A stretch of DNA of 64,000 nucleotides. It comes from Runella sp. SP2. GTDB taxonomy: Bacteria; Bacteroidota; Bacteroidia; Cytophagales; Spirosomataceae. The position numbers were made by a program, and so were the translations under genes. The stretch lies in NCBI RefSeq assembly GCF_003711225.1, contig NZ_CP031030.1, positions 4,092,001 through 4,156,000 on the forward strand. Direction: 5' to 3'. Below, in pieces: positions 1 through 64,000 of this stretch (the stretch's first letter is position 1; each line of letters begins with the position of its first letter). The notes under the pieces are model-generated. The model saw nothing but the letters and a program-made list of their open reading frames with translations. It was not told the DNA's origin and did not search any database.

Positions 1-413
1 GTTTTTCTGATACTTTTATTTCAAAAAAAATGAAACAAGCAAATACAATCAAATTCGATTATAAACATTTTAATGACTTAGCATTCACACAAGATTACCA
101 AGATTTAATTCCATTGTATAAAAGAACGATATCCAAACACCCAGAGATTGAACTTCAAGAAGGTATGTTGAACACATTAGGGCTACAATTGTCTTTTAAT
201 TCCAAAAAAATAGAACATAGCATTAATGTCTTTTTGTTAGCATTGCATATATATCCAAAATCAGCAAATCTATATGACAGTTTAGCTGAAACTTATTTAC
301 ACAATAGGGATTTTAAAAATGCTATTTCTAATTACCGAAAGTCATTGGAGTTAAACCCTGAAAATCAAAATGCAATTGATAAATTAAAACAACTAAATAA
401 ATATATTAAATGA
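1..413 (+). CDS. TPR-containing C-terminal part of a larger protein (5' partial)
   Basis: The frame is open to the window edge (first complete codon at position 3), so the ATG at 30 is probably internal and the gene starts upstream of the window. What is visible is a helical tail with two tetratricopeptide-type repeats: a segment reading YPKSANLYDSLAETYL and a following one reading LELNPENQNAIDKLKQL. In Bacteroidota this kind of tail typically closes secreted or cytosolic esterase-like alpha/beta hydrolases and beta-lactamase-family serine hydrolases; that the missing part is such a hydrolase is inference, since no catalytic residue is in view. Codon use is A+T rich like the genes up to 5.7 kb. 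The gene is followed by a structured intergenic stretch and not by a close neighbour. Confidence 0.7.
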   Translation, partial: FSDTFISKKMKQANTIKFDYKHFNDLAFTQDYQDLIPLYKRTISKHPEIELQEGMLNTLGLQLSFNSKKIEHSINVFLLALHIYPKSANLYDSLAETYLHNRDFKNAISNYRKSLELNPENQNAIDKLKQLNKYIK

Positions 414-615
414 CATAATTTTGTCAAAATGGCGGGTTTAGTGCTAAATTGAGCATTTGGTTTTAATTCAAGTTTTGTGCTATATCGAAAATAATCCCTT
501 CTAAATCAATCACTTCTACAAGCCGAGACTCATTAGCGGTCAAGCCAAAACGGCATAAAAACAACTTAACAATTTGTACGACCTGTTGACAGAAACAAAA
601 TCAACGAAACTGAAT
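414..615. repeat. cassette-type intergenic element before the GNAT gene
   Basis: About 200 bases without a gene. The stretch has a patchwork of short palindromes, such as TTTAGTGCTAAA near 439, and the words CAAAATGGCGGG near its start and GCCAAAACGGCA near its end. I have the impression that near-identical spacers precede small GNAT or VOC genes in many marine and freshwater Bacteroidota, but this is from memory and unchecked. No convincing promoter or ribosome binding site for the next gene was seen. It may be a recombination or mobility-related spacer. Confidence 0.4.
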
Positions 616-1068
616 ATGATTATTAGAGAAGCTGAAATTGACGACATAAAACAGATTCAAATCGTAAGAAATTCTGTAACAGAAAACACTTTGTCAAACC
701 CAAATCTGGTGACAAACGAAGATTGTGAAGAATTTATTACAGTTAGAGGAAAAGGTTGGGTCTGTGAAATTGAAAAACAAATTGTAGGTTTTGCAATTGC
801 TGACTTGAAAGAAAACAATATCTGGGCTTTATTTTTAGACCCTAAATTTGAGAAGAAAGGTATCGGACAACTATTACACAAGACAATGTTGGATTGGTAT
901 TTTACACAGACAAAAAATAAGGTTTGGTTAGGAACAGCTTTTAACACAAGAGCAGAGAAATTTTATAGAAAAGCTGGTTGGACAGAAGTTGGAATTCACG
1001 GAACAAAAGAAATAAAATTTGAAATGACATATGATGATTGGAAAAAAGTCCGAACCACCAATAACTAA
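616..1068 (+). CDS. GNAT family N-acetyltransferase
   Basis: A 150-residue protein with a single GNAT fold: N-terminal strand MIIREAEIDDI, central beta-strand block (VGFAIADLKENNIWALFLDPKF), and an acetyl-CoA pyrophosphate loop reading KKGIGQLLHK, the Q/RxxGxG/A-type signature. The C-terminal RAEKFYRKAGWTEVG is the standard motif B tail. It should transfer an acetyl group from acetyl-CoA to an amine; the substrate cannot be read from sequence. I chose the ATG at 616 because the family begins with this strand; a TTG at 574 would add 14 residues of intergenic element. The gene stands alone in a cassette-like setting between two non-coding structured stretches and its codon use is A+T rich. Confidence 0.85.
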   Translation: MIIREAEIDDIKQIQIVRNSVTENTLSNPNLVTNEDCEEFITVRGKGWVCEIEKQIVGFAIADLKENNIWALFLDPKFEKKGIGQLLHKTMLDWYFTQTKNKVWLGTAFNTRAEKFYRKAGWTEVGIHGTKEIKFEMTYDDWKKVRTTNN

Positions 1069-1106
1069 GCATTCGTGGTGGCCGAAGGCCAAGCCATGAA
1101 GGTCCC
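1058..1106 (+). repeat. 49-bp repeat, copy 1
   Basis: Matches 3459-3507 at 40 of 49 positions without gaps. This copy starts inside the last codons of the GNAT gene and continues past its stop; the second copy lies 46 bases after the stop of the VOC gene. Shared words include CCAATAAC and AAGCCATGAAG. Repeats placed just after unrelated short genes fit a cassette-like origin. Confidence 0.55.
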
Positions 1107-1227
1107 GAAAGCCTTCGGGATTGAACGAAGCTCGGGCGGGCGGCTAGCCTAGCGATGAGAGCTCACCAAATCCTTTTCTTTTGTTGCGGAGTACCGCCCC
1201 AGTCGTCGGGTGGGTAACTACGCTGAG

Positions 1228-1251
1228 AGTAGGTTTTGGCCTGCTTTTTTT
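1228..1251 (+). terminator. rho-independent terminator
   Basis: Stem AGTAGG, loop TTTTGG, CCTGCT, then a run of T; one G-T pair in the stem. The following bases (to about 1265) match 5199-5235 nearly base for base, so the terminator is part of a repeated unit also present after the MDR reductase at 5194-5218. Confidence 0.75.
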
Positions 1252-1285
1252 CTTTTATAGCTGTTTGTTGGTTGTTTGCATGGGT

Positions 1286-1418
1286 TTGGGGTAGTGCAAA
1301 ATACGCCTGCCCATTCCGTTAACTAACGGGGCGGGGCTTTGGGGGAGCAAATGACCATGTACGGAACCTGACGAAGGGACTGTATGGAATCATTCAGCCG
1401 TATTTTGCTACGCCCCAA
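1286..1418. repeat. 133-bp element bounded by 20-base inverted repeats
   Basis: Left arm 1286-1305 and right arm 1399-1418 are reverse complements at 17 of 20 positions (left TTGGGGTAGTGCAAAATACG). Between the arms lies a second, perfect palindrome at 1316-1329. The element sits in the gap between two converging genes. No coding capacity. It could be a non-autonomous mobile element or a folded recombination site; the sequence alone does not decide. Confidence 0.5.
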
Positions 1419-1429
1419 CAGTATCTCAA

Positions 1430-2353
1430 TTAGTTTACCGTCAAAACTACTTTACCATTCACGCCACCAGCCGCGAGAAAATCTTGGGCTTGTGCTGCTG
1501 CTTCCAATGGAAACGTTTTGGTAACAACGGGTTTGATTTTACCTTCTTTCACAAGTTGCAATCCATTTTCTAGATTTTTAGCCATGAGGTTTGCAGATAC
1601 AAATCGGGCTTCTACACCATGTTGCTGGGCTAATTCTGGTGAGGGCATTCCTGCAATACTCAACAATTTTCCCCCTTTTTTAAGCAACTCAAACAATTGG
1701 GCTTGTGATTGTCCTCCAGCACAATCAGCTACCAAATCTACTTCAATATTTTGTGCAATTATATCCGTTGTTTTATAATCAAAAACTTCATCGGCCCCTA
1801 ATTCTTTCACCATTTCCACACCTTTTCCTGATGCAGTGGCATACACATAAAGGCCCTGGTTTTTTGCTAATTGCACCATCGTAGCACCTACTGCACCAGC
1901 CGCTCCCTGTATAAACACTTTTTGGCCTTTTTCCAATTTCCCTTCAGTAAACAATATATTTTCTGCGGTGCCGATGTTTACCGCCAAAGAGGCCGCTTTT
2001 TCAAAAGATAGATTACTCGGCTTGTGAGAAACAAATTGCCGATGCACAACGACAAATTCGGCATACGCATTCGCCATAGTTACGGCCATTACTTCGTCGC
2101 CTACTTTAAAATTCTGCACCTTATCGCCCACGGCCACCACAATGCCCGCAGCATCCAGTCCAGGGATAAATGGCAATTGAATAGGATATATTTGTTGCAT
2201 ATATCCCATACGAATTTTGAGATCTAAAGGGTTGATACTCGCGGCTTTTACCTGAATTAAAATATCGTCTTGCGTTTTGATTTCTGGTTGAGCAACTTCG
2301 CTAAACGCTATCACATCTGATGCCCCAAAATTTTGGTATTGTATTGCTTTCAT
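1430..2353 (-). CDS. NADP-dependent MDR oxidoreductase (quinone reductase type)
   Basis: 307 residues of the zinc-free medium-chain dehydrogenase/reductase family. The N-terminal GroES-like part carries PGLDAAGIVVAVGDKV near residues 64-78, and the cofactor-binding Rossmann part carries VFIQGAAGAVGATMVQLAK near residue 147, the AxxGxxG type motif of NADPH-dependent quinone and enal reductases. No structural zinc cysteines are visible. It should reduce quinones or alpha,beta-unsaturated carbonyls with NADPH. It is transcribed away from an HxlR regulator 100 bases upstream, and HxlR proteins often sense electrophiles and control exactly such reductases, so control by the neighbour is likely though inferred. 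Confidence 0.85.
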   Translation of the reverse strand: MKAIQYQNFGASDVIAFSEVAQPEIKTQDDILIQVKAASINPLDLKIRMGYMQQIYPIQLPFIPGLDAAGIVVAVGDKVQNFKVGDEVMAVTMANAYAEFVVVHRQFVSHKPSNLSFEKAASLAVNIGTAENILFTEGKLEKGQKVFIQGAAGAVGATMVQLAKNQGLYVYATASGKGVEMVKELGADEVFDYKTTDIIAQNIEVDLVADCAGGQSQAQLFELLKKGGKLLSIAGMPSPELAQQHGVEARFVSANLMAKNLENGLQLVKEGKIKPVVTKTFPLEAAAQAQDFLAAGGVNGKVVLTVN

Positions 2354-2382
2354 TATAAAAACTGTTTAAAGTACTAACGGGG

Positions 2383-2435
2383 CAAATTTATTACCTTTGC
2401 CTAAATAATCTGTATAAACAAAAAATATGTACATA
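2383..2435. promoter_or_regulatory. divergent promoters and palindrome between MDR reductase and HxlR
   Basis: Two back-to-back -7 elements of the Bacteroidota form TAnnTTTG are present: TAAATTTG on the minus strand (2383-2390) for the reductase and TACCTTTG on the plus strand (2392-2399) for the regulator. A perfect 10-base palindrome TATGTACATA lies at 2426-2435, between the plus promoter and the HxlR start codon, and is a candidate operator. The -33 elements are not clear. Confidence 0.5.
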
Positions 2436-2453
2436 GGCTAAAATAATAGACTA

Positions 2454-2822
2454 ATGAAAAACACGGCCGTTAGAAAGACAAAAGAGTTTACACCAGGGAA
2501 TTGTCCTGTGGTGTATTGTATGAATATTATTGGTGGGAAATGGAAACCAAGTATTCTTCACATGATAAGAACAGACAGAAACCGCTATAGTATTTTACTT
2601 AAAAATATTACTGAAATAAGTAAGCAAACGTTGACCAACCAGCTAAGAGAATTGGAGACCGATGGAATCATTGAAAGGATAATTTTTCCAGAAATTCCAC
2701 CAAGGGTAGAATATACCATCACTGACTATGGTAAAACGTTGCTCCCCATCATTGACAGTATGTACAACTGGGGGCGAGAAAATATGAAAACAGATAACAA
2801 AGGCTACTGTGATAAAAAATAA
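2454..2822 (+). CDS. HxlR family winged-helix regulator
   Basis: 122 residues, the usual size of the family. CPVVYCMNIIGGKWKPSIL matches the start of the HxlR winged helix (cysteine followed by the conserved GGKW motif), and the body continues through the recognition helix KQTLTNQLRELETDGII and the wing PPRVEYTITDYG. The cysteine before the fold is where HxlR/DUF24 relatives such as YodB and HypR sense quinones, diamide or hypochlorite. It is divergent from the MDR reductase and probably controls it and itself through the palindrome between the genes. Direct targets cannot be proven here. Confidence 0.9.
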   Translation: MKNTAVRKTKEFTPGNCPVVYCMNIIGGKWKPSILHMIRTDRNRYSILLKNITEISKQTLTNQLRELETDGIIERIIFPEIPPRVEYTITDYGKTLLPIIDSMYNWGRENMKTDNKGYCDKK

Positions 2823-3022
2823 AACTACCACCCATCACTAAGGTGTTGTTCAATAGGAGTTTGTGGCCAGTGGCGAGGCAACTCGTAAAAAATGGGGCTT
2901 TGTGCTTGTAAAACCGCCCGTCGTAAAGCCTAAGTCCGTTGACGGTAACTATCAAGGACACCGCCAGTTTAATTAAATATCGAGTACCATTTAAGATGAC
3001 AAAACCTAAAAACAATTTTTTC

Positions 3023-3412
3023 ATGAAAGATAATTACATGACAACAGTGAAGCCTTTTTTGACAGTAAACAATGGAAAAAAAGCTGTCGAATTTTATATT
3101 TCTGCTTTTGGAGCCATTGAAAAACAAAGATTTGAAATGCCAGACAAAAAACTGTCATCAGTAATTGAAATTGACAAAGCAGAATTTTATGTTGGCGACG
3201 AAGAACCGAATAATGGTAATCTAAGCCCCGACCAGAATTCAAGTAGCCCAGTTAGAATAATACTACAAACTAAAAATGCTGACGAATTATTCAAAAATGC
3301 ACTAAAGTTCGGTGCAACAGAAATTTGTCCAATGACAACTGAAGATGATTGGAGAATAGGAAAACTGAAAGACCCATTTGGACACATTTGGGAAATTGGT
3401 TGCATCTTATAA
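3023..3412 (+). CDS. VOC/PhnB-like (glyoxalase-fold) protein
   Basis: About 130 residues with the PhnB-like start TVKPFLTVNNGKKAVEFYI and a C-terminal LKDPFGHIWEIG, the two ends of a vicinal-oxygen-chelate beta-alpha-beta-beta-beta pair. The family includes glyoxalase, bleomycin-binding and phosphonate-related proteins, so no reaction is assigned. Start is uncertain: ATG 3023 or 3038; the family begins right before the KPF strand, and upstream ATG/GTG codons would only add residues with no family support. A+T-rich codon use and isolated position agree with the cassette-like setting. The stretch before it (2823-3022) contains no gene. Confidence 0.8.
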   Translation: MKDNYMTTVKPFLTVNNGKKAVEFYISAFGAIEKQRFEMPDKKLSSVIEIDKAEFYVGDEEPNNGNLSPDQNSSSPVRIILQTKNADELFKNALKFGATEICPMTTEDDWRIGKLKDPFGHIWEIGCIL

Positions 3413-3458
3413 GAATGGAAACAATTTTGACATTACCGTCAATCAAAAGCAAAGCCCC

Positions 3459-3507
3459 CCAATAACAAAGCCTTCGTAGTCGCTGAAAGCAAAGCCATGA
3501 AGCGCCC
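3459..3507 (+). repeat. 49-bp repeat, copy 2
   Basis: Second copy of the repeat at 1058-1106 (40 of 49 identical, ungapped). Lies 46 bases after the VOC stop codon and before the promoter of the next gene. Confidence 0.55.
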
Positions 3508-3590
3508 AAAACTTTGATTAAACATAGCTTTCTACACCGAAAAGGTGCATTTCTTAACTTAAGTGAACGAAGTCAGACATTTCCCCAATC

Positions 3591-3598
3591 TACCTTTG
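3591..3598 (+). promoter_or_regulatory. -7 element TACCTTTG
   Basis: Perfect Bacteroidota -7 consensus 31 bases before the ATG at 3629, reading into the outer-membrane-type protein and, by close spacing, the following MDR gene. Confidence 0.55.
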
Positions 3599-3628
3599 CA
3601 GCATCGTTTAACATGAATGAAAACCGAT

Positions 3629-4249
3629 ATGCAAAAGAAGATTTTATGGATTGGACTTATCTTAATGTTGGCAAGCAGTTTGCCGATGAGTGCACAAGAT
3701 GCCAAAAAAGACAGGACGTATAAAAAATGGTGGGTTGGCAGCACTTTGTGGTTATTGGGTAATTTTGACAAAACAAATAACCCTGAGTATATCCAATTGA
3801 ATGTTGGCTATCGAATAACCCCCAAAGATATTATTTCCTTCAGATTTAAACGCTCCATTTATTCCTGGCCAATAGGTATCCCTTTTAGTTCATCCTCATT
3901 TGATGCCCCAGGAGAAAACTACCCTGGCCATGCGCGCATATTGGCACCTACCATAGGCTATCAGCGGTTTTGGTGGAAGGGAGCTTATGTATCTGTTCAA
4001 GCATTGAATGCTTTTGAAAAATATATGGATAAGAATGGGAAAAAAATTGGAAATGGCTACACGTTGTATGTGGATTCTTATTTGGGGTACCAGTTTAAGT
4101 TTTTTAAAAACCGTTTCTTTTTTGAACCAGCTATCGGAATTAGCTATTGGCCTATAAGAACCAATGTTCCTGCATCTTTTAAGGCAGTAGAACAAAAATG
4201 GAATAACTACTTTATTCAACCTGGGTTTGATTTTGGTTTTAATTTTTAA
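3629..4249 (+). CDS. secreted/outer-membrane beta-barrel-type protein, function unknown
   Basis: 206 residues from ATG 3629. Residues 1-23 (MQKKILWIGLILMLASSLPM, then SAQ) form a signal peptide with a signal peptidase I type end. The mature part is rich in aromatic residues and alternates polar and hydrophobic positions, with repeated strands such as YIQLNVGYRITPKDIISFRF, and ends in FIQPGFDFGFNF, a phenylalanine-terminated strand like that of outer membrane barrels. An in-frame ATG at 3617 would add four residues. I recognise no named family. It is 15 bases from the next reductase gene and likely shares its promoter. Confidence 0.6.
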   Translation: MQKKILWIGLILMLASSLPMSAQDAKKDRTYKKWWVGSTLWLLGNFDKTNNPEYIQLNVGYRITPKDIISFRFKRSIYSWPIGIPFSSSSFDAPGENYPGHARILAPTIGYQRFWWKGAYVSVQALNAFEKYMDKNGKKIGNGYTLYVDSYLGYQFKFFKNRFFFEPAIGISYWPIRTNVPASFKAVEQKWNNYFIQPGFDFGFNF

Positions 4250-4264
4250 TCTTAGAAAGAACAA

Positions 4265-5179
4265 ATGAAAGCCGTAATCTGTCCCCAATATGGCCCTCCT
4301 GAGGTTTTGCAGCTTCAGGAGGTTGCCAAACCAATACCTAAAGACAGACAAATTCTTGTCAAAATAGTTGCTACTACCGTTAACTCTGGTGATGCTAGGG
4401 TAAGAAGCCTTCGTATAGCGGGATTTATGAAGGTCATTATGCGGCTGGTTTTAGGTATTTCAAAACCTAGACAACCGATTTTGGGAACAACTTTTTCGGG
4501 TATTGTTGAAGCGGTTGGAGACAAGGTTTCCAAATTTAAAGTTGGCGATAACGTATTCGGAATGACAGGCTTTAAATTCGGGACTCATGCCGAATATATA
4601 GCCGTTGACCAGAACAGTCATGTGCTTGAAATGCCTAAAAATGCTACCTACGAAGAAGCCGCAGCCATCATTTTTGGTGGACATACAGCTACTTATTTTT
4701 TAGAAAAAGCAAAAATTGCCGAAAAACCAACAAAAAAAATCCTGATAATCGGGGCAACAGGTTCAGTAGGAACGGCAGCCATCCAGATAGCCAAACATTA
4801 TCAGGCTGATATAACCGCAGTTTGCAGCTCCAGAGGGCAAAAACTTGTGGGTGAACTAGGTGTCACAAGCATCATTTTATACGACAAAGAAGACTTTACC
4901 AATCGAGCCGAAAAGTTTGATATAATTTTTGATGCCGTTGGGGCATTCAATCGAAAAAAATGTGCCGCACTCTTAAGCGAAAACGGAATTTATAAGAGTG
5001 TAAATGAATATGCTTCGGAAACAATACATCAATTAGAGTTATTAAAGGAGTTATTTGAAAAAGGGGCATTTAAGGCGACAATTGACAGGACTTTTAAAAT
5101 GGCTGAAATAGTAGAAGCACATAGGTATGTTGACGAGGGGCGAAAAAAAGGGAATGTCGTACTAAAAATAAGTGGCTGA
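4265..5179 (+). CDS. NAD(P)-dependent MDR alcohol dehydrogenase/quinone reductase
   Basis: 304 residues. GTTFSGIVEAVGDKV near residue 80 belongs to the GroES-like domain and ILIIGATGSVGTAAIQIAKHY near residue 159 is the nucleotide-binding loop. It resembles the second MDR type common in Bacteroidota, distinct from the gene at 1430 (differs in the cofactor loop and in lacking the QGAAGAVG motif). It should reduce an enone or quinone with NAD(P)H; the substrate is unknown. It follows the beta-barrel-type gene by 15 bases and ends just before a strong terminator at 5194. Confidence 0.85.
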   Translation: MKAVICPQYGPPEVLQLQEVAKPIPKDRQILVKIVATTVNSGDARVRSLRIAGFMKVIMRLVLGISKPRQPILGTTFSGIVEAVGDKVSKFKVGDNVFGMTGFKFGTHAEYIAVDQNSHVLEMPKNATYEEAAAIIFGGHTATYFLEKAKIAEKPTKKILIIGATGSVGTAAIQIAKHYQADITAVCSSRGQKLVGELGVTSIILYDKEDFTNRAEKFDIIFDAVGAFNRKKCAALLSENGIYKSVNEYASETIHQLELLKELFEKGAFKATIDRTFKMAEIVEAHRYVDEGRKKGNVVLKISG

Positions 5180-5193
5180 ATAGCGCTACTCTA

Positions 5194-5218
5194 AAAGCAG
5201 GTTTTGGCCTGCTTTTTT
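5194..5218 (+). terminator. rho-independent terminator
   Basis: AAAGCAGG, loop TTTTGG, CCTGCTTT with a T run; eight-base perfect stem, 15 bases past the MDR stop codon. The loop, right arm and next 20 bases are repeated from 1231-1265. Confidence 0.85.
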
Positions 5219-5322
5219 GCTTTTGTAGCTGTTTTGATATAGCTTTCTCACTTCGATAACACAAGCGGGCGCACTTGCGCTATCAAAAAATAACCAAATA
5301 AAATCCAGCAAACAAAAACAGA

Positions 5323-5697
5323 ATGAACGAAGTCGAAACATACATTCAGCAGTTTCCCGACAATGTGCAGGAAATATTGGGAAACATTAGAAAGCTAATA
5401 AAGGACAATGCCCCCGAAGCAGAGGAATCATTTGCTTACGGAATGCCTGCCTATAAGACACACAAAAAACCATTGGTTTATTTTGCGGCATTTAAAAACC
5501 ACATCGGATTTTACGCTACGCCATCGGGACATGACGAATTCCAGGCCGAACTTTCAAAGTATAAACAAGGAAAAGGCTCGGTGCAATTTCCGCTTGACCA
5601 ACCCATGCCCTACCAACTAATGGAAAGGATTGTAAAATTCAGAGTGAGCGAAAACAACGCCCGAAGCACTTCTAAAACATTTGGAAAATCGGAATGA
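5323..5697 (+). CDS. DUF1801 / YdhG-like protein
   Basis: 124 residues beginning VETYIQQFPDNVQEILGNIR and continuing EAEESFAYGMPAYK with PLVYFAAFKNHIGFY, the pattern of DUF1801, a YdhG/YjdG-like small beta-alpha protein family sometimes described as iron chaperones (from Bacillus YdhG). Chemistry is not established, so none is claimed. It stands alone downstream of a terminator with weakly defined upstream signals, and is followed 57 bases later by a membrane protein. Confidence 0.8.
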   Translation: MNEVETYIQQFPDNVQEILGNIRKLIKDNAPEAEESFAYGMPAYKTHKKPLVYFAAFKNHIGFYATPSGHDEFQAELSKYKQGKGSVQFPLDQPMPYQLMERIVKFRVSENNARSTSKTFGKSE

Positions 5698-5753
5698 CCT
5701 TACCCTTCAGATATTAAACAGGCTGGAAGCTTTTGAGACAAAAAAATGACCGC

Positions 5754-6374
5754 ATGAAAAAACACCTTGTTTTATTATGCCTTGTCCTCTCGGTGGGCTT
5801 CATTTGTACGGGTGCTTACGTTTACCCTGGCGGCTCCCTGTACGACAAAAACTCCGTCGGATTTGACTGGACTCAAAATTTCATTAGCAATTTGTTTCAA
5901 CCCAAAGCCCTCAATGGCGCCGACAACCCGTCGAGAGTTTGGGCGACCATTGGCATGGCTTTTAATTCCTTGGGCTTTGGTCTATTTTTTATAAATATGG
6001 CCAAAAAGATGTCCAACAAACACGCCTCATTGGTCTTAACAATTGTTGGCTTCAGCGATATTCTCTTCAACTTCCTCATTGCGACTCCGTTGCACGACAT
6101 CATGGTAACCCTCTCCAGCACATCTTCTTTGCTTGGGCTGTTTTACATAACGGTTTTTACCCTAAAAACGAAATTACATTTCTTCAAAATCAGCTGCATT
6201 CTTTGCATGGGCATCTTTTATTACTCCTTGTTTCTTTACGGCTTTGGCGATTGGGGTTTATTAGCAATTATGCAGAAAGTAACTCTAATCTGCTCCATGC
6301 TGCTCGTTTTGGGGTTTGAGTATTTCACTGACAAAGAAGACTTTAGACCAAATTCAGAGGTTAAGAAACTATAA
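5754..6374 (+). CDS. DUF998-like integral membrane protein
   Basis: 206 residues from ATG 5754. Six hydrophobic segments can be seen: residues about 4-22, 68-86 and four more to residue 195. The periplasmic-side stretch after helix 1, with VGFDWTQNFISNLF, resembles the conserved D-x-x-x-N-x-I-S-x-L region of DUF998 proteins. The role of the family is not known. An earlier in-frame ATG at 5733 would add seven polar residues before the first helix and is less likely. It is followed by a Crp/Fnr-type gene on the same strand. Confidence 0.65.
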   Translation: MKKHLVLLCLVLSVGFICTGAYVYPGGSLYDKNSVGFDWTQNFISNLFQPKALNGADNPSRVWATIGMAFNSLGFGLFFINMAKKMSNKHASLVLTIVGFSDILFNFLIATPLHDIMVTLSSTSSLLGLFYITVFTLKTKLHFFKISCILCMGIFYYSLFLYGFGDWGLLAIMQKVTLICSMLLVLGFEYFTDKEDFRPNSEVKKL

Positions 6375-6422
6375 AATTTCTAGATGACTGTTTAAACAAA
6401 AACGTTTTAGAAACCCACCAAA

Positions 6423-6998
6423 ATGACCGATTTTAAAACATTCTTCCAGCGACTGACTCCTGTTTCACCCGAGAATTGGGAGCGATTTGCGGCATTGTTT
6501 ACCCCTAAAACATTGCTAAAGGGAGAGTATTTCATTGATGACGGACAGGTGGCCAAAGAAATCGGTTTTTTGGAGAAAGGCATCCTTCGGGCGTTTTACC
6601 GAAATGCCGAAGCTGTCGAATACAACAAACACTTTTTTGTAAATCCTTGCTTCGTAGGTGGCTACGCATCGCTCATCACGGGTCGCCCCAACCAAATCAT
6701 CCAACAAGCCCTTACCGACTGCATCATTCTTGTAGCGTCGTTTAAGGACATTCAGCATCTCTACCCTACTTGTCCCGACATCGAACGCGGCGCGAGGGTA
6801 TTGGCCGAACAGTTTTTTGTGCAAAAAGAACAACGGGAAATCGAAATCGTACTGCTGGACGCCGACAAACGTTATCAATTATTCAGACAGGAGTTTCCAC
6901 AGTTGGAGCAGCAAATTCCCCAATACCACATCGCTTCTTACTTGGGAATTACCCCCACGCAACTCAGTCGAATACGGCGAAAAATGGCGGGCAAGTAG
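6423..6998 (+). CDS. Crp/Fnr family transcriptional regulator
   Basis: 191 residues: a cyclic-nucleotide-binding type beta-roll (about residues 15-125, with LLKGEYFIDDGQVAKEIGFL) and a short C-terminal helix-turn-helix ending IASYLGITPTQLSRIRRKM. This is the short Bacteroidota subtype that lacks the Arg and Ser of the E. coli cAMP phosphate-binding cassette, so cAMP binding should not be assumed. There are no cysteines arranged as in FNR, so it is not an iron-sulphur oxygen sensor. The next gene, an SDR on the same strand 81 bases away, is a candidate target. Confidence 0.85.
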   Translation: MTDFKTFFQRLTPVSPENWERFAALFTPKTLLKGEYFIDDGQVAKEIGFLEKGILRAFYRNAEAVEYNKHFFVNPCFVGGYASLITGRPNQIIQQALTDCIILVASFKDIQHLYPTCPDIERGARVLAEQFFVQKEQREIEIVLLDADKRYQLFRQEFPQLEQQIPQYHIASYLGITPTQLSRIRRKMAGK

Positions 6999-7079
6999 CA
7001 TTTATCAACCTATGTAAATGAAAAAGGATGAGGTATTCCGCAGCTTTGTGACGTCATCTTACTAATCATTTTACATCCA

Positions 7080-7817
7080 ATGAATACTTCTGGAAACACC
7101 ATCTTAATCACGGGCGGTTCTTCGGGAATTGGGCTTGCTTTAGCCACCCGTTTTTTGGCTCTCAACAACCAAGTCATTATCACTGGTCGCAATCAAGAAA
7201 AATTGGAAGAAATACAAGCCAAGTACCCCGACATCGACATTTTTGTGGGCGACCTCACCAATAAGCACTCCTTGGACGAATTGGTGTTGTTTATTGAGCA
7301 AAAGCATCCCGACTTGAATGTTTTGATTAATAACGCAGCCGTTCAGTACAATTATCATTTTACGGACGAGCCTAATCTTACGTACAAAATCGACTACGAA
7401 GTATCAGCCAACCTCACTGTCCCCCTCCAATTGACTGGTTTATTGCTTCCATTGCTACTCAAAAACCCAAACAGCGCCGTCGTCAATGTAAGCAGCGGGT
7501 TGTTCATTGCTCCTAAAAAATCGGCGTCGGTGTATTGTGCTACCAAAGCCGCCCTACACAGTTTCAGTAAAACACTGCGGTATCAGTTGGAAGAAACAGG
7601 CATCAAGGTTTTTGAAATCATTCCTGCTTTGATAGACACCCCCATGACCACAGGGCGCGGAAAATCAAAAATTACTGCTGACGAGTTAACCGACGAATTT
7701 TTGCGTAATTTCAAGGCCGATATATTTGAGAGTTACATCGGCAAGACCAAATGGCTACGACGCATCCACCGACTTTGGCCAAAGCTTGCCGATAAAATCA
7801 TGAAAAACGGACTATAA
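7080..7817 (+). CDS. short-chain dehydrogenase/reductase (DltE-like)
   Basis: 245 residues with the SDR cofactor loop TGGSSGIGLALA (residues about 11-22), the NNA motif in VLINNAAVQYN, and the catalytic S-Y-K triad: Ser in NVSSG and Y-x-x-x-K in VYCATKAAL. The C-terminal region matches the DltE-like subgroup widely found next to small regulators in Bacteroidota. It should be an NAD(P)-dependent oxidoreductase; the substrate is unknown. It is followed 24 bases later by the truncated metallo-beta-lactamase gene and may be co-transcribed with it. Confidence 0.9.
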   Translation: MNTSGNTILITGGSSGIGLALATRFLALNNQVIITGRNQEKLEEIQAKYPDIDIFVGDLTNKHSLDELVLFIEQKHPDLNVLINNAAVQYNYHFTDEPNLTYKIDYEVSANLTVPLQLTGLLLPLLLKNPNSAVVNVSSGLFIAPKKSASVYCATKAALHSFSKTLRYQLEETGIKVFEIIPALIDTPMTTGRGKSKITADELTDEFLRNFKADIFESYIGKTKWLRRIHRLWPKLADKIMKNGL

Positions 7818-7841
7818 ACCACGCTAATCGAAAACAGCCCA

Positions 7842-8327
7842 ATGAAACCCCTCTTCAAGCCATTGCTATTCTTGCTAATTGCCTGCTCGTTATTCTCCGC
7901 CAACGCCCAAAAACGCCCTCACTTCAAAGCCAAAGTAGTTTATAAATCTTTTCCCCAAGAAAACAAGTATGTTGTTCCCCAAAATAGCTTCCGCGATTCG
8001 CTAGTTTTAAAAGTGGGAAACGAAACGATTGTCGCCCAATCGTTCGGAGAAGGCCATACCAGAGACAACGTTGTTGGGTATTTTGCCAAAGAAAATATCC
8101 TATTTGGAGGGTGTTTACTCAAAGAAATGGGTGCCAGCAAAGGGTATCTGGGTGATGCCAACGTGGCTGAGTGGTCGAATACGGTGAATAGAATCAAAAA
8201 CCAGTACCCCAACCTGCAAATTGTAGTGCCTGGGCACGGAAAATACGGCGACAAACAACTGCTCGATTACACCATTGGCCTCTTCAAAACCGAGATGTTT
8301 GGCGAGCAACTTTTTAAAAAAAACTAA
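7842..8327 (+). CDS. truncated subclass B1 metallo-beta-lactamase-like protein lacking the HxHxD zinc site
   Basis: 161 residues against about 245 for the B1 family. Signal peptide residues 1-22 (ends SANAQ). The second half is unmistakably B1: GEGHTRDNVVGYF with the zinc His72 (position of standard His196), GGCLLKEMG with Cys91 (Cys221 of the DCH site) and PGHG with His132 (His263). The segment with the HxHxD motif (His116, His118, Asp120) and the first alpha-beta half is absent: residues 23-50 run directly into the strand before GEGHT, so roughly 85 residues seem deleted in frame. The protein cannot build both zinc sites and is probably inactive as a lactamase. It keeps its own terminator at 8335. 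Confidence 0.8.
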   Translation: MKPLFKPLLFLLIACSLFSANAQKRPHFKAKVVYKSFPQENKYVVPQNSFRDSLVLKVGNETIVAQSFGEGHTRDNVVGYFAKENILFGGCLLKEMGASKGYLGDANVAEWSNTVNRIKNQYPNLQIVVPGHGKYGDKQLLDYTIGLFKTEMFGEQLFKKN

Positions 8328-8334
8328 CCCTGTT

Positions 8335-8360
8335 CAGAACATTCTGTTCTGTTTATTTTT
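8335..8360 (+). terminator. rho-independent terminator
   Basis: CAGAACA, loop TTC, TGTTCTG (8335-8351) followed by TTTATTTTT. Ends transcription after the truncated lactamase gene, 8 bases past its stop. Confidence 0.8.
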
Positions 8361-8369
8361 CAGTCATCA

Positions 8370-8714
8370 ATGAAAAAAAGCAAAGAATCATCCGAGCATT
8401 ATACTTGGGGACAAAACTGCGACGGCTGGCATTTGTTAAAAACCAACTCCCTGAGTATCATTCAAGAACGAATGCCGCCCCATACGTCCGAAGCCTTGCA
8501 CTACCATCAAAAAGCGCAGCAGTTTTTCTTTATTTTGGCAGGAAAAGCCACATTTGAAATCGAAGGCGAAGTTTTTGAGGTAGAGTCCAACGAAGGTTGT
8601 CATGTAGAGGCCCACAAAAATCACAAAATCAAGAACGAAGGCCCTGATGACCTACATTTTTTAGTCATCTCCGAACCCAAAGCCCACGGCGATAGAATCG
8701 ATGAACCGATTTGA
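8370..8714 (+). CDS. cupin domain protein
   Basis: 114 residues with one small beta-barrel. The first cupin motif reads HTSEALHYHQKAQQFFFILAG (split by me across the two His and the Gln positions) and the second ends VEAHKNHKIKNEG. Two to three histidines are placed to hold a metal. Single-domain cupins of this size occur in many contexts from sugar isomerases to storage proteins, so the reaction stays open. The gene lies 18 bases before the Arr gene and most likely forms one unit with it. Confidence 0.8.
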   Translation: MKKSKESSEHYTWGQNCDGWHLLKTNSLSIIQERMPPHTSEALHYHQKAQQFFFILAGKATFEIEGEVFEVESNEGCHVEAHKNHKIKNEGPDDLHFLVISEPKAHGDRIDEPI

Positions 8715-8732
8715 AACTCCCAAAACCATCCA

Positions 8733-9476
8733 ATGGAATTTGCACCTTTCAACAACATTGTTAAACGCAGCCTTCAAGGAATGGAAATGGAGGCCAAGGG
8801 TAGCTCCGAAGAAGCCAAGCATCTATTTCGACAAGGCTGGGAAGAAGCTACCAACGATTTTGAAAAGTTTCTTGCGGCCTATTACGTGGCACGTCACCAA
8901 CCCATCGTTTCCGACCGCTTACAATGGCTAACCCTTGCGTTAGAACATGCTTTAAAGGCTGAGAATGAGGCTACCAATAGCGCCCTCCCCACGTTATACG
9001 CCCAAATTGCTGCGTGTTATGACGGCCTGAGTGATGTGGAAAACGCCAAAAAGAACCGTGATTTAAGTACTTTATATGGACAAGCACCTTCCGACAAAGG
9101 CCCTTTTTATCATGGAACAAAAGCCGATTTGCAAGTAGGTGATTTGTTGGTAGCAGGTGGGCTTTCCAACTACCAATCTGAACTGGTAATGAACCATATC
9201 TATTTTACTGCGCTGGTCAGCGGTGCAGGTCTTGCGGCAGCACTGGCCAAAGGCGATGGCCCCGAACGCGTGTATATCATCGAGCCTACGGGTAGTTTTG
9301 AGCATGACCCGAACCTCACTGATAAAAAATTCCCTGGCAACCTGACTCGTTCTTATCGCTCGCAAGCCCCTTTAAAAATTGTGGGCGAAGTGACTGAATG
9401 GGGCAAACAAACACCGCAGGTAATTCAAAAATTTCGTGAAAAAGTGGACAACAATAAAGGTGAAATCATTAATTAA
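8733..9476 (+). CDS. arr: rifampin ADP-ribosyltransferase (Arr) with N-terminal helical domain
   Basis: 247 residues in two parts. Residues about 123-224 are Arr: FYHGTKADLQVGDLL, HIYFTA, YIIEPTGSFEHDPN and KKFPGNLTRSYRS. The catalytic His-Tyr-Asp of Mycobacterium Arr (His19, Tyr49, Asp84) correspond to His127, Tyr157 and Asp192, with the same spacing of 30 and 35 residues. Arr moves ADP-ribose from NAD+ onto the 23-hydroxyl of rifamycins and so inactivates them. Residues 1-118 are an all-helical TPR-like domain with MEAKGSSEEAKHLFRQGW, absent from the classic 140-residue Arr. Resistance is therefore expected but not shown. The gene overlaps the next one by 17 bases. Confidence 0.88.
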   Translation: MEFAPFNNIVKRSLQGMEMEAKGSSEEAKHLFRQGWEEATNDFEKFLAAYYVARHQPIVSDRLQWLTLALEHALKAENEATNSALPTLYAQIAACYDGLSDVENAKKNRDLSTLYGQAPSDKGPFYHGTKADLQVGDLLVAGGLSNYQSELVMNHIYFTALVSGAGLAAALAKGDGPERVYIIEPTGSFEHDPNLTDKKFPGNLTRSYRSQAPLKIVGEVTEWGKQTPQVIQKFREKVDNNKGEIIN

Positions 9477-11025
9477 ACTGCCTTTCTTTTTGTTACTGGT
9501 GTTGTTTTCGTTCGTAAAAGCAACCGCCCAATCTCCCGAAAAAATCAACTTTGTTCGGCAGGGTGTTCGTCGGTTTATTTTTGATGAAACGCAACAACTG
9601 CCGTTGGCTGCCCTGCACCCCCGCGAAATCATTGGTTTGTCGGCCATGTACCCTGTTCGTCATGCTTTACCAACGACTGCGGACGTGAACGTACTTTCTC
9701 AACAATTATCCATTCAGTCAACGTCCGAAACTCAAACGTCCGTTTGGTTTGGAGGCTTTAATCCGTTTGCTACCTATGTGATAGACCCCGCCCGTTGCCA
9801 AGGCCAAGGAGAGATGGGTTTTGAGTTTACGGATGCTGTCCAAAGCGAACAATTTATTGTTAAGCTTGTTTTTAAGGACGAACAATTGCTGGACGTACGC
9901 CAAAAAATAGTGAAAAACGCGCAGATAGTTGCGGAGTCTTCCATTGCCACAAAAAACAGCAAAAACGCCCAAATCAAAGGTAAAATCATCCTCCAAATGC
10001 TCGGAAGTGGCCTGACACTTTTCCTGCAAAACGACGGTTTACCGCTTCCCGTGGGGCAGTTTGACTTTGGTCAAATCCTAGATTTACGCCATAAAAAATA
10101 CCTCCATTCGTTTCAATCTCGCCTGTACGTGGGGCTGCAAAGCGGGCAAGTGCTTATTAAGAAAGTGGAATCGGTACTTAGTAGCGGCATGGGACTGGCC
10201 GACATTCGCGCCATCACCTACGAAGATGGCAGTCCGCTTTTGGACAAGGGGCGGCTTTGGTACACCATGACAATCCGAGGACGCGCCTTGCCCCACCACG
10301 TTCAGGGGGTATTTAGCCTCGACCCAACCACCTTCGACCTCCGTTTGGAAGGCGTGATTGTCTTTGACCGAAACGACGGTTTGCTTCGCAATGAGGTGGC
10401 TTCTCACCTGTTTTATGACCGAAAAGTAAAAACTTGGCGGGGGCTTACGACGGGATTTAGTGCGTATGCAAAGCCCGAAGAGAAAAAACAACTCTTGGCC
10501 ATCGAAAGCCAGCGCGACCCTCGGTTTGGGTTTTCGGTGATGAAAGCCATCCCGTTTGGCCTCGTGGGCGACATCGAAGACCCGCACGTTGTTTTTGATT
10601 CCACAGCCCGTAAGTGGCGGATGCTCACCTGCGAAAACCAAAACGGTTACAAGGCCATCATGCTCGAATCGGAGGAGTGGAACAAAGGGTATCGGCGCAT
10701 TGCAGGCCCCGTTCAGCACAATTCTACGGGAACGTCTATTCAGAAAATTGGGAACGAACGGTATTGCTTTTCGGGAAGTCAGGAACGGCAACTATTTATT
10801 TACTCCTACCCTACGCTTCAAAAAATTGGTACCCTCAAAATGGATTTACCTCCGTGGGACGCTACCTCAGGTACAAGGGTATGGCCCAACGTCGTTGAAC
10901 TGCCCGAAGGATCCCCTTTTCGGTATGTGGCGCTGATGATGGATCGCTTCAATTTTCCTGGGCTCGAAGGCCCTAATTGGACGTACGGAGCGTTGTATTT
11001 GTATCACGGCTACGAGGATGAATAA
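9460..11025 (+). CDS. secreted beta-propeller protein resembling GH43/GH32-type hydrolases
   Basis: 521 residues from GTG 9460, which begins directly with a signal peptide (KSLIKLPFFLLLVLFSFVKA, then TAQ). An upstream in-frame GTG at 9436 would put eight charged residues first. The second half repeats propeller-like blades, for example LGLVGDIEDPHVVFDSTARKW-type and GTSIQKIGNERYCFSGSQ segments with D-P-H at residues near 375, reminiscent of five-bladed glycosidase folds. Catalytic carboxylates cannot be picked with confidence, so activity on a sugar is a guess. It overlaps the Arr gene by 17 bases, implying one transcript. Confidence 0.5.
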   Translation: MKSLIKLPFFLLLVLFSFVKATAQSPEKINFVRQGVRRFIFDETQQLPLAALHPREIIGLSAMYPVRHALPTTADVNVLSQQLSIQSTSETQTSVWFGGFNPFATYVIDPARCQGQGEMGFEFTDAVQSEQFIVKLVFKDEQLLDVRQKIVKNAQIVAESSIATKNSKNAQIKGKIILQMLGSGLTLFLQNDGLPLPVGQFDFGQILDLRHKKYLHSFQSRLYVGLQSGQVLIKKVESVLSSGMGLADIRAITYEDGSPLLDKGRLWYTMTIRGRALPHHVQGVFSLDPTTFDLRLEGVIVFDRNDGLLRNEVASHLFYDRKVKTWRGLTTGFSAYAKPEEKKQLLAIESQRDPRFGFSVMKAIPFGLVGDIEDPHVVFDSTARKWRMLTCENQNGYKAIMLESEEWNKGYRRIAGPVQHNSTGTSIQKIGNERYCFSGSQERQLFIYSYPTLQKIGTLKMDLPPWDATSGTRVWPNVVELPEGSPFRYVALMMDRFNFPGLEGPNWTYGALYLYHGYEDE

Positions 11026-11065
11026 GGTGTCATCAGTATGCTATTATCGACGATTTTAGCACACT

Positions 11066-11100
11066 GATGACACTGATTTAACGGATTCACACGGATTAAA
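11066..11100. repeat. degenerate CACGGATT-type short repeat
   Basis: Contains tandem-like words CACTGATGACACTGATT and ACGGATTCACACGGATT. Text built from ACGGATT and ACTGATT units is a common low-complexity intergenic repeat in several phyla. No function is assigned. Rest of 11026-11206 shows nothing else clear. Confidence 0.45.
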
Positions 11101-11206
11101 CCTTCGGGTTCAATAACCCCAAAACCAAAAAATTTACAAAAAGAACTTGCGAAACCAAAAAGTTGCATATAAGTTTACAACCAGTTAGTTTCACAAATAA
11201 ATAACG

Positions 11207-11530
11207 ATGATGAGAAGAGATGTGTTTCAGGCCATAGCTGACCCTACCAGACGGGCGATTATTGCGTTGATTGCGTTGCAAGCGATGACACCCAATTCGA
11301 TTGCTGAACATTTTGACACCACCCGTCAGGCAGTTTCCAAACATTTACGCATCCTGACCGAGTGTGAATTGGTAAAACAGGAGCACAAAGGCCGCGAAAT
11401 TTACTATACCCTTGAGCTAGAACGAATGAAAGAAATCGACAAATGGCTTGAGCAGTTTAGGAAGATTTGGGAAACGCGTTTCAGCCAGCTTGATACGTTA
11501 TTACAAACCATACAAAACCAACAAACGTAA
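11207..11530 (+). CDS. ArsR family winged-helix regulator
   Basis: 107 residues. [19 protein letters not shown] is the typical ArsR start, [20 protein letters not shown] the recognition helix, and [11 protein letters not shown] the wing. There is no CxC metal motif in helix 3, so it is not the arsenic or cadmium sensor type; it matches the group that usually sits upstream of an SRPBCC/AHSA1 gene, which is missing here. Its partner is thus unknown. The following gene converges, 12 bases away. Confidence 0.88.
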
Positions 11531-11542
11531 GCAGCCTTCTGA

Positions 11543-12292
11543 TTACAAAATCTCAATATCAAACTTTCGGTAGTTGTCGAGTGCGGGGTCGTTGCTCGGC
11601 AAGTCGGTGATGAGAGCGTCGATGGCCGAAAGTTCGCATACCTTAAAAAAATCGACGGTTTCGAGCTTTTCTTTGTTGCTCAATACGATTGTTTTTCGGG
11701 CCGAAGCCATCAGGATTTTCTTCACTTCCCCTTCATCTTGGATAGAGGCGGTAATTCCGATTTGGCTGTCTATTGAACATGCGCCCATAAAATACACATC
11801 AGCTTGGTACTTTTGGGCTTCGAGGCACGTTTGAACGCCCACGTTGGTTTGCGTACTTCGGTTATAATTTCCCCCTAGTACAATCACTTCTATTCCATGG
11901 TGCACCGACAACAGCGGAAGCAAGGCTATATTATTGGTTATCAGTCGAAAATTCGCATCAATCGGAATACTTGAAACAAACGCCAACATGGTCGTGCCTC
12001 CGTCGATAAACACGGTTTTGGCTCCCACGAGCTGTTGTTGGGCTTTGAGTGCAATTACTTTTTTAGCGTCGGGAAACATATCCGCGCGGTCTTGAAACGA
12101 AAGCGGACTCGCCGAAGGGCTAATGGCTCCGCCTCTTACTTTCACCAGCAATCCACTCTTTGCAAGTACTTCAATATCCCGACGAACGGTATCTTCTGAG
12201 ACGTTCAAACTCAACGCCAACTCTTCAAACGAAGCTTTATTGGTCGCTTTTATGACTTTCAAAATATGGTCAAAACGCTCCTCTTTTAGCAT
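11543..12292 (-). CDS. DeoR/GlpR family regulator
   Basis: 249 residues: N-terminal DeoR helix-turn-helix (ERFDHILKVI and LNVSEDTVRRDIEVLAKSG), then the DeoR-C sugar-phosphate sensor domain with KVRGGAISP and FIDGGTTMLAF. Such regulators repress sugar or sugar-alcohol genes and release on binding a phosphorylated sugar. It lies downstream of the MFS transporter on the same strand, separated by a 170-base palindrome-repeat cluster, and probably regulates the transporter promoter at 13687-13720; the ligand is unknown. Confidence 0.88.
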   Translation of the reverse strand: MLKEERFDHILKVIKATNKASFEELALSLNVSEDTVRRDIEVLAKSGLLVKVRGGAISPSASPLSFQDRADMFPDAKKVIALKAQQQLVGAKTVFIDGGTTMLAFVSSIPIDANFRLITNNIALLPLLSVHHGIEVIVLGGNYNRSTQTNVGVQTCLEAQKYQADVYFMGACSIDSQIGITASIQDEGEVKKILMASARKTIVLSNKEKLETVDFFKVCELSAIDALITDLPSNDPALDNYRKFDIEIL

Positions 12293-12327
12293 TTTTTGAG
12301 TTTTTTTTATTTTTTCAAACGTGTTGA

Positions 12328-12456
12328 GGGTTGCTCACAACCCGCCCCTTTTCAATATTGGCGTGCGTTAAATCGGGTTGTGAGCAACCCTCAGCACAGG
12401 CAAAATCGGGTTGTAAGCAACCCTCAGCACAGGCAAAATCGGGTTGTGAGCAACCC
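12328..12456. repeat. REP-like palindrome cluster A (four copies, three in a 33-bp tandem)
   Basis: Palindrome GGGTTGCTCACAACCC at 12328-12343, and GGGTTGTGAGCAACCC or its variant at 12375-12390, 12408-12423 and 12441-12456. The last three are spaced exactly 33 bases apart, so a unit with the palindrome and the word TCAGCACAGGCAAAATC has been tandemly copied. Stem six bases, loop TGAG (TAAG in the middle copy). The cluster separates the MFS and DeoR genes and may attenuate transcription into DeoR. Confidence 0.8.
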
Positions 12457-12466
12457 TCAGCACGGG

Positions 12467-13648
12467 CTATTTCCTACCATACGCTACACCCACCAACAAC
12501 AGCAAAAAGCCCGTAAAGCCAAAGGCTATCGACAAGGACGTTTGTTGGGCAATAAACCCTAGAATCGCTGGGCCTGCCAATTGACCAGCGTAGCCCATGC
12601 TCGTAATGGCCGCAAGAGCGACCGAACTTGGCACGTTTTTGAGTCGTCCGCCTTCACTGAAAAACACAGGAACAATATTGGCCGCGCCGATTCCTACCAA
12701 AACAAACCCTACAAAAGCGCCAATAAGCCAAGGAGTTCCGACAATGAGGGCAAAACCTGCGACCCCCACAAACGCGCCTCCCGACACCACCGTTTTGGTA
12801 TCAAGTTTTGAGACCACTTTGTCGCCCACCAAACGCATGACCGCCATGGCAACTGAAAACGCCGCGTAGCCTACTCCCGACAATGCCTCCTCTACCCCTC
12901 GATTGTCGCGGAGAAAAATGGCGCTCCAGTCGAGCATGGCCCCTTCGGCCAAAAACACCGCAAAACACATGGCTCCCAAGAAAAGCACTTGGGCATTAAA
13001 CCACGATGCACCTCCTGAGCTTTCTTCGCTTTTTTCAGGAGCGAAACGGCGATTCACTTTCACTTCGGTAGCGGCATCCATCAAAAAACGAAACTGAGTA
13101 AGCACGATGAGCATCATTAATCCTGATACAGAAATGGCCGCCACCAACGGCGTTATACCCAACTTTATCAACAACCCAATGGCCAGCGGCCCTACCAGTC
13201 CCCCTACGCTAAAAAAGCCGTGGATGGACGACATGATGGGTTTTTCCGACAAATTTTGAATCTGAACCCCGTGGGCATTCATGGCGACGTCGATACTACC
13301 AAGACCTGCCCCAAACACGAAAAGCATGACCGCCATGGCCACCGAAGAATCCATAAGCAACAGCAGCGGCAACGCTACCGACATCACGATGGCAGAAGCA
13401 ATCATCGTTTTTAGAGAGCCTATTTTGGAAATTAGCCAACCCGAAATCGGCATGAGGATAATTGCCCCTGCGCCTAAAAACAACAGCAAAATACCCATCC
13501 TGCCGTCGTCGAGGCCAAGTCGATCCTTGGTATAAGGAACCATCGGCGCCCAGCTCGAAATGCCAATACCGCACACCAGAAAAATGGCTTTGAGGGCAAA
13601 TCGTGCTTTTTTCAAATCTAATTCGATGGCATCGTCACGGAAGTTCAT
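12467..13648 (-). CDS. MFS transporter (YbjJ-like)
   Basis: 393 residues from ATG 13648; a TTG at 13681 would only add polar residues. Twelve hydrophobic segments can be followed; the first is preceded by FALKAIFLVCGIGISSWAPM with VPYTKDRLGL after it, the start seen in the YbjJ branch of the major facilitator superfamily. The loop between helices 6 and 7 is polar (residues about 200-225). Substrate unknown; linkage to a DeoR regulator suggests a sugar or sugar-derived compound. Promoter and likely operator lie between this gene and the divergent VOC gene. Confidence 0.85.
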   Translation of the reverse strand: MNFRDDAIELDLKKARFALKAIFLVCGIGISSWAPMVPYTKDRLGLDDGRMGILLLFLGAGAIILMPISGWLISKIGSLKTMIASAIVMSVALPLLLLMDSSVAMAVMLFVFGAGLGSIDVAMNAHGVQIQNLSEKPIMSSIHGFFSVGGLVGPLAIGLLIKLGITPLVAAISVSGLMMLIVLTQFRFLMDAATEVKVNRRFAPEKSEESSGGASWFNAQVLFLGAMCFAVFLAEGAMLDWSAIFLRDNRGVEEALSGVGYAAFSVAMAVMRLVGDKVVSKLDTKTVVSGGAFVGVAGFALIVGTPWLIGAFVGFVLVGIGAANIVPVFFSEGGRLKNVPSSVALAAITSMGYAGQLAGPAILGFIAQQTSLSIAFGFTGFLLLLVGVAYGRK

Positions 13649-13686
13649 GCTTGTACGAGATTTTTTGGTAGAAAACTCCAATTAAT

Positions 13687-13720
13687 TTGCAATTATAAGC
13701 AAATTTGCAAAATATTGCAA
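13687..13720. promoter_or_regulatory. TTGCAA repeat operator candidate
   Basis: Three copies of the palindrome TTGCAA at 13687-13692, 13705-13710 and 13715-13720, plus a near copy AAGCAA at 13697-13702, giving half-turn and full-turn spacing. Located between the divergent MFS (minus) and VOC (plus) genes. DeoR-family proteins bind such repeated short words, and the DeoR gene is in the MFS transcription unit, so this is a plausible operator. No -7 element is clear. Confidence 0.5.
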
Positions 13721-13732
13721 AAAACAAAATCT

Positions 13733-14122
13733 ATGAAAATCGAACACGTTGCCATTTGGGTACAAAACCTTGAACAAATGAGGGCTTTTTACGAAACTTA
13801 TTTTGGGGCCGTTTCTAGCGCCAAATACCACAACCCAGCCAAAAACTTTCAATCGTATTTTTTGTCTTTCGAGCAAGGAGCACGCCTCGAATTGATGCAC
13901 AAACCTGAAGTAAACAACATATCCCAAACCGTTGAAAATCAACGATTAGGAATTATACATTTGGCTATTTCGGTCGGGAGTAAAGAACAAGTGGATAGGC
14001 TAACTAAAAAGCTCCAAGAAAATGAATTTCAGGTAGTTGGAGAACCAAGAATGACTGGAGATGGTTATTATGAAAGCGTGATTTTAGATCCAGAAAACAA
14101 TCTTATTGAAATTACTGAATAG
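13733..14122 (+). CDS. VOC family (glyoxalase-like) protein
   Basis: 129 residues: IEHVAIWVQNLEQMRAFYETYFG opens the first half-fold and RLGIIHLAISVGS the second. His4 and the matching His near 82, with glutamates in LELM and NLIEITE, sit where glyoxalase I binds its metal. Starts with ATG 13733; an in-frame TTG at 13715 overlaps the operator candidate and is not preferred. Substrate unknown (lactoylglutathione-like or fosfomycin-type relatives are possible). Divergent from the MFS gene and so perhaps under the same operator. Confidence 0.82.
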   Translation: MKIEHVAIWVQNLEQMRAFYETYFGAVSSAKYHNPAKNFQSYFLSFEQGARLELMHKPEVNNISQTVENQRLGIIHLAISVGSKEQVDRLTKKLQENEFQVVGEPRMTGDGYYESVILDPENNLIEITE

Positions 14123-14158
14123 GGATAAAAAGTAGTTATTCGACATATACCTCTTTAG

Positions 14159-14166
14159 TACCTTTG
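14159..14166 (+). promoter_or_regulatory. -7 element TACCTTTG
   Basis: Perfect TAnnTTTG 23 bases before the ATG at 14190; the next gene is a single small gene, so this is its probable promoter. Confidence 0.5.
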
Positions 14167-14189
14167 TAAGGTTTATCTATCGAAAGGCA

Positions 14190-14393
14190 ATGGAATTTAT
14201 CGAAATCTACAGCGGAACTTGGATACAATGCCAAATGGCCAAAAAACTTTTGGAAAGCGTAAAAATCAAGGCCATTCTAAAAGACCCAAACATGGGCTCA
14301 AGTTCTACTTTTTGTCGCCCGAGAGGCAATATAAAACTGTTGGTACTCGATTCGGACTACGAATCGGCTACCAACATTGTCACTAAATTGTAA
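14190..14393 (+). CDS. DUF2007-like small protein
   Basis: 67 residues: FIEIYSGTWIQCQMAKKLLES and a C-terminal KLLVLDSDYESATNIVTKL match the DUF2007 (putative signal-transducing) fold, a ferredoxin-like unit of about 65 residues. Function is not known. It has its own -7 element and ends 20 bases before the converging HxlR gene. Confidence 0.75.
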   Translation: MEFIEIYSGTWIQCQMAKKLLESVKIKAILKDPNMGSSSTFCRPRGNIKLLVLDSDYESATNIVTKL

Positions 14394-14413
14394 AAAAGCT
14401 AATCCTGGCTTTT

Positions 14414-14755
14414 TTAACGAATCATCTTCCTGCGATGTTCGACGCCCCAATGCTGCATCGAATTCAATACCTCATTTAAGCTTTCACTATAAGGCGTAAG
14501 GGAGTACTCCACCGTGATTGGTTTCGTATTTTGAACAGTACGGTTCACCAACTCGTTCATTTCTAACTCCTGCAACTCTTTCGACAAAATTCTCGGCGAA
14601 ATCCCCGCCTCCCGCGACAATTCTCTAAACCTCCGCGGCCCCGTCATCAGAATGGTCAGCAAAATAAGCTTCCACTTTCCTCCCACGACATCCAATGTAT
14701 CTCGAATGGCCAAAATCGACTTTTGACAGGTTTCTTTTGTGTGTATGGTATCCAT
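14414..14755 (-). CDS. HxlR family regulator
   Basis: 113 residues with the family core RDTLDVVGGKWKLILLTILM, recognition helix GISPRILSKELQELEMNEL and wing NTKPITVEYSLTPYS. A cysteine (CQKS near residue 10) precedes the GGKW motif and could be redox active as in YodB/HypR. It is divergent from a DoxX-pirin operon, with a perfect 18-base palindrome between them, and most likely represses that operon and itself. Confidence 0.9.
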   Translation of the reverse strand: MDTIHTKETCQKSILAIRDTLDVVGGKWKLILLTILMTGPRRFRELSREAGISPRILSKELQELEMNELVNRTVQNTKPITVEYSLTPYSESLNEVLNSMQHWGVEHRRKMIR

Positions 14756-14791
14756 TTTGTAATCGGTATCCTTTTTGTAACAGGTTACAAA
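14747..14791. promoter_or_regulatory. HxlR operator: direct repeat plus 18-base palindrome
   Basis: A perfect palindrome TTTGTAACAGGTTACAAA spans 14774-14791. Next to it the word GGTATCC followed by a T-rich stretch and TTTTGTAA is repeated at 14747 and 14765, 18 bases apart; the first copy overlaps the start codon of the HxlR gene. The arrangement suits an HxlR dimer bound to adjacent sites and autoregulation. Confidence 0.7.
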
Positions 14792-14842
14792 TGTATAGCA
14801 TTTTAAAAAGAACTTTGTCCCGAAATAAAAAAATTAAAAACC

Positions 14843-15226
14843 ATGTCATCCAAATCAATTAAAATTACGGGCTGGGTCTTAACCGCTATCTTAGGGCTAC
14901 TGTTTGCTTTTAGTGCTTTCCTAAAAATTACCCAAAACGAAGCCGCTATCGCCCAAGCGAGCGCCATTGGCATCGATGCCCATACGTACCGTCTCATCGG
15001 ATTTATTGAAATTGTGTCGTTGGTATTGTTTCTCATTCCACGAACGGCCATCATTGGTGCTTTCTTTCTCATCGCCTACATGGGCGGTGCCATCGCAACG
15101 CACCTCCAACACCAACAACCTGTCGGAATGGCCATCGGCGTGCAAGTGATTCTCTGGATTACCATTGCCGTACGCTTCCCCGATTTGCTCCAACGCGTAT
15201 TTTCGCCTAATTTAACAACGCATTAA
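14843..15226 (+). CDS. DoxX-like membrane protein
   Basis: 127 residues and four hydrophobic segments: helix 1 from GWVLTAILGLLFAFSAFLK, then RLIGFIEIVSLVLFLIP, TAIIGAFFLIAYMGGAIATHL and VGMAIGVQVILWITIAVRF. The proline-containing second helix and ATHL turn are typical of DoxX-like/DUF4870-type quinone-related proteins. DoxX relatives take part in electron transfer and redox stress in other systems. First gene of the operon controlled by the divergent HxlR; 21 bases to the pirin gene. Confidence 0.82.
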   Translation: MSSKSIKITGWVLTAILGLLFAFSAFLKITQNEAAIAQASAIGIDAHTYRLIGFIEIVSLVLFLIPRTAIIGAFFLIAYMGGAIATHLQHQQPVGMAIGVQVILWITIAVRFPDLLQRVFSPNLTTH

Positions 15227-15247
15227 ATACTACAATCAACTACAGCT

Positions 15248-16075
15248 ATGAACCAACGTACCATTAAATTTGCCTTTACCCCCAAATTCCATCAAGGTTT
15301 TTTAGGGAAAGGCCATGCTGCGGCAGCACTCATTGACGGGCAACATTTCCCCCAAACCGACCCGTTTTTTTTACTCATGGACGACCAGCTCAACCTACCT
15401 GGTGGCCCACCCGTAGGAGGTCCGCACCCACACGCGGGTTTTGAAACCGTCACTTTTGTGGTCAATGGTGACGATAAGGAATGGAAAACAGGCAGCCTAG
15501 AACTCATGACGGCAGGACGAGGGATTGTTCACACCGAAGAAATCAAGGAACAAACCACGCTCCGGATTTTACAATTGTGGTTGGTTTTGCCGCCCGAAAA
15601 ACGGTGGATAGAACCTTCTTGGCAAAAATTAACGCTCGACAATGTACCTACGCTCCAAAACGAGCAAGGTACGATACGGGTATATAGTGGAAGTAGCCAT
15701 GGCCTCACCTCGCCTTTGCACAACCACACCCCTTTTACCTTGGTTGATTTCCAACTCAATGCCACCTCGGAAGCCACCCAACAGCTACCTGCACACTACA
15801 ACGGATTTGTTTACGTTCTTGAGGGAAGTGTAAAAGTTGGCGGTCGCCAGCTAGAGAAAGGCCAAGTAGGATGGCTGGATTCATTGAACGAAACGGAAAG
15901 CGAACTCCATTTTCAAAGTACCGAACAGGGCGCTCGTTTTGTATTATACGCAGGACAGCCTCACCAAGCTCCCATCGTCAGCCACGGGCCGTTTATTGGC
16001 GATACGCAGGAAGACATTGTACGACTGTATCGCGAATACCGTCAAGGTAAAATGCCTCATTTGAATGAAATTTGA
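15248..16075 (+). CDS. pirin family protein (cupin)
   Basis: 275 residues, two cupin domains. The first has the pirin metal site PHPHAGFETVTFVV (two His, then Glu and His downstream) with the following ELMTAGRGIVHTEE, and the second is the shorter YVLEGSVKVG barrel. Bacterial pirins are redox-sensing quercetin 2,3-dioxygenase-like proteins; quercetinase activity is not certain for each copy. It is sandwiched between DoxX and a DUF4269 gene, so the operon looks like an electrophile or redox response set. Compare the second pirin at 29499, which is a different subtype. Confidence 0.88.
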   Translation: MNQRTIKFAFTPKFHQGFLGKGHAAAALIDGQHFPQTDPFFLLMDDQLNLPGGPPVGGPHPHAGFETVTFVVNGDDKEWKTGSLELMTAGRGIVHTEEIKEQTTLRILQLWLVLPPEKRWIEPSWQKLTLDNVPTLQNEQGTIRVYSGSSHGLTSPLHNHTPFTLVDFQLNATSEATQQLPAHYNGFVYVLEGSVKVGGRQLEKGQVGWLDSLNETESELHFQSTEQGARFVLYAGQPHQAPIVSHGPFIGDTQEDIVRLYREYRQGKMPHLNEI

Positions 16076-16580
16076 CACCATAGACTATTTACAAACAGGA
16101 AACGAGCGGCAGCAACGCGCGTATGACGTACTGACCAACCACCGAATTTTGGCACAACTCGCGCCATTTTCGCCTGTGTTGGTCGGTACGATTCCTATCA
16201 ATATTGACATCGAAAGCAGCGACCTCGATGTCATTTGCCAGTGGTCAGACAAAAGCGAATTTGCGACGGCGCTCCATTCGTTGTTTGGCCATTATCCCAA
16301 TTTTACCTTTTGGGAAAATCCCACTCATCAAGCCGTCGTTGCACATTTTATAGTCGATGGGTTTGAAATTGAGGTATTTGGCCAAAACATTCCCATCAAA
16401 AATCAAAACGCCTACCGCCACATGCTGGTTGAAGACAAACTCCTCGCCCAACACGGCGAAACTTTTCGGCAGCAGATTGTTTCACTGAAGCAGCAAGGCT
16501 ACAAAACCGAGCCTGCCTTTGCCCTAGCCTTAGGTCTGGAAGGAGACCCTTACCTTGCGCTCCTTGCGTTGGAGGTTTAG
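16065..16580 (+). CDS. DUF4269 protein
   Basis: 171 residues. FDTIDYLQTGNERQQRAYDV, LVGTIPINIDIESSDLDVIC and VVAHFIVDGFEIEVFGQN match the DUF4269 family, a nucleotidyltransferase-like fold in which the DIESSDLDV segment carries the paired acidic residues. No substrate is known. The start overlaps the pirin stop by 11 bases, showing translational coupling in the HxlR-controlled operon. A stem-loop at 16580-16624 follows the stop. Confidence 0.8.
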   Translation: MKFDTIDYLQTGNERQQRAYDVLTNHRILAQLAPFSPVLVGTIPINIDIESSDLDVICQWSDKSEFATALHSLFGHYPNFTFWENPTHQAVVAHFIVDGFEIEVFGQNIPIKNQNAYRHMLVEDKLLAQHGETFRQQIVSLKQQGYKTEPAFALALGLEGDPYLALLALEV

Positions 16581-16624
16581 ACTTTCCAAGTTTGTACTTC
16601 GCAAATCTAAAAACTTGGCAAGTC
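16580..16624. terminator. CCAAGTTT-type hairpin, likely terminator
   Basis: GACTTTCCAAGTTT at 16580-16593 pairs with 16611-16624 at 13 of 14 positions. The left arm begins on the last base of the stop codon of the DUF4269 gene. Related CCAAGTTTT and CGAAAGTT hairpins occur at 47703 and 58945, so it is one member of a small repeat family. Confidence 0.55.
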
Positions 16625-16687
16625 TTTAGTCTTCTTGTTATCCTTGTAAGACTGTTTTTCGACTATCGTTTGTAAACAAACATTCTT

Positions 16688-17248
16688 ATGACTTTTTGGT
16701 ACAACGCCATCGCTCCCTTTACGCCTCAGTACCACGCTCTTGGACATTCATGGGATAACTATGCGGCTTGGTACGGGTTACATCATTTGAAAGAAATGGT
16801 TTCTTTGGACGCGTTGCTCAACCCCTCTGTCGTCGAACCAGACTACAAAAACAGTGAGGACTGGACATATATTATTTGCGATGGCGTCTGGTTGACTGGC
16901 TTTTATAGCTCTATTGATTACGTACTTCAACGAACAAAGTCTCTTCATTATCAATTGATTGCGGTCGTAAAAGAGCCTACCGAAGCTTGTCATCAAATAG
17001 CGCTCGATGGCTTTGAATTTATAGGTTATGACCTACTGGATGACGCCTATTCAATCAGTACTTTAACCAATTGTACGGGAATAGCAAGCACCCTCATGCC
17101 AGACGATTTTAATGAACACGGACTTATCAGTGATTACAATCGGGCGATTTTGGCCCAAAAAGAATTTGTTGAATTTAACCCCAATGAACCACACTCACGG
17201 TGTTATCTGATGGCGGTTTGGCGGCAAAAACTTGAGATGTTTTCCTAA
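16688..17248 (+). CDS. conserved protein of unknown function
   Basis: 186 residues that I do not recognise beyond seeing it as the sort of conserved orphan found in Cytophagales. It has no signal peptide or membrane segment. The start has a patterned HALGHSWDNYAAWYGLHHLK and then EMVSLDALLNPSVVEPD; it is rich in aromatic residues and acidic residues, with no obvious catalytic motif. Coding support is the clean frame and matching codon use. It precedes the ABC-F leader on the same strand with a promoter at 17265-17272 between. Confidence 0.6.
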   Translation: MTFWYNAIAPFTPQYHALGHSWDNYAAWYGLHHLKEMVSLDALLNPSVVEPDYKNSEDWTYIICDGVWLTGFYSSIDYVLQRTKSLHYQLIAVVKEPTEACHQIALDGFEFIGYDLLDDAYSISTLTNCTGIASTLMPDDFNEHGLISDYNRAILAQKEFVEFNPNEPHSRCYLMAVWRQKLEMFS

Positions 17249-17264
17249 ATATTAAAATTCCCCT

Positions 17265-17272
17265 TACCTTTG
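17265..17272 (+). promoter_or_regulatory. -7 element TACCTTTG for the ABC-F gene
   Basis: Perfect TAnnTTTG 148 bases before the ATG at 17420, implying an unusually long 5' leader of about 140 bases. Confidence 0.55.
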
Positions 17273-17366
17273 TCGCATCATTTCGGCGTCAGATACAACA
17301 GCCCCTCTGCGTCCAATTTACTACTTCCATGTGAGATTCACTTTCTTTCCGATTCAATAAATAGCC

Positions 17367-17396
17367 CCGTCGCGATGCGGCGGCACATGCTTTTTT
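17367..17396 (+). promoter_or_regulatory. hairpin in ABC-F leader, candidate attenuator
   Basis: CCGTCGC, loop GAT, GCGGCGG (17367-17383, one G-U pair) followed after seven bases by TTTTTT (17391-17396). It sits 24 bases ahead of the ATG. An AUG-UGA start-stop lies upstream at about 17329. ABC-F resistance genes in Firmicutes are controlled by ribosome-sensing attenuation, so this may be similar; the alternative antiterminator structure was not identified. Confidence 0.4.
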
Positions 17397-17419
17397 ATTC
17401 ACTCCTAAAGAAAGAAATC

Positions 17420-19006
17420 ATGCTGATTCTCCAGAATATTTCCTATACACATCCCAACAAATCGCGGTTGTTTGATGACCTTCATTTGACCGTAAATACC
17501 CACGAAAAAATCGCTTTGATTGGCAACAATGGCTCAGGGAAATCAACCTTGTTGAAAATTATTGCGGGTGAACTGAATCCTTCTACTGGCCAACGGGCAA
17601 TACAAGCTGCGCCCTATTATATACCACAAGTAGTGGGACAATTCAACCACCTGACGGTCGCTGAGGCACTTGGCGTCGCCAAAAAACTAACTGCTTTGCA
17701 AGAAATATTGGCAGGCAATGTCACCGAAAAACACCTTCTTGTACTCGACGACGATTGGACGCTAGAAGAACGGATTCAAGAGGCTTTTGCCTATTGGCAG
17801 CTCACTGAGATTGGCCTTACAGAATCGTTAGCGACCTTGAGTGGCGGGCAAAAAACAAAGGTATTTCTAGCAGGAATCGATATTCACAATCCCGACCTTG
17901 TTTTGCTCGACGAACCTAGTAATCACCTAGATACGGCAGCTCGACAATTGCTTTACGACTTTATTGAGTCCACCTCCAAAACGCTCATCGTCGTCAGCCA
18001 CGACCGCACCTTGCTCAATTTGCTTGATACCGTTTGCGAACTTGGGAAGCGAGGAATTACGGTATATGGCGGCAATTATGATTTTTACGCCGAACAAAAA
18101 GAAATCCAGTCGAATGCCCTCCAGCATGACGTTCAAAGCCGTGAAAAAGCACTTCGAAAAGCCAAAGAAAAGGAACGAGAAACCCTCGAACGCCAACAAA
18201 AACTGGATGCGCGCGGAAAACAGAAGCAAGAAAAAGCGGGCGTGGCGCGCATTATGATGAATACCCTGAGAAACAATGCCGAAAACAGCACCTCAAAGTT
18301 AAAGAGTGTTCATAGCGAAAAAATTGACGGCCTTGCCCAAGAACTTCGCGAACTCCGCTCGTCCCTTCCCGACATCGACAAGATGAAGTTTGGGTTTAAC
18401 AACTCTTTTTTGCACAAAGGAAAAATCTTATTTACGGCCGATCAACTCAATTTTGACTATGGTCACAAGTCGCTTTGGTTGGAAAACTTAAACTTCCAAA
18501 TCGTTAGCGGTGAGCGCATTGCGTTGAAAGGATTGAACGGTTCGGGCAAAACCACCTTGATAAAACTCCTGTTGGGTTCGCTCCAGCCATCGGCTGGAAC
18601 GTTGCATCGCGCGGTGGGGCAAGCGGTGTATATTGATCAAGATTATTCATTGATTGATTCGCGTTTGAGCGTTTTACAACAAGCACAACGTGCCAACAGC
18701 GCGGCGCTGCAAGAACACGAAATCAAGATTCGTTTGCATCGGTTTTTGTTTGACAAAGAAACCTGGGACAAGCCTTGCGGCGCGTTGAGTGGCGGCGAGC
18801 GAATGCGCTTGATGCTGTGTTGCCTCACGATTGGAAGCCAAGCTCCTGACCTGATTGTGCTGGACGAACCGACCAACAACCTTGATATTCAAAACATTGA
18901 CATTTTGATTGCGGCCATCAATGAGTACCAAGGCACACTACTCGTAGTTTCGCACGACGCGCATTTTTTGGAACAAATACGGGTTGAACGTACAGTATCG
19001 CTTTGA
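17420..19006 (+). CDS. ABC-F family ATPase
   Basis: 528 residues from ATG 17420; a TTG much further upstream is not supported since the family begins MLILQNISYTHPNKSRLF. Two ATP-binding halves: Walker A GNNGSGKST and GLNGSGKTT, signatures LSGGQ and LSGGE, and Walker B regions ending LLDEPSNHLD and VLDEPTNNLD. The charged coiled-coil linker lies between about 240 and 340. No membrane domain. ABC-F proteins work on the ribosome; whether it is a resistance factor (Vga/Msr-like) or a housekeeping factor cannot be told from this. A second ABC-F is at 47742. Confidence 0.85.
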   Translation: MLILQNISYTHPNKSRLFDDLHLTVNTHEKIALIGNNGSGKSTLLKIIAGELNPSTGQRAIQAAPYYIPQVVGQFNHLTVAEALGVAKKLTALQEILAGNVTEKHLLVLDDDWTLEERIQEAFAYWQLTEIGLTESLATLSGGQKTKVFLAGIDIHNPDLVLLDEPSNHLDTAARQLLYDFIESTSKTLIVVSHDRTLLNLLDTVCELGKRGITVYGGNYDFYAEQKEIQSNALQHDVQSREKALRKAKEKERETLERQQKLDARGKQKQEKAGVARIMMNTLRNNAENSTSKLKSVHSEKIDGLAQELRELRSSLPDIDKMKFGFNNSFLHKGKILFTADQLNFDYGHKSLWLENLNFQIVSGERIALKGLNGSGKTTLIKLLLGSLQPSAGTLHRAVGQAVYIDQDYSLIDSRLSVLQQAQRANSAALQEHEIKIRLHRFLFDKETWDKPCGALSGGERMRLMLCCLTIGSQAPDLIVLDEPTNNLDIQNIDILIAAINEYQGTLLVVSHDAHFLEQIRVERTVSL

Positions 19007-19102
19007 AAAAAACGTCGAAGAATGTTATCAAAAATTAGTTACTTTTAGACAGAAATAACATCAACTCTGTCAAATCACGTTTGTCCAACCTCTTCTTTTG
19101 CC

Positions 19103-19666
19103 ATGCAAAACGATTTTATTGAAAGCGCTCGTAAGCAATTTGAATACTATAAACTGCTGGGCGATAAAACCATGCAACAGCTCAGCGACGAGCAGCTGTT
19201 TTGGAACTACAACGAAGAAAGCAACAGTATAGCAACCATTGTAAAGCACCTTTGGGGCAATATGCTTTCACGTTGGACCGACTTTTTGACCACAGATGGA
19301 GAAAAGGAAAGCCGCAACCGCGATGCTGAATTTATCAACGATGCCACCACCCGTCAAGAAGTATTTGAACAATGGGAAGAAGGCTGGGCCTGCCTTTTTC
19401 AAGCCCTTGATGCTCTGAGTTCTGACGACCTCACTAGAATTATTTACATCCGCAACCAAGGCCATACTGTAACGGAAGCCATTCATCGGCAACTGGCACA
19501 TTACCCCTACCATGTGGGGCAAATAGTTTTTATTGGCAAAATGCTTGCTACACAGTGGGCTTCATTATCGGTACCGCGCGGAAAATCAAGTGATTTTAAC
19601 CAAGAAAAATTCTCCCAACCAAAACTACGTGTCCATTTTACGGACGAAATTTTGAAAAAAACGTAA
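19103..19666 (+). CDS. DinB-like metal-dependent protein (DUF1572)
   Basis: 187 residues in a four-helix bundle pattern. The three histidines of the DinB-type metal site are visible: IVKHLWGNM, and then QLAHYPYHVGQIV. The family includes bacillithiol transferase (BstA-like) enzymes and many uncharacterised members. The immediate neighbours are an ABC-F gene 97 bases upstream and an NTF2-like gene 29 bases downstream, which suggests a short operon with the latter. Reaction unassigned. Confidence 0.82.
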   Translation: MQNDFIESARKQFEYYKLLGDKTMQQLSDEQLFWNYNEESNSIATIVKHLWGNMLSRWTDFLTTDGEKESRNRDAEFINDATTRQEVFEQWEEGWACLFQALDALSSDDLTRIIYIRNQGHTVTEAIHRQLAHYPYHVGQIVFIGKMLATQWASLSVPRGKSSDFNQEKFSQPKLRVHFTDEILKKT

Positions 19667-19694
19667 AATTGCACTCACATTATCCCTAATTTCT

Positions 19695-20072
19695 ATGCAA
19701 GAACGCGAACAAATCATACAGGCGTACGTCGAAGCCTACAACCAATTTGACGTAGAAGGGATGTTGGCTCACCTCGACGAAAATGTGCAGTTTGAGAACG
19801 TTGCCAATGGCGAAGTCAATCTTCATTTAGAAGGGAAAGAGGCCATTCGTCAGCAAGCAGAGCAGTCAAAAGGCTATTTTTCAGAACGTTGCCAAACCAT
19901 CATGTCTTTCAAACACGAAAATGACTCTTGTGAAATTGAAGTGGATTACGAAGCCGTTTTGGCCATGGATTTACCAATGGGACTCAAAAAAGGCGACAGA
20001 ATTCAGTTAGAAGGCCGCTCTATTTTCCAATTTAAAAACGACAAAATCATCGCCCTGACGGATATTAGCTGA
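19695..20072 (+). CDS. SnoaL/NTF2-like protein
   Basis: 125 residues with an NTF2-type cone: helices REQIIQAYVEAYNQFDVEGM, then EGKEAIRQQAEQ and beta strands to FQFKNDKIIALTDIS. NTF2-like proteins bind small molecules or act as isomerases; no catalytic dyad is clear. It follows the DinB-like gene by 29 bases on the same strand, and is followed by the dispersed repeat at about 20105-20240. Confidence 0.75.
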   Translation: MQEREQIIQAYVEAYNQFDVEGMLAHLDENVQFENVANGEVNLHLEGKEAIRQQAEQSKGYFSERCQTIMSFKHENDSCEIEVDYEAVLAMDLPMGLKKGDRIQLEGRSIFQFKNDKIIALTDIS

Positions 20073-20104
20073 TGTTTGGTTTTTAGTTGAGGGTTTGGGG
20101 TTTC

Positions 20105-20240
20105 ATTGCCTCTTCACATTTTAGAAGCGGTTTTAGACTTCTCCTATCGTCGAGGTGACAAAGCCCCTTTACCAATTTGCCCATTTACCATTTGCCCCTT
20201 ACTCTTTGCGCCCTTGCCCATTTGATTAATTCCCCTTTCA
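20105..20240. repeat. dispersed intergenic repeat, copy 1
   Basis: Read on the minus strand this stretch contains GGGCAAA-type G-rich runs then CTTTGTCACCTCGACGATAG and GAGAAGTC. A second, clearly related copy occurs at about 34330-34458 inside the ccoI gene on the plus strand (CTTCTGTCATACCGACGAAG then GAGGTATC). Both start with G-rich AAGGGC/GGGGCAA words. Confidence 0.55.
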
Positions 20241-20265
20241 CACGCTATTTCATTTATTCTTACGT

Positions 20266-20273
20266 TATTTTTG
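20266..20273 (+). promoter_or_regulatory. -7 element TATTTTTG
   Basis: TAnnTTTG match 21 bases before the ATG of the NlpC/P60 lipoprotein gene at 20295. Confidence 0.45.
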
Positions 20274-20294
20274 TAAATCCTAACCCAGTACGGA

Positions 20295-20843
20295 ATGACG
20301 CGTTTTGTAGGCATAATTTTAGTCGCTTTTTTTGGTTTGTTGGTGAGTGCTTGTGCCGTGTTCAAGTCATCGCCTCCGCCTGCTAGAACAACCACCAAAA
20401 CACCTGCTACCAAACGTCCCCTACTGACCAAACCCAAAGGCGCTTACCAAAATTACGTGCGCGACATCGTGCGCACGGCTCGTGCTTACACAGGCACGCC
20501 TTACCGCAGCGGCGGCAACGACCGCAAAGGCATCGATTGCTCAGGGTTGATTTGCTCGGTTTATACCGAAGTGGGGCTCAAAGTTCCGCGCATCTCGTGG
20601 CAGCAAGCCGAGTTTGGCACCGAAATCGAAGAAGTACACGACATCCGTCCTGGCGACTGGATTTTCTACGTACCCGATGCGGGCAAGGCAGGCTACGTTT
20701 CGCACGTGGGCATTGTGACGGAAGTGCACGGCAAAAACGACATTCTATTCATTCATGCTTCGTCGTCCAAGGGTGTCCGCGAAGACAACCTCTTTTCTAA
20801 GTACTTCAAAAACCGTTTTGTGAAGGCCATGCGGCCGTTTTAA
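20295..20843 (+). CDS. NlpC/P60 family peptidoglycan hydrolase, lipoprotein
   Basis: 182 residues. A lipobox LVSAC (residues about 16-20) marks it as an anchored lipoprotein. After a proline- and threonine-rich linker the NlpC/P60 domain runs from about residue 55 to the end: catalytic Cys in GIDCSGLICSVY, His in YVSHVGIVTE and a polar third residue in FIHASSSKG. It should cleave D-glutamyl-meso-diaminopimelate (or similar) bonds in cell-wall peptides. Single-domain and short. Its own promoter lies 20 bases upstream; it converges with the BaiN-like gene, overlapping it by four bases. Confidence 0.92.
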   Translation: MTRFVGIILVAFFGLLVSACAVFKSSPPPARTTTKTPATKRPLLTKPKGAYQNYVRDIVRTARAYTGTPYRSGGNDRKGIDCSGLICSVYTEVGLKVPRISWQQAEFGTEIEEVHDIRPGDWIFYVPDAGKAGYVSHVGIVTEVHGKNDILFIHASSSKGVREDNLFSKYFKNRFVKAMRPF

Positions 20844-22066
20844 CCCCCAATATTCCGCCCCGCAATCACTCCCGTAGTCCAAGCAGCTTGGAAGTTATAC
20901 CCGCCTGTGATGCCATCAACATCAAGCACTTCACCCGCAAAAAATAACCCACGGACGTGGCGGCTTTCGAGGGTTTTGGGATGGAGATTGGCTAAATTGA
21001 CGCCCCCGCAGGTCACAAATTCATCTTTAAACGTGGTTTTTCCCTGCACTTCCAACTGAAAATTGGTCAGTTGCTCTACCAAGCGGTGGAGGTTTTTGGC
21101 GGGCAAATCGGCCCAGCGCATGGTATCGGGGATATTGGCGAGCTCGACCAATTGTTTCCAAAGGCGCTGTGGTATTCCAAAGGGGGCTTGGGTTGGAACA
21201 AATTTCCCTTTCCACTGCACGTCGCGCTGCATGGAGGTCAGTTGCTCTTGTACTTCGTTCGGCTTCTGGTTGGTAAAGTTGATTAAGGAGATAAATTGGT
21301 AATTTTTAGAAGCCAACTCCCGCGCGCCCCAAGCCGACAAACGCAGTACCGCAGGCCCACTTACGCCCCAATGCGTAAACAACATCGGCCCCGCTTCGGT
21401 CAGTTTACTTCCCGCCAATTTTACGCCTACTTTCCCTACCGATACTCCCATCAGGTCTTTCAAGGGCAATTTGGGTGCATTGAAAGTAAACAAAGAAGGC
21501 ACGGGCGTTTCGATTTCTAACCCCAACGTAGCCAACCAATCGTAGCCCGACAACTGCGGATGCCCTCCCGAAGTCACCAAAACTCTATTTACTTTCAGCT
21601 CTTCTCCCGACTGAAACCTTAGCAGAAACTGCTCTCCATCAGCCACAATGGCGTTGACGCCCGCACTCGTGCGCACCTCCACGCCCGCCCGCTGCGCCGC
21701 TTGTTGCAAACAGTCGATAATCGTTTCGGAACTGTCAGTCGTGGGAAACATCCGCCCGTCGGGTTCGGTTTTGAGGGCGACGCCTCGGCTTTCAAACCAC
21801 TGAATGGTGTGTTGATTGTTGAAAATTTCAAACAGCGGTCGTAAAAACTTTGCGCCGCGCGGATAGCCTTTCACCAGTTCGGGGAGCGATGGCGCAGCAT
21901 TAGTGACGTTGCAACGGCCCCCGCCCGACACCTTTACTTTACTCAGGACGTTGCGGCTTTTTTCAAAAATAGTCACCTTGGCGGTGGGAAAAGTCTCGGC
22001 GGCGGTGATGGCGCCCATAAATCCAGCGGCCCCGCCGCCAATAACTGCGATGTGTAGTGATTGCAC
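20840..22066 (-). CDS. BaiN/HI0933-like FAD-dependent flavoprotein
   Basis: 408 residues from GTG 22066 (QSLHIAVIGGGAAGF at the start). A longer frame runs to 22198 but overlaps the divergent nuclease gene start and puts about 44 residues before the dinucleotide-binding loop, so GTG is preferred. The FAD fold is confirmed by GGGAAG at the front, SGGGRCNVTN after strand 3 and the C-terminal GLFFAGEVLDVDGITGGYNFQAAW. The family is close to BaiN, which acts on bile-acid intermediates in gut bacteria; in free-living species the substrate is unknown. Confidence 0.85.
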   Translation of the reverse strand: MQSLHIAVIGGGAAGFMGAITAAETFPTAKVTIFEKSRNVLSKVKVSGGGRCNVTNAAPSLPELVKGYPRGAKFLRPLFEIFNNQHTIQWFESRGVALKTEPDGRMFPTTDSSETIIDCLQQAAQRAGVEVRTSAGVNAIVADGEQFLLRFQSGEELKVNRVLVTSGGHPQLSGYDWLATLGLEIETPVPSLFTFNAPKLPLKDLMGVSVGKVGVKLAGSKLTEAGPMLFTHWGVSGPAVLRLSAWGARELASKNYQFISLINFTNQKPNEVQEQLTSMQRDVQWKGKFVPTQAPFGIPQRLWKQLVELANIPDTMRWADLPAKNLHRLVEQLTNFQLEVQGKTTFKDEFVTCGGVNLANLHPKTLESRHVRGLFFAGEVLDVDGITGGYNFQAAWTTGVIAGRNIGG

Positions 22067-22196
22067 GTTTTGTTGGTCTAATATCGGCTCGAAAGTGCGG
22101 AAACTTTTGGGAAGTTCAAAAAAAACGTTGCGTTGTTCGACCTTCTGTACCGTTCTTTGCGTTTTATACCAAAAAACAGAGAACAAACATTTCAGC

Positions 22197-23270
22197 ATGT
22201 ATTATCGAAAAGGCTTGCGTTGGGGAAACACCCTGATTTTGTTATTTACTTTTATTGCCATCGGGCTGGTGCTTCATTACCGTGGCCGTACCAAACCGCT
22301 AGTTTCGTTTTGGAACGACGTAAAAAGTGTATTTATATACCAAGAACGCTCCTCGGATAGAAATAACCCCTACAAAAACCCTGAACCTACCAGCACGGCC
22401 TCCGACGACCGAACGTCGTATGAGGATGTAGCCTCGGACGACCGTACCGCTTCTAGCAAAGATGACCGTAGTTTATTAGAAAAAGAAGGAATTTCTTCAC
22501 GCTCCGAAAGCACTACCTCTTCTGACGACGATGAACCTGAACCTACTTCTTCCAATGCAGGCGATTATTCAAAAACAAAGGATTTTGGTTTACCCGCCAT
22601 TGGTTCCAACGACCAAATCATCCGCCACCACCGCATCACGCTTCGGTACCGCGAACAATACGAGCAAGCCGATTGGGTCGCCTATAAATTGCTGGGCGAC
22701 GAAGCCCGCGCGTACCTTTCTCGCGATGGCAACAAGTTTGTCCCCGACCCGCTCGTAAAAACAGGTTCGGCTACGCACGCTGATTATACGCGCTCGGGCT
22801 ACGACCGTGGGCACTTAGCACCTGCGGGCGATTTTAATATTTCGCCCGACGATAAGCAAGAAACGTTTTACATGAGCAACATCAGTCCGCAAGTGGGTGA
22901 TTTTAACCGTGGGATTTGGAACGATTTGGAGCAAAAGTTTCGTCAATGGGCGCAGCGCGACGAAGAATTGTACATTGTTACGGGACCCGTTTTAAAACCT
23001 GGTTTACCTACCATTGGTAAAAACAATGAAATTGCCGTTCCCGAAATGTATTATAAAATTGCATTGTGCCTCACCGACCGCCAACCGCGCATGATTGGGT
23101 TTCTGATGAAGAATGAGTTTTCGAGCGAAAACCTTAAAACATTTGTGGTCAGTGTGGATGAAATTGAGCGCCTCACGGGCATTGATTTTTTTCCTAAACT
23201 TCCCGACGCACTGGAGAAAAAACTGGAAAGCTCAACGACGACTCAAGGCTGGTTTTCGGCTAGAAATTAA
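22197..23270 (+). CDS. membrane-anchored DNA/RNA non-specific endonuclease
   Basis: 357 residues. One N-terminal transmembrane segment (TLILLFTFIAIGLVLHY, residues about 11-27), then a 90-residue acidic, Ser/Asp-rich linker with repeated SDDRT words, then the nuclease domain. The active-site motif DRGHLAPAGDF carries the general-base His, and NISPQVGDFNRGIWNDLE supplies the metal-binding Asn. This is the EndA/NucA-type beta-beta-alpha-metal fold with one DRGH signature. Placement suggests degradation of extracytoplasmic nucleic acid for nutrition or uptake. The first in-frame ATG near 21903 is not used because it would read through the divergent gene. Confidence 0.88.
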   Translation: MYYRKGLRWGNTLILLFTFIAIGLVLHYRGRTKPLVSFWNDVKSVFIYQERSSDRNNPYKNPEPTSTASDDRTSYEDVASDDRTASSKDDRSLLEKEGISSRSESTTSSDDDEPEPTSSNAGDYSKTKDFGLPAIGSNDQIIRHHRITLRYREQYEQADWVAYKLLGDEARAYLSRDGNKFVPDPLVKTGSATHADYTRSGYDRGHLAPAGDFNISPDDKQETFYMSNISPQVGDFNRGIWNDLEQKFRQWAQRDEELYIVTGPVLKPGLPTIGKNNEIAVPEMYYKIALCLTDRQPRMIGFLMKNEFSSENLKTFVVSVDEIERLTGIDFFPKLPDALEKKLESSTTTQGWFSARN

Positions 23271-23988
23271 TTCTGACATCGACTTCGTGGGTTTTGGTAT
23301 CGACCACCAAAACCCCTTCCGTTTCATCGTCAAGCTGTTTTAGTAATCCTTCGGGTGACCAAGCTGCACTTTTCCCAATTCCTACAAAATCTTCGCACGG
23401 CCCCAAACAATTGGCAATCAACACCGTCATTGAATGCTCTTTCGCTAATTTGGAAAGAATTTCCGCCGATTTTTCCATGCCCGATGCGGTTTTAGCTACG
23501 CTGGCTACGTAAACTTTTGCCCCGCTGTCGATCGCACATTGGGCATGTTCTGCCACCGACAACTCATAACAAATCGCTAGCGCAACCGACTCGCCGTTTA
23601 CCTCAATCGTTGGGAAATTTTCACCACTGACAAAAAACGGCTCTTCGTCGGCGTGAAGGTATTTTTTGGAATAAACCAAACGCGTTTGATACGGTCGAAA
23701 CAACACCAAACTGATGTGTACGCCAGCCGCACTTCGGGTGGGCATCCCTACCCCAATTGTCATGCGATGTAGGTTACTCAGTTCTTGAAATTCCTCCAAC
23801 GACGCATCGTCACTCTCCACCGCCAGACTTTCGGCCAAAAGCGGCTCGTAATTAGTCAACGACAATTCAGGAAACACTAGGAAATCTGCTTGTTTCTCCG
23901 CCGCAAGCGCCACAAAACGCAGGTGCTTTTCTTTGTTTTGGGCAATATTTCCTTTGAGCGATTTTAATTGTGCTACTGCAATTTTCAT
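23260..23988 (-). CDS. carbon-nitrogen hydrolase (nitrilase superfamily)
   Basis: 242 residues with the Glu-Lys-Cys triad: Glu in LVFPELSLTNYEP, Lys in VYSKKYLHADE and Cys in ALAICYELSV. The overall order and length match amidase-type members that cut C-N bonds in amides or ureido compounds. Substrate unassigned. It converges on the nuclease gene with an 11-base overlap and is followed 12 bases downstream (in its own direction upstream) by the DUF1460 gene, with which it likely shares a transcript. Confidence 0.88.
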   Translation of the reverse strand: MKIAVAQLKSLKGNIAQNKEKHLRFVALAAEKQADFLVFPELSLTNYEPLLAESLAVESDDASLEEFQELSNLHRMTIGVGMPTRSAAGVHISLVLFRPYQTRLVYSKKYLHADEEPFFVSGENFPTIEVNGESVALAICYELSVAEHAQCAIDSGAKVYVASVAKTASGMEKSAEILSKLAKEHSMTVLIANCLGPCEDFVGIGKSAAWSPEGLLKQLDDETEGVLVVDTKTHEVDVRINF

Positions 23989-24000
23989 AAAAAACTAAGC

Positions 24001-24795
24001 TTATTTAATGCGTAAAACCACAATTCCGCTGTGCTTTTTGACCCGTTGAAGGTAATCTGACAAGGTTTCAGTCGCCAAAATCACTTTTTTAGTTTCGAGC
24101 GAAGCATGCAACAAATACGCTCGGCCGTTGCGTTTTACCACAAATCCTTCGTGGTTAAAATCCAATCCCTCAATGCCCGATGTGATGCCAACGATGTCAC
24201 CGTCTTGTAGTTTTGGTTCAATGCTTTCTACCTCTTTTTTGGGAAGATAATGCCACGATTTGCCTGACAGCTTTGCCTCCACTTCTTGGGTCGTCTGAAA
24301 GTCTTTTTCTTCGGCCAAACCCGCATAAGCCGAGCGGTGCGACGTCATAAAATTGATGGAAGGTTGAATTTTTGTCCCTCCTAATTCTTCCGTCACATCG
24401 TCAAAAAGTCCCTTGGCTTCGCCCTGAATTTTCCATTCCAAAAAATAATGCAAACGCGAACCGTAGCCATCAATGATGCCGTTTCGGTAACGCATTTGCA
24501 CCAATTGATTTTGGAACTGCATGTAAGATTTTTGGTGGTGACGGGCATGAGTTATTGCCAACACCGACTCCACAAAAGTATAACAGTCAAATTCTCGAAG
24601 GTTACACACCAAGTTTTCGGGCGAACGCTCTAGGGTATGCGCTACGTAGGGAGTTCCCACAAAACTTTTAGCCACTGCTATAGCCGTAGCGGTTTTTGTG
24701 GTTCCTTTCTCAACTTGAATTTTTTCCGCAAAAATGGTCTGATTCAAGTCAATAACGACCCATATTCCCAAAAATAAACTCAGTAGCGTCTTCAT
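24001..24795 (-). CDS. DUF1460 cell-wall amidase-like protein
   Basis: 264 residues with a signal peptide (LLSLFLGIWVVIDLNQTIF, then AEK). The family signature is present: KSFVGTPYVAHTLERSPENL, REFDCYTFVESVLAI with the catalytic Cys, and NHEGFVVKRNGRAYLLHAS with the His. DUF1460 is an NlpC/P60-like cysteine amidase family that cleaves muropeptides (a Bacteroides member was structurally characterised as an N-acetylmuramoyl-L-alanine amidase). Secreted, in one transcript with the C-N hydrolase. Confidence 0.88.
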   Translation of the reverse strand: MKTLLSLFLGIWVVIDLNQTIFAEKIQVEKGTTKTATAIAVAKSFVGTPYVAHTLERSPENLVCNLREFDCYTFVESVLAITHARHHQKSYMQFQNQLVQMRYRNGIIDGYGSRLHYFLEWKIQGEAKGLFDDVTEELGGTKIQPSINFMTSHRSAYAGLAEEKDFQTTQEVEAKLSGKSWHYLPKKEVESIEPKLQDGDIVGITSGIEGLDFNHEGFVVKRNGRAYLLHASLETKKVILATETLSDYLQRVKKHSGIVVLRIK

Positions 24796-24842
24796 TTTTT
24801 TGTTTACTATTTGTGCTGTGTTGGGTTTACTGTTCGTGTGGG

Positions 24843-24922
24843 GGGTTGCTCACAACCCGTTTATCGTGCTAAGGGTTGCTCACAACCCGGCTACCTTACA
24901 ATCGTCGGGTTGTGAGCAACCC
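24843..24922. repeat. REP-like palindrome cluster B (three complete copies)
   Basis: GGGTTGCTCACAACCC at 24843-24858 and 24873-24888, GGGTTGTGAGCAACCC at 24907-24922; three decayed halves with CAACCCTC follow to about 24990. Upstream of the DUF1460 gene and downstream of the OsmC gene (minus strand). Confidence 0.8.
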
Positions 24923-24988
24923 TCCACACACAGAAAGCAACCCTCTCCACAAACGTGCGCAACCCTCCACACACACATGAGCAACCCT

Positions 24989-25408
24989 CTATCCCACCTT
25001 CCATTCAAAAGTGATGGCTTGCTCAATGTCTGGATGTAAGCTCAGTGCTACGGGGCAAGTGTACGCCGCTCTCTCCAATTTGGCTTTTTCAGCCTCGCTT
25101 AGCTCCGTGCCTGTGAGCATCGACAGCTTCACTTCTACTTTCGCAATTTTACGCGGAGGCTCCGCCGACATTCCTTTCGTGATTTCCATTTGTGAACCTT
25201 TCAAGTCGATTTCATCACGACGGGCTACAATCCCCATGATGGTCATCATACAGCTTCCCAAAGCAGCCGCCACAAGGTCGGTGGGAGAAAACGCTTCTCC
25301 TTTTCCATTATTGTCGGTGGGAGCATCAGTTATAATAGTAGTACCCGACTGTAAATGAACAGCTTCGGTGCGCAATTCTCCGAGGTAGGTGGTTTGTACG
25401 GTTGGCAT
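24989..25408 (-). CDS. OsmC family peroxide-resistance-like protein
   Basis: 139 residues. The two redox cysteines of the OsmC/Ohr fold are seen: VAAALGSCMMTIM (Cys about 53) and AAYTCPVALSLHPDI (Cys about 118). PTDLVAAALGSC is a family signature, the second Cys being in the CPVA motif. OsmC proteins reduce organic hydroperoxides or act as thiol-dependent regulators' partners. No regulator is next to it. Separated from the DUF1460 gene by the palindrome cluster; divergent from the gene at 25596. Confidence 0.88.
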   Translation of the reverse strand: MPTVQTTYLGELRTEAVHLQSGTTIITDAPTDNNGKGEAFSPTDLVAAALGSCMMTIMGIVARRDEIDLKGSQMEITKGMSAEPPRKIAKVEVKLSMLTGTELSEAEKAKLERAAYTCPVALSLHPDIEQAITFEWKVG

Positions 25409-25556
25409 TGTTATCTAGTTATAAGGTGTATTGATGTGCAATTTACGGTTTATGAAAAAAATCTGAACCACTCGTACCCGAAAATAGTTTATCTTGCACA
25501 CTTACAAACGCAACTTTTTTATACCTTTTCACGTAAGTTAACTTGACTATAACAGG

Positions 25557-25564
25557 TATTTTTG
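25557..25564 (+). promoter_or_regulatory. -7 element TATTTTTG
   Basis: TAnnTTTG match 32 bases before the ATG at 25596, in the 187-base gap between OsmC and the operon that ends with lipA. Confidence 0.45.
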
Positions 25565-25595
25565 GTAGGTTTAAGTAAAATTTTTGGAAAGTCAG

Positions 25596-26357
25596 ATGAA
25601 AGCTGTTTCGACCATAACCATCGCTTTGCTCTTGCTTGTACAAGCTGCATGGAGCCAACAACGCCGTACTAAAACCAATGCCGAAGAAGACGGCGAAGAA
25701 GAGTACAGTTCCATTACTACCTATGGAGTAACCACAAACACTAACTCAGGTTTGTTGGGTGGTTTTGTGTTTCGTCATTCTTCTCAAATCGACAAAGAGC
25801 TTTTTGGTCGCCATCAATACCGCTATTTAGGTCTTGAGCTTGTCAATGTTCGTCACCCGAAAGAATTGTCGCAGTCAAGCAATACAGGCGCACGTTTCAC
25901 GCCTGGCAAACAGAACTATCTTTTTGTCTTACGTCCACAATATGGTCGTGAAATTATCTTGTCGAATCGCAACAACGACGAAGGAATTTCTATTAACGGT
26001 ATTCTTGCCGCGGGTGTGTCACTCGGTATTTTGAAGCCCTATTATATCCAGTACCAAGTCCGTCCTGGCGTAGTTCGTACTGAAGCTTATGACCCCCTCA
26101 AACATACCGATTTGGGCAACATCCTTGGTTCAGGTAATATTCTTCAAGGCTTAGGTAATTCTACAATTATTCCTGGTATCAACGCCAAACTTGGCTTTAG
26201 TTTTGAGTTAAGCGCCTTCCGTAGCAACCTCACAGGCGTAGAAATTGGCTTCTTAACTGAGCTTTTTGGGAAAGCTCCCGTCATCATTCCTTTTGCCGAA
26301 AACCGTAGCTTATTTACCTCGGGCTACGTGACGTTGTTTTTTGGAAATAAAAAATGA
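25596..26357 (+). CDS. secreted protein of unknown function, first gene of lipA operon
   Basis: 253 residues from ATG 25596 (an in-frame ATG-like start at 25584 adds four residues). Signal peptide MKAVSTITIALLLLVQAAWS, then Q. The mature protein has beta-type strands, for instance YRYLGLELVNVRHPK and YLFVLRPQYGREIIL, and ends VTLFFGNKK, which suggests an outer membrane or periplasmic barrel-type protein. I do not recognise the family. Its stop overlaps the next ATG by four bases (ATGA), so the two are translationally coupled. Confidence 0.6.
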   Translation: MKAVSTITIALLLLVQAAWSQQRRTKTNAEEDGEEEYSSITTYGVTTNTNSGLLGGFVFRHSSQIDKELFGRHQYRYLGLELVNVRHPKELSQSSNTGARFTPGKQNYLFVLRPQYGREIILSNRNNDEGISINGILAAGVSLGILKPYYIQYQVRPGVVRTEAYDPLKHTDLGNILGSGNILQGLGNSTIIPGINAKLGFSFELSAFRSNLTGVEIGFLTELFGKAPVIIPFAENRSLFTSGYVTLFFGNKK

Positions 26358-27400
26358 AGTCCCTGTTTCAGAACGCTTTACTCTTTTTATTCTCTTGCAT
26401 CGTCACTTTAGGGATTGTTGAAATGGGCATGAGGTTCTTTGCCAAAAAGGGCCTCAGTTACCTCCAATCTGATTCGTATTTGGGCTGGATTACCCAACGA
26501 AACGTCCGCTATGAGCTTACCAAAGTAGATGGCTGCGGGCAGCCCTATTCGCTTTCTTACACCACCAATCAAGACGGTTTTCGTCGGTTTGGTGATACAG
26601 CATCTACCCGTCCCAAAGTCCTTTTTATCGGCGACTCTTTCACCCAAGCCATTGATGCTTCCAATGATAGCACCTATTTTTCGCTCTTAGGAAAACAACT
26701 CTCTTTTGAAGTATTTGCCAACGGCACGGGCGGGCACGGCACGCTTCAAGAAGCCATGCAACTCGAACAAGTCATTGGCAAAATCAATCCCGACGTAGTA
26801 GTTCTTCAATTTTGCGAAAACGACTTTATCAATAACAGTTTTGACCTAGAAAAAGCGAGTATTTACCATAACAACCAACAGCGACGGCCCTATCTCAACC
26901 TCCAAGGAAAGATTTATTATGCCAATCCCGTTCAAAACTCCCTTGCCCGTTTTTTGGTCAATCACTCCAAGCTGCTTTCGTTCTTACTTCCTAAAATAAA
27001 GATTTTGCTCGAAGGCTCGCTCTCTCAAAAATCCGCTAATCAGGCTCAACATGAGGCATTTAACCCAAAACATTACCTTCAAGCAGAAAAAATAACTGAC
27101 TTAGGCATTCAAAAAATTAAGTTAATTTGTAAAAAAAACAATGCCACACTCGTTAGCTTTCCCGTGGATGCACCGCTGCTTCGTCCCACCCAATCAAAAA
27201 CACCCTACGAAGTCTTGATGCAACAAAATGGAATTGAGATACTTGGCAACGTACCAGAAGCGATTGCGAAACTAGAACGCGCTGGAATTTGTTGTCGAGC
27301 CAAGGATGAGGCGCATTGGAACCACCTCGGGCACCGAGTATGTGCCCAAGCCTTAATGAACCGTTTACAATTCGTGATAAATCACGCAAAAAAGCAATGA
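26354..27400 (+). CDS. SGNH/GDSL-type hydrolase with N-terminal anchor
   Basis: 348 residues. A hydrophobic N-terminus ([19 protein letters not shown]) acts as a membrane anchor or uncleaved signal. SGNH blocks are in order: Ser in FIGDSFTQA, Gly and Asn-containing blocks GGHG and FCENDF, and the Asp-x-x-His type ending EAHWNHLGH. This is the DUF459/AlgX-like group of anchored acyl-esterases. Substrate unknown, possibly a surface polysaccharide or lipid. ATGA overlaps join it to both neighbours. Confidence 0.8.
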
Positions 27401-28275
27401 TAGAACTTCCTGTTATCGCATCTGAGCGTAAAAAACGCCCCGATTGGCTAAGAGTTAAACTTCCGACTGGGCCAGAATACCGTAAAGTTCGGACGATTGT
27501 TGATACCAATAAGCTCCATACCATTTGTGAAAGTGGAAACTGCCCCAACATGGGCGAATGCTGGGGCGAAGGTACCGCTACGTTTATGATTTTGGGTAAT
27601 GTCTGTACACGCAGTTGCTCGTTTTGTGCCGTAGCTACGGGCCGTCCCAACGAATATGATGCCGACGAACCGCGCCGCGTAGCAGAAGCCATCAAAACGA
27701 TGGGCGTAAAACATGCCGTTATTACGTCGGTCAACCGCGATGAGTTGAAAGACCGTGGCGCCGAAATTTGGTACCAAACCGTCGTTTTGACCAAAGAACT
27801 CAGCCCCGCTACCACCATCGAAACCCTCATTCCAGATACCAAAAGCAACTGGGAAGCGCTTGAGCGCATGATTTCGGCAGGACAAGAAGTGGTGTCGCAC
27901 AACGTAGAAACTGTGGCTCGGTTGTACCGTGCCGTACGTCCACAGGCCAAATACGAACGTAGTTTGGAACAAATCAAACGTACCAAAGCCTACGGAAAAC
28001 GTACCAAATCGGGCATCATGCTTGGCTTGGGCGAAACCCAAGACGAAATGTTTAAAGCCATGGACGACTTAGTCGCGCACGGCTTAGACGTTCTTACGCT
28101 GGGTCAGTATTTGCAACCGACCAAAATGCACCATGAAGTGATTGAGTGGATTCACCCTGATACCTTTGCGATGTACCGCGAAGAAGGGCTCAAACGGGGC
28201 TTAAAATACGTGGAATCAGGGCCGCTGGTGCGTTCGAGCTACCACTCTGAACGCCACGTCAACGTGCCGATTTAA
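27397..28275 (+). CDS. lipA: lipoyl synthase
   Basis: 292 residues from ATG 27397. The two iron-sulphur clusters are obvious: the auxiliary cluster motif [12 protein letters not shown] and the radical SAM motif CTRSCSFC. LipA inserts two sulphur atoms into octanoyl groups on lipoyl domains of 2-oxoacid dehydrogenases. The C-terminal YFPSY-type tail is seen as [18 protein letters not shown], which closes the active site. It is the last gene of a three-gene, overlapped unit with the SGNH hydrolase, which is not a usual partner of lipA. Confidence 0.97.
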
Positions 28276-28304
28276 AACTCGAAGGCCACTATGAATAATA
28301 GTAC

Positions 28305-29462
28305 ATGCAAAACTACGACTTCATCATCGCAGGAGGGGGATTAGCAGGACTTAGTTTGGCCTATTACATGAACCAAACGGTACTGCGCGATAAATCCATC
28401 CTCATTATTGACCAAGACACCAAGTCCCAGAATGATCGGACTTGGTGTTATTGGGAAAAAGACCCTCAAAGTCCGTTTGATTCGATTGTGCATCGCCAGT
28501 GGAATCAAGTGTATTTTCATGGAACAAATTTTTCGTCGGCGCTTGAGCTTGGGCCTTATTCCTACAAATGGCTGCGGGGGATTGATTTTTATACGTTTGT
28601 CAAAACCGATTTAGCCAAAAACCCCAACATTACTTTTGTTCAAGAACGCATCGAACGAATCAAAGACACGCCTAACGGTGGTTTTATCATCACTGAAAAT
28701 AACCAATACCTCGGTGGCTACGTCTTCGACAGCACCTATTCGTTGAAGCTCAATTTACCCGATTGCCATAACCTGCTGCAACATTTTAAAGGTTGGGAAA
28801 TCGAAACTGACGTGCCAGTTTTCGACCCTAACTGCCCCGTGATGATGGATTATCGGGTGGAACAACGCGGCCTCGGTGTACGGTTTATGTATGTGTTGCC
28901 CGAAAGTCCAACGCGGGCAATGGTCGAATACACCATTTTTTCAGACAAACTTCTCCCCACAGCCGAATACGACGCCGAACTTCATGCTTACATCAAGGAG
29001 TTCCTAAAAATCAGCGATTTTCGGATTGAACACGAAGAATTTGGTGTCATTCCAATGACCGACGAACCTACGCCTTCGCTGGAGGGAGAACATGTTTTTC
29101 GCATTGGTACGGGAGGAGGCTACGTCAAAGCTTCGACGGGCTATGCGTTTCAGCGTACGCAGCGATTTACGCGTGAATTGGTCAAAAATTTGGTCACCAT
29201 TGGAAAACCTCTTCCCCCAAAACGCTCCCTCAAAAAACGCTTTAAAGACCTGCTTGACAGCACCTTGCTAAACGTTCTTCTCAAAAGCCGTGCTTCGGGC
29301 AAAGAGGTATTTACCGCGCTTTATCAGAAAAATCCTACGCCGCGCTTATTTGCTTTTCTGGATGAAGACACTTCGCTCATGGACGATTTAAAAATCATGT
29401 CAACCGTTCCACTAAGTGCTTTTACCAAAGGCATCTTTGATGTTCTACGCAAAAAAATCTAA
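28305..29462 (+). CDS. crtY: lycopene cyclase (CrtY-type)
   Basis: 385 residues. FAD-binding loop IIAGGGLAGLSLAY at residue 8 and the cyclase signature region NDRTWCYWEKD; the second motif RFMYVLP matches the F-x-Y-x-x-P region used to identify this group. It converts lycopene to beta- or gamma-carotene by ring closure at the end groups. Presence of this gene suggests a pigmented species; no other carotenoid gene (crtB, crtI) is in the window, so the pathway is split. A shared promoter with the upstream lipA cannot be excluded (gap 29 bases). Confidence 0.88.
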   Translation: MQNYDFIIAGGGLAGLSLAYYMNQTVLRDKSILIIDQDTKSQNDRTWCYWEKDPQSPFDSIVHRQWNQVYFHGTNFSSALELGPYSYKWLRGIDFYTFVKTDLAKNPNITFVQERIERIKDTPNGGFIITENNQYLGGYVFDSTYSLKLNLPDCHNLLQHFKGWEIETDVPVFDPNCPVMMDYRVEQRGLGVRFMYVLPESPTRAMVEYTIFSDKLLPTAEYDAELHAYIKEFLKISDFRIEHEEFGVIPMTDEPTPSLEGEHVFRIGTGGGYVKASTGYAFQRTQRFTRELVKNLVTIGKPLPPKRSLKKRFKDLLDSTLLNVLLKSRASGKEVFTALYQKNPTPRLFAFLDEDTSLMDDLKIMSTVPLSAFTKGIFDVLRKKI

Positions 29463-29498
29463 GCGGGAAGCTTCAACCAACCTATCATCTGGTAAATT

Positions 29499-30377
29499 AT
29501 GTCAAACATCCGTTTAATCATAGAAGAACGAGCAGCCAGCATTGGCAACTTTATGGTAGGGCGGCTACTTCCTTTTCGCCAAAAAAGGTCGGTGGGGCCG
29601 TTTGTGTTTATTGACCACATGGGCCCCGTAAAAATGAGTGAGCGGGAAAATATGGATGTTTTACCTCACCCACATATTGGGCTTTCTACCCTAACTTTTT
29701 TATTTGAAGGAGCGATCCTCCACCGCGATAGTATTGGTAGTGAACTAGAAATACAACCTGGTGCAGTCAATTGGATGACGGCAGGCAGTGGGGTTGTGCA
29801 TTCTGAGAGAACACCAGAACGGCTAAGAAATTCCTCCAAAAGTCTTCACGGTTTACAGATTTGGGTGGCTTTACCAAAAGAGTTGGAAGAAATATCACCT
29901 TCCTTTACCCACATTCCTGCCGAAGATATACCGCATTGGGAAGATGGCAATTTGTCATTTAAGCTAATTGCAGGCGAAGTATTTGGGCACACTTCGCCTG
30001 TTCCTGTTCATAGCCCTCTTTATTTTATTGAGATAAAAAGTAAAGAAGCAGCCCGTGTCAGCCTTGGCGATATACTTTATGGCGAAAGCGCTTTGTATAT
30101 CCTTGATGGCTCCATTTCAAGCGAAGGAAATGTGTATGAACCAAAACAAATATTGATTGCCAAAGACACAAAACTTTGCACATTTAATATGGCTGCAAAT
30201 TCTACAGTCTATATTTTTGGCGGAGAAGCATTTCCTGAGGAAAGATTTATTGATTGGAACTTCGTCTCATCAAGAAAAGAGCGATTGGCGCAAGCAAAGC
30301 AGGATTGGAAAAATCAAACTTTCCCTAAGATCTCGGGCGAAACTGACTTTGTTCCTTATCCAACATTTAAAATTTAA
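29499..30377 (+). CDS. pirin family protein, long type
   Basis: 292 residues. The pirin site PHPHIGLSTLTFLFEG and MTAGSGVVHSER are present, with a C-terminal pirin_C region through YIFGGEAFPE and a final segment. It is a different subtype from the copy at 15248 (about 30 percent alike by eye), as the N-terminal GNFMVGRLLPF start is absent there. Iron-binding cupin; either quercetinase-like or a redox-sensing regulatory partner. It is followed by a GNAT pseudogene. Confidence 0.85.
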   Translation: MSNIRLIIEERAASIGNFMVGRLLPFRQKRSVGPFVFIDHMGPVKMSERENMDVLPHPHIGLSTLTFLFEGAILHRDSIGSELEIQPGAVNWMTAGSGVVHSERTPERLRNSSKSLHGLQIWVALPKELEEISPSFTHIPAEDIPHWEDGNLSFKLIAGEVFGHTSPVPVHSPLYFIEIKSKEAARVSLGDILYGESALYILDGSISSEGNVYEPKQILIAKDTKLCTFNMAANSTVYIFGGEAFPEERFIDWNFVSSRKERLAQAKQDWKNQTFPKISGETDFVPYPTFKI

Positions 30378-30391
30378 AAAACAATTCGACC

Positions 30392-30546
30392 ATGACTATT
30401 GAACAATTTAACAGAGAATCCAAAGGATTTTTTAAAGCATCGGAAGATGGCAAAGAGGCTGGTAGAAAAACTTAAAGATCATCCCTTTATGTCCGTTTGC
30501 CAAAAGTGTTTTTGACAAGAAAGAGGAGATAAGGGATGTTCTCTAG
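30392..30546 (+). pseudogene. remnant of a small GNAT acetyltransferase (internal deletion)
   Basis: ATG 30392 opens a frame that reads MTIEQFNRESKGFFKASEDG then KEAGRKT and stop; about 20 bases later a second frame reads LKIIPLCPFAKSVFDKKEEI, then RDVL and stop at 30544-30546. These are the start and end of the short Acetyltransf_CG/YidJ-type GNAT proteins (about 95 residues), whose central acetyl-CoA loop is missing. About 35 to 40 codons were lost and the frame changed, so no protein can be made. Confidence 0.75.
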
Positions 30547-30563
30547 TAAATGAGGTATAAAAC

Positions 30564-31277
30564 CTAAGCAGGATTAGCCGCCGCATCCACCCACAAATGG
30601 CTATTAGCGTGCAGTTTTAAGGCCGAAGCGGGTAGGTTTTCGCCTACGGGTTCGTTGAGGACGCGCTCAATAATGGCTTTTTTCTTCGCACCGTTGGCAA
30701 TGACAATGGCTACTTTTGCCTCCAACACATGGCGCAGTCCCACCGTAATTCCTTGGGTTAATGGAGTGTTTGACTCAAAATATTTTTGCCCCACCGAAGC
30801 CGTTACCTCCTCTAAATCAGACACGTGCGCATAGGTATCAAACGACGTTCCAGGCTCGTTTAAACCTAAATGCCCGTTCATTCCAATTCCTACCATAATC
30901 ACATCCAAGCCACCACGGCTTGCGATAAATTCATTGACGCGGTCGCATTCAGCGGTCAAATCATCGGTGAGGCTATCAAAAAACGAAACGCGCTCGGCAG
31001 GTATGCCAAGAGGTTTAATCAACGGCCCGTCAATATACGAGCGGCAACTCCCAGGGTTGTCGGGTGAGATACCCACCCATTCGTCCAAACCCACAAAAGT
31101 CGCTTGGTCAAAATCGCCAGGCTGGGCTTTGGCTACAATTTTTTGGAAAGTCAACAACGGTGTTTCGCCCGAGGCCACACAAATCGTCGCCGTCGGTTTT
31201 TGGCGAACATAGTTCAAAATAAACTCAGAGGCGTGTTCTGAAAGGGCTTCGTAATCGTCAAATACGTGGTAATTCAT
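30564..31277 (-). CDS. nagB: glucosamine-6-phosphate deaminase family protein
   Basis: 237 residues of the NagB/SOL fold. CVASGETPLLTFQ near residue 35, the GLDEWVG motif with the catalytic Asp region and VGIGMNGHLGLNEPG with the catalytic His. It converts glucosamine 6-phosphate to fructose 6-phosphate and ammonia; a 6-phosphogluconolactonase-like relative is possible but the NGHLGLNEP motif favours NagB. The start overlaps the next upstream gene by 20 bases on the same strand. Confidence 0.85.
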   Translation of the reverse strand: MNYHVFDDYEALSEHASEFILNYVRQKPTATICVASGETPLLTFQKIVAKAQPGDFDQATFVGLDEWVGISPDNPGSCRSYIDGPLIKPLGIPAERVSFFDSLTDDLTAECDRVNEFIASRGGLDVIMVGIGMNGHLGLNEPGTSFDTYAHVSDLEEVTASVGQKYFESNTPLTQGITVGLRHVLEAKVAIVIANGAKKKAIIERVLNEPVGENLPASALKLHANSHLWVDAAANPA

Positions 31278-31986
31278 GCGTTCTTTTTTCTAATTCAGTG
31301 ATGAGTTGTTGGATGTGTTGGGGCGAAAATAGCTTTATTTTTCCTTTGTTTTGTTCGTTTCTGGGCAAATCAAAAAGTACAATCACTTCTTGTTCGGACG
31401 TTGTGACATGGCGACTGTATTTTTGCTCTTTAAACTGCCTAGCCCGTTCAGAATTGAGCATGACTGCCACTCGAAACGTTTTATTGAGGTACGTTAAAGT
31501 CAGATCTACTCCGTTGAAATAGTCGTCGCGCAAGGAATATTTCACCTCTTGAAACCGCCCTGATTCTTGGCAAAGTACAAAAAAATGAAAATCCCGAATC
31601 AGCGACGGAAAACTGCGCAACAACCTTGCTTTCACCGCATCGGCGTTGTAAATACGCCACGTCCCTTTCCGAAAATAGTGAATCCGAGTTTCGTCCAGTA
31701 CCCCGAAATGTGCGCTTAGGTACTGCGTCCACAGTTCTTGCTCGGTAGGAAGTTGCCCTTTGAAGAACAAAAACTTATAAAACGCTAACGCAAAAGGCGG
31801 CAACTTTGCCTTTTCTACCTCTGCATCGCGCACAAGATTTTCGCCCGAATAGTTCAACGTTGCTACTTGCTGCTCAATCAACCCCGACGTCCACGTAATT
31901 TTCCGCTCATAAAGCACACTTTCTTTTTCTAATCGAATTTCGACCGTGGTGCCGTCGGCAAAAGTTTCGGGGAGCGGGTATTGCAT
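31258..31986 (-). CDS. protein of unknown function upstream of nagB
   Basis: 242 residues, no signal peptide, no membrane segment. I do not recognise it. Visible features are a central basic block (ARLLRSFPSLIRDFHFFVL), a strand-rich part and a Lys/Glu-rich C-terminus (LITELEKRTHELPRI). It ends 20 bases inside the nagB start, so the two are co-transcribed and perhaps co-translated. A role linked to amino-sugar use is possible only by position. Confidence 0.55.
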   Translation of the reverse strand: MQYPLPETFADGTTVEIRLEKESVLYERKITWTSGLIEQQVATLNYSGENLVRDAEVEKAKLPPFALAFYKFLFFKGQLPTEQELWTQYLSAHFGVLDETRIHYFRKGTWRIYNADAVKARLLRSFPSLIRDFHFFVLCQESGRFQEVKYSLRDDYFNGVDLTLTYLNKTFRVAVMLNSERARQFKEQKYSRHVTTSEQEVIVLFDLPRNEQNKGKIKLFSPQHIQQLITELEKRTHELPRI

Positions 31987-32028
31987 AGGACTGAATGTTT
32001 AGCGTCTCTGACGCAAACTGCGAAACTA

Positions 32029-33180
32029 TTACTTCAATCCAAAGAAGACGCGCAAAATTTTTATTCGCTTGATAATCAACCAATAAAGCCCTATACTAAT
32101 AAGTAAAGACAACGTACTTACCAAAAGAAAACCAAGCCAAACGCCGATGTTATACTTTAGGATATAAAAACCAACGACGACAATGACGGTTTGGTGCAAG
32201 ATGTAAAAAGGATAAACCGCCTCGTTGAGTTGGCTGAGCGCAGGATGCGGGCGGTTGAGGTATTGATAGCCGTAGGCGACAGTCGCTACGACCGAAAACC
32301 ACGTCAAACAAAAAGCATTGATGTCCCAAACAACGTCGTACCAAGTCACATCGTCCCACTCAGGATAAACGAATCTACGTAAGATGTATAAAGTATATAA
32401 AACAATCGTCGAAAGTAGCGTAGCACGGCCATACATACGACGTTGGCGCGCCATTTCTTCCCAAAGTACCCGCCGACTTACCAACAAATACCCACCCCAA
32501 AATAGCAATAAATTAAACGTAAAATACGCCCAATCGTCCACCAGTGCGTGAGTTTCGTCGGGGAAATACGGTTTGAGCGCCACTTGACTCACAATCAACA
32601 CCAATGCGTAGCCCAATGCACCGCCTTTGTAAGAAACCCATTTTTCGATCGTCTGACCAAAACGTTCGCCTTGGGGAGTTTTTAACCAATGAAATAAAGG
32701 AATGCTACCAAGAGAATACAAAAACAAATAGGCAACAAACCATAAGTGATGCCAGCTAAAACTTCCTTTGGGATAGGCAACAAAGTCAAATACGGTTCGA
32801 TAAAAATCGGCGTAAGAAGCAAAGTGAATTCCGTTAAAAATTCGTTCGTAATAAATTTGGGGAGGCACAACGACGAACATCCCAAAAACGAGCGGTATAA
32901 ACAATCGCTTTACTCGCTCAGACGCATACCCACCCAACGAACGCGTACGAAGAGCAAAGTAAGTACCCGCACCCGAAATAAAAAACAACAGTGGCATCCG
33001 CCAATAATGCAACCAAATCATCACCCAGCGCATGACTTCGCTTTTTTCGGTGCTTTTGATGTGCCAATCCCAAGGCACGTAAATCATCCCGACGTGGTAA
33101 TAGAGCAAAATAATGATACAAATAACCCGCAGCCAATCGAGGTCATAGCGGCGGAGTGAAGAAGATGAGGGTGTTTTCAT
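32029..33180 (-). CDS. acyltransferase 3 family membrane protein
   Basis: 383 residues with about ten hydrophobic segments. The start RRYDLDWLRVICIIILLYYH has the conserved D-x-L-R plus His of family 3 acyltransferases, and the second block FFISGAGTYFALRTRS (with RVKRLFIPL) is the R-x-x-R type loop. Such proteins move acyl groups (acetyl, succinyl) onto cell-surface or periplasmic sugars across the membrane. The acceptor is unknown. It ends 42 bases before the start of the gene at 31986, so the three minus-strand genes may form one operon. Confidence 0.85.
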   Translation of the reverse strand: MKTPSSSSLRRYDLDWLRVICIIILLYYHVGMIYVPWDWHIKSTEKSEVMRWVMIWLHYWRMPLLFFISGAGTYFALRTRSLGGYASERVKRLFIPLVFGMFVVVPPQIYYERIFNGIHFASYADFYRTVFDFVAYPKGSFSWHHLWFVAYLFLYSLGSIPLFHWLKTPQGERFGQTIEKWVSYKGGALGYALVLIVSQVALKPYFPDETHALVDDWAYFTFNLLLFWGGYLLVSRRVLWEEMARQRRMYGRATLLSTIVLYTLYILRRFVYPEWDDVTWYDVVWDINAFCLTWFSVVATVAYGYQYLNRPHPALSQLNEAVYPFYILHQTVIVVVGFYILKYNIGVWLGFLLVSTLSLLISIGLYWLIIKRIKILRVFFGLK

Positions 33181-33310
33181 AGATGTTTATTTTTGGGACA
33201 AAACAACCTCATTCCGCCCATATCCTCCCTATTTGCCGTTAAAATCGAAGTTCGTTCTTATCGGGAAGTATGAAAACCCGTAAATCCTGACCAATATTAG
33301 CCCCCAAAAC

Positions 33311-33353
33311 TGACTTTGGTCATATCCTTCCGCTCGGTTGTGTTGCATTTTTG
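33311..33353 (+). promoter_or_regulatory. TGAC-N4-GTCA site and -7 element of the ccoI promoter
   Basis: TGACTTTGGTCA at 33311-33322, a perfect palindrome in its halves, preceded by CAAAAC. A -7 element CATTTTTG at 33346-33353 begins 29.5 bases from the palindrome centre. The start codon is at 33377. The same word TTGCATTTTTG and the same distance occur before hemN. Confidence 0.75.
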
Positions 33354-33376
33354 ACTAATTACAAAATGCCCATCCT

Positions 33377-35902
33377 ATGTCGCAATCTATTTCACCCGTC
33401 GTAGAAGTTCAATGTTACCACTGCGGCGCCGACTGCGAAGACCACGTCATCGTGCATGACGATAAGCCGTTTTGCTGCGAAGGTTGCAAAACCGTTTATG
33501 AACTTCTTCAAGAAAATCAACTCTGCAACTACTACGACCTGACGCAAAACCCAGGCGTATCGCCCGATAAAAATTACTACGCAGGCAAATACGCGTACTT
33601 AGACCTGTCCGAAGTTCACGATAAAATCATTGAATTTACCGACGGTCGCCAAACGCACGTCAACTGGTTTTTTCCTCAAATGCACTGTAGTTCGTGCGTG
33701 TATTTGTTGGAAAATCTCCACCGCTTGCACGAAGGCGTGATTTCGTCGTTGGTAAATTTCCCCGAAAAGAAAGCCCGTGTTGTTATCGACGAACAAAAAA
33801 TTAGCCTTAGCAAACTTGCCGAGTTACTTACTTACATCGGCTACGAACCTTATATTAGTTTGCAAGACATCGAAGCACAACAAGCTCCCAAAACCAACCG
33901 TACGCGTTTGTACAAAATCGGGATTGCGGGTTTTGCTTTTGGCAACGTCATGATGATGAGTTTCCCCGATTATTTTGGGTTGGGCGATACGCATCTGGAC
34001 CACCATTTACAAACGATGTTTAGTGTATTCAGTGTGGTATTGGCTTTGCCCGTATTTTTTTACAGCGCTTCCGACTTCTTCGTTTCGGCTTGGAAATCCA
34101 TCCGCGAACGCTTCCTCAACATTGATGCGCCTATCGCATTGGCTATTTTGGTCACTTTCGTGCGGAGTTTGTACGAAATTGGCACCCAAACGGGCGTCGG
34201 TTACCTCGACTCCATGACGGGCATTGTGTTTTTTATGTTGTTGGGTCGGTATTTTCAAGACAAAACGTACTCCGCTATTTCGTTCGACCGCGATTATAAG
34301 TCCTACTTTCCAGTAGCAGTGACGTTATTGAGCAGAGGACAAAGGGCGAAGGGCGAGGGGCAAGGGGCAGCAGACTTCCCTTCTGTCATACCGACGAAGG
34401 AGGTATCTAACACAAATAACCAATCCCCAGTCACCAATCACCAATTATTAGTAACCGACTTACAGCCTGGCGACCAGATTTTGATTCGTAATAAAGAATT
34501 GATTCCTGCTGATGTACGCCTTGTGAGCGAACGCGCGATGATTGATTACAGTTTTGTTTCGGGGGAATCTACGCCCATTGAAAAAACGCGTAATGAACTC
34601 ATTTATGCAGGTGGCCGCCAAATCGGGGGAGCGATTGAGGTCGAAGTGACCAAGCGGGTATCTCAAAGTTATCTGACGCAGCTTTGGAACAACGACTCGG
34701 CCACGCAACAACAGCAAAATGCCCAACAAACGATGGTGGGTAAAATCAATTATTACTTTTCGTGGGCGTTGTTGTTCTTAGGATTTGGGGCTTTGGCGTA
34801 CTGGGCCGTTTTGGGCGATTTACCAAGAGGCATCAACGCCATTACGACGATTTTGATTGTGGCCTGTCCTTGTGCGCTGTTACTTTCCGATACGTTTACC
34901 AACGGTAATATGTTGGGTATGTTTGGATCGAATAAACTGTACCTCAAAAACGCCCAAATCATTGAAAATCTGTCTAAAATCGATACGGTTGTTTTTGATA
35001 AAACAGGAACACTTACGTTGCCTGACGCAGCTCACGTTCAATTTATTGGCAAACCACTTACGCACATTCAACAACGAATCGTCCGTACCCTTTGCGAGCA
35101 ATCGTCGCACCCGTTGAGCCGATTGATTGCCAAGTCGTTACAGCACGTTCCGCACGAACAAATGGTAAGTGATTTTCAGGAAATAGAAGGAAAAGGCGTT
35201 GAGGGAAAGCTAGGCGAGTATGTTACGGTACGGCTAGGCTCTGCGACGTTTGTTTCTAATGATAGTCAAGAAGTTACTCCACTTCAAGACAGCAACAGCA
35301 GCCACGTTTATTTTTCATTTGATGGCAAAGTATTGGGTTATTTTGACATTCAAAGCCAGTACCGCGACAACCTCGTTGATACCCTCAAAAGTCTGAAACA
35401 AAAAAATTACAACACCTATTTATTGTCGGGCGACAAGCCTACCGACGTCGAAATGTTGAGTGAATTATTTGGTTCGCTCAAGCAGCTAAATTTCAATCAA
35501 AAACCCGACGATAAACTTCGATTTATTGAGAAGTTACAACAACAAGGCCACAAAGTCTTGATGGTAGGCGATGGCCTGAACGATGCGGGGGCACTCATCA
35601 AAAGCGACGTAGGCATTGCCGTTTCCGACAACATCAACAACTTTTCACCCGCTTGCGATGGGATTTTGGAAGGAAGTCAACTTTCAAAGCTACCTCAGTT
35701 TGTTCGCCTAGCCCAAGCAGGCCGCAACATTGTGATTCAGAGCTTTATCATTTCGGTGGTGTACAACATCATTGGGTTAAGTTTTGCCCTTACGGGAAAT
35801 CTTTCGCCCGTCATTGCCGCGATTTTGATGCCCGCCAGTTCGATTTCGATTGTCTTGTTTACCACGATTTCCAGCCGCATCGCCGCTTTGCGGAGGTTGT
35901 GA
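33377..35902 (+). CDS. ccoI: CcoI-type copper-transporting P-type ATPase with in-frame repeat insertion
   Basis: 841 residues. N-terminal metal domain with CYHCGADC and FCCEGC (Cys 13, 16, 33, 34, 37), an HMA-like domain with MHCSSCVYL, then the P1B-ATPase core: VACPCALLLSD (CPC metal site), VSGESTPIEK, VFDKTGTLT (phosphorylated Asp), SSHPLSR and VGDGLNDAG. CcoI delivers copper for the cbb3 oxidase. Residues about 320-358 in the actuator domain are a low-complexity stretch (RGQRAKGEGQGAADFPS and so on) encoded by a dispersed repeat; related transporters lack it. The ATG at 33377 is 24 bases past the -7 element. Followed by two genes on the opposite strand. Confidence 0.93.
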   Translation: MSQSISPVVEVQCYHCGADCEDHVIVHDDKPFCCEGCKTVYELLQENQLCNYYDLTQNPGVSPDKNYYAGKYAYLDLSEVHDKIIEFTDGRQTHVNWFFPQMHCSSCVYLLENLHRLHEGVISSLVNFPEKKARVVIDEQKISLSKLAELLTYIGYEPYISLQDIEAQQAPKTNRTRLYKIGIAGFAFGNVMMMSFPDYFGLGDTHLDHHLQTMFSVFSVVLALPVFFYSASDFFVSAWKSIRERFLNIDAPIALAILVTFVRSLYEIGTQTGVGYLDSMTGIVFFMLLGRYFQDKTYSAISFDRDYKSYFPVAVTLLSRGQRAKGEGQGAADFPSVIPTKEVSNTNNQSPVTNHQLLVTDLQPGDQILIRNKELIPADVRLVSERAMIDYSFVSGESTPIEKTRNELIYAGGRQIGGAIEVEVTKRVSQSYLTQLWNNDSATQQQQNAQQTMVGKINYYFSWALLFLGFGALAYWAVLGDLPRGINAITTILIVACPCALLLSDTFTNGNMLGMFGSNKLYLKNAQIIENLSKIDTVVFDKTGTLTLPDAAHVQFIGKPLTHIQQRIVRTLCEQSSHPLSRLIAKSLQHVPHEQMVSDFQEIEGKGVEGKLGEYVTVRLGSATFVSNDSQEVTPLQDSNSSHVYFSFDGKVLGYFDIQSQYRDNLVDTLKSLKQKNYNTYLLSGDKPTDVEMLSELFGSLKQLNFNQKPDDKLRFIEKLQQQGHKVLMVGDGLNDAGALIKSDVGIAVSDNINNFSPACDGILEGSQLSKLPQFVRLAQAGRNIVIQSFIISVVYNIIGLSFALTGNLSPVIAAILMPASSISIVLFTTISSRIAALRRL
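34330..34458 (+). repeat. dispersed repeat inserted in ccoI, copy 2
   Basis: G-rich lead (AAAGGGCGAAGGGCGAGGGG, 34340s) followed by CTTCTGTCATACCGACGAAG and GAGGTATC. Related to 20105-20240 in reverse. It keeps the ccoI frame and adds about 40 residues. Confidence 0.6.
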
Positions 35903-35952
35903 GGAAGGAGACGGGCTACCTCTTTAAAAAGAGCGGCGGCAAACTCATGGGA

Positions 35953-36633
35953 TTAGTTTAGTAGAACTTGTGCGGGGATTCCAAGTCTTTCGTGAAAAAG
36001 TTTCGCAAGTTTTAATGTCAATGGCTTTTTACGATTCAGCAATGCCGACACATAGCTTTTGCTCCCAATCCAGTCTGCTAAATCCTTGCTTTTTAACCCC
36101 CTTTCTTCCATTTTTAATTTTATAGCATCAATCGGATCAGGGATAGGTATCTGAAAATGAACGTCTTCATAGGCTTTCACCAACAACAAAGCAACCTCTA
36201 AATAGTCTCCTTCTGGCGTATTGAGAGCGGGCTTGCGTTCAAATTGTTCATCAATCCATTCCATCATAAGTTCATATTCTACGTCGTTTTTAATCGGTTT
36301 AAGTTCCATAATGTCAGGATTTTGTTTAGGTTGATATTTTACCGTTTTTACATCTATTTTATCGTATTCTGTGTGAGTACCGAACCACTTAATCTGAATC
36401 ACTTTATAGTCAAAAACCATTCTGACCACCAGCCGATAATGATTCCCCATGATATTAAAAACAACACGGTCATCTCCTACTAAACTGGCGTTTCCGTAAA
36501 CTGCCTTCAAATCCTGAAAGCTTTTGAACTCGCATAGGATCATTTCGTTGTACCATTCTTGCAAAGCATGGGCTGCTTTTGGATACAGAAGGCAGTACGA
36601 TAGTAGCGTTTTTCGTGCTATGATATTAAACAT
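35953..36633 (-). CDS. single-chain HigB toxin-HigA antitoxin fusion
   Basis: 226 residues from ATG 36633. Residues 1-98 are HigB of the RelE-type mRNA interferase family: FNIIARKTLLSYCLLYPKA, NRVVFNI-type VVFNIMGNHYRLVVRM and FGTHTEYDKIDV. Residues 99-108 are a linker and residues 109-226 are HigA: MELKPIKNDVEYELMMEWID, LNTPEGDYLEV, and the XRE helix-turn-helix SKDLADWIGSKSYVSALLNR. The usual locus has two genes with the toxin first; here there is no stop between them. The antitoxin ATG (36307-36309) is preserved, so free HigA could be made from an internal start. Also explained by a sequencing error, though codon phase is clean. Sits inside the cco cluster. Confidence 0.85.
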   Translation of the reverse strand: MFNIIARKTLLSYCLLYPKAAHALQEWYNEMILCEFKSFQDLKAVYGNASLVGDDRVVFNIMGNHYRLVVRMVFDYKVIQIKWFGTHTEYDKIDVKTVKYQPKQNPDIMELKPIKNDVEYELMMEWIDEQFERKPALNTPEGDYLEVALLLVKAYEDVHFQIPIPDPIDAIKLKMEERGLKSKDLADWIGSKSYVSALLNRKKPLTLKLAKLFHERLGIPAQVLLN

Positions 36634-36715
36634 ACCTGTTCGTCTTAAAAACAAAAATACAAAAAGTTCTCTAAAAGTAAACTTTCATTGTATAAATCTA
36701 TAATCTACCGAATTT

Positions 36716-37480
36716 TTACCCCCACACGCGGCTCGAAACAAGGTTAATCACCGCATTGACCACCAGCGCGATCAGAAACGCTACTACGACCGAAAATTCG
36801 TGAAGCAAAAACGCCTGCAAAAATAAGAAGGTCGTGAAGCCAACGAGGCCAATCATAATGCCTCGCAAGACCGTTATTGCCGCCGTACTGCCTTGTAAAT
36901 AATGGTTAAAAATGGCCAAAATCGACGTCAGAATAGGAAAAGGTGTCAGAACACCGCTCCAACTTGGCCCCAAAATCGCTGCCAGCCCTGTGATGGTCAA
37001 CACAAAAAGAGTCGCTACCAACATCCGAAACAATAAATCATACTTCGGAGGCTTCGCTCGGGAAGGAGCCGTTTGTCCCACCGAAGGGCGGGGAAAATAA
37101 TACAAAGCAATCGTAATCACGACCAAAGCCAAACCGTAAATCCCCCAAATTGTCAGTGGAATTGCATCCAACACAAGGGCAGTGAGGGCAAAAGCCACGT
37201 ATGAAATCAACAGCGTTGGTAACCACTTCAACCGTTTGGAAAACAACGCATAGCAGTAACAAAAACTGACCAGCGAGATAATTCCCATCAAAATACCTGG
37301 AATAGAGCGTATGCCGAAGTCTTTACCCTGTTCCAAAATAAAAAACACCAAGATAGGCCCCGCCACCCACGGCATACTCCCGACCACTCCCCCTACCCGA
37401 TTTCCCCACTTACGGCTAATCAGCGTAATCAGTCCAATGACCAACGGAATAATGGTCAGTTTAAAAAATAAGATATTCAT
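36716..37480 (-). CDS. polytopic membrane protein of unknown function
   Basis: 254 residues from ATG 37480 (a TTG just before it would add one Met-equivalent). Eight hydrophobic segments separated by short loops, with one polar cytoplasmic loop around residues 130-148 (RPSVGQTAPSRAKPPKYD). No motif I know. It is transcribed from a -7 element at 37502-37509 in the space shared with the cco promoter, and its end is 83 bases from the HigBA start. It separates ccoI from ccoS, genes that are usually adjacent. Confidence 0.6.
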   Translation of the reverse strand: MNILFFKLTIIPLVIGLITLISRKWGNRVGGVVGSMPWVAGPILVFFILEQGKDFGIRSIPGILMGIISLVSFCYCYALFSKRLKWLPTLLISYVAFALTALVLDAIPLTIWGIYGLALVVITIALYYFPRPSVGQTAPSRAKPPKYDLLFRMLVATLFVLTITGLAAILGPSWSGVLTPFPILTSILAIFNHYLQGSTAAITVLRGIMIGLVGFTTFLFLQAFLLHEFSVVVAFLIALVVNAVINLVSSRVWG

Positions 37481-37501
37481 CAATAAACGTAGCTAGTTGG
37501 G

Positions 37502-37509
37502 CAAAGGTA
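37502..37509 (-). promoter_or_regulatory. -7 element TACCTTTG on the minus strand
   Basis: Reverse-strand TACCTTTG, 22 bases before ATG 37480. Divergent from the cco promoter; the TGAC palindrome 37527-37538 lies 18 bases upstream of it. Confidence 0.5.
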
Positions 37510-37526
37510 CATAGATATACCAAAAC

Positions 37527-37592
37527 TGACCAAAGTCACTTTTGAGGACTGACTTCCCTCATCTTAATCCCGACCCACCAAACCTACTTTTG
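37527..37592 (+). promoter_or_regulatory. two TGAC-N4-TCA sites and -7 element of the ccoS-NO-QP promoter
   Basis: Upstream perfect palindrome TGACCAAAGTCA (37527-37538) and a degenerate site TGACTTCCCTCA (37550-37561) 23 bases further on. The -7 element TACTTTTG (37585-37592) begins exactly 29.5 bases after the centre of the degenerate site, the same distance as at ccoI and hemN. The first site is preceded by CAAAAC as at ccoI. Confidence 0.7.
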
Positions 37593-37652
37593 GGAGGTCG
37601 TCAGTCCTAACAAGCTGGTTCAATTTCAACATTCTCAAACATACACACGTCT

Positions 37653-37799
37653 ATGAGTGCTCTCATCATCCTGCTCTGCATCAGTCTGTTTGTCGCAGGC
37701 GGCTTCTTAATCGCCTTTGTATGGTCGGTACGCCAAGGGCAATACGACGACGATTACACTCCTTCGATTCGGATTTTATTCGACGACAACGAAAAATAG
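37653..37799 (+). CDS. ccoS: CcoS-type cbb3 oxidase assembly protein
   Basis: 48 residues, too short for a casual ORF scan but well supported. One transmembrane helix (LIILLCISLFVAGGFLIAF) followed by WSVRQGQYDDDYTPSIRILF; the WA/SVRxGQ(Y/F)DD motif is the CcoS hallmark. CcoS is needed for cofactor insertion (heme b and copper) into CcoN. It is 36 bases ahead of the ccoNO gene and carried by the same transcript; it starts 60 bases after the -7 element. Confidence 0.93.
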   Translation: MSALIILLCISLFVAGGFLIAFVWSVRQGQYDDDYTPSIRILFDDNEK

Positions 37800-37835
37800 T
37801 TCATCTTTTTTAATCATAAACTCCTCAAATTCAAC

Positions 37836-39980
37836 ATGGAACCAATTTCCAAAACAACCTCAACCGTTGACATGGAAGAGTTTCAGTATGATAACACCAT
37901 CGTACGGAATTTCGCCATTGCTTCTATCGTGTTTGGGATCGTCGGAATGCTGGTGGGCGTACTTATCGCGTTTCAGTTAGCATTTCCTGCCCTCAACCTC
38001 GATATTCCCTACACTACGTTTGGTAGGTTACGTCCCCTTCACACCAACGCCGTCATTTTTGCTTTTGTCGGTAACGGCTTTTTTATGGGGCTTTATTATT
38101 CGGCACCACGGGTACTCCGCACGCCGATGTACAGTAAGTTGTTGTCCAACATCAACTTCTGGGGCTGGCAACTTATCATCGTAGCCGCCGCCATTACACT
38201 TCCATTAGGACTTACCACAGGAAAAGAATACGCCGAACTCGAATGGCCGATTGACATTGCCATTGCGGTGGTATGGGTAGCAGCCCTTCTTAACCTCGTC
38301 ATGACCATGATTAACCGCCGCGTGCAGCACATTTATGCTGCGGTTTGGTTTTACTTGGCTTCGTTTGTCACAGTAGCGATGTTGCACGTCGTCAACAGCG
38401 TTGAACTTCCAATTTCTCTTACTAAAAGTTATTCTTGGTACGCGGGTGTGCAAGATGCCTTGGTACAATGGTGGTATGGTCACAATGCCGTAGCGTTCTT
38501 CTTGACGACGCCTTACTTGGGTTTGATGTACTACTTCTTACCCAAAGCAGCCAACCGCCCTATCTATTCGTACCGTTTGTCGATTGTTCACTTTTGGTCA
38601 TTGATTTTCTTATACATCTGGGCAGGCCCTCACCACTTGCTTTATACCTCTTTGCCCGACTGGGCACAATCGTTGGGTACGGTGTTCTCTGTAATGTTGA
38701 TTGCTCCTTCGTGGGGAGGGATGATTAACGGTCTGTTTACCCTTCGTGGGGCTTGGGACAAAGTTCGTGAGGATGTGGTTTTGAAATTCATGGTAGTAGG
38801 GGTAACTGCCTACGGGATGGCGACCTTTGAAGGCCCTATGCTTTCGTTGAAAAACGTAAACGCCATTGCTCACTATACCGACTGGATTGTAGCGCACGTT
38901 CACGTAGGAGCACTTGGATGGAACGGTTTTATGACGTTTGCCATCATGTACTGGTTGTTCCCACGATTGTACGGACGTCCGTTGTTTTCTCAAAAATTGG
39001 CCAATTTTCACTTCTGGATTGGCACCTTGGGTATCATTTTCTACGCCGTGCCGATGTACTGGGCAGGTTGGACTCAATCGTCGATGTGGAAAGAATTTAC
39101 TGAAGAAGGTTTCTTAAAATACCCTAACTTCCTCGAAACCGTTACGCAGCTTGTGCCTTTCTATATTTTACGTGGAATTGGTGGTACATTGTTTTTGGTA
39201 GGTTTCTTGGTAGGTACGTACAACTTAGCCATGACGGCCCTTAGCGGTAAGCTCATTGCCAACGAAACAGCACGTGCGGCTTCGCTCAAATCTATCTGGA
39301 ATCCTCCTGCCAACGAATTTTGGCACAGCCGTATTTTTGAACGCAAGCCTGTGTTCTTTACCGTTATCTCGTTGGTAGCCGTCATCATCGGGGGTGTCAT
39401 TGAACTTGTGCCAACCTTCATGGTAGAGTCCAACGTACCAACCATCGAAAGCGTGAAACCTTACACCGCACTTGAACTCCAAGGCCGCGACATCTACGTT
39501 CGTGAAGGCTGCTATACGTGTCACTCTCAAATGATTCGTCCGTTCCGTTCCGAAACCGAACGCTATGGCGAATACTCAAAAGCAGGTGAGTTTGTTTATG
39601 ATCACCCATTCCAGTGGGGTTCAAAACGTACAGGACCTGATTTGCACCGTCTTGGTGCCAAATACCCCGATTCATGGCACTACAACCACATGGAAGACCC
39701 AACGAGTATGTCGCCTGGTTCTATCATGCCCAAATACCCTTGGTTGCTTGAGGATGCGCTTGATTTGAGCACCACTCCTGCCAAAATCAGCGCCATGCGT
39801 ACCCTCGGCGTTCCTTACGAAGACGGGTTTGAAGACCAAGCCATTGCCGACGCTCAAAAACAAGCCGATGGCATCGTGGCTAGTTTGAAAAAAGACGGTA
39901 TCAAAGCCAAAGCTGACAAAGAAATCATTGCGCTCATTGCCTACTTGCAACGCTTAGGTACTGACATCAAAAAACAATAA
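37836..39980 (+). CDS. ccoN: cbb3-type cytochrome c oxidase, fused CcoN-CcoO subunits
   Basis: 714 residues. Residues up to about 480 are CcoN, the heme-copper catalytic subunit with about twelve membrane segments: YTTFGRLRPLHTNAVIFAF, VQWWYGHNAVAFFLT with the Cu-site His-type, GPHHLLYTS and the heme-ligand IVAHVHVGALGWNG. From about 500 is CcoO: one anchor helix (FFTVISLVAVIIGGVIELVP) and a single heme c site CYTCHSQMIRPF (Cys559, Cys562, His563). Fusion of N and O is the usual Bacteroidota form. It takes electrons from CcoP and reduces oxygen with high affinity; proton pumping is expected. Confidence 0.97.
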   Translation: MEPISKTTSTVDMEEFQYDNTIVRNFAIASIVFGIVGMLVGVLIAFQLAFPALNLDIPYTTFGRLRPLHTNAVIFAFVGNGFFMGLYYSAPRVLRTPMYSKLLSNINFWGWQLIIVAAAITLPLGLTTGKEYAELEWPIDIAIAVVWVAALLNLVMTMINRRVQHIYAAVWFYLASFVTVAMLHVVNSVELPISLTKSYSWYAGVQDALVQWWYGHNAVAFFLTTPYLGLMYYFLPKAANRPIYSYRLSIVHFWSLIFLYIWAGPHHLLYTSLPDWAQSLGTVFSVMLIAPSWGGMINGLFTLRGAWDKVREDVVLKFMVVGVTAYGMATFEGPMLSLKNVNAIAHYTDWIVAHVHVGALGWNGFMTFAIMYWLFPRLYGRPLFSQKLANFHFWIGTLGIIFYAVPMYWAGWTQSSMWKEFTEEGFLKYPNFLETVTQLVPFYILRGIGGTLFLVGFLVGTYNLAMTALSGKLIANETARAASLKSIWNPPANEFWHSRIFERKPVFFTVISLVAVIIGGVIELVPTFMVESNVPTIESVKPYTALELQGRDIYVREGCYTCHSQMIRPFRSETERYGEYSKAGEFVYDHPFQWGSKRTGPDLHRLGAKYPDSWHYNHMEDPTSMSPGSIMPKYPWLLEDALDLSTTPAKISAMRTLGVPYEDGFEDQAIADAQKQADGIVASLKKDGIKAKADKEIIALIAYLQRLGTDIKKQ

Positions 39981-39985
39981 AAATC

Positions 39986-41047
39986 ATGAAATTCAGAAAC
40001 TATCTCCAGACGATTGACGGAGTGGCGATATATCCGCTCATCGGACTACTGATTTTTGCGGCCGTTTTTGTAGGATTGGTATGGTACCTTGTAAAACTTG
40101 ACAAGAAAACCGTCCAAAAAATAAGCCAACTGCCCCTCGAAGACGGCACTGTTCGCCGTGGACTTGCAACGCTTACGTTACTTTTTGTTTCATCAATGGT
40201 GTTTGCCCAAGCCGCCGAAGCTCCCAAAGCAGGCGACAAAGAGTTGGTTAACTACCTCATAGTTATGTTGCTGGTTGTGGTCATTTTGGCTGTGCTCGTG
40301 CTCTTGGTGCAAGTGATGATGCTTCTCCGTAAAATCTCTGCTCCTCAAGGCAATACCGAAGTAAAAGAAGATTTACGCGGCGAATCGGCGCCGATTTTCA
40401 GTGAACGTTGGTGGCAACGTTGGACGGGTTTTGGCGTAAAACTCGCCGACGAGCAACGCATCCTTATCAAAGGCCACGACTACGACGGCATCCACGAACT
40501 CGACAACCGTATGCCTCCTTGGTTGGCATTCTTGTTCCAAGGTACGATTGTATTTGCCGTGATTTACCTTATCATTTACCACATGTCGGGTTGGGGCGAT
40601 TTACCGATGGCCGAGTTGGAAAAAGAAAGCCAAGTGGTAGAAGCGAAGAAAACCGCGTTCCTTGAAAAAGCAGCGGCCAAAATCAACGAAAATACTGTTA
40701 CGTTGGCCACTGACGCGAAGACAATTGAGGAAGGGAAAGCCATTTTTACGGCCAACTGTGCCGCTTGTCATGCTGCTGATGGTGGCGGTTCGGTAGGGCC
40801 AAACCTCACTGACGAGTACTGGCTCCACGGCGGTGGTATCAAGAATGTCTTCAAAACCATCAAATACGGTGTACCCGAAAAAGGGATGATTGCGTGGGAA
40901 AAGCAATTGAACCCACTCAAAATGCAACAGGTTGCTAGTTACATCATCTCCATCAAAGGCACAAAGCCTGCGACTCCGAAAGCTCCTCAAGGAGAAATTT
41001 ATACCGAAGCTCCCGCTGCGGCGGATAGTACCGTAGCCGCAAAATAA
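39986..41047 (+). CDS. ccoP: fused CcoQ-CcoP subunit of the cbb3 oxidase
   Basis: 353 residues. Residues 1-45 look like CcoQ (one helix, PLIGLLIFAAVFVGLVWYLV, with a basic tail). The CcoP part follows: GHDYDGIHELDNRMPPWL (residues about 163-180, the CcoP signature), a helix, and one heme c site CAACHAADGGG (Cys258, Cys261, His262), against two in proteobacterial CcoP. Between them residues 57-75 (RRGLATLTLLFVSSMVFAQ) look like a signal peptide ending FAQ-AAEA, so cleavage could separate Q from P. The start is five bases after the ccoNO stop. Confidence 0.93.
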   Translation: MKFRNYLQTIDGVAIYPLIGLLIFAAVFVGLVWYLVKLDKKTVQKISQLPLEDGTVRRGLATLTLLFVSSMVFAQAAEAPKAGDKELVNYLIVMLLVVVILAVLVLLVQVMMLLRKISAPQGNTEVKEDLRGESAPIFSERWWQRWTGFGVKLADEQRILIKGHDYDGIHELDNRMPPWLAFLFQGTIVFAVIYLIIYHMSGWGDLPMAELEKESQVVEAKKTAFLEKAAAKINENTVTLATDAKTIEEGKAIFTANCAACHAADGGGSVGPNLTDEYWLHGGGIKNVFKTIKYGVPEKGMIAWEKQLNPLKMQQVASYIISIKGTKPATPKAPQGEIYTEAPAAADSTVAAK

Positions 41048-41050
41048 GTC

Positions 41051-41083
41051 ACCTCAACCCCGTCCTTCGGACGGGGTTGAGGT
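41051..41083 (+). other. 15-base-pair hairpin between ccoQP and ccoG
   Basis: Stem ACCTCAACCCCGTCC (41051-41065) with its complement at 41069-41083, loop TTC; four bases past the ccoQP stop and 16 bases before ccoG. No T run follows, so it is more likely an RNA stability or processing element than a terminator. Confidence 0.65.
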
Positions 41084-41099
41084 TAAACGAATTCTCATC

Positions 41100-42512
41100 A
41101 TGCAACCCCTCGATACACACCCCGACTTCGACGAATCGTTCCGCGATAGTTTTGCGGCTGTCGATGATACCACTGGGAAAAGAAACTGGTTTTACCCTCA
41201 AAAACCAACTGGAAAATGGCATAACCGCCGCGTTTGGTTTACCATTTTTCAGCTCACTGTAATGTTTGCCTTGCCGTTTATCAAAGTAAATGGCCAACCC
41301 CTCTTCTTGTTCAACATCCTAGAGCGTAAGTTTATCGTTTTCGGAATTTTCATTGGCCCACAAGATTATTGGCTTTTTGGGCTAATGATGATTTCTTTCT
41401 TTGTATTTATTGTACTTTTTACCACCGTTTTTGGGCGAGTTTGGTGCGGATGGGCTTGTCCGCAAACGGTATTTATGGAAATGGTTTTCCGTAAAATCGA
41501 GTACGTCATCGAAGGCGACTGGAAAGCCCAACGTGCCCTTGCCAAAGCGCCTTGGAACAGCGAAAAAATCACCAAAAGAACCCTCAAAGCGGTTATTTTC
41601 TTGGCATTATCGTTTGCAATTGCCAATCTGCTGTTAAGCTACTTTGTGGGTATTGACCGCCTCGAACGCATCATCTTAGAGCCAATATCAGAGCACTTGA
41701 CTTTATTTTTGGGTATCTGCGCTTTTACCCTAGTTTTCTTTTGGAATTTTGCCTGGCTACGCGACCAAGCTTGTACCGTTGTGTGTCCTTACGGACGCTT
41801 GCAAGGGGTATTGCTTGATAAAAACTCAGTCGTGATTGCCTATGATTATAAACGTGGCGAACCGCGTGAAAAACTTCGTAAAGGTGCCGAACGTACCGCT
41901 GGCGATTGTATTAACTGTTTTCAGTGCGTGAATGTATGCCCAACAGGTATCGACATCCGCAACGGTACCCAAATGGAGTGCGTCAATTGCACGGCCTGTA
42001 TCGACGCCTGCGACAACATCATGGAAAAAGTGAACCTGCCCAAAGGCTTGATTCGCTACGACTCGGAAAACAATATTTCTGCGGGTAAAAGTAAACTCAT
42101 TACCACCCGTACCATTGCTTACGCAGTCGTATTGACGGCGCTTTGGGTGGGTCTAGGCTATGCTATTTTTACCCGAAACGACACCGAAACAACGCTTTTG
42201 CGCGCTCCAGGTTCTCGATTCATCGAAAACCCCGACGGTACCATTAGCAATCTTTATACCTTCAAATTGTTTAATAAAACCAATCATCCCATCCAGCCTG
42301 AGATGAAGTTGTTGTTCCCCAAAGGCACCTTAAAATTTGCGGGAATCCCTAACCTCAACCTCGAAGCCGCAGGAATGGTCGAAGGTTCGGTATTTATTAC
42401 CATTCCAAAATCCGAACTCTCCAAACGCCGCACCGACGTTTCCTTGGGAATCTACGCCGACGGCAAGCAGTTGGAAGAATTTAAAACAACGTTCATTGCA
42501 CCAGAAGAATAA
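41100..42512 (+). CDS. ccoG: CcoG-type ferredoxin-like oxidase assembly protein
   Basis: 470 residues. Five or so membrane helices in the first two thirds and a polyferredoxin segment: CVVCPYGRLQGVL, then DCINCFQCVNVCPTGIDIR and ECVNCTACIDACD, the paired 4Fe-4S binding motifs of the FixG/RdxA family. The C-terminal Ig-like domain (IFTRNDTETTLLRAPGS onward) is periplasmic. CcoG supports cbb3 maturation as a copper reductase; the cysteines in the membrane part fit this. Confidence 0.95.
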   Translation: MQPLDTHPDFDESFRDSFAAVDDTTGKRNWFYPQKPTGKWHNRRVWFTIFQLTVMFALPFIKVNGQPLFLFNILERKFIVFGIFIGPQDYWLFGLMMISFFVFIVLFTTVFGRVWCGWACPQTVFMEMVFRKIEYVIEGDWKAQRALAKAPWNSEKITKRTLKAVIFLALSFAIANLLLSYFVGIDRLERIILEPISEHLTLFLGICAFTLVFFWNFAWLRDQACTVVCPYGRLQGVLLDKNSVVIAYDYKRGEPREKLRKGAERTAGDCINCFQCVNVCPTGIDIRNGTQMECVNCTACIDACDNIMEKVNLPKGLIRYDSENNISAGKSKLITTRTIAYAVVLTALWVGLGYAIFTRNDTETTLLRAPGSRFIENPDGTISNLYTFKLFNKTNHPIQPEMKLLFPKGTLKFAGIPNLNLEAAGMVEGSVFITIPKSELSKRRTDVSLGIYADGKQLEEFKTTFIAPEE

Positions 42513-42523
42513 ACATTACAATT

Positions 42524-42958
42524 ATGAAACTATCTTGGGGAACGGGCATTTGGGCATTTTATGGCTTATTTGTCTTAATGATATTAGCGATGGTCGGAAT
42601 GAGCATCGTCCAAAAAATTGACCTCGTCACCGACAATTATTACGAGGAAGAAGTAAAGTTTCAGGGCAAAATTGATAAAATCAACCGCGCCAAACAACTA
42701 ACTACTCCCCTATCTTGGGAAGTAACCGACGCAGGCATTCGGATTCATTATCCTACTGAATTAAAAGGCATTAGCGGAAAAATTAACCTTTATTGTCCTG
42801 CCGACAATCGGAAAGATATGTCAATGCCAATACAGGTTGGAACCGACGGTACGCAGTTTATTCCGAGTCAGAAGATTCATACGGGTCGCTACCAACTCCA
42901 AATCGACTGGCAAGCCAACGGCATCGGATACTGGAACGAAGGAACACTCAATATTTAA
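42524..42958 (+). CDS. ccoH: FixH/CcoH-like cbb3 assembly protein
   Basis: 144 residues, one N-terminal membrane helix (WAFYGLFVLMILAMVGMSI) and a periplasmic beta domain with DNYYEEEVKFQGKI, the FixH signature region. FixH/CcoH stabilises the assembling oxidase. It starts 12 bases after ccoG. A REP-like palindrome follows its stop at 42967. Confidence 0.88.
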   Translation: MKLSWGTGIWAFYGLFVLMILAMVGMSIVQKIDLVTDNYYEEEVKFQGKIDKINRAKQLTTPLSWEVTDAGIRIHYPTELKGISGKINLYCPADNRKDMSMPIQVGTDGTQFIPSQKIHTGRYQLQIDWQANGIGYWNEGTLNI

Positions 42959-42966
42959 GGGTGGCA

Positions 42967-42984
42967 AGGGTTGCTCACAACCCT
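42967..42984. repeat. REP-like palindrome, single copy C
   Basis: AGGGTTGCTCACAACCCT; eight bases after the ccoH stop and 28 bases before the next start. Inside the cco operon, so it may act on the mRNA. Confidence 0.8.
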
Positions 42985-43011
42985 CAACACATAATCTCGA
43001 CATTCAAAACC

Positions 43012-43710
43012 ATGTTTTACCTAGCTTTTTCCCTCGGACTAATGAGCAGCCTACACTGCGTGGGGATGTGTGGGCCGATTGCACTGGCACTCCCCGTACA
43101 CCAACGCTCAAAATGGGGAAAGTTGGGCGGAATTCTGTTGTATAACCTTGGTCGAGCTACTACTTACGCCCTCCTCGGTTTTTTGCTCGGTTTTGTTGGT
43201 AATGCGCTCAATTTGGCAGGACTCCAGCGTAGTTTGTCGATTGGTACAGGAATAATTATGCTGGCCGCCGTGGCGTACTCTTCGCATTGGCTAGACCAAC
43301 TCGGAACACCTTCTTTTCTTCAAAAAAGTGTTCAATGGTTAAAAAAACAATTAGGTACGCTCCTCCATCAACGCAGTTTTAGCTCCCTTTTTATGCTCGG
43401 TACACTCAATGGACTTCTGCCCTGCGGGCTTGTCTATATGGCACTCATTAGCTCCATAGCCACGGGAGGCCCTACCGACGGGGCGCTTTTTATGGCTACC
43501 TTTGGACTTGGTACTCTTCCCGCTATGAGTGCCGTGGCGTTTGTAAAAAATCTTTTTTCTAATTTTCTCCGCAGCCGTGCCCGCCAATGGATGCCTGCTT
43601 TTGTGGCCGTTGTCGCCATCGTGCTCATTCTCCGTGGCTTAGAAGTAACAGGCTGGCCGATTTTAGGTTTAGAAAACCGTGAGATTCCTGTTTGTCATGG
43701 CGGGAGGTAG
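43012..43710 (+). CDS. TauE/SafE-like membrane protein of the cco cluster
   Basis: 232 residues from ATG 43012; a longer frame upstream reads through ccoH in the wrong frame. The first helix contains LGLMSSLHCVGMCGPIALAL with paired Cys, a motif of the sulfite exporter TauE/SafE-related (DsbD-type) proteins that in many Bacteroidota sit with ccoG and ccoH. Five or six membrane segments. It is thought to handle copper or thiols for oxidase assembly. Ends near a hairpin at 43762. Confidence 0.85.
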   Translation: MFYLAFSLGLMSSLHCVGMCGPIALALPVHQRSKWGKLGGILLYNLGRATTYALLGFLLGFVGNALNLAGLQRSLSIGTGIIMLAAVAYSSHWLDQLGTPSFLQKSVQWLKKQLGTLLHQRSFSSLFMLGTLNGLLPCGLVYMALISSIATGGPTDGALFMATFGLGTLPAMSAVAFVKNLFSNFLRSRARQWMPAFVAVVAIVLILRGLEVTGWPILGLENREIPVCHGGR

Positions 43711-43761
43711 GTTTGTTTTCATATCTTTTGCTACAAACGTTATGCCTCTCCGAGGCTAATC

Positions 43762-43788
43762 TTTAATCGTTTCACTGAAACGATTAAA
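43762..43788. terminator. hairpin after the cco operon
   Basis: TTTAATCGTTTC, loop ACT, GAAACGATTAAA: a 12-base perfect stem 52 bases past the TauE/SafE-like stop, before the hemN promoter. Confidence 0.6.
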
Positions 43789-43841
43789 AGCGTTTTCGCC
43801 TATTTTAATAAAAACAGCCATTGACATTTTTCCAATCAGCC

Positions 43842-43884
43842 TGACCAATGTCATATTTTACTTTTCCAATAGCTTGCATTTTTG
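43842..43884 (+). promoter_or_regulatory. TGAC-N4-GTCA site and -7 element of the hemN promoter
   Basis: TGACCAATGTCA at 43842-43853 and -7 element CATTTTTG at 43877-43884; the -7 element begins 29.5 bases after the palindrome centre, as at ccoI. Both are inside TTGCATTTTTG words. Start codon 43903. Confidence 0.75.
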
Positions 43885-43902
43885 GTAAAACACCTATTTA
43901 CC

Positions 43903-45264
43903 ATGAACACGCAACTACTTCAGAAATACAACGTGCCTGGGCCTCGCTACACCAGTTACCCGACAGTGCCTTATTGGGACAAAACCCCACTTACCGAAAC
44001 CCGTTGGAAAGACTTGGTAAAAGATATATTTGAAATCAGCAATACGTCCGAAGGAATTAGCCTCTATATTCACTTGCCGTACTGCGAAAGTTTATGCACC
44101 TACTGTGGCTGCAATACTCGCATTACGGTCAATCACAAAGTAGAACAACCGTACATTGCAGCCGTCTTGAAAGAATGGCAGCTTTATCTTGATTTTCTAC
44201 CCAATCGCCCCCAAATCCGTGAGTTACACTTAGGAGGAGGAACGCCCACATTTTTTAGCCCTGAAAATCTCCGAACGCTGATTTCGGGTTTGTTTGAAAA
44301 AGCCGACATCCATCCTAACCACGAATTTGGGTTTGAAGCGCACCCAGCTAGTACTACCGACGCGCACCTCCAAACGTTGTTTGAACTAGGTTTTCGTCGG
44401 ATTAGCATTGGGGTTCAAGATTTCAATCCCGTTATTCTTGACCTCATTAATCGCCCTCAAACGTACGAACAAGTCAAACATGTAACCGAAAAGGCGCGTG
44501 AAATTGGTTATACGTCGGTTAACTATGATTTGGTTTATGGTTTACCACGGCAGCAAGTAGAAGGAATGACCCAAACCATCGGAGAAGTGATTCAGCTTCG
44601 TCCCGACCGCATTGCGCTTTACAGCTACGCCCACGTACCTTGGGTAAAACCAGGTCAACGCAAATTTACCGAAGCCGACTTACCAGATGCCGCCAAAAAA
44701 TTAGCGATTTATGAAGCCTGTCGTAATGCCTTAGAGTCAGTGGGGTATCACGACATCGGGATGGATCACTTTTCACTCAAAACAGATACACTTTATCAGG
44801 CCCTTGAAGATAAAAAACTCCACCGCAATTTTATGGGCTATACCACCACCCAGACGCGTTTGCTGGTGGGCTTGGGCGTGTCGGCCATCGGGGATTGTTG
44901 GTGGGGCTACGGTCAAAACGAAAAAACGGTCGAGAAATACTACGAACGCCTCAACGCAAACGAGTTACCGATTTTCAGAGGCCATGTTCTGACGCGGGAG
45001 GATTTGATTCTACGACGTCATATTTTGCAGTTGATGTGTCATTTTGAAACCACTTGGTTCGATTCCAAAGACCAATGCCAAGCGCTTTACGAAGCCCTTG
45101 CCCGACTGGAAGAACCCGAAAAAGATGGCCTTGTTAGCATCGAGCCCTATCACCTCAAAGTAACGCCCGAAGGCCGCTCTTTCATCCGTAATATCAGTAT
45201 GGCATTTGACGCGCGTTTGTGGGGCGATATACCACAAACAGCCATTTTTAGCCAAACATTTTAA
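43903..45264 (+). CDS. hemN: oxygen-independent coproporphyrinogen III oxidase
   Basis: 453 residues from ATG 43903. Radical SAM cluster motif YCESLCTYCGC (CxxxCxxC plus an extra Cys), followed by GGGTPTFF and the HemN-type N-terminal trip-wire PGPRYTSYPTVPYW. It makes protoporphyrinogen IX without oxygen and is thus needed when oxygen is low. Its own promoter has the TGAC site. It is 39 bases ahead of the histidine kinase gene on the same strand. Confidence 0.95.
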   Translation: MNTQLLQKYNVPGPRYTSYPTVPYWDKTPLTETRWKDLVKDIFEISNTSEGISLYIHLPYCESLCTYCGCNTRITVNHKVEQPYIAAVLKEWQLYLDFLPNRPQIRELHLGGGTPTFFSPENLRTLISGLFEKADIHPNHEFGFEAHPASTTDAHLQTLFELGFRRISIGVQDFNPVILDLINRPQTYEQVKHVTEKAREIGYTSVNYDLVYGLPRQQVEGMTQTIGEVIQLRPDRIALYSYAHVPWVKPGQRKFTEADLPDAAKKLAIYEACRNALESVGYHDIGMDHFSLKTDTLYQALEDKKLHRNFMGYTTTQTRLLVGLGVSAIGDCWWGYGQNEKTVEKYYERLNANELPIFRGHVLTREDLILRRHILQLMCHFETTWFDSKDQCQALYEALARLEEPEKDGLVSIEPYHLKVTPEGRSFIRNISMAFDARLWGDIPQTAIFSQTF

Positions 45265-45303
45265 AATTCTTTTGGAAAAATCACCGTAACCTCCGTATTT
45301 GGT

Positions 45304-46545
45304 ATGTTAGAAATATTCATTCAGCAAACCCAAGCGATGAGAAGACACGTCGAAATGTTAGATGCACTCTTTAAAAGTGCAACGGAGGGAATTATTGTCG
45401 TGGATTCGTGGGGAGCTATACAGTTGGTCAACCCCAAAGCCGAAGAATTATTTGGCTACGATGAAGACGAGTTGATTGGTAAGAAAATAGAAATTCTTAT
45501 TCCTCAACGATATGCCCGCAATCACGTAGATCACCGCATGAATTACTCCCAGCATCCCAAGGCAAGGAACATGGGGAGAAACCTAGACCTCAATGCCAAG
45601 CGTAAAGATAATTCGGAGTTTCCTGTCGAAATCAGTTTAAGTCCGTTTGCCACCAGCGATGGCGAATACATTGTAAGTTTTATTATCGACATTTCGCTGC
45701 GCAAAAAACAAGAGGAGGCATTGCTAGAAGCACACCGCCAAATCCAAAGCCTTAACGCCGACTTGGAAGAGCGCGTGCAGCAACGCACCCGTGAACTGGC
45801 ACATGCGCTAGAGGAGATTGAGCAGTCGAAACAGGAAGTGATGCGGGCGCTGGAGAAAGAGCGCCAACTCAACGACATGAAGACGAAATTTGTGACGATT
45901 GCCTCGCACGAATTCCGTACGCCATTGGCGACTATTCTCTCTTCTGCGTCTTTGATTGGACGTTATACGCACGCTGAAGAAGACGAAAAACGTCAAAAAC
46001 ACGTCCAACGTATCAAATCCACGGTAACAAACTTGACCGAGATTTTAAACGACTTTTTGTCGCTCGGCAAACTCGAAGAAGGACAAATCCGCAACGTGCC
46101 GATTGTGTTTCCTGTTACTGATTTTTGCAAAGAATTGGTGGACGAACTCAAATCAGTTTGCAAAGAAAACCAGCAGATTATATACACCCACGAAGGTGAT
46201 TCTGAAGTGTGTGTCGATCGTCATTTGCTCAAAAATGTACTCATCAATTTGCTTTCAAACGCCTCCAAATATTCGGACGCGGGCAAGCAAATTTTCTTAC
46301 GTTCATCTAAAAAAGAAAAAACCGTTCGCTTTGAAGTACAAGACCAAGGCATTGGGATTCCCGAACAAGACCAAGCGTATGTGTTTGACCGCTTTTTCCG
46401 CGCACACAACTCTGGGACGATACAAGGAACTGGCCTTGGGCTAAACATTGTAAAAAAATACATTCAGTTGATGCAAGGCGAAATCCAGCTTACGAGTCAA
46501 CTGAATCAAGGAACGACGGTGTCTCTCGACCTTCCGAATTGTTAG
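45304..46545 (+). CDS. soluble PAS-type histidine kinase
   Basis: 413 residues with no membrane segment. PAS domain residues about 20-130 (TEGIIVVDSWGAIQLVNPKA, GYDEDELIGK, then the FixL-like RYARNHVDHRMNY), a coiled coil 135-190, phosphoacceptor His202 in ASHEFRTPL and the ATP-binding region with N-box NLLSNASKYS, DQGIGIP and GTGLGL. His74 aligns with the heme-ligating His200 of Bradyrhizobium FixL, but the Arg220 equivalent is Leu, so heme binding is a guess. Stops four bases before the REC-CRP gene and follows hemN, so it belongs to one operon. Confidence 0.9.
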   Translation: MLEIFIQQTQAMRRHVEMLDALFKSATEGIIVVDSWGAIQLVNPKAEELFGYDEDELIGKKIEILIPQRYARNHVDHRMNYSQHPKARNMGRNLDLNAKRKDNSEFPVEISLSPFATSDGEYIVSFIIDISLRKKQEEALLEAHRQIQSLNADLEERVQQRTRELAHALEEIEQSKQEVMRALEKERQLNDMKTKFVTIASHEFRTPLATILSSASLIGRYTHAEEDEKRQKHVQRIKSTVTNLTEILNDFLSLGKLEEGQIRNVPIVFPVTDFCKELVDELKSVCKENQQIIYTHEGDSEVCVDRHLLKNVLINLLSNASKYSDAGKQIFLRSSKKEKTVRFEVQDQGIGIPEQDQAYVFDRFFRAHNSGTIQGTGLGLNIVKKYIQLMQGEIQLTSQLNQGTTVSLDLPNC

Positions 46546-46549
46546 CCAC

Positions 46550-47608
46550 ATGAAGACCATTCTACTGATAGAAGACAATCCCGACATGCGGGAGAATACG
46601 ACCGAAATTTTGGAGTTAGCACACTACAATGTACTAACGGCAGAAAACGGCAAGAAAGGCATTAAAATCGCTCAAGAACAGCAGCCTGACCTGATTATTT
46701 GCGACATCATGATGCCCGAACTCGACGGCTACGGGGTGTTGCATTTGCTCAGTAAAGAAGCTGAAACGGCCAGTATTCCCTTTATTTTCTTAACGGCCAA
46801 AGCGGAAAAAGCCGATTACCGCAAAGGAATGACCCTTGGGGCAGACGATTATTTGACCAAACCTTACGACGACGTAGAGCTGCTCAGTGCGGTAGAAACG
46901 CGCTTGCGTAAAAACGATTTGCTCAAAACAGAGTATTCACGTACAGAAGAAGGTCTGACGCAGTTTTTGAACGAAGTAAAATCGTTTGAATCGCTCAAAA
47001 AACTGTCAGAAAACAAAAAAACGAAGCTCTATAAAAAGCGCGAAACGGTGTATTCGGAGGGAAGTTATCCCAATGCCGTTTATTTCTTAAAAAGTGGAAA
47101 AATCAAAAACTCAAAGACCAATGAGTTTGGGAAAGAATACATTGTAGAGCTTCACAAACCTGGCGATTTTTTTGGGTATTTAGATTTATTGGAAAACACG
47201 CCCTACCAAGAATCGGCCGTGTCGCTGCAAGACAGTGAAGTGGTTATCATTCCCAAAGATGAATTTAATAGCCTTCTCTACAACAACCGCGACGTAGCCA
47301 CGAAGTTCATCAAAATGCTTTCCAATGAAGTGCGCGAGCGGGAAGAGCGATTGCTGAAACTTGCCTACAACTCCGTACGAAAACGCGTAGCCGAAGCGCT
47401 GATAATGCTAGCCAATCGCTACCAAGAAGATAAAACAAAGCCTTTTGCCATTGCCATCACCCGCGAAGATTTAGCGAGTATCGTGGGCACCGCGACCGAA
47501 ACGGTTATTCGCACCCTTTCTGATTTCAAAGACGAACATCTTCTCGAAATGAAAGGAAGCCTGATTACGGTACTCGATTATGAGAAACTATCTCGAATGA
47601 AGAATTAA
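46550..47608 (+). CDS. response regulator fused to a CRP-type DNA-binding module
   Basis: 352 residues. Receiver domain 1-120 with phosphoacceptor Asp52 (LIICDIMMPELDG), Thr and Lys in IFLTAK and LTKPYDD. Residues about 150-270 form a cyclic-nucleotide-binding type beta-roll (RETVYSEGSYPNAVYFLKSG, HKPGDFFGYLDLL) and residues 290-345 a Crp helix-turn-helix (ITREDLASIVGTATETVIRT, LSDFK). This is a REC plus CRP fusion, the roles of FixJ and FixK joined in one chain. The likely phosphodonor is the kinase encoded four bases upstream; likely sites are the TGAC-N4-GTCA palindromes of the cco and hemN promoters. Confidence 0.92.
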   Translation: MKTILLIEDNPDMRENTTEILELAHYNVLTAENGKKGIKIAQEQQPDLIICDIMMPELDGYGVLHLLSKEAETASIPFIFLTAKAEKADYRKGMTLGADDYLTKPYDDVELLSAVETRLRKNDLLKTEYSRTEEGLTQFLNEVKSFESLKKLSENKKTKLYKKRETVYSEGSYPNAVYFLKSGKIKNSKTNEFGKEYIVELHKPGDFFGYLDLLENTPYQESAVSLQDSEVVIIPKDEFNSLLYNNRDVATKFIKMLSNEVREREERLLKLAYNSVRKRVAEALIMLANRYQEDKTKPFAIAITREDLASIVGTATETVIRTLSDFKDEHLLEMKGSLITVLDYEKLSRMKN

Positions 47609-47655
47609 TAGTGCCGTGATGAGGGTTGTGGTAAGGGTTGCTCACGAAGTGATGA

Positions 47656-47671
47656 GGGTTTCTCAAAACCC
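47656..47671. repeat. REP-like palindrome, variant copy D
   Basis: GGGTTTCTCAAAACCC, with the inner stem pair G-C changed to T-A and loop CTCA kept; a broken second copy lies at about 47632. Confidence 0.6.
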
Positions 47672-47702
47672 GACGAAACGACGAGTATATGCTGAGATGA
47701 GA

Positions 47703-47734
47703 CCCTCCAAGTTTTCAAAACTTGGAGGGCCTTT
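47703..47734. terminator. bidirectional terminator
   Basis: CCCTCCAAGTTTT, loop C, AAAACTTGGAGGG (47703-47729) then CCTTTGTTTT. Between the convergent REC-CRP and ABC-F genes. Confidence 0.75.
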
Positions 47735-47741
47735 GTTTTAA

Positions 47742-49655
47742 CTACCCCAACTCCTCCATTTCCATCATGGCATTTTCCCACGCGTCGGTGGTCGCCGCAA
47801 TTTTTTGCTGGACTTCGGTGTATTTTCTATTCACTTCGGCCAATTTCGCCGCATCACTGTAAATGGCAGTGTCAGCCAACTGTGCTTCCGCTTCTTTCTT
47901 ACGTTTTTCCAACTCGTCGATTTCTTGTTCGAGTTGGGTGATTTTTTTCTGAAGCGTCTTTTGCTGGTGCGACGAGCCCGAAGACGTATTCTTCGTAGGC
48001 ACAGGCGCCGAGCGTTGCGGTACTACCACAGTTTCCGCAGGGACTGCTACCACTTCTTCTTGGCGTTCTTCTTGCCACCACTCGTACTCTTGGTAGGTAC
48101 CAGGGTATTCTTTCACTTCTTTTTCTTCGATGTACCAAATTTTCTCCGCAATGGCTTCCACAAAGAAACGGTCGTGAGAAACCACCACAAACGACCCTTC
48201 GTACTGACGAAGCGCCTGAATGAGGATATTCACCGACTGCATATCCAAGTGGTTGGTAGGCTCATCGAGCAACAAGAAATTGGCTTGAGACACCAACACT
48301 TTTGCCAACGCAACCCGCGATTTCTCCCCTCCCGATAACACCTTAATTTTCTTAAAAACATCGTCACCCGTAAACAAAAAGCACCCCAAAATCGTCCGAC
48401 ATTCGGTTTCGGTTTTGGTCGGATTGGCGTATTTTAATTCTTCTAAAATCGTATGTTCTATATTAAGCGACTCCAACTGGTGCTGGGCATAAAAGGTAAA
48501 GAGCACATTATGACCCAGTCGCCGCTCCCCTTCGACAGGCTCGGTGCCTGCAATGACCCTCAACAACGTGGATTTTCCTTTACCATTGGCCCCGATAAGC
48601 GCAATTTTGTCGCCGCGCTCCATCGTTATATTGGTATGTTTCAGGATTTCCTTTTCGCCGTATGCTTTCGAAACATCCTCCAATTGAAGCACATGACGGC
48701 CTGGCTGGGTCGTAAATTGGAAACGAAAATGCACCTTGGCATTTTCATCCACTACAGCCTCCACCCGATCCATTCGTTCCAACATTTTGGCGCGGCTTTG
48801 GGCTTGTTTTGCTTTGGTTGCTTTGGCCTTAAAGCGCTCAATAAAGCGCTCCGTTTGGCGGATTTTAGCCTGTTGGTTTTCGTAAGCTCCTTTTTGAATC
48901 TCGTTACGAAGGGCTTTTTCTTCGAGATAAAATGAATAATTCCCGCCGTAATAGTTTAACTTTTGGTTGCTTACTTCCACCATTGTATCGCAGACATTGT
49001 CCAAAAACTCACGGTCGTGCGAGACCACAATCACCGCATTTTCGTAGCTCTGAACATACTTTTCCACCCACTGAATCGAAGGCAAGTCCAAGTGGTTGGT
49101 AGGCTCATCGAGCATGAGCAAAGAAGGTTTTTGTAACAGCAACTTGGCCAGCATCACGCGCATTCGCCAACCTCCCGAAAACTGCCGCAGCGGTTTTTGT
49201 AAGTCACTTGTCGAAAAACCAAGTCCTTCCAAAATCTCCTCAGCTTTCGACTGAATGGTATAGCCGTCCAATGCCTCAAACTCCTCTTGCAGGCGCGCAA
49301 GTCGATCCACCAGTTTATCTTCGTAATTGGTTTCCATTTGATGAATTACTTCATCTATCTGGCGTTGAAGCACCAATTGGCGCTCAAAGGCTTGCAAAGC
49401 TACCGTCAAAATAGGCTCATCACTTTGGTAAGAGAGCAAATCTTGGTTCAAAAACCCAATGGTACAACCACCTGCTTTTGAGATATTTCCTGCATCGGGC
49501 TGGTAGTTACCCACAATCAAATGCAGCAGGGTGGACTTCCCTGTTCCGTTCAGACCAATAAGGCCAATTTTATCTTTGGGCTTGATATGAAGCGAGGCGT
49601 TTTCGTACAAAGCACGGTCGCCGAGATAATACGAGAGGTTGGTAATCGAAATCAT
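47742..49655 (-). CDS. ABC-F family ATPase (Uup/YdiF type)
   Basis: 637 residues. Two ATP sites: GLNGTGKSTLL and GANGKGKSTLL, LSGG signatures FSGGWRMR and LSGGEKSR, Walker B blocks LLMLDEPTNHLDL and LLLDEPTNHLDM. The linker helices follow the first domain. A C-terminal coiled coil, residues about 550-637 (QKKITQLEQEIDELEKRKK), matches the Uup/YdiF group, which handles the ribosome and, in Uup, DNA. Likely housekeeping, unlike the shorter copy at 17420. The TAACTTTG -7 element ends four bases before the start codon, so the message is nearly leaderless. Confidence 0.9.
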   Translation of the reverse strand: MISITNLSYYLGDRALYENASLHIKPKDKIGLIGLNGTGKSTLLHLIVGNYQPDAGNISKAGGCTIGFLNQDLLSYQSDEPILTVALQAFERQLVLQRQIDEVIHQMETNYEDKLVDRLARLQEEFEALDGYTIQSKAEEILEGLGFSTSDLQKPLRQFSGGWRMRVMLAKLLLQKPSLLMLDEPTNHLDLPSIQWVEKYVQSYENAVIVVSHDREFLDNVCDTMVEVSNQKLNYYGGNYSFYLEEKALRNEIQKGAYENQQAKIRQTERFIERFKAKATKAKQAQSRAKMLERMDRVEAVVDENAKVHFRFQFTTQPGRHVLQLEDVSKAYGEKEILKHTNITMERGDKIALIGANGKGKSTLLRVIAGTEPVEGERRLGHNVLFTFYAQHQLESLNIEHTILEELKYANPTKTETECRTILGCFLFTGDDVFKKIKVLSGGEKSRVALAKVLVSQANFLLLDEPTNHLDMQSVNILIQALRQYEGSFVVVSHDRFFVEAIAEKIWYIEEKEVKEYPGTYQEYEWWQEERQEEVVAVPAETVVVPQRSAPVPTKNTSSGSSHQQKTLQKKITQLEQEIDELEKRKKEAEAQLADTAIYSDAAKLAEVNRKYTEVQQKIAATTDAWENAMMEMEELG

Positions 49656-49659
49656 GCTA

Positions 49660-49696
49660 CAAAGTTAGCGGTTTTCAAGTAAGGTATTTATATTTG
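49660..49696. promoter_or_regulatory. divergent -7 elements between ABC-F and PQQ dehydrogenase genes
   Basis: Minus strand TAACTTTG (49660-49667) only four bases from the ABC-F start codon, and plus strand TATATTTG (49689-49696) 25 bases before ATG 49722. Confidence 0.55.
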
Positions 49697-49721
49697 GGTA
49701 CTACCAAACCGTTTCTAAATC

Positions 49722-51920
49722 ATGAAAAAGGCAGCGTTATGTCTATTTTTATTTTTTCTCTTCTCATATACTCTAAAATCGCAGAACCAAATACCTCAAA
49801 TTCAATTAACCGAATATGCAGCCGGATTTAATCAACCAAGTGATATTGAAACTGCGGGCGATAATCGCTTGTTTGTTTCTGAGCTTACGGGGAAGATTAA
49901 AATCATTCAGAATGGGATTGTTCATCCAACACCTTTTTTAGATATAAGTATGACTGGAGCTTCGATTTATAGCTTCTGTTTTTCTCCTAATTACTCTTCT
50001 AATGGTATTTTTTTTGTTTATTATCGAAAACAAGACGGGCTAGGGCAAATTGTAATGTTCAAGAGAAACCCTTCCAATCCTAATCTTACCCTCACTGGGT
50101 CAGAAGCCAAGATTCTTACCTTACCCTATTTAGTTCCTGGTGGACATACAGGTGGAGAAATTGCTTTTGGGCCAGATGGATACTTATACATCACAACAGG
50201 AGATGATGGTTTAGGGACGCGTAAAACCATGGGAGATTCTCCAGGCAATGCCCAAAACCTCAAAACTGTACTGGGAAAAGTTCTGCGAATTGATGTCAGT
50301 ACTGCACCCAATTATAAAATTCCAACTACCAATCCCTACCAAACCCTTGGAGATAGCATTCCTGACGAAATTTGGGCACGCGGTTTACGTAACCCTTGGC
50401 GAATGAGTTTTGACAAGCAAACAGGTGATTTGTGGATTGGAGACAACGGCGCTGACCATTGGGATGAAGTCAATTTTTTAGCCCACCCTAATTTAGGCGG
50501 GGCTAATTTTGGCTGGCGATGTTATGAAGGTAGTCACCCTTATTCCTCTAATGGGTGCAGTGATACTACTCTTCTTATCTATCCAATTCAAGAATATCAA
50601 GGCTGGGTATCTGATACTACAAGTGGTGCTTCGGTTATGGGCGGATATGTCTATCGGGGAAACCTATATCCCGCCCTACGAGGGCATTATTTATATGCAG
50701 ATTGGGTCATGGGTAAATTTTGGACACTTTTTCGTTCCCCAAATGGTCAGCGCATCAATACATTTCAAGGTATTCTCACTTCCTCTCCTGTCACTTTTGG
50801 CCAAGACACCAGCGGAGAATTGTACGTTGCGAGCTTAGATGAAGGGAAAATTTATCAAATTGGGCTTAAATCTACCCTTTCAACTCCTACTATTAATGTT
50901 GCAGCAGTACCTGCAAGTTGCGGATTAAAAGGCCAAAGTGTTAATAATGATGCTAAGCTAACAATCCAAGGTAATACTATCACTGATAGATATGATTTTA
51001 CATTTGGCATTAACTACACAGGAACTGCCAATTATACAGTAGGTTCAAAAACTATTCCTTTAAACGGTGTTTTAGTCGCAGACCTACCTAATCCAATTTC
51101 CCCGCAAACCATTACTGTACGTATTTTCAGTATTACAAATTCTCACATAGACATTACTACCACACTTGCATCTACAACTTGCATACCATGCCAATTCCCT
51201 GCTCCGCAGCCACAATCCATTGATACAAGCGCTTGCATAGGCACTATTCTCAATATCTCAGTAAAAGGGTGTAGTGGACTGTACACTTTAAAAGCTTTCA
51301 GCGACTCTCTACTCACTCAATTATCAAGCCTTACGGTGAATAATAATTTTATAACTACACCCACACTCACTAGCCCATTAAAAGTATATACTGCGTGTGT
51401 ACATACGACCTATCCTGAATGTAAAAGTAACTACGCTCTATTGTCAGTAAAAACTCATGATATCCCCGTTGCCTTCAATGCTCTCAACATTACAAATACA
51501 TCCTTTGACATTCGATGGCAGGCTTCTAGAAACGAAAGTTATTTACTCAAATATCGTGTAAAAAACACTACTTCCGACTGGATAACCCTTCCTGTACTGA
51601 CAGCAGATTCTACAGGAATATTTTCCACAATGCTATCTTCGCTCAATCAGGCAACAATTTACGAATGGGCCGTATCTAATGTTCATTGTCACAACTTTAC
51701 GATTCAAGAAACACGAACTCTGTCTTGTCCTCCCACAATAACTCAGCTAGTTGGCCCAGTTGCCCCCGCAACCTATCAAGCCCACGAAGTCATTCAAAGT
51801 AAAGGAACGCTACTGGGCGGAAGTACTTCATTTTATGCAGGAAAAACCATTATCCTCGCACCTGGGTTTCAAAGCGCCTCTAATAGTACTTTTAGTGCTC
51901 AGATTAAAGGTTGTGATTAA
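49722..51920 (+). CDS. secreted PQQ-type sugar dehydrogenase with 3-coathanger tail
   Basis: 732 residues. Signal peptide about 1-20. Residues 25-385 are the soluble glucose dehydrogenase/Hhip-like propeller: YAAGFNQPSDIETAGDNRLF, PGGHTGGEIAFGPDGYLY, ARGLRNPWRMSFDKQTGDLW and GANFGWRCYEG. These are the family signatures around the quinone cofactor site; sugar oxidation by PQQ is expected but not assured. Middle part has Ig/fibronectin type strands with several cysteines. The last 60 residues (QAHEVIQSKGTLLGGSTSF, then LAPGFQS) are the 3-coathanger stack domain used in Bacteroidota secreted proteins. Confidence 0.85.
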   Translation: MKKAALCLFLFFLFSYTLKSQNQIPQIQLTEYAAGFNQPSDIETAGDNRLFVSELTGKIKIIQNGIVHPTPFLDISMTGASIYSFCFSPNYSSNGIFFVYYRKQDGLGQIVMFKRNPSNPNLTLTGSEAKILTLPYLVPGGHTGGEIAFGPDGYLYITTGDDGLGTRKTMGDSPGNAQNLKTVLGKVLRIDVSTAPNYKIPTTNPYQTLGDSIPDEIWARGLRNPWRMSFDKQTGDLWIGDNGADHWDEVNFLAHPNLGGANFGWRCYEGSHPYSSNGCSDTTLLIYPIQEYQGWVSDTTSGASVMGGYVYRGNLYPALRGHYLYADWVMGKFWTLFRSPNGQRINTFQGILTSSPVTFGQDTSGELYVASLDEGKIYQIGLKSTLSTPTINVAAVPASCGLKGQSVNNDAKLTIQGNTITDRYDFTFGINYTGTANYTVGSKTIPLNGVLVADLPNPISPQTITVRIFSITNSHIDITTTLASTTCIPCQFPAPQPQSIDTSACIGTILNISVKGCSGLYTLKAFSDSLLTQLSSLTVNNNFITTPTLTSPLKVYTACVHTTYPECKSNYALLSVKTHDIPVAFNALNITNTSFDIRWQASRNESYLLKYRVKNTTSDWITLPVLTADSTGIFSTMLSSLNQATIYEWAVSNVHCHNFTIQETRTLSCPPTITQLVGPVAPATYQAHEVIQSKGTLLGGSTSFYAGKTIILAPGFQSASNSTFSAQIKGCD

Positions 51921-51925
51921 GTTCT

Positions 51926-51933
51926 TATCTTTG
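51926..51933 (+). promoter_or_regulatory. -7 element TATCTTTG
   Basis: TAnnTTTG match 19 bases before the ATG of the FemAB/GNAT gene at 51953, just after the stop of the previous gene. Confidence 0.45.
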
Positions 51934-51952
51934 CCCGACAACACACGAACGA

Positions 51953-52969
51953 ATGACACACCTTCTTCCAAAAAATAAGGTTCAGGCCACTATTCAGCGG
52001 GCTTTTTCTTCGTTGGTGTTCGTCAATGACCCCGATGCGCTTACCCGTTTTCGGGGTCGTTGGTCGCCTTGGCTCTTCAATACGCCCTTGCACGTCGTTC
52101 ACCAACAAGCCGAGCAAGTTTATACTTTTGTGCTCACCGATGCCGAGACGCAGCAAGAACTTCACGGTTTTTTCCATCTTTTTGTCCAAAATCAGCAAGG
52201 GATTAGTCCGCTAAGGGCATCGTTTGGGTCGTTTGAAGTAGCCGAAGTTGTCAGCCATGCCGATTTTAGTGTTTGGTTAAACTCCATTGAATCTTTTGCC
52301 GTATCGCACGGCATCACGTCGCTGTCGATTCGTCATTACCCAAGCTGTTATCATCCTGCCCGTAGTTCGTTTATCAAGCGCGGATTGGTGCGGCACGGTT
52401 TTCAGATAAACCAGTCCTCTATCAATCACTACATTTCGGTAACCTCGCAGCCTTTTGAGACAGAGCTTCACGCCTCCGAACGGCGACGATTACGAAAGTG
52501 CCAGCTAGCAGGTTTTCGATTTGAAGAATGGGTAGCTCCTGATGCCAAACAAGTGTATCAGTTTATTGCCCATAACCGCCAACGACTCGGGTATTCGCTT
52601 TCTTTTCGTGAAGAGCAGCTGCGGCTTTGGTTGACCGTTTTTCCTGAAATTTTTCGGGTATTTTGCGTCAAAAATGGCGAAGAAATTGCCTCATTAGGGC
52701 TAACTGTCCGCGTTGGAAAAAATGTACTCTATCACTTCTGTCCCGCCGACAACCTGACCTATCGACAGTACAGCCCCTCGGTGTTATTAACCAAAGGTTT
52801 GTACGAATTTTCCCAGCAAGAAGGTGTAACCATTTTAGATTTGGGCATCTCAGTTGACGCCACTGGCCAGCCTAAAGCCAGTTTGGCTCGTTTCAAACGA
52901 AACCTTGGCGCTCAAGAATGCGATAAATGGCACTTTGAAAGAAAAATCGGCATTTCTACCAAAATGTAA
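51953..52969 (+). CDS. FemAB/GNAT-type acyltransferase-like protein
   Basis: 338 residues forming two tandem GNAT-like halves, about 20-170 and 180-330. Visible pieces are FGSFEVAEVVSHADFSVWL, RRLRKCQLAGFRFEEW, and a second half with VRVGKNVLYHFCPADNLTYR and a C-terminal KASLARFKRNLGA, which is the FemABX/PEP-CTERM-like acyltransferase pattern. Proteins of this family add amino acids to peptidoglycan or to exported lipids or sugars. The acceptor is unknown. Confidence 0.6.
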   Translation: MTHLLPKNKVQATIQRAFSSLVFVNDPDALTRFRGRWSPWLFNTPLHVVHQQAEQVYTFVLTDAETQQELHGFFHLFVQNQQGISPLRASFGSFEVAEVVSHADFSVWLNSIESFAVSHGITSLSIRHYPSCYHPARSSFIKRGLVRHGFQINQSSINHYISVTSQPFETELHASERRRLRKCQLAGFRFEEWVAPDAKQVYQFIAHNRQRLGYSLSFREEQLRLWLTVFPEIFRVFCVKNGEEIASLGLTVRVGKNVLYHFCPADNLTYRQYSPSVLLTKGLYEFSQQEGVTILDLGISVDATGQPKASLARFKRNLGAQECDKWHFERKIGISTKM

Positions 52970-53017
52970 AAATGCCGATCGAGTCACGCGTGGGTCAATC
53001 TATAATGTAAGTCTGAA

Positions 53018-53515
53018 TCAATGATTAGCTATTTCAAGCCCAAAATAGTTAAAAAGAGTGCTCAAGGTTTTTCGTTCAGCCACAACGCTTTCCCCGCCTA
53101 CCTCTTGGTAAGACACCCTTGATTTTTTTAATAATGGAGTAGGGTCAAAACCTTTTTTGCCAGGTTTTAATTTATAGTTTTTGGAGAAATAGATTTTTTC
53201 AATATTTCGAGCCTCTAGGAAATTACTCAAGGCATTGGCACTATACCCATGAAAAAGCTCAATACTAATACTTCCCAAAAGAGATTCATATCTATTCTTG
53301 ATAATAGCAATTGCTTCTTCAAATTCAGTTGTTTTCAGGGTATCCACCATTTCATCTGGCGAATAAAACAAAAAATCCGATATGGAATCTGTAGGAATTT
53401 TGGCGTACATCAACACCACATTTACTTTTCCCGCATTGATGGTATTCAATGCCAGTCTGAGGGCATTTAGCGACTCAACTTTAAAATCTATCGGCACTAA
53501 TATTGTTCTTTCCAT
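53018..53515 (-). CDS. universal stress protein-like protein
   Basis: 165 residues from ATG 53515 (an upstream frame would add eight residues). The start ERTILVPIDFKVESLNALRLA is that of the USP fold, and a middle YAKIPTDSISDFLFYSPDEM resembles it; the C-terminus lacks the GxxG-(9)-GS/T ATP loop, so ATP binding is unlikely. Role in stress is presumed only. It is not linked closely to another gene. Confidence 0.6.
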   Translation of the reverse strand: MERTILVPIDFKVESLNALRLALNTINAGKVNVVLMYAKIPTDSISDFLFYSPDEMVDTLKTTEFEEAIAIIKNRYESLLGSISIELFHGYSANALSNFLEARNIEKIYFSKNYKLKPGKKGFDPTPLLKKSRVSYQEVGGESVVAERKTLSTLFNYFGLEIANH

Positions 53516-53608
53516 GCGCTTAGTCGTTTTTAAAACCAATGCAAAGGTGCTACCCCCGACTAAGAATGATTTAAGAAGCAGATTAGAATTCGATAAGAAA
53601 TGATTTTT

Positions 53609-54982
53609 TTACGGAATTTTTGCCAAAGGAATCCTAATTTGAACCGTCGTCCCTTCATTGACGACTGAAGAAAGCTGCAATTGACCGTTATGAATTTTGA
53701 TGATATTACGGGTCAAAGGCAATCCGATACCATAGCCTTCAAAGTTTCGGGTGTTGGAAGCCCTAAAAAACGGGTCATAAATAAACGGAAGTTCTGACTC
53801 GGGAATCCCAATCCCGTGGTCCGTAAATGCCAAAAAAACTTGGTCATCGCTGGAGGCAATCGTCACCACAACGGGCTTATTGTTGGAATACTTGCAAGCG
53901 TTTGTTAATATATTGGTAAACGCCAGCGAAAGCAGCTGGCGGTTGCCCATCACTTTCAATTTTTTGGGATTCTCGGGCAACAAGCTAAAGTCCACTTGGA
54001 TGTTATTCTTAGGATTGAGTTTATCAATCATCTCCTTGACTTGCCAAATCAGGTCGTCGGTTCGTAGAATTTCAAAATTAACCCGCTTGTTGGTATAACC
54101 CGTTTGAGCCAAATACAGCAACGTTTGCGTGATTTGGTTCAGGCGCTCAGCTTGGCCCAAAATACTCATCAACGACTGCTGGTATTCTTCGGGCGAGCGC
54201 TGTTTCATCAGCATCACTTCGGCTTCTCCCATGATAGACGTGAGTGGCGTGCCAAACTCGTGCGAGGCATTACTAACGAAATTGTTTTGGGTTTCAAACG
54301 AAGTCTCAAGCCGATCTAGGAGGTCATTGAACGTAGAAATCAATTGGCTAATTTCGGCATCATTTTTTTTCTCTTCGATGCGCAAATGAATATTATCCTT
54401 GCTTATTTGTTTCACCCGATCAGTAATGTGCTTGATAGGGTCGAAGATTCGCTTTGAGAAAAAGAAAGACAAATAGGTGGTTATCAAGGCAATAAAAAGA
54501 ACACCAAGTAAAATCACATTGCGCATAAACAACAAGTGATTGGAGGCATAGTAGTTTTTGGCCGATACTACCACAATGTGTGTTTGATTGTTGCTCTCGT
54601 GCCGAATTCCCGTAAAAAAGGTTTCGCCCATCTGACGCGTGGCTTTCCCTTTGTTCAAAATCTCCTTCAAAAACGTCATCGGGAGTTCTGATTTTTTTAC
54701 CATTTCAGCTAAATCGTTATCATTTTCGACCCTATACAGATACTCTTTTTCGTCCGACAGCTTTTCGAGGTGTTCTTTACGGATAATTTTAAACGGCTCG
54801 GCATTGATTTTATCGGCATCAAAATTATACTTCGCCGCAATCGTCGCCCGCGTTTCTAGTCGTTTATAAAAGTCAGTGTAGGAATAATTATACAAAAAAT
54901 AATAGATACTTCCCCCAAACAGAAGCAGCATCAGGCTGTTGGTAAAAATCAGGAAAAGCGCTATTTTCAGTTGGGTTTTCAT
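53609..54982 (-). CDS. sensor histidine kinase with HAMP domain
   Basis: 457 residues: TM1 at 8-29, a periplasmic sensor of about 120 residues, TM2 near 158-178, HAMP (RIFDPIKHITDRVKQISKDN), HisKA with SNASHEFGTPLTSIMGEAE and phosphoacceptor His, and HATPase with TNACKYSN, DHGIGIP and GYGIGLPL. The sensor domain has no motif I recognise. The start overlaps the response regulator stop by four bases, so the two make a standard OmpR-type pair. Confidence 0.93.
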   Translation of the reverse strand: MKTQLKIALFLIFTNSLMLLLFGGSIYYFLYNYSYTDFYKRLETRATIAAKYNFDADKINAEPFKIIRKEHLEKLSDEKEYLYRVENDNDLAEMVKKSELPMTFLKEILNKGKATRQMGETFFTGIRHESNNQTHIVVVSAKNYYASNHLLFMRNVILLGVLFIALITTYLSFFFSKRIFDPIKHITDRVKQISKDNIHLRIEEKKNDAEISQLISTFNDLLDRLETSFETQNNFVSNASHEFGTPLTSIMGEAEVMLMKQRSPEEYQQSLMSILGQAERLNQITQTLLYLAQTGYTNKRVNFEILRTDDLIWQVKEMIDKLNPKNNIQVDFSLLPENPKKLKVMGNRQLLSLAFTNILTNACKYSNNKPVVVTIASSDDQVFLAFTDHGIGIPESELPFIYDPFFRASNTRNFEGYGIGLPLTRNIIKIHNGQLQLSSVVNEGTTVQIRIPLAKIP

Positions 54983-55671
54983 GCTTCTCTTAACACATAG
55001 CCCATGCCAATCACGGTATGAATCAGCTTAGGCTCGTAGGCTGAATCAAGTTTTTTTCTCAAATAATTGATGTAAACATCCACGACGTTCGTGGCTAGGT
55101 TAAAATTGATGTCCCACGCACTCTCCAGCAAATCCACCCTTGAAAGCACTTTGCCTTTGTTTTTTAGCAAAGTAACCAGCAGTCGATATTCGGTAGCAGT
55201 GAGGGAGATAAGCTCCCCATTTCGTTCTACGGTTTTGGAGTCATCGTCCACTTTCAAGTTGGCCACCACATACACATTCTCTTTGACCTTGGCCTCGTTC
55301 CCACCCTGGCTTGCTCGCCGCAAAAGTGCCTTTATACGTGCTACCAACTCAATGAATTTGAAGGGCTTAGCCAAATAATCGTCTGCCCCAGAATTAAGCC
55401 CCAACGCAATATTATCGGCGGTATTGAGGGCCGTCAAAAACAATATCGGTACCTGAATCTGGTTGTTGCGCAGCTCTTTACAAACCTCAATTCCATTTTT
55501 GTCGGGAAGCATAATGTCAAGAATAATCAAATCATAGTCACTGCTCGAGGCCATTTGAACCCCCGAATTACCGTCTAAAGCCACCGACACTTCAAAATCC
55601 TCCTCGGTCAAGCCTTTTTTTATAAAGCTCACAACATTGACTTCGTCTTCCACTAACAAGATTTTCTTCAT
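54979..55671 (-). CDS. OmpR/PhoB family response regulator
   Basis: 230 residues. Receiver 1-120 with phosphoacceptor Asp in YDLIILDIMLPDKNG and Lys in YLAKPFKFIEL; winged-helix effector with DKTVERNGELISLTATEYRL and the recognition helix region VVDVYINYLRKKLDS. First gene of the pair with the kinase. No target site is seen nearby. Confidence 0.94.
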   Translation of the reverse strand: MKKILLVEDEVNVVSFIKKGLTEEDFEVSVALDGNSGVQMASSSDYDLIILDIMLPDKNGIEVCKELRNNQIQVPILFLTALNTADNIALGLNSGADDYLAKPFKFIELVARIKALLRRASQGGNEAKVKENVYVVANLKVDDDSKTVERNGELISLTATEYRLLVTLLKNKGKVLSRVDLLESAWDINFNLATNVVDVYINYLRKKLDSAYEPKLIHTVIGMGYVLREA

Positions 55672-55719
55672 AGCTCTACTGGGGCCTTTTCCAAAACATT
55701 CCCTTGCAATTTAACCACA

Positions 55720-55760
55720 AAAAACGGCACTGCAACTTCTAAAGCTACAATGCCGTTTTT
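55720..55760 (-). terminator. terminator of glnS
   Basis: AAAAACGGCA (55720-55729) pairs with TGCCGTTTTT (55751-55760); loop about 21 bases. On the minus strand it lies 20 bases past the glnS stop and ends in a T run. Confidence 0.75.
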
Positions 55761-55779
55761 CTATCAAAACTTCAGAAAT

Positions 55780-57462
55780 TTATTTCCCTGCTACTTTTCC
55801 CCACGTATCTTTCAACCCTACTGTGCGGTTGAAGATAAGTTTATCGGGTGTAGCGTCGGTATCTAAACAGAAATAGCCTTTGCGAACAAACTGGATTTTG
55901 GTGTCAACTGTTGCTTCTTTGAGCGATGGCTCGGCGTATCCCGTAATCACTTCCAAAGAATTTGGATTGATGTGGTCCTTGAAATCTCCTTCCGCCGACG
56001 CTAAATCCTCTACTTTAAACAAACGATCATATTGGCGAATTTCAATCGGTAACGCCTCCGAAACCGACACCCAATGGAGCGTTCCTTTGACGTTGATGCC
56101 TGAGGTATCGTTGCCACTCTTGCTGTTTTCGAGGTACGAACAATGCAATTCAATGATATTTCCCGCTTCGTCCTTGATCGCTTCGTCGCAACGAATGATG
56201 TACGCACTCTTCAAACGCACCATTTGTCCTACGGCCAAACGGAAGAATTTTTTCGGCGGATTTTCCATAAAATCTTCCCGTTCGATATAAACCTCGCGGC
56301 TAAATGGCACTTCACGCATTCCGCCGTTGGGGTCTTCGGGGTTGTTTTCGCTCAAGCAAAGCTCGACGGTATCTTCGGGGAAGTTGGTAATGACCACTTT
56401 GAGCGGATCGAGCACTACCATGCGGCGCTGTGCGATTTTGTTAAGATGCTCGCGAACGCAAAACTCCAGCAAACTCACATCAATAAGGTTGTCGCGTCGA
56501 GCGATACCAATGCGGTCGCAGAACTCACGAATTGACTCTGGCGTATAGCCACGACGGCGAAGCCCCGAAATGGTTGGCATCCGTGGGTCGTCCCAGCCCG
56601 TCACGTGGCCTTCGTTGACAAGTTGTAACAATTTGCGCTTGCTCATGACGGTATAAGTCAGGTTGAGGCGCGCAAACTCGTATTGTTTTGAGGGAAAAAT
56701 CTCCAGTTTATCAATGCACCAATCGTACAAGTCGCGGTGAGGAATAAACTCCAACGTACAGATTGAATGCGTAATTTGTTCGATAGAATCCGACTGACCG
56801 TGGGCAAAATCGTACATCGGATAGATGCACCATTTGTCGCCTGTACGGTGGTGGTGGGCAAATTTAATCCGATAAATGATTGGGTCGCGCATGATCATAT
56901 TCGGCGACGCCATGTCGATTTTGGCACGAAGCGTACGAGAGCCTTCAGGAAACTCGCCGTTTTTCATTCGCTCAAACAAATCCAAATTTTCTTCCACGCT
57001 ACGGTCACGGTACGGGCTGTTGATACCTGGCTCCGTCGGTGTTCCTTTCAAAGAAGCGATTTGCTCTGAGGTAGATTCATCCACGTATGCCAGTCCTTTT
57101 TTGATTAAATCAATGGCAAAAGCGTACAAATGATCAAAGTAATCAGAAGCATAAAATTCATTTACCCACTGAAAACCAAGCCATTGAACGTCATTCTTGA
57201 TTGACTCAACGTATTCGGTATCCTCCGTAACGGGATTGGTATCGTCAAAGCGTAAGTTGGTACCTCCTCCGTATTTCTGGGCCACTCCAAAGTTTAAACA
57301 GATGGATTTGGCGTGCCCAATGTGCAAATAGCCATTGGGTTCGGGTGGAAAGCGCGTGAGGACGCGGCCTTCGTGTTTACCCGTACGGATGTCTTCTTCA
57401 ATGATTTGTTCGATGAAGTTCAGCGATTTCTCTTCGGTGGATTCTTTGGCAATTTCACTCAT
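55780..57462 (-). CDS. glnS: glutaminyl-tRNA synthetase
   Basis: 560 residues. The class I signature HIGH appears in [17 protein letters not shown], and KMSKS is represented by [11 protein letters not shown]. GlnRS-specific GWDDPRMPT and FDDTNP motifs are also in place; the C-terminal beta-barrel domain is complete. Charges tRNA-Gln directly. It has a terminator downstream and its own promoter region in the 400-base gap above; single gene. Confidence 0.97.
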
Positions 57463-57863
57463 ACTGCTATTAACGTGTTTTTCGACCCTTCGGTTTTCTT
57501 ATACATATCTTTTCTGTATGTATTAAAAACACAAAACTAACATTAATTCGGGTTGCACACCTGAAAATAACTGGCTTTGCTCACTTTTTTCAACCTATAC
57601 AAAGTAACTTAAACAACACCCCCTATTTTTAATAAACTCATTTCCAAAAAGTTACTAAAAAAATTGCACATTTTTTAGCCGTTATTCCTAAAACTTCAAA
57701 ACTATTTCAAACCTACTAATGTTAAGTAATCTGTTGACAAACGATACTTACCTTCGGGCTAATTGGTACCACGCCCAACGGTCGAGAGGGTGTTGCAGAC
57801 AAACTTTCTGACGACTCCTCGGCACGTACGTAAAACCAACAAAAAACAGATTTTTATCACTAT
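57463..57863. other. 401-base gene-free region between glnS and the pterin genes
   Basis: A+T-rich up to about 57740 with no gene, then a G+C-rich stretch from 57750 to 57835 with secondary structure: GTTGCAGA (57792-57799) pairs with TCTG-A-CGAC (57807-57815) and flanking CGAGAGG with CCTCG. This is the 5' leader of the pterin operon and might be a regulatory RNA. I could not match it to a named riboswitch. Confidence 0.5.
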
Positions 57864-58280
57864 ATGAGCAACCCACGAGTGGCGGTGTTTCGGAAGGCAC
57901 ACTTTAATGCCGCACATCGTCTGAACAATCCGACCTGGTCGGACGAACAGAATGCGCGTGTCTTTGGGAAATGCAATTATCCCAATTACCACGGACATAA
58001 TTACGAGCTGATTGTGCAAGTGACGGGCGAAGTAAATCCCGAAACTGGCTACGTTGTAGATTTGAAATGGTTGAATGATTTAATCGAGGAAACGGTTTTA
58101 GTTAAGTTTGACCACAAAAATCTAAATCTGGATACTGAGGAGTTTAAAAACATGAATCCCAGCGCAGAAAACATTTCAATTGTCATTTATAATCTCTTAC
58201 GTGAGCACTTAGCAGAGTCGCTCGATTTGAAAATACGGCTTTATGAAACAGAACGAAACTTTGTGGAATACCCTGCCTAA
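57864..58280 (+). CDS. 6-pyruvoyl-tetrahydropterin synthase-type protein (PTPS-II)
   Basis: 138 residues. Zinc-binding HFNAAHRLN and HGHNYEL. The motif is GKCNYPNYHGHNYEL, that is Cys, five residues, then HGH, as in animal PTPS (PTPS-II); QueD proteins have only three residues between Cys and HGH. This points to making a biopterin-like product from dihydroneopterin triphosphate and less to queuosine synthesis, which agrees with the coupled folE gene. Overlaps folE by 38 bases, so they form an operon. Annotation as queD by length alone would be misleading. Confidence 0.82.
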   Translation: MSNPRVAVFRKAHFNAAHRLNNPTWSDEQNARVFGKCNYPNYHGHNYELIVQVTGEVNPETGYVVDLKWLNDLIEETVLVKFDHKNLNLDTEEFKNMNPSAENISIVIYNLLREHLAESLDLKIRLYETERNFVEYPA

Positions 58281-58941
58281 CCACGCAGATTTGGGTGAAC
58301 TCAACATCGACGACTGGGGAGATGATCACCTATTTAGTGCTTACAATACGCCTTTGCGCGAGGACGCCTTTGAACTGAGCGACGTAGAAAAAGTGGCCAA
58401 AATTGAGGGTCATTTCCGTGCCATCATGGAAACCCTTGGGCTTGACCTCACCGACGACAGCCTCAATGGAACTCCGCATCGCGTAGCAAAAATGTACGTA
58501 AAAGAGCTATTTTCAGGCTTGAACCCTGCGAATAAGCCCAAGGCAACGCTCTTTGAAAACAAGTATAAATACAACGAAATGTTGGTGGAAAAAGACATCA
58601 GTTTTTACTCCAACTGCGAGCACCACTTTGTTCCTATTTTTGGCAAAGCGCACGTGGCTTACATTTCGAGTGGGAAAGTGATTGGGCTTTCTAAACTGAA
58701 CCGTATTGTTCAGTATTTTGCCAAGCGCCCGCAAGTACAAGAGCGCCTTACGGTACAAATCGCCAAAGAGTTACAGCAAATTCTTCAAACCGAAGACGTG
58801 GCTATCGTGATGGATGCCAAACACTTATGCGTCGCTTCTCGCGGGGTACAAGACGACTCCAGCTCGACCGTGACGGCGTTTTACGGCGGCAAGTTTCAAG
58901 AAGACGGCACGAAGAGTGAATTTTTGAAATATTTATCGTAA
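58243..58941 (+). CDS. folE: GTP cyclohydrolase I (FolE1)
   Basis: 232 residues. Zinc ligands are Cys and His in NCEHHFVPIFG and Cys in HLCVASRGVQD; the substrate-binding GTPHRVAKMYVKELFSGL and KVIGLSKLNRIV blocks are present. It converts GTP to dihydroneopterin triphosphate, the precursor for both folate and the PTPS reaction next door. Overlap of 38 bases with the PTPS gene. Followed by a strong terminator. Confidence 0.95.
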   Translation: MKQNETLWNTLPNHADLGELNIDDWGDDHLFSAYNTPLREDAFELSDVEKVAKIEGHFRAIMETLGLDLTDDSLNGTPHRVAKMYVKELFSGLNPANKPKATLFENKYKYNEMLVEKDISFYSNCEHHFVPIFGKAHVAYISSGKVIGLSKLNRIVQYFAKRPQVQERLTVQIAKELQQILQTEDVAIVMDAKHLCVASRGVQDDSSSTVTAFYGGKFQEDGTKSEFLKYLS

Positions 58942-58944
58942 ATC

Positions 58945-58977
58945 ACCTTCCCGAAAGTTTGGAACTTTCGGGAAGGT
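58945..58977 (+). terminator. terminator after folE
   Basis: ACCTTCCCGAAAGTT, loop TGG, AACTTTCGGGAAGGT: a 15-base perfect stem, four bases past the folE stop. No T run; also close to the end of the converging TPR gene, so it may work for both. Confidence 0.7.
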
Positions 58978-58983
58978 AGGAAG

Positions 58984-60489
58984 CTACTCCACTCCCAAAA
59001 GGGTCAAAGCAGCGCGGGCTTTATTGTCCACGCTGTTTTTGTATTCATGCTTAGGATAATTAAGTGCTTGTTGAAAGTACTGAATGGCTTTGGACTTTTG
59101 TCCTTTGGCTTGATAAATATATCCCAATTGCAAGGCCGACGTAGCCCCAAAATACAAACCCTGCATCTGGCTCAACACCATCGCCCGTTCGTAATTGGGA
59201 ATAGCCGCCTCGGTATGTTCTTGACGTTGAAAAATACGTCCCAACCGATAACGGTATTCGGCACGGTCTCTACCGTTATCAAACGATGCTTCATTGACGT
59301 TTTTGAGCGTTGCCGCCGCTTCCTCCAAATAACCGCCATCAAACGACAAGCGTGCTTTCATCAGAATTTTTTGCTGGGCTGAAATCAATCCTTTGGTATA
59401 GTTTTCGGCAAACTTCAACGCTGCTTTGTCCGACTCCACGTAGGTAGCACCAACTTTGCTGATTTTCCTTAAAAATACGTTGGCTTCGACATCCTCACCC
59501 GCCAGCCAATGGCTTAAAAACAGTTTCAAATAGGTGTCTTTCAGGAAATTTTGACCTTTGTATTGTCCTAAAAACTCGTTCAACTGGGTTCGGGCAGCGG
59601 CGTAGTGGCCTTTTTGAAGCAAAATTTCACCTTCCAAATAATCCAAAAATGGAAACGCGAAGTAAGCACTTCCTTTGGGACGTTGTTTGAGCAAACCAAG
59701 CGCTTGTTCACCTCTACCGTCTTTCATCGAAACCGTTGTTCCAAAAAAATGCAGCAACAGGTTATCGGGTTGACTATGTACCAGTTGTAGAAGCTCCGTA
59801 TTTTGTTTTTCGGCGTAGGTTAAAATGTACGCGTGCAGCAACGTTTGAATCAACTGCGCTTCCAACGAAAACACCTTATCTTGCTGAATCACCCGCTGCA
59901 CTTCGCGCAGTCCTTGGGGGATATTACCCTTCAAACCCAACAACTTAGCCACCCATTGGTAACTCTGCGGTGCCGAGCCAATTAGGACATGTAACAACCC
60001 TAACGACTTATAAGTAGGTACGAAATCGGGATATAGGCGCGCATTTTCGGCCAGTAAACGATAGGCTTTAATAATATCCCAAGAGGCACTCATTTCTTTC
60101 CCGAACTTGAGTTTAATAAATGCCCACTGGAGGCGTATTTCGGCTTGCACAAAACGCTGATACGGCGACGAACTCGGCTGGTCGTCGAGCCACGAAAGGC
60201 GCTTGTCTTCGTTGGGAGAAAGTTGTTCAAACAGGGTTTTATTATCGCTCACTAGCAACGTCACCATGTCGGTGTAATTTTCGACGTAGATGCCAAAGGC
60301 GTTTTTGATTTTGTCGTTAGCAAGGTACTGCCGAGCCGCGGTTACTTTTAGTTTAAAAGCCTCATTGTAGGCTTTTTGTGCATTGGAAGTGAGGGTATAG
60401 GGGGAATTTTGGGCGAAAGATGAAAAAATATAGAATGTAGAATGTAGAATGTAACATAAAACTACAAAAGGCAAACCTGTCTTTTTCAC
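58984..60489 (-). CDS. secreted TPR-repeat protein
   Basis: 501 residues. Signal peptide about 1-27 (LPFVVLCYILHSTFYIFSSF, then AQ); unusually, the DNA for residues 12-20 is built of tandem ATTCTAC units. The rest is helical, with many TPR-like repeats, clear in the last third: AEYRYLGRIFQRQEHTEAAI-type and AIQYFQQALNYPKHEYK. Exported helical repeat protein, probably for protein-protein contact in the periplasm; no enzyme domain. Overlaps the Uma2-like stop by four bases. Confidence 0.78.
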   Translation of the reverse strand: MKKTGLPFVVLCYILHSTFYIFSSFAQNSPYTLTSNAQKAYNEAFKLKVTAARQYLANDKIKNAFGIYVENYTDMVTLLVSDNKTLFEQLSPNEDKRLSWLDDQPSSSPYQRFVQAEIRLQWAFIKLKFGKEMSASWDIIKAYRLLAENARLYPDFVPTYKSLGLLHVLIGSAPQSYQWVAKLLGLKGNIPQGLREVQRVIQQDKVFSLEAQLIQTLLHAYILTYAEKQNTELLQLVHSQPDNLLLHFFGTTVSMKDGRGEQALGLLKQRPKGSAYFAFPFLDYLEGEILLQKGHYAAARTQLNEFLGQYKGQNFLKDTYLKLFLSHWLAGEDVEANVFLRKISKVGATYVESDKAALKFAENYTKGLISAQQKILMKARLSFDGGYLEEAAATLKNVNEASFDNGRDRAEYRYRLGRIFQRQEHTEAAIPNYERAMVLSQMQGLYFGATSALQLGYIYQAKGQKSKAIQYFQQALNYPKHEYKNSVDNKARAALTLLGVE

Positions 60490-61115
60490 AATTTGAACCC
60501 GTCTTTTTGGAGTAAATTCGCCAATGAAAACTGGTACTCACCGAGTAAAGTCACATTCTTGTCCCAATCGGAAAGAACCCAATCTTGATTTGGATGGGCA
60601 ACCAACATTTTTTTCCCACCCGAAAAAAACCAAACGACTTCTTTTGTGCCAAAATCCAAGAGTTTTTTTGTTTTCATCGAATAATAATCTATTTCTGAAA
60701 TACCAAAACTATTGGTATCAGCTTCAATATCCACTTCAATTACCACAAGCGGTGGGATGTCAAAATACTTGTTTTTTGGAGTTTTTCCCTGTAAGGTGGA
60801 CTTTTCATAAATGGCAATGTCGGCAGATAAATTGCTTCTCTTTTTGGTATGGAGTCCTACCTCATTACTCCCAACGATGAATTTGTCATCGTCAATGTTT
60901 TTAATTAAAAATTTGAGCAGACAAGCTACAATAATAAATTGGGTATCACTTTCCCCCATAATCTCTTCGTGTGTTTTCAATCCATTCATCACCTCTTTAT
61001 AACCACGATAATACATAGGCTTGCCATCGTATTCTTCATAAATCAACGATTTCGGAATCTCGTGTTTGGCAAACTTTGTACGGAGGCGTTTGCGTTTAGA
61101 CTGAACCACAACCAT
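60486..61115 (-). CDS. Uma2/DUF820 restriction endonuclease-like protein
   Basis: 209 residues from ATG 61115 (an upstream frame adds 11). The PD-(D/E)XK core is in SADIAIYEKSTLQG and LVVIEVDIEAD, as in DUF820 (Uma2) proteins. These have the nuclease fold but their activity is not established for most. It follows the GreA-like gene (43 bases) and precedes the TPR gene with a four-base overlap; the neighbours give no clear clue. Not linked to a methylase, so not a restriction-modification system. Confidence 0.8.
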   Translation of the reverse strand: MVVVQSKRKRLRTKFAKHEIPKSLIYEEYDGKPMYYRGYKEVMNGLKTHEEIMGESDTQFIIVACLLKFLIKNIDDDKFIVGSNEVGLHTKKRSNLSADIAIYEKSTLQGKTPKNKYFDIPPLVVIEVDIEADTNSFGISEIDYYSMKTKKLLDFGTKEVVWFFSGGKKMLVAHPNQDWVLSDWDKNVTLLGEYQFSLANLLQKDGFKL

Positions 61116-61157
61116 AATGTAATCTTTTTTAGTAACCAAAGATAGCAAAAACCTTTC

Positions 61158-61601
61158 TCAAATGAGAGCTTCAATAAGCCCTTTTTTCTGTTGAAACAAG
61201 AACGAATCGCCCGCTTGCTTGCCCATCAACGACGCTCCCAAAGGCGACTGCGGCGACATAGCAATCACTTTTTGGCCTTCTACTACCACCATACCTGCAC
61301 TGACGGAGACAAAAAACACCCCCACCGACGTCGTAACCAACGCTCCCAACCCCACGCGTTGAAACTCAAAATCGGGGTCGATGCGATCGAGAACGGCGCG
61401 TTCTTGCCTAAGTTGATCAAAAAGTTGGGCGTGGCGATCGCGCTCAATTTGGGCCATCGCCCGCCCCGTTTCGTACTTATCGCCCGCCGAGCTTTTGGTT
61501 TCTTCGTTGGCCGAGTCTTGGGCGTTTTGCATCGCCTCCTGCGCCGCCTGCACGCGGGTATCAAACTGCGTTTTTAGCAGCGTAAGTAATTGTTGTTTCA
61601 A
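61158..61601 (-). CDS. GreA/GreB-like protein
   Basis: 147 residues: an N-terminal helical hairpin with DSANEETKSSAGDKYETGRA and a C-terminal beta domain ending SPLGASLMGKQAGDSF, which is the GreA/GreB/Rnk C-terminal signature. Smaller and more diverged than a standard GreA, so it may bind RNA polymerase without cleavage activity; the acidic hairpin tip of GreA is not obvious. Sometimes mislabelled 3-oxoacyl-ACP synthase. Starts five bases after the aldo/keto reductase gene. Confidence 0.65.
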   Translation of the reverse strand: MKQQLLTLLKTQFDTRVQAAQEAMQNAQDSANEETKSSAGDKYETGRAMAQIERDRHAQLFDQLRQERAVLDRIDPDFEFQRVGLGALVTTSVGVFFVSVSAGMVVVEGQKVIAMSPQSPLGASLMGKQAGDSFLFQQKKGLIEALI

Positions 61602-61606
61602 CGTAA

Positions 61607-62629
61607 TTAGAGACGGTGATTAATGATATTATCGTACATTCCAGCAAATGCCGATTGCTTTACTCCTTCCGACGAAAGAAAATCGTGCGGAAATCCTAAT
61701 TCTATTTTACTTATTTCGTTTAAACGCGTCATAATTTCGTCAGGAATCACAAAATCGAGGCATTTGAGCGAATCTTGGAGCTGTTCTACGCGTTTTGCCC
61801 CCACAATTGGCATCACATTTGACACCCGTTGACGCACCCAGTTAATCGCTACTTGCGTAGGCGTAACACCCAGTTCGTGCGCTACATCCACTACCTCTTG
61901 CGCAATGTCGCTGCTGCGTTCGCTACGTCGAAGGCTGTTTTCGGGCACACGGCCTGTTTCACCGCGCAAATACTTACCCGTGAGCGCTCCTCCACCAATG
62001 ACTCCCCAAGGCGTCACGGCCATGTCAAGAGCCTGGGCCATCGGAAGTAAGTCACGTTCAGCACCGCGTTGTAAAAGTGAATACTCTACTTGAAGCGCCA
62101 CAAATTGACTCCAGCCGCGCAACTCCGCCAGCATATTAGAACGCGAAATCACCCACGCAGGTGTGTCCGAAATCCCGACGTAATGTACCTTTCCACTCCG
62201 AACCAAATCATCCAATCCGCGCATCACTTCGTCAACGGGCGTCGTAAACTCCCACATGTGTACCCAAAAAACGTCGATATAATCGGTATGGAGGCGTTTG
62301 AGGCTTTCATTGACCGAACGAATCATGTTTTTGCGGTGGTTTCCTGCGTAGTTAGGGTCACCATTTCGGTCGTACAAGGTATATTTAGTCGAAACGACAA
62401 AATGGTCACGGTCGGCTGAGATAAAATCCCCTAGGAAAGTCTCCGACGTTCCTTCGGTGTAGCGGTTGGCTGTATCAAGGAAATTACCGCCTGCGTTGGC
62501 GTAGGCTTCAAAAATCTTTTTGCTTTCATGTTTGTCGGCTCCCCAGCCCCATTCGGTACCAAAAGTCATTGTACCGAGGCACAATTCTGATACGCGAAGG
62601 CCAGATTTTCCCAATAATTTGAATTTCAT
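61607..62629 (-). CDS. aldo/keto reductase
   Basis: 340 residues, TIM-barrel AKR. Tetrad residues visible: Asp in GGNFLDTANRYTEG with Tyr close by, Lys in VVSTKYTL, and His in DVFWVHMWEF; NADPH-binding PIVGAKRVEQLQD near the C-terminus. It reduces aldehydes or ketones; substrate unknown. First gene of the four-gene minus-strand set with GreA-like, Uma2-like and TPR genes. Confidence 0.9.
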   Translation of the reverse strand: MKFKLLGKSGLRVSELCLGTMTFGTEWGWGADKHESKKIFEAYANAGGNFLDTANRYTEGTSETFLGDFISADRDHFVVSTKYTLYDRNGDPNYAGNHRKNMIRSVNESLKRLHTDYIDVFWVHMWEFTTPVDEVMRGLDDLVRSGKVHYVGISDTPAWVISRSNMLAELRGWSQFVALQVEYSLLQRGAERDLLPMAQALDMAVTPWGVIGGGALTGKYLRGETGRVPENSLRRSERSSDIAQEVVDVAHELGVTPTQVAINWVRQRVSNVMPIVGAKRVEQLQDSLKCLDFVIPDEIMTRLNEISKIELGFPHDFLSSEGVKQSAFAGMYDNIINHRL

Positions 62630-62720
62630 AGAGTCATAGTTTGTTTAATGAGGGTGGGCAAAGAAAACAAATCTTTGCTCAAAACTACACAGAAAAAACC
62701 ACTTATACCCTTAACAAGCC

Positions 62721-63467
62721 ATGTGTTTTCGCAATTCATTGACCGCTACTGTTGAAGAAATGGAGAAGCATTTTGAGGTACAAAAACAGGCCAAAACCGT
62801 TGAATTTGAACCTATTTACCACGCTAATGGCTTCGACTATCCCATCTGGCCAATCATCACCGCCCAAGCTCCGCACTGTTTGCAATTTTTTCATTGGGGA
62901 TTGGTTCCAAGGTGGGCGCGCAGCCCTCAAGAAGCCCTTGAACTACGCAGCAATACTTTGAATGCTAAAATCGAAACTCTCGACGAAAAGCCCTCGTTTA
63001 AGTACGCCCTCCAACACGCTCAACGCTGCCTCATTCCTTCTACTGGCTTTTTTGAATGGCAAACCGTCGGGAAGCAAAAATACCCCTATTTTATCCATCT
63101 GAACAACCAACCCCTTTTTGCCATGGCAGGAATATGGGAAACGTGGCATAATCCTGCCCAAACCAATGATGTTTGGCATACATTTAGCATTATTACGACC
63201 GATGCTAATCCGCTCATGGCACGCATTCACAACACAAAGCAGCGAATGCCCGTTATTATACCAAAAGAGCTAGAAGCGATTTGGCTTAATACCCAATCGG
63301 ATGCTTTTGACCTTGAATTGTTTAAAAGACCAATTGACGATGCCACGATGGAAGCGTTTACGATTGGCAAGTCGATAAGCGACCCAAAAAGCCAATCTAA
63401 CATACCCGAAGTATTGACACGCGTTTCGTACCCTGAACTATCGCATCAGCAATTGAGTTTGTTCTAA
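62721..63467 (+). CDS. SRAP/HMCES-type DNA-protein crosslink shield protein
   Basis: 248 residues. Cys2 directly after the initiator Met, LNAKIETLDEKPSFKYA (the Asn/Arg-rich part), GFFEW with catalytic Glu, and IHNTKQRMPVI with catalytic His are the SRAP signature. The family (YedK, HMCES) forms a thiazolidine bond with abasic sites in single-stranded DNA. The Met must be removed for Cys2 to react. No SOS box was searched for. Followed by three palindromes. Confidence 0.92.
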   Translation: MCFRNSLTATVEEMEKHFEVQKQAKTVEFEPIYHANGFDYPIWPIITAQAPHCLQFFHWGLVPRWARSPQEALELRSNTLNAKIETLDEKPSFKYALQHAQRCLIPSTGFFEWQTVGKQKYPYFIHLNNQPLFAMAGIWETWHNPAQTNDVWHTFSIITTDANPLMARIHNTKQRMPVIIPKELEAIWLNTQSDAFDLELFKRPIDDATMEAFTIGKSISDPKSQSNIPEVLTRVSYPELSHQQLSLF

Positions 63468-63484
63468 TTACTTTTGCCTGTGAA

Positions 63485-63590
63485 GGAGGTTGCTCACAAC
63501 CTCCCTATTACGCAAAAGCTGACACATACTAAACAATACGCGGTTGTGAGCAACCGCTGACGCATATTAGTCGGTTGTAAGCAACCGACT
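63485..63590. repeat. REP-like palindrome cluster E (three covarying copies)
   Basis: GGAGGTTGCTCACAACCTCC at 63485-63504, GCGGTTGTGAGCAACCGC at 63540-63556, and at 63569-63590 a nine-base stem opening AGTCGGTTG with loop TAAG. Core GGTTG-loop-CAACC is shared with clusters A-D, while the outer pairs change together on both arms. Confidence 0.8.
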
Positions 63591-63607
63591 TCACAAATAC
63601 TTTAATT

Positions 63608-64000
63608 ATGCTAAGTCGTAAACTTCTTTTCTGGATGGGTTTGGTGCTTCTGACGGGAAGCCTTTCCTCATGTTTTCGGTCGTGGCGAAAAAACGACCGT
63701 GACATTCGCGAACACTACGCCAATCGCCCCGTCAAACCTACTTTTTACACCATTCAAAACGACAGTCTCAAGCTTTTTGCAGCTACTACGGGCGCCGACA
63801 CCCTTCCTCCGCTGTTGCTCATTCACGGAGCACCTGGGGCTTGGTACGGGTACATGAACATGGTCGATGATTCTTTGCTACAAAGTCGTTTTCACATTAT
63901 TGCCATCGACCGCCTGGGCTACAACCATTCGAGTTTACGTAAAAAGCGCTTTGTAACCTCCATCGAAACCCAAGCCAAAGCGGCGATGTTGACCCTTTCG
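63608..64000 (+). CDS. alpha/beta hydrolase lipoprotein (3' partial)
   Basis: 131 codons are visible and the frame runs off the window. A hydrophobic start with lipobox-like LTGSLSSC (Cys at residue 22) indicates an anchored lipoprotein. LLLIHGAPGAWYGYM carries the HGxPG oxyanion loop and IIAIDRLGYNHSSL the strand before the nucleophile region; the Ser nucleophile is beyond the end. Proline iminopeptidase, epoxide hydrolase or esterase type is open. Confidence 0.82.
   Translation, partial: MLSRKLLFWMGLVLLTGSLSSCFRSWRKNDRDIREHYANRPVKPTFYTIQNDSLKLFAATTGADTLPPLLLIHGAPGAWYGYMNMVDDSLLQSRFHIIAIDRLGYNHSSLRKKRFVTSIETQAKAAMLTLS

Follow-up and report, generated by a model that had tools for sequence, protein, structure and literature searches.

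Upstream of ccoI, ccoS-NO and hemN, in a 64,000-nucleotide window of Runella sp. SP2 DNA, a TGAC-N4-GTCA palindrome or a near copy of it lies at a fixed distance from the -7 element. These boxes are probably class II sites for a CRP/FNR-type activator, which in this organism would be a receiver-CRP fusion protein acting together with a PAS histidine kinase at low oxygen. The initial annotation had reported the three boxes, a further perfect copy upstream at ccoS-NO, and a distance of 29.5 bases from the box centre to the start of the -7 element at each promoter, all of which we recovered (Table 1); this distance equals a gap of 23 nt. PMC9723704 places the σA element TAnnTTTG of Flavobacterium psychrophilum at -12 to -5. 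If this numbering holds here, the box centre falls at -41.5 (-12 - 29.5), and the class II activator arrangement proposed earlier is thus supported as the predicted geometry.

Table 1. Predicted promoter features and genes of the window
Feature	Position	Strand	Remark
ccoI activator box TGACTTTGGTCA (predicted)	33311..33322	+	
ccoI -7 element CATTTTTG	33346..33353	+	predicted start near 33358, from the position in PMC9723704
ccoI-type cation-pumping P-type ATPase	33377..35902	+	
ccoS-NO distal perfect box TGACCAAAGTCA	37527..37538	.	23 bp upstream of proximal box, centre to centre
ccoS-NO proximal near-copy box TGACTTCCCTCA (predicted)	37550..37561	+	
ccoS-NO -7 element TACTTTTG	37585..37592	+	predicted start near 37597
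small ccoS-like ORF, 48 aa	37653..37799	+	named by eye
fused ccoN-ccoO, cbb3 oxidase subunits I/II	37836..39980	+	
ccoP-like gene	39986..41047	+	FixP_N and cytochrome c domains
ccoG	41100..42512	+	
ccoH (FixH family)	42524..42958	+	
hemN activator box TGACCAATGTCA (predicted)	43842..43853	+	
hemN -7 element CATTTTTG	43877..43884	+	predicted start near 43889
hemN, oxygen-independent coproporphyrinogen III oxidase	43903..45264	+	TIGR00538 above its cut-off
PAS histidine kinase	45304..46545	+	FixL-related PAS, conserved His74
receiver-CRP fusion	46550..47608	+	proposed reader of the box

The spacing is conserved well beyond the window. Upstream regions of 450 nt were taken for ccoI, ccoN and hemN at 80 loci of the family and in the window, 166 in all; in these, a box of the form TGACn5TCA or TGAn5GTCA was paired with nAnnTTTG 62 times at a gap of 23 nt, once each at gaps of 20 and 26, and never at any other gap between 10 and 39. 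hemN accounted for 26 of these gap-23 pairs (34 regions), ccoN for 26 (81 regions) and ccoI for 10 (51 regions). They occurred in 19 of 56 genus-by-gene groups, 41 of 81 loci and 14 of 26 genera; upstream of these genes in the other 12 genera of the family, a gap-23 pair of this strict pattern was absent. A wider set of 214 regions, including those upstream of kinase genes and scored for gaps of 0–45, added two pairs at gap 8, and the upstream tandem copy gave rise to a further 36 at gap 45. When the 214 regions were resampled in 200 rounds (first-order Markov), gap-23 pairs numbered 0.03 on average and one at most. Perfect boxes at any position were present in 64 of the 166 regions (resampled mean 0.74, maximum 3 in 100 rounds), and a search of 13 genomes of the genus returned 47 spaced sites versus 4 for the control. 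A second box copy 22–23 bp upstream recurs among relatives; this tandem spacing, the probable regulator and the reach beyond the organism's own genome are additions to what had been noted before.

What persists among relatives is the box and the gap; the spacer, the flanks and the four bases in the middle of the box have diverged. Orthologous promoters keep the palindrome in its two-fold form TGA(C)-N4-(G)TCA, which bears out the suggested likeness to CRP/FNR-type sites. The base preceding the box is C and the base following it T, each in 17 of 19 representatives.

In the organism's own genome (7.6 Mb) the excess of the bare palindrome TGACN4GTCA is modest, with 95 places versus 66 for a reversed-pattern control. 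Boxes with nAnnTTTG at a gap of 21–25 number 7 versus 1 control, five of the seven being at exactly 23, and at gaps of 8–38 there are 18 versus 8, again with five at gap 23. The ccoS-NO box is absent from the set of seven because its sequence is TGACn4CTCA. These seven sites were rejected as a single regulon: L006 lies inside a gene, the flanking bases of L002, L005 and L007 are T and A, and both L005 and L007 adjoin other CRP-like genes. The modest palindrome excess would fit chance likeness, or ordinary promoter conservation with no regulator involved. Such an explanation is hardly credible, being largely contradicted by the gap-23 conservation in the 166 regions, by the retention of box and gap amid diverging sequence, and by a tally over 247 genomes (see below) in which enrichment tracks the candidate readers. 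That a common spacing at three promoters is hard to attribute to chance had been argued in the initial annotation; it proved to be far beyond chance, the conservation among relatives being the decisive evidence. The suggested scan for the spaced pair found enrichment in the own genome and in relatives alike, and the proposal was not refuted.

The most likely regulator of the window boxes, judging from sequence, is the receiver-CRP fusion with its PAS kinase, encoded directly behind hemN (45304–47608). The fusion combines a receiver, a cNMP-binding and a Crp-type HTH domain in one protein; all 18 fusions compared share its receiver residues E8, D9, D52, T82 and K104, together with E317 and R321 of the helix. 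Among the three CRPs of the own genome found by Pfam models, only the fusion has a GTATE-x-x-IR helix. The PAS domain of the kinase is related to FixL, whose histidine aligns with His74, a residue invariant in 20 of 20 kinases compared; of the kinases beside a fusion, 65 of 66 aligned ones have His at position 74, and 10 more were not aligned there. In FixL an arginine lies on the distal haem side; it aligns with Leu in the window's kinase and is kept in the kinase of L218, whose PAS domain is very close to FixL (1.1e-29). A perfect box ahead of the kinase gene was not supported as a general rule: of 19 loci that have the kinase-fusion pair away from hemN, just two, L038 and L047, carry one in that place, and in neither case is the gap 23.

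The 247 Bacteroidota genomes, which are not independent because regulator presence follows phylogeny, held 188 spaced sites versus 10 control in the 74 that encode the fusion or a stand-alone FNR-like CRP. The 38 fusion-bearing genomes contributed 129 sites (6 control) and the 36 with only the stand-alone CRP 59 (4 control); enrichment was absent in the 173 genomes with neither reader (27 versus 25). Exclusivity of the box to the fusion was rejected: fusion-free genomes carry it at ccoN, ccoI and hemN, and a different CRP must read it there. The stand-alone CRP of these genomes, with a recognition helix nearly the same as that of the fusion, can explain their boxes. It matches the NCBIfam Fnr model at 1.1e-24, but below the cut-off (87 versus 228 bits).

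The need for another reader in fusion-free genomes also lends something to the idea that the window boxes are real class II sites read by a different CRP/FNR-type protein of the own genome, for example a 222-aa CRP (L008), a 226-aa CRP (L010) or a shorter CRP-like protein. A TGACn4GTCA copy lies near the 226-aa CRP (L010, 543–554), and the copies at L005 and L007 adjoin CRP-like proteins of 213 and 188 aa. However, the helices of L008 (CSTRQTVTQLF) and L010 (ATSREVISRLL) are unlike the box-associated GTATE-x-x-IR helix, the L005 and L007 copies are flanked by T and A instead of the C and T found at cco and hemN, and boxes tend to gather around fusion genes: in 32 fusion-bearing genomes, 21 of the 115 boxes listed are no more than 10 kb from one, with 0.6 expected. 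We consider this reading unlikely; the L010 CRP, located near a persulfide dioxygenase, was rejected as the reader for its different helix and kept only within this alternative.

The proposed fusion system resembles FixL-FixJ-FixK of rhizobia and other Alphaproteobacteria in having a FixL-related PAS kinase, a receiver protein and a CRP-type activator and, according to PMC4999443, in having cco and hemN as targets. It differs in that receiver and CRP domain form one protein instead of separate FixJ and FixK, in the lack of the FixL arginine, in promoters of the TAnnTTTG type, and in the box, TGACn4GTCA as opposed to the FixK/FnrN consensus TTGANCNNGATCAANG given in the same paper. With FNR/ANR-type oxygen regulators the system shares the predicted CRP-fold activator at -41.5 and a cco and hemN regulon. 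Unlike them, the window's fusion is devoid of an N-terminal cysteine cluster and has no Cys in its CRP half; no CxxC was present in the first 75 residues of the receiver-CRP fusions listed. The stand-alone CRP of other Bacteroidota does have conserved cysteines that might hold an Fe-S cluster, C4, C7, C53 and C106, present in 17 of 17 proteins, a set selected for helix and CxxC. The cysteines of E. coli FNR are spaced differently, and its box, TTGAT-N4-ATCAA, differs from the window box at the fifth base.

HcpR regulators of the HcpR1 branch share the box core TGACnnnnGTCA, within a predicted motif wyTTGACnnnnGTCAArw; their predicted targets are hcp, frdX and norB (PMC1274295). The TT and AA flanks of the HcpR motif TTGACnnnnGTCAA are not those of the boxes here, with mostly C before and T after, so that the full motif does not apply. 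The shared core of these nitrosative-stress regulators nevertheless points to nitric oxide, or another respiratory cue, as a signal that might replace oxygen in the proposed system, as does a box-led copper nitrite reductase gene (L234). Box-led genes named by eye at L250, for a NorC-like cytochrome, and at L128, for a protein like RIC/YtfE, would fit the same idea. We regard it as rather improbable, given that the window genes serve haem synthesis and respiration under micro-oxic conditions, that the PAS domain of the kinase is related to FixL, very closely so in L218, and that the alternative reader, the stand-alone CRP, resembles FNR. Further box-led genes elsewhere include hemA, pta and Usp-like genes, and several have no evident low-oxygen role.

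From the box, its spacing and conservation, the co-occurrence and the gene linkage read in the sequences, we infer binding, activation, phosphorylation, oxygen as the signal and co-transcription of hemN with the regulator genes. At low oxygen the PAS kinase would phosphorylate the receiver-CRP fusion, which would then activate ccoI, ccoS-NO and hemN. Its dimer would bind TGAC-N4-GTCA centred on -41.5 and recruit σA RNA polymerase to the -7 element, which frequently departs from the consensus T at its first position. At ccoS-NO there would be room for a second dimer 23 bp farther upstream, a distance of roughly two helical turns. By read-through from hemN, the receiver-CRP fusion would also activate its own gene and that of the kinase. 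In other Bacteroidota the stand-alone FNR-like four-cysteine CRP may read the same box, instead or as well. According to PMC9723704, oxygen limitation in F. psychrophilum strongly induces the cbb3 oxidase, and haem enzymes also.

In the literature searched, mostly outside subscription journals and available in part, we found no description of a Bacteroidota regulator for the cbb3 oxidase and for haem synthesis without oxygen. On balance we lean towards a single low-oxygen code in many Bacteroidota, TGAC-N4-GTCA locked at -41.5 to TAnnTTTG, that would serve two sensing chemistries. One would be a haem-PAS kinase paired with a receiver-CRP fusion, like a two-protein abridgement of FixL-FixJ-FixK, and the other an FNR-like CRP with cysteines; the recognition helices of the two readers are almost the same, and across families each would replace or join the other. 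The two candidate sensor systems thereby named are open to deletion and assay, and the window boxes offer a case of class II activation at a TAnnTTTG promoter. The fixed distance between box and promoter can be used at once to search for the low-oxygen regulon in a phylum whose promoters are unusual.

The three boxes (TGAC-N4-GTCA palindromes), their TAnnTTTG-like -7 elements and the 29.5-base spacing described in the initial annotation were borne out when the window sequence was read again. Domain scans identified the product of ccoI as a CcoI-type P-type ATPase, those of the ccoS-NO cluster as a CcoN-CcoO fusion and, after it, members of the CcoP, CcoG and FixH families, and that of the third box-led gene as HemN. 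The proposed class II geometry (about -41.5) is supported: because sigma-A TAnnTTTG elements of F. psychrophilum occupy -12 to -5 (excerpts of PMC9723704), this spacing would put the box centre at -41.5 on the same numbering. In Runella sp. SP2 the palindrome on its own is in modest excess (95 versus 66 in a control search with the reversed pattern), and the excess is greater for the spaced pair, in which the box stands at a set gap from nAnnTTTG (7 versus 1 at gaps of 21-25 nt, five of the seven at 23; 18 versus 8 at gaps of 8-38).

Among 121 Spirosomataceae genomes, 105 relatives have a ccoN match, and stretches of at most 20 kb around ccoN were analysed from 80 of them, the other 25 being left out. 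Together with the window they yielded 166 regions of 450 nt upstream of ccoI, ccoN and hemN. With one free base allowed in the box (TGACn5TCA or TGAn5GTCA) and gaps of 10-39, 62 pairs had gap 23, one gap 20 and one gap 26; the enrichment that the initial annotation had proposed to look for is thus present in the organism and its relatives alike. When kinase-gene upstreams were included (214 regions, gaps 0-45), two further pairs appeared at gap 8, another 36 appeared at gap 45 because the tandem copy was counted, and 200 rounds of first-order Markov resampling of these regions never gave more than one pair at gap 23. Such pairs precede hemN in 26 of 34 regions, ccoI in 10 of 51 and ccoN in 26 of 81, some of the last lying within a ccoI-ccoS-ccoN run where a promoter is not necessarily present. 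By the strict pattern the gap-23 pair is absent from these upstream regions in 12 of 26 genera. Among 19 genus-by-gene representatives a C precedes and a T trails the box in 17 each, while there is variation in the spacer and the four central bases. In gap-23 pairs the -7 element begins mostly with C or G (C 33, T 19, G 10), so that the consensus T is often missing, which would agree with activator dependence. A second box (at most one mismatch) lies upstream at a centre-to-centre distance of 22 bp at six promoters and 23 bp at 13, spread over six genus-by-gene groups; the window's ccoS-NO promoter is of the 23-bp type, and seven further second copies lie 48-50 bp upstream.

Positions of features (window coordinates unless a stretch is named; C1 is the Runella sp. 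SP2 contig)
Feature	Position	Strand or place	Basis
PAS kinase	45304-46545	same strand as hemN, behind hemN	domain scan
Receiver-CRP fusion	46550-47608	same strand as hemN, behind hemN	domain scan
Distal perfect box together with TACCTTTG	37502-37538	minus	
Divergent membrane-protein-like gene	36716-37483		
ORF between ccoI and ccoS promoter	35953-36654	minus	
In-frame low-complexity stretch RGQRAKGEGQGAADFPSVIPTKEVSNTNNQSPVTNHQ	34335-34455	within ccoI	
TTGACAAATGTCAA-like site, gap 24 (L005)	1501-1544 (C1:5045857-5045900)	beside CRP-like gene, 213 aa	
TTGACAAATGTCAA-like site, gap 23 (L007)	1501-1543 (C1:7240357-7240399)	beside CRP-like gene, 188 aa	
TGACATTGGTCA (L010, Runella sp. SP2)	543-554	directly upstream of lactamase-fold gene	
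Fusion-adjoining kinase (L218)	5171-6331	minus	

The receiver-CRP fusion adjoining the box-led genes is a strong candidate for the reader of the box. Matches to it occur in 112 of the 121 Spirosomataceae genomes (E <= 1e-50; a few possibly partial or paralogous) and in 38 of 247 Bacteroidota genomes (E <= 1e-60). Receiver residues E8, D9, D52, T82 and K104 as well as E317 and R321 of the recognition helix are invariant in 18 of 18 fusions. CRP positions 180, 181 and 185 are linked to specificity (PMC1274295); judged by eye, these are Thr, Glu and Arg in the fusion, a combination more in keeping with an FNR-like box than with a CRP-like one.

Across the 247 genomes, which are related so that the counts are not independent trials, the 38 with the fusion hold 129 spaced boxes versus 6 in the reversed-pattern control, at least one occurring in 35 of them. 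Elsewhere the reader may be a stand-alone, FNR-like cysteine CRP: 20 class or order members with this protein alone have 33 versus 4 and 16 other genomes 26 versus 0, the set being cut at E 1e-25 and possibly including non-orthologues, and the 173 genomes without either reader show no enrichment (27 versus 25). Five fusion-free genomes (G265, G340, G207, G191, G152) encode a CRP of about 226 aa close to cco genes or boxes; in G180 it is encoded elsewhere, about 20 kb away from the hemN box. The helix of this CRP, GTATE-S/L-x-IR (GTAKETVIR in some family members), closely resembles that of most fusions, GTATE-T/S-x-IR; 13 listed fusions fall outside this search expression, and variants such as GTSLETAIR exist. 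C4, C7, C53 and C106 are kept in 17 of 17 stand-alone CRPs, a set chosen for helix and CxxC. The best PDB-chain match is the CRP/FNR-family regulator 2gau (6.1e-28), FNR-type regulators reaching 1e-17. As to the fusion, 21 of 115 listed boxes (of the 129 counted; 32 fusion genomes) lie within 10 kb of its gene, where 0.6 would be expected, and at 20 kb the count is 29 versus 1.2, these neighbours coming from 15 of the 32 genomes.

The PAS domain of the window's kinase has FixL as its best characterised PDB relative (1.9e-13), a multi-sensor histidine kinase scoring higher (2.7e-16). FixL has a haem histidine. His74 of the window's kinase aligns with it, is invariant in 20 of 20 kinases and is matched in 65 of 66 aligned fusion-adjoining kinases, ten more being unaligned there; the lone exception (L127) has a histidine two places off, possibly through a shifted alignment. 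Unlike FixL, the window's kinase has Leu in place of the arginine. Sensing through haem is a plausible role for the window's kinase. In L218, of the same class, the kinase PAS is very close to FixL (1.1e-29) and shares both histidine and arginine with it.

Sixty stretches around boxes were picked from box-rich and fusion-free genomes. An ORF starts within 420 nt of 51 of 61 boxes, and three boxes were flagged within an ORF. Box-led ORFs, mostly named by eye, include hemN (5), ccoI (4), ccoN (4), Usp-like (3) and pta (2). Identities backed by scans are glutamyl-tRNA reductase, copper nitrite reductase, molybdopterin oxidoreductase, pyruvate/2-oxoacid ferredoxin oxidoreductase, phosphate acetyltransferase, cytochrome c, a lactamase-rhodanese protein and PEP carboxykinase. 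Several other box-led genes have no evident oxygen link. A di-haem cytochrome c peroxidase follows a box in two genus members. In Aquimarina (L129) a box precedes ccoN at gap 23, with kinase, fusion and hemN nearby; the strict pattern finds no box in Arcticibacter (L127) or Sphingobacterium (L132), although the genes adjoin there. An uncharacterised protein of about 500-606 aa follows the spaced box in L093, L098, L241 and L274, which come from genomes of at least three families, with no Pfam match for that of L093 (300 aa tested) or L241.

Further features of the window and its genome are listed in the table. The distal box lies 17 nt ahead of TACCTTTG of the divergent gene, a spacing that would fit repression better than class II activation. 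The ORF that separates ccoI from the ccoS promoter looks, by eye, like a HigB-HigA-type toxin-antitoxin pair in one reading frame, and the stretch within ccoI like an inserted repeat; some members of the genus (L013-L015) have ccoI closer to ccoN. Both CRP-like genes beside the TTGACAAATGTCAA-like sites have an ETLSR helix, and these sites are perhaps a second, distinct box with its own readers. The lactamase-fold gene, persulfide dioxygenase-like by eye, has as neighbours genes for a sulfite-exporter-like protein and a CRP of 226 aa, and a lactamase-rhodanese gene of a different genome (L221) is preceded by a spaced box at gap 23.

A string search of the accessible papers for TGACnnnnGTCA and four variants returned PMC1274295 (HcpR) and PMC4974557. 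In PMC8510549, CRP/FNR homologues of Flavobacteriales and Saprospiraceae are assigned to MalR-like carbon sensing, and among the literature search results no earlier paper on the Bacteroidota box or the fusion was recognised. Under oxygen limitation F. psychrophilum strongly raises its cbb3 oxidase and also its haem biosynthesis enzymes (PMC9723704, in part); the words CRP, FNR, TGAC and palindrom were not found in the main text of that article. Oxygen is named here as a putative signal, and the mechanism of regulation is one that we infer. As judged from sequence, the class II code formed by the box and its gap is real, of the FNR/FixK type, and conserved across much of the phylum.
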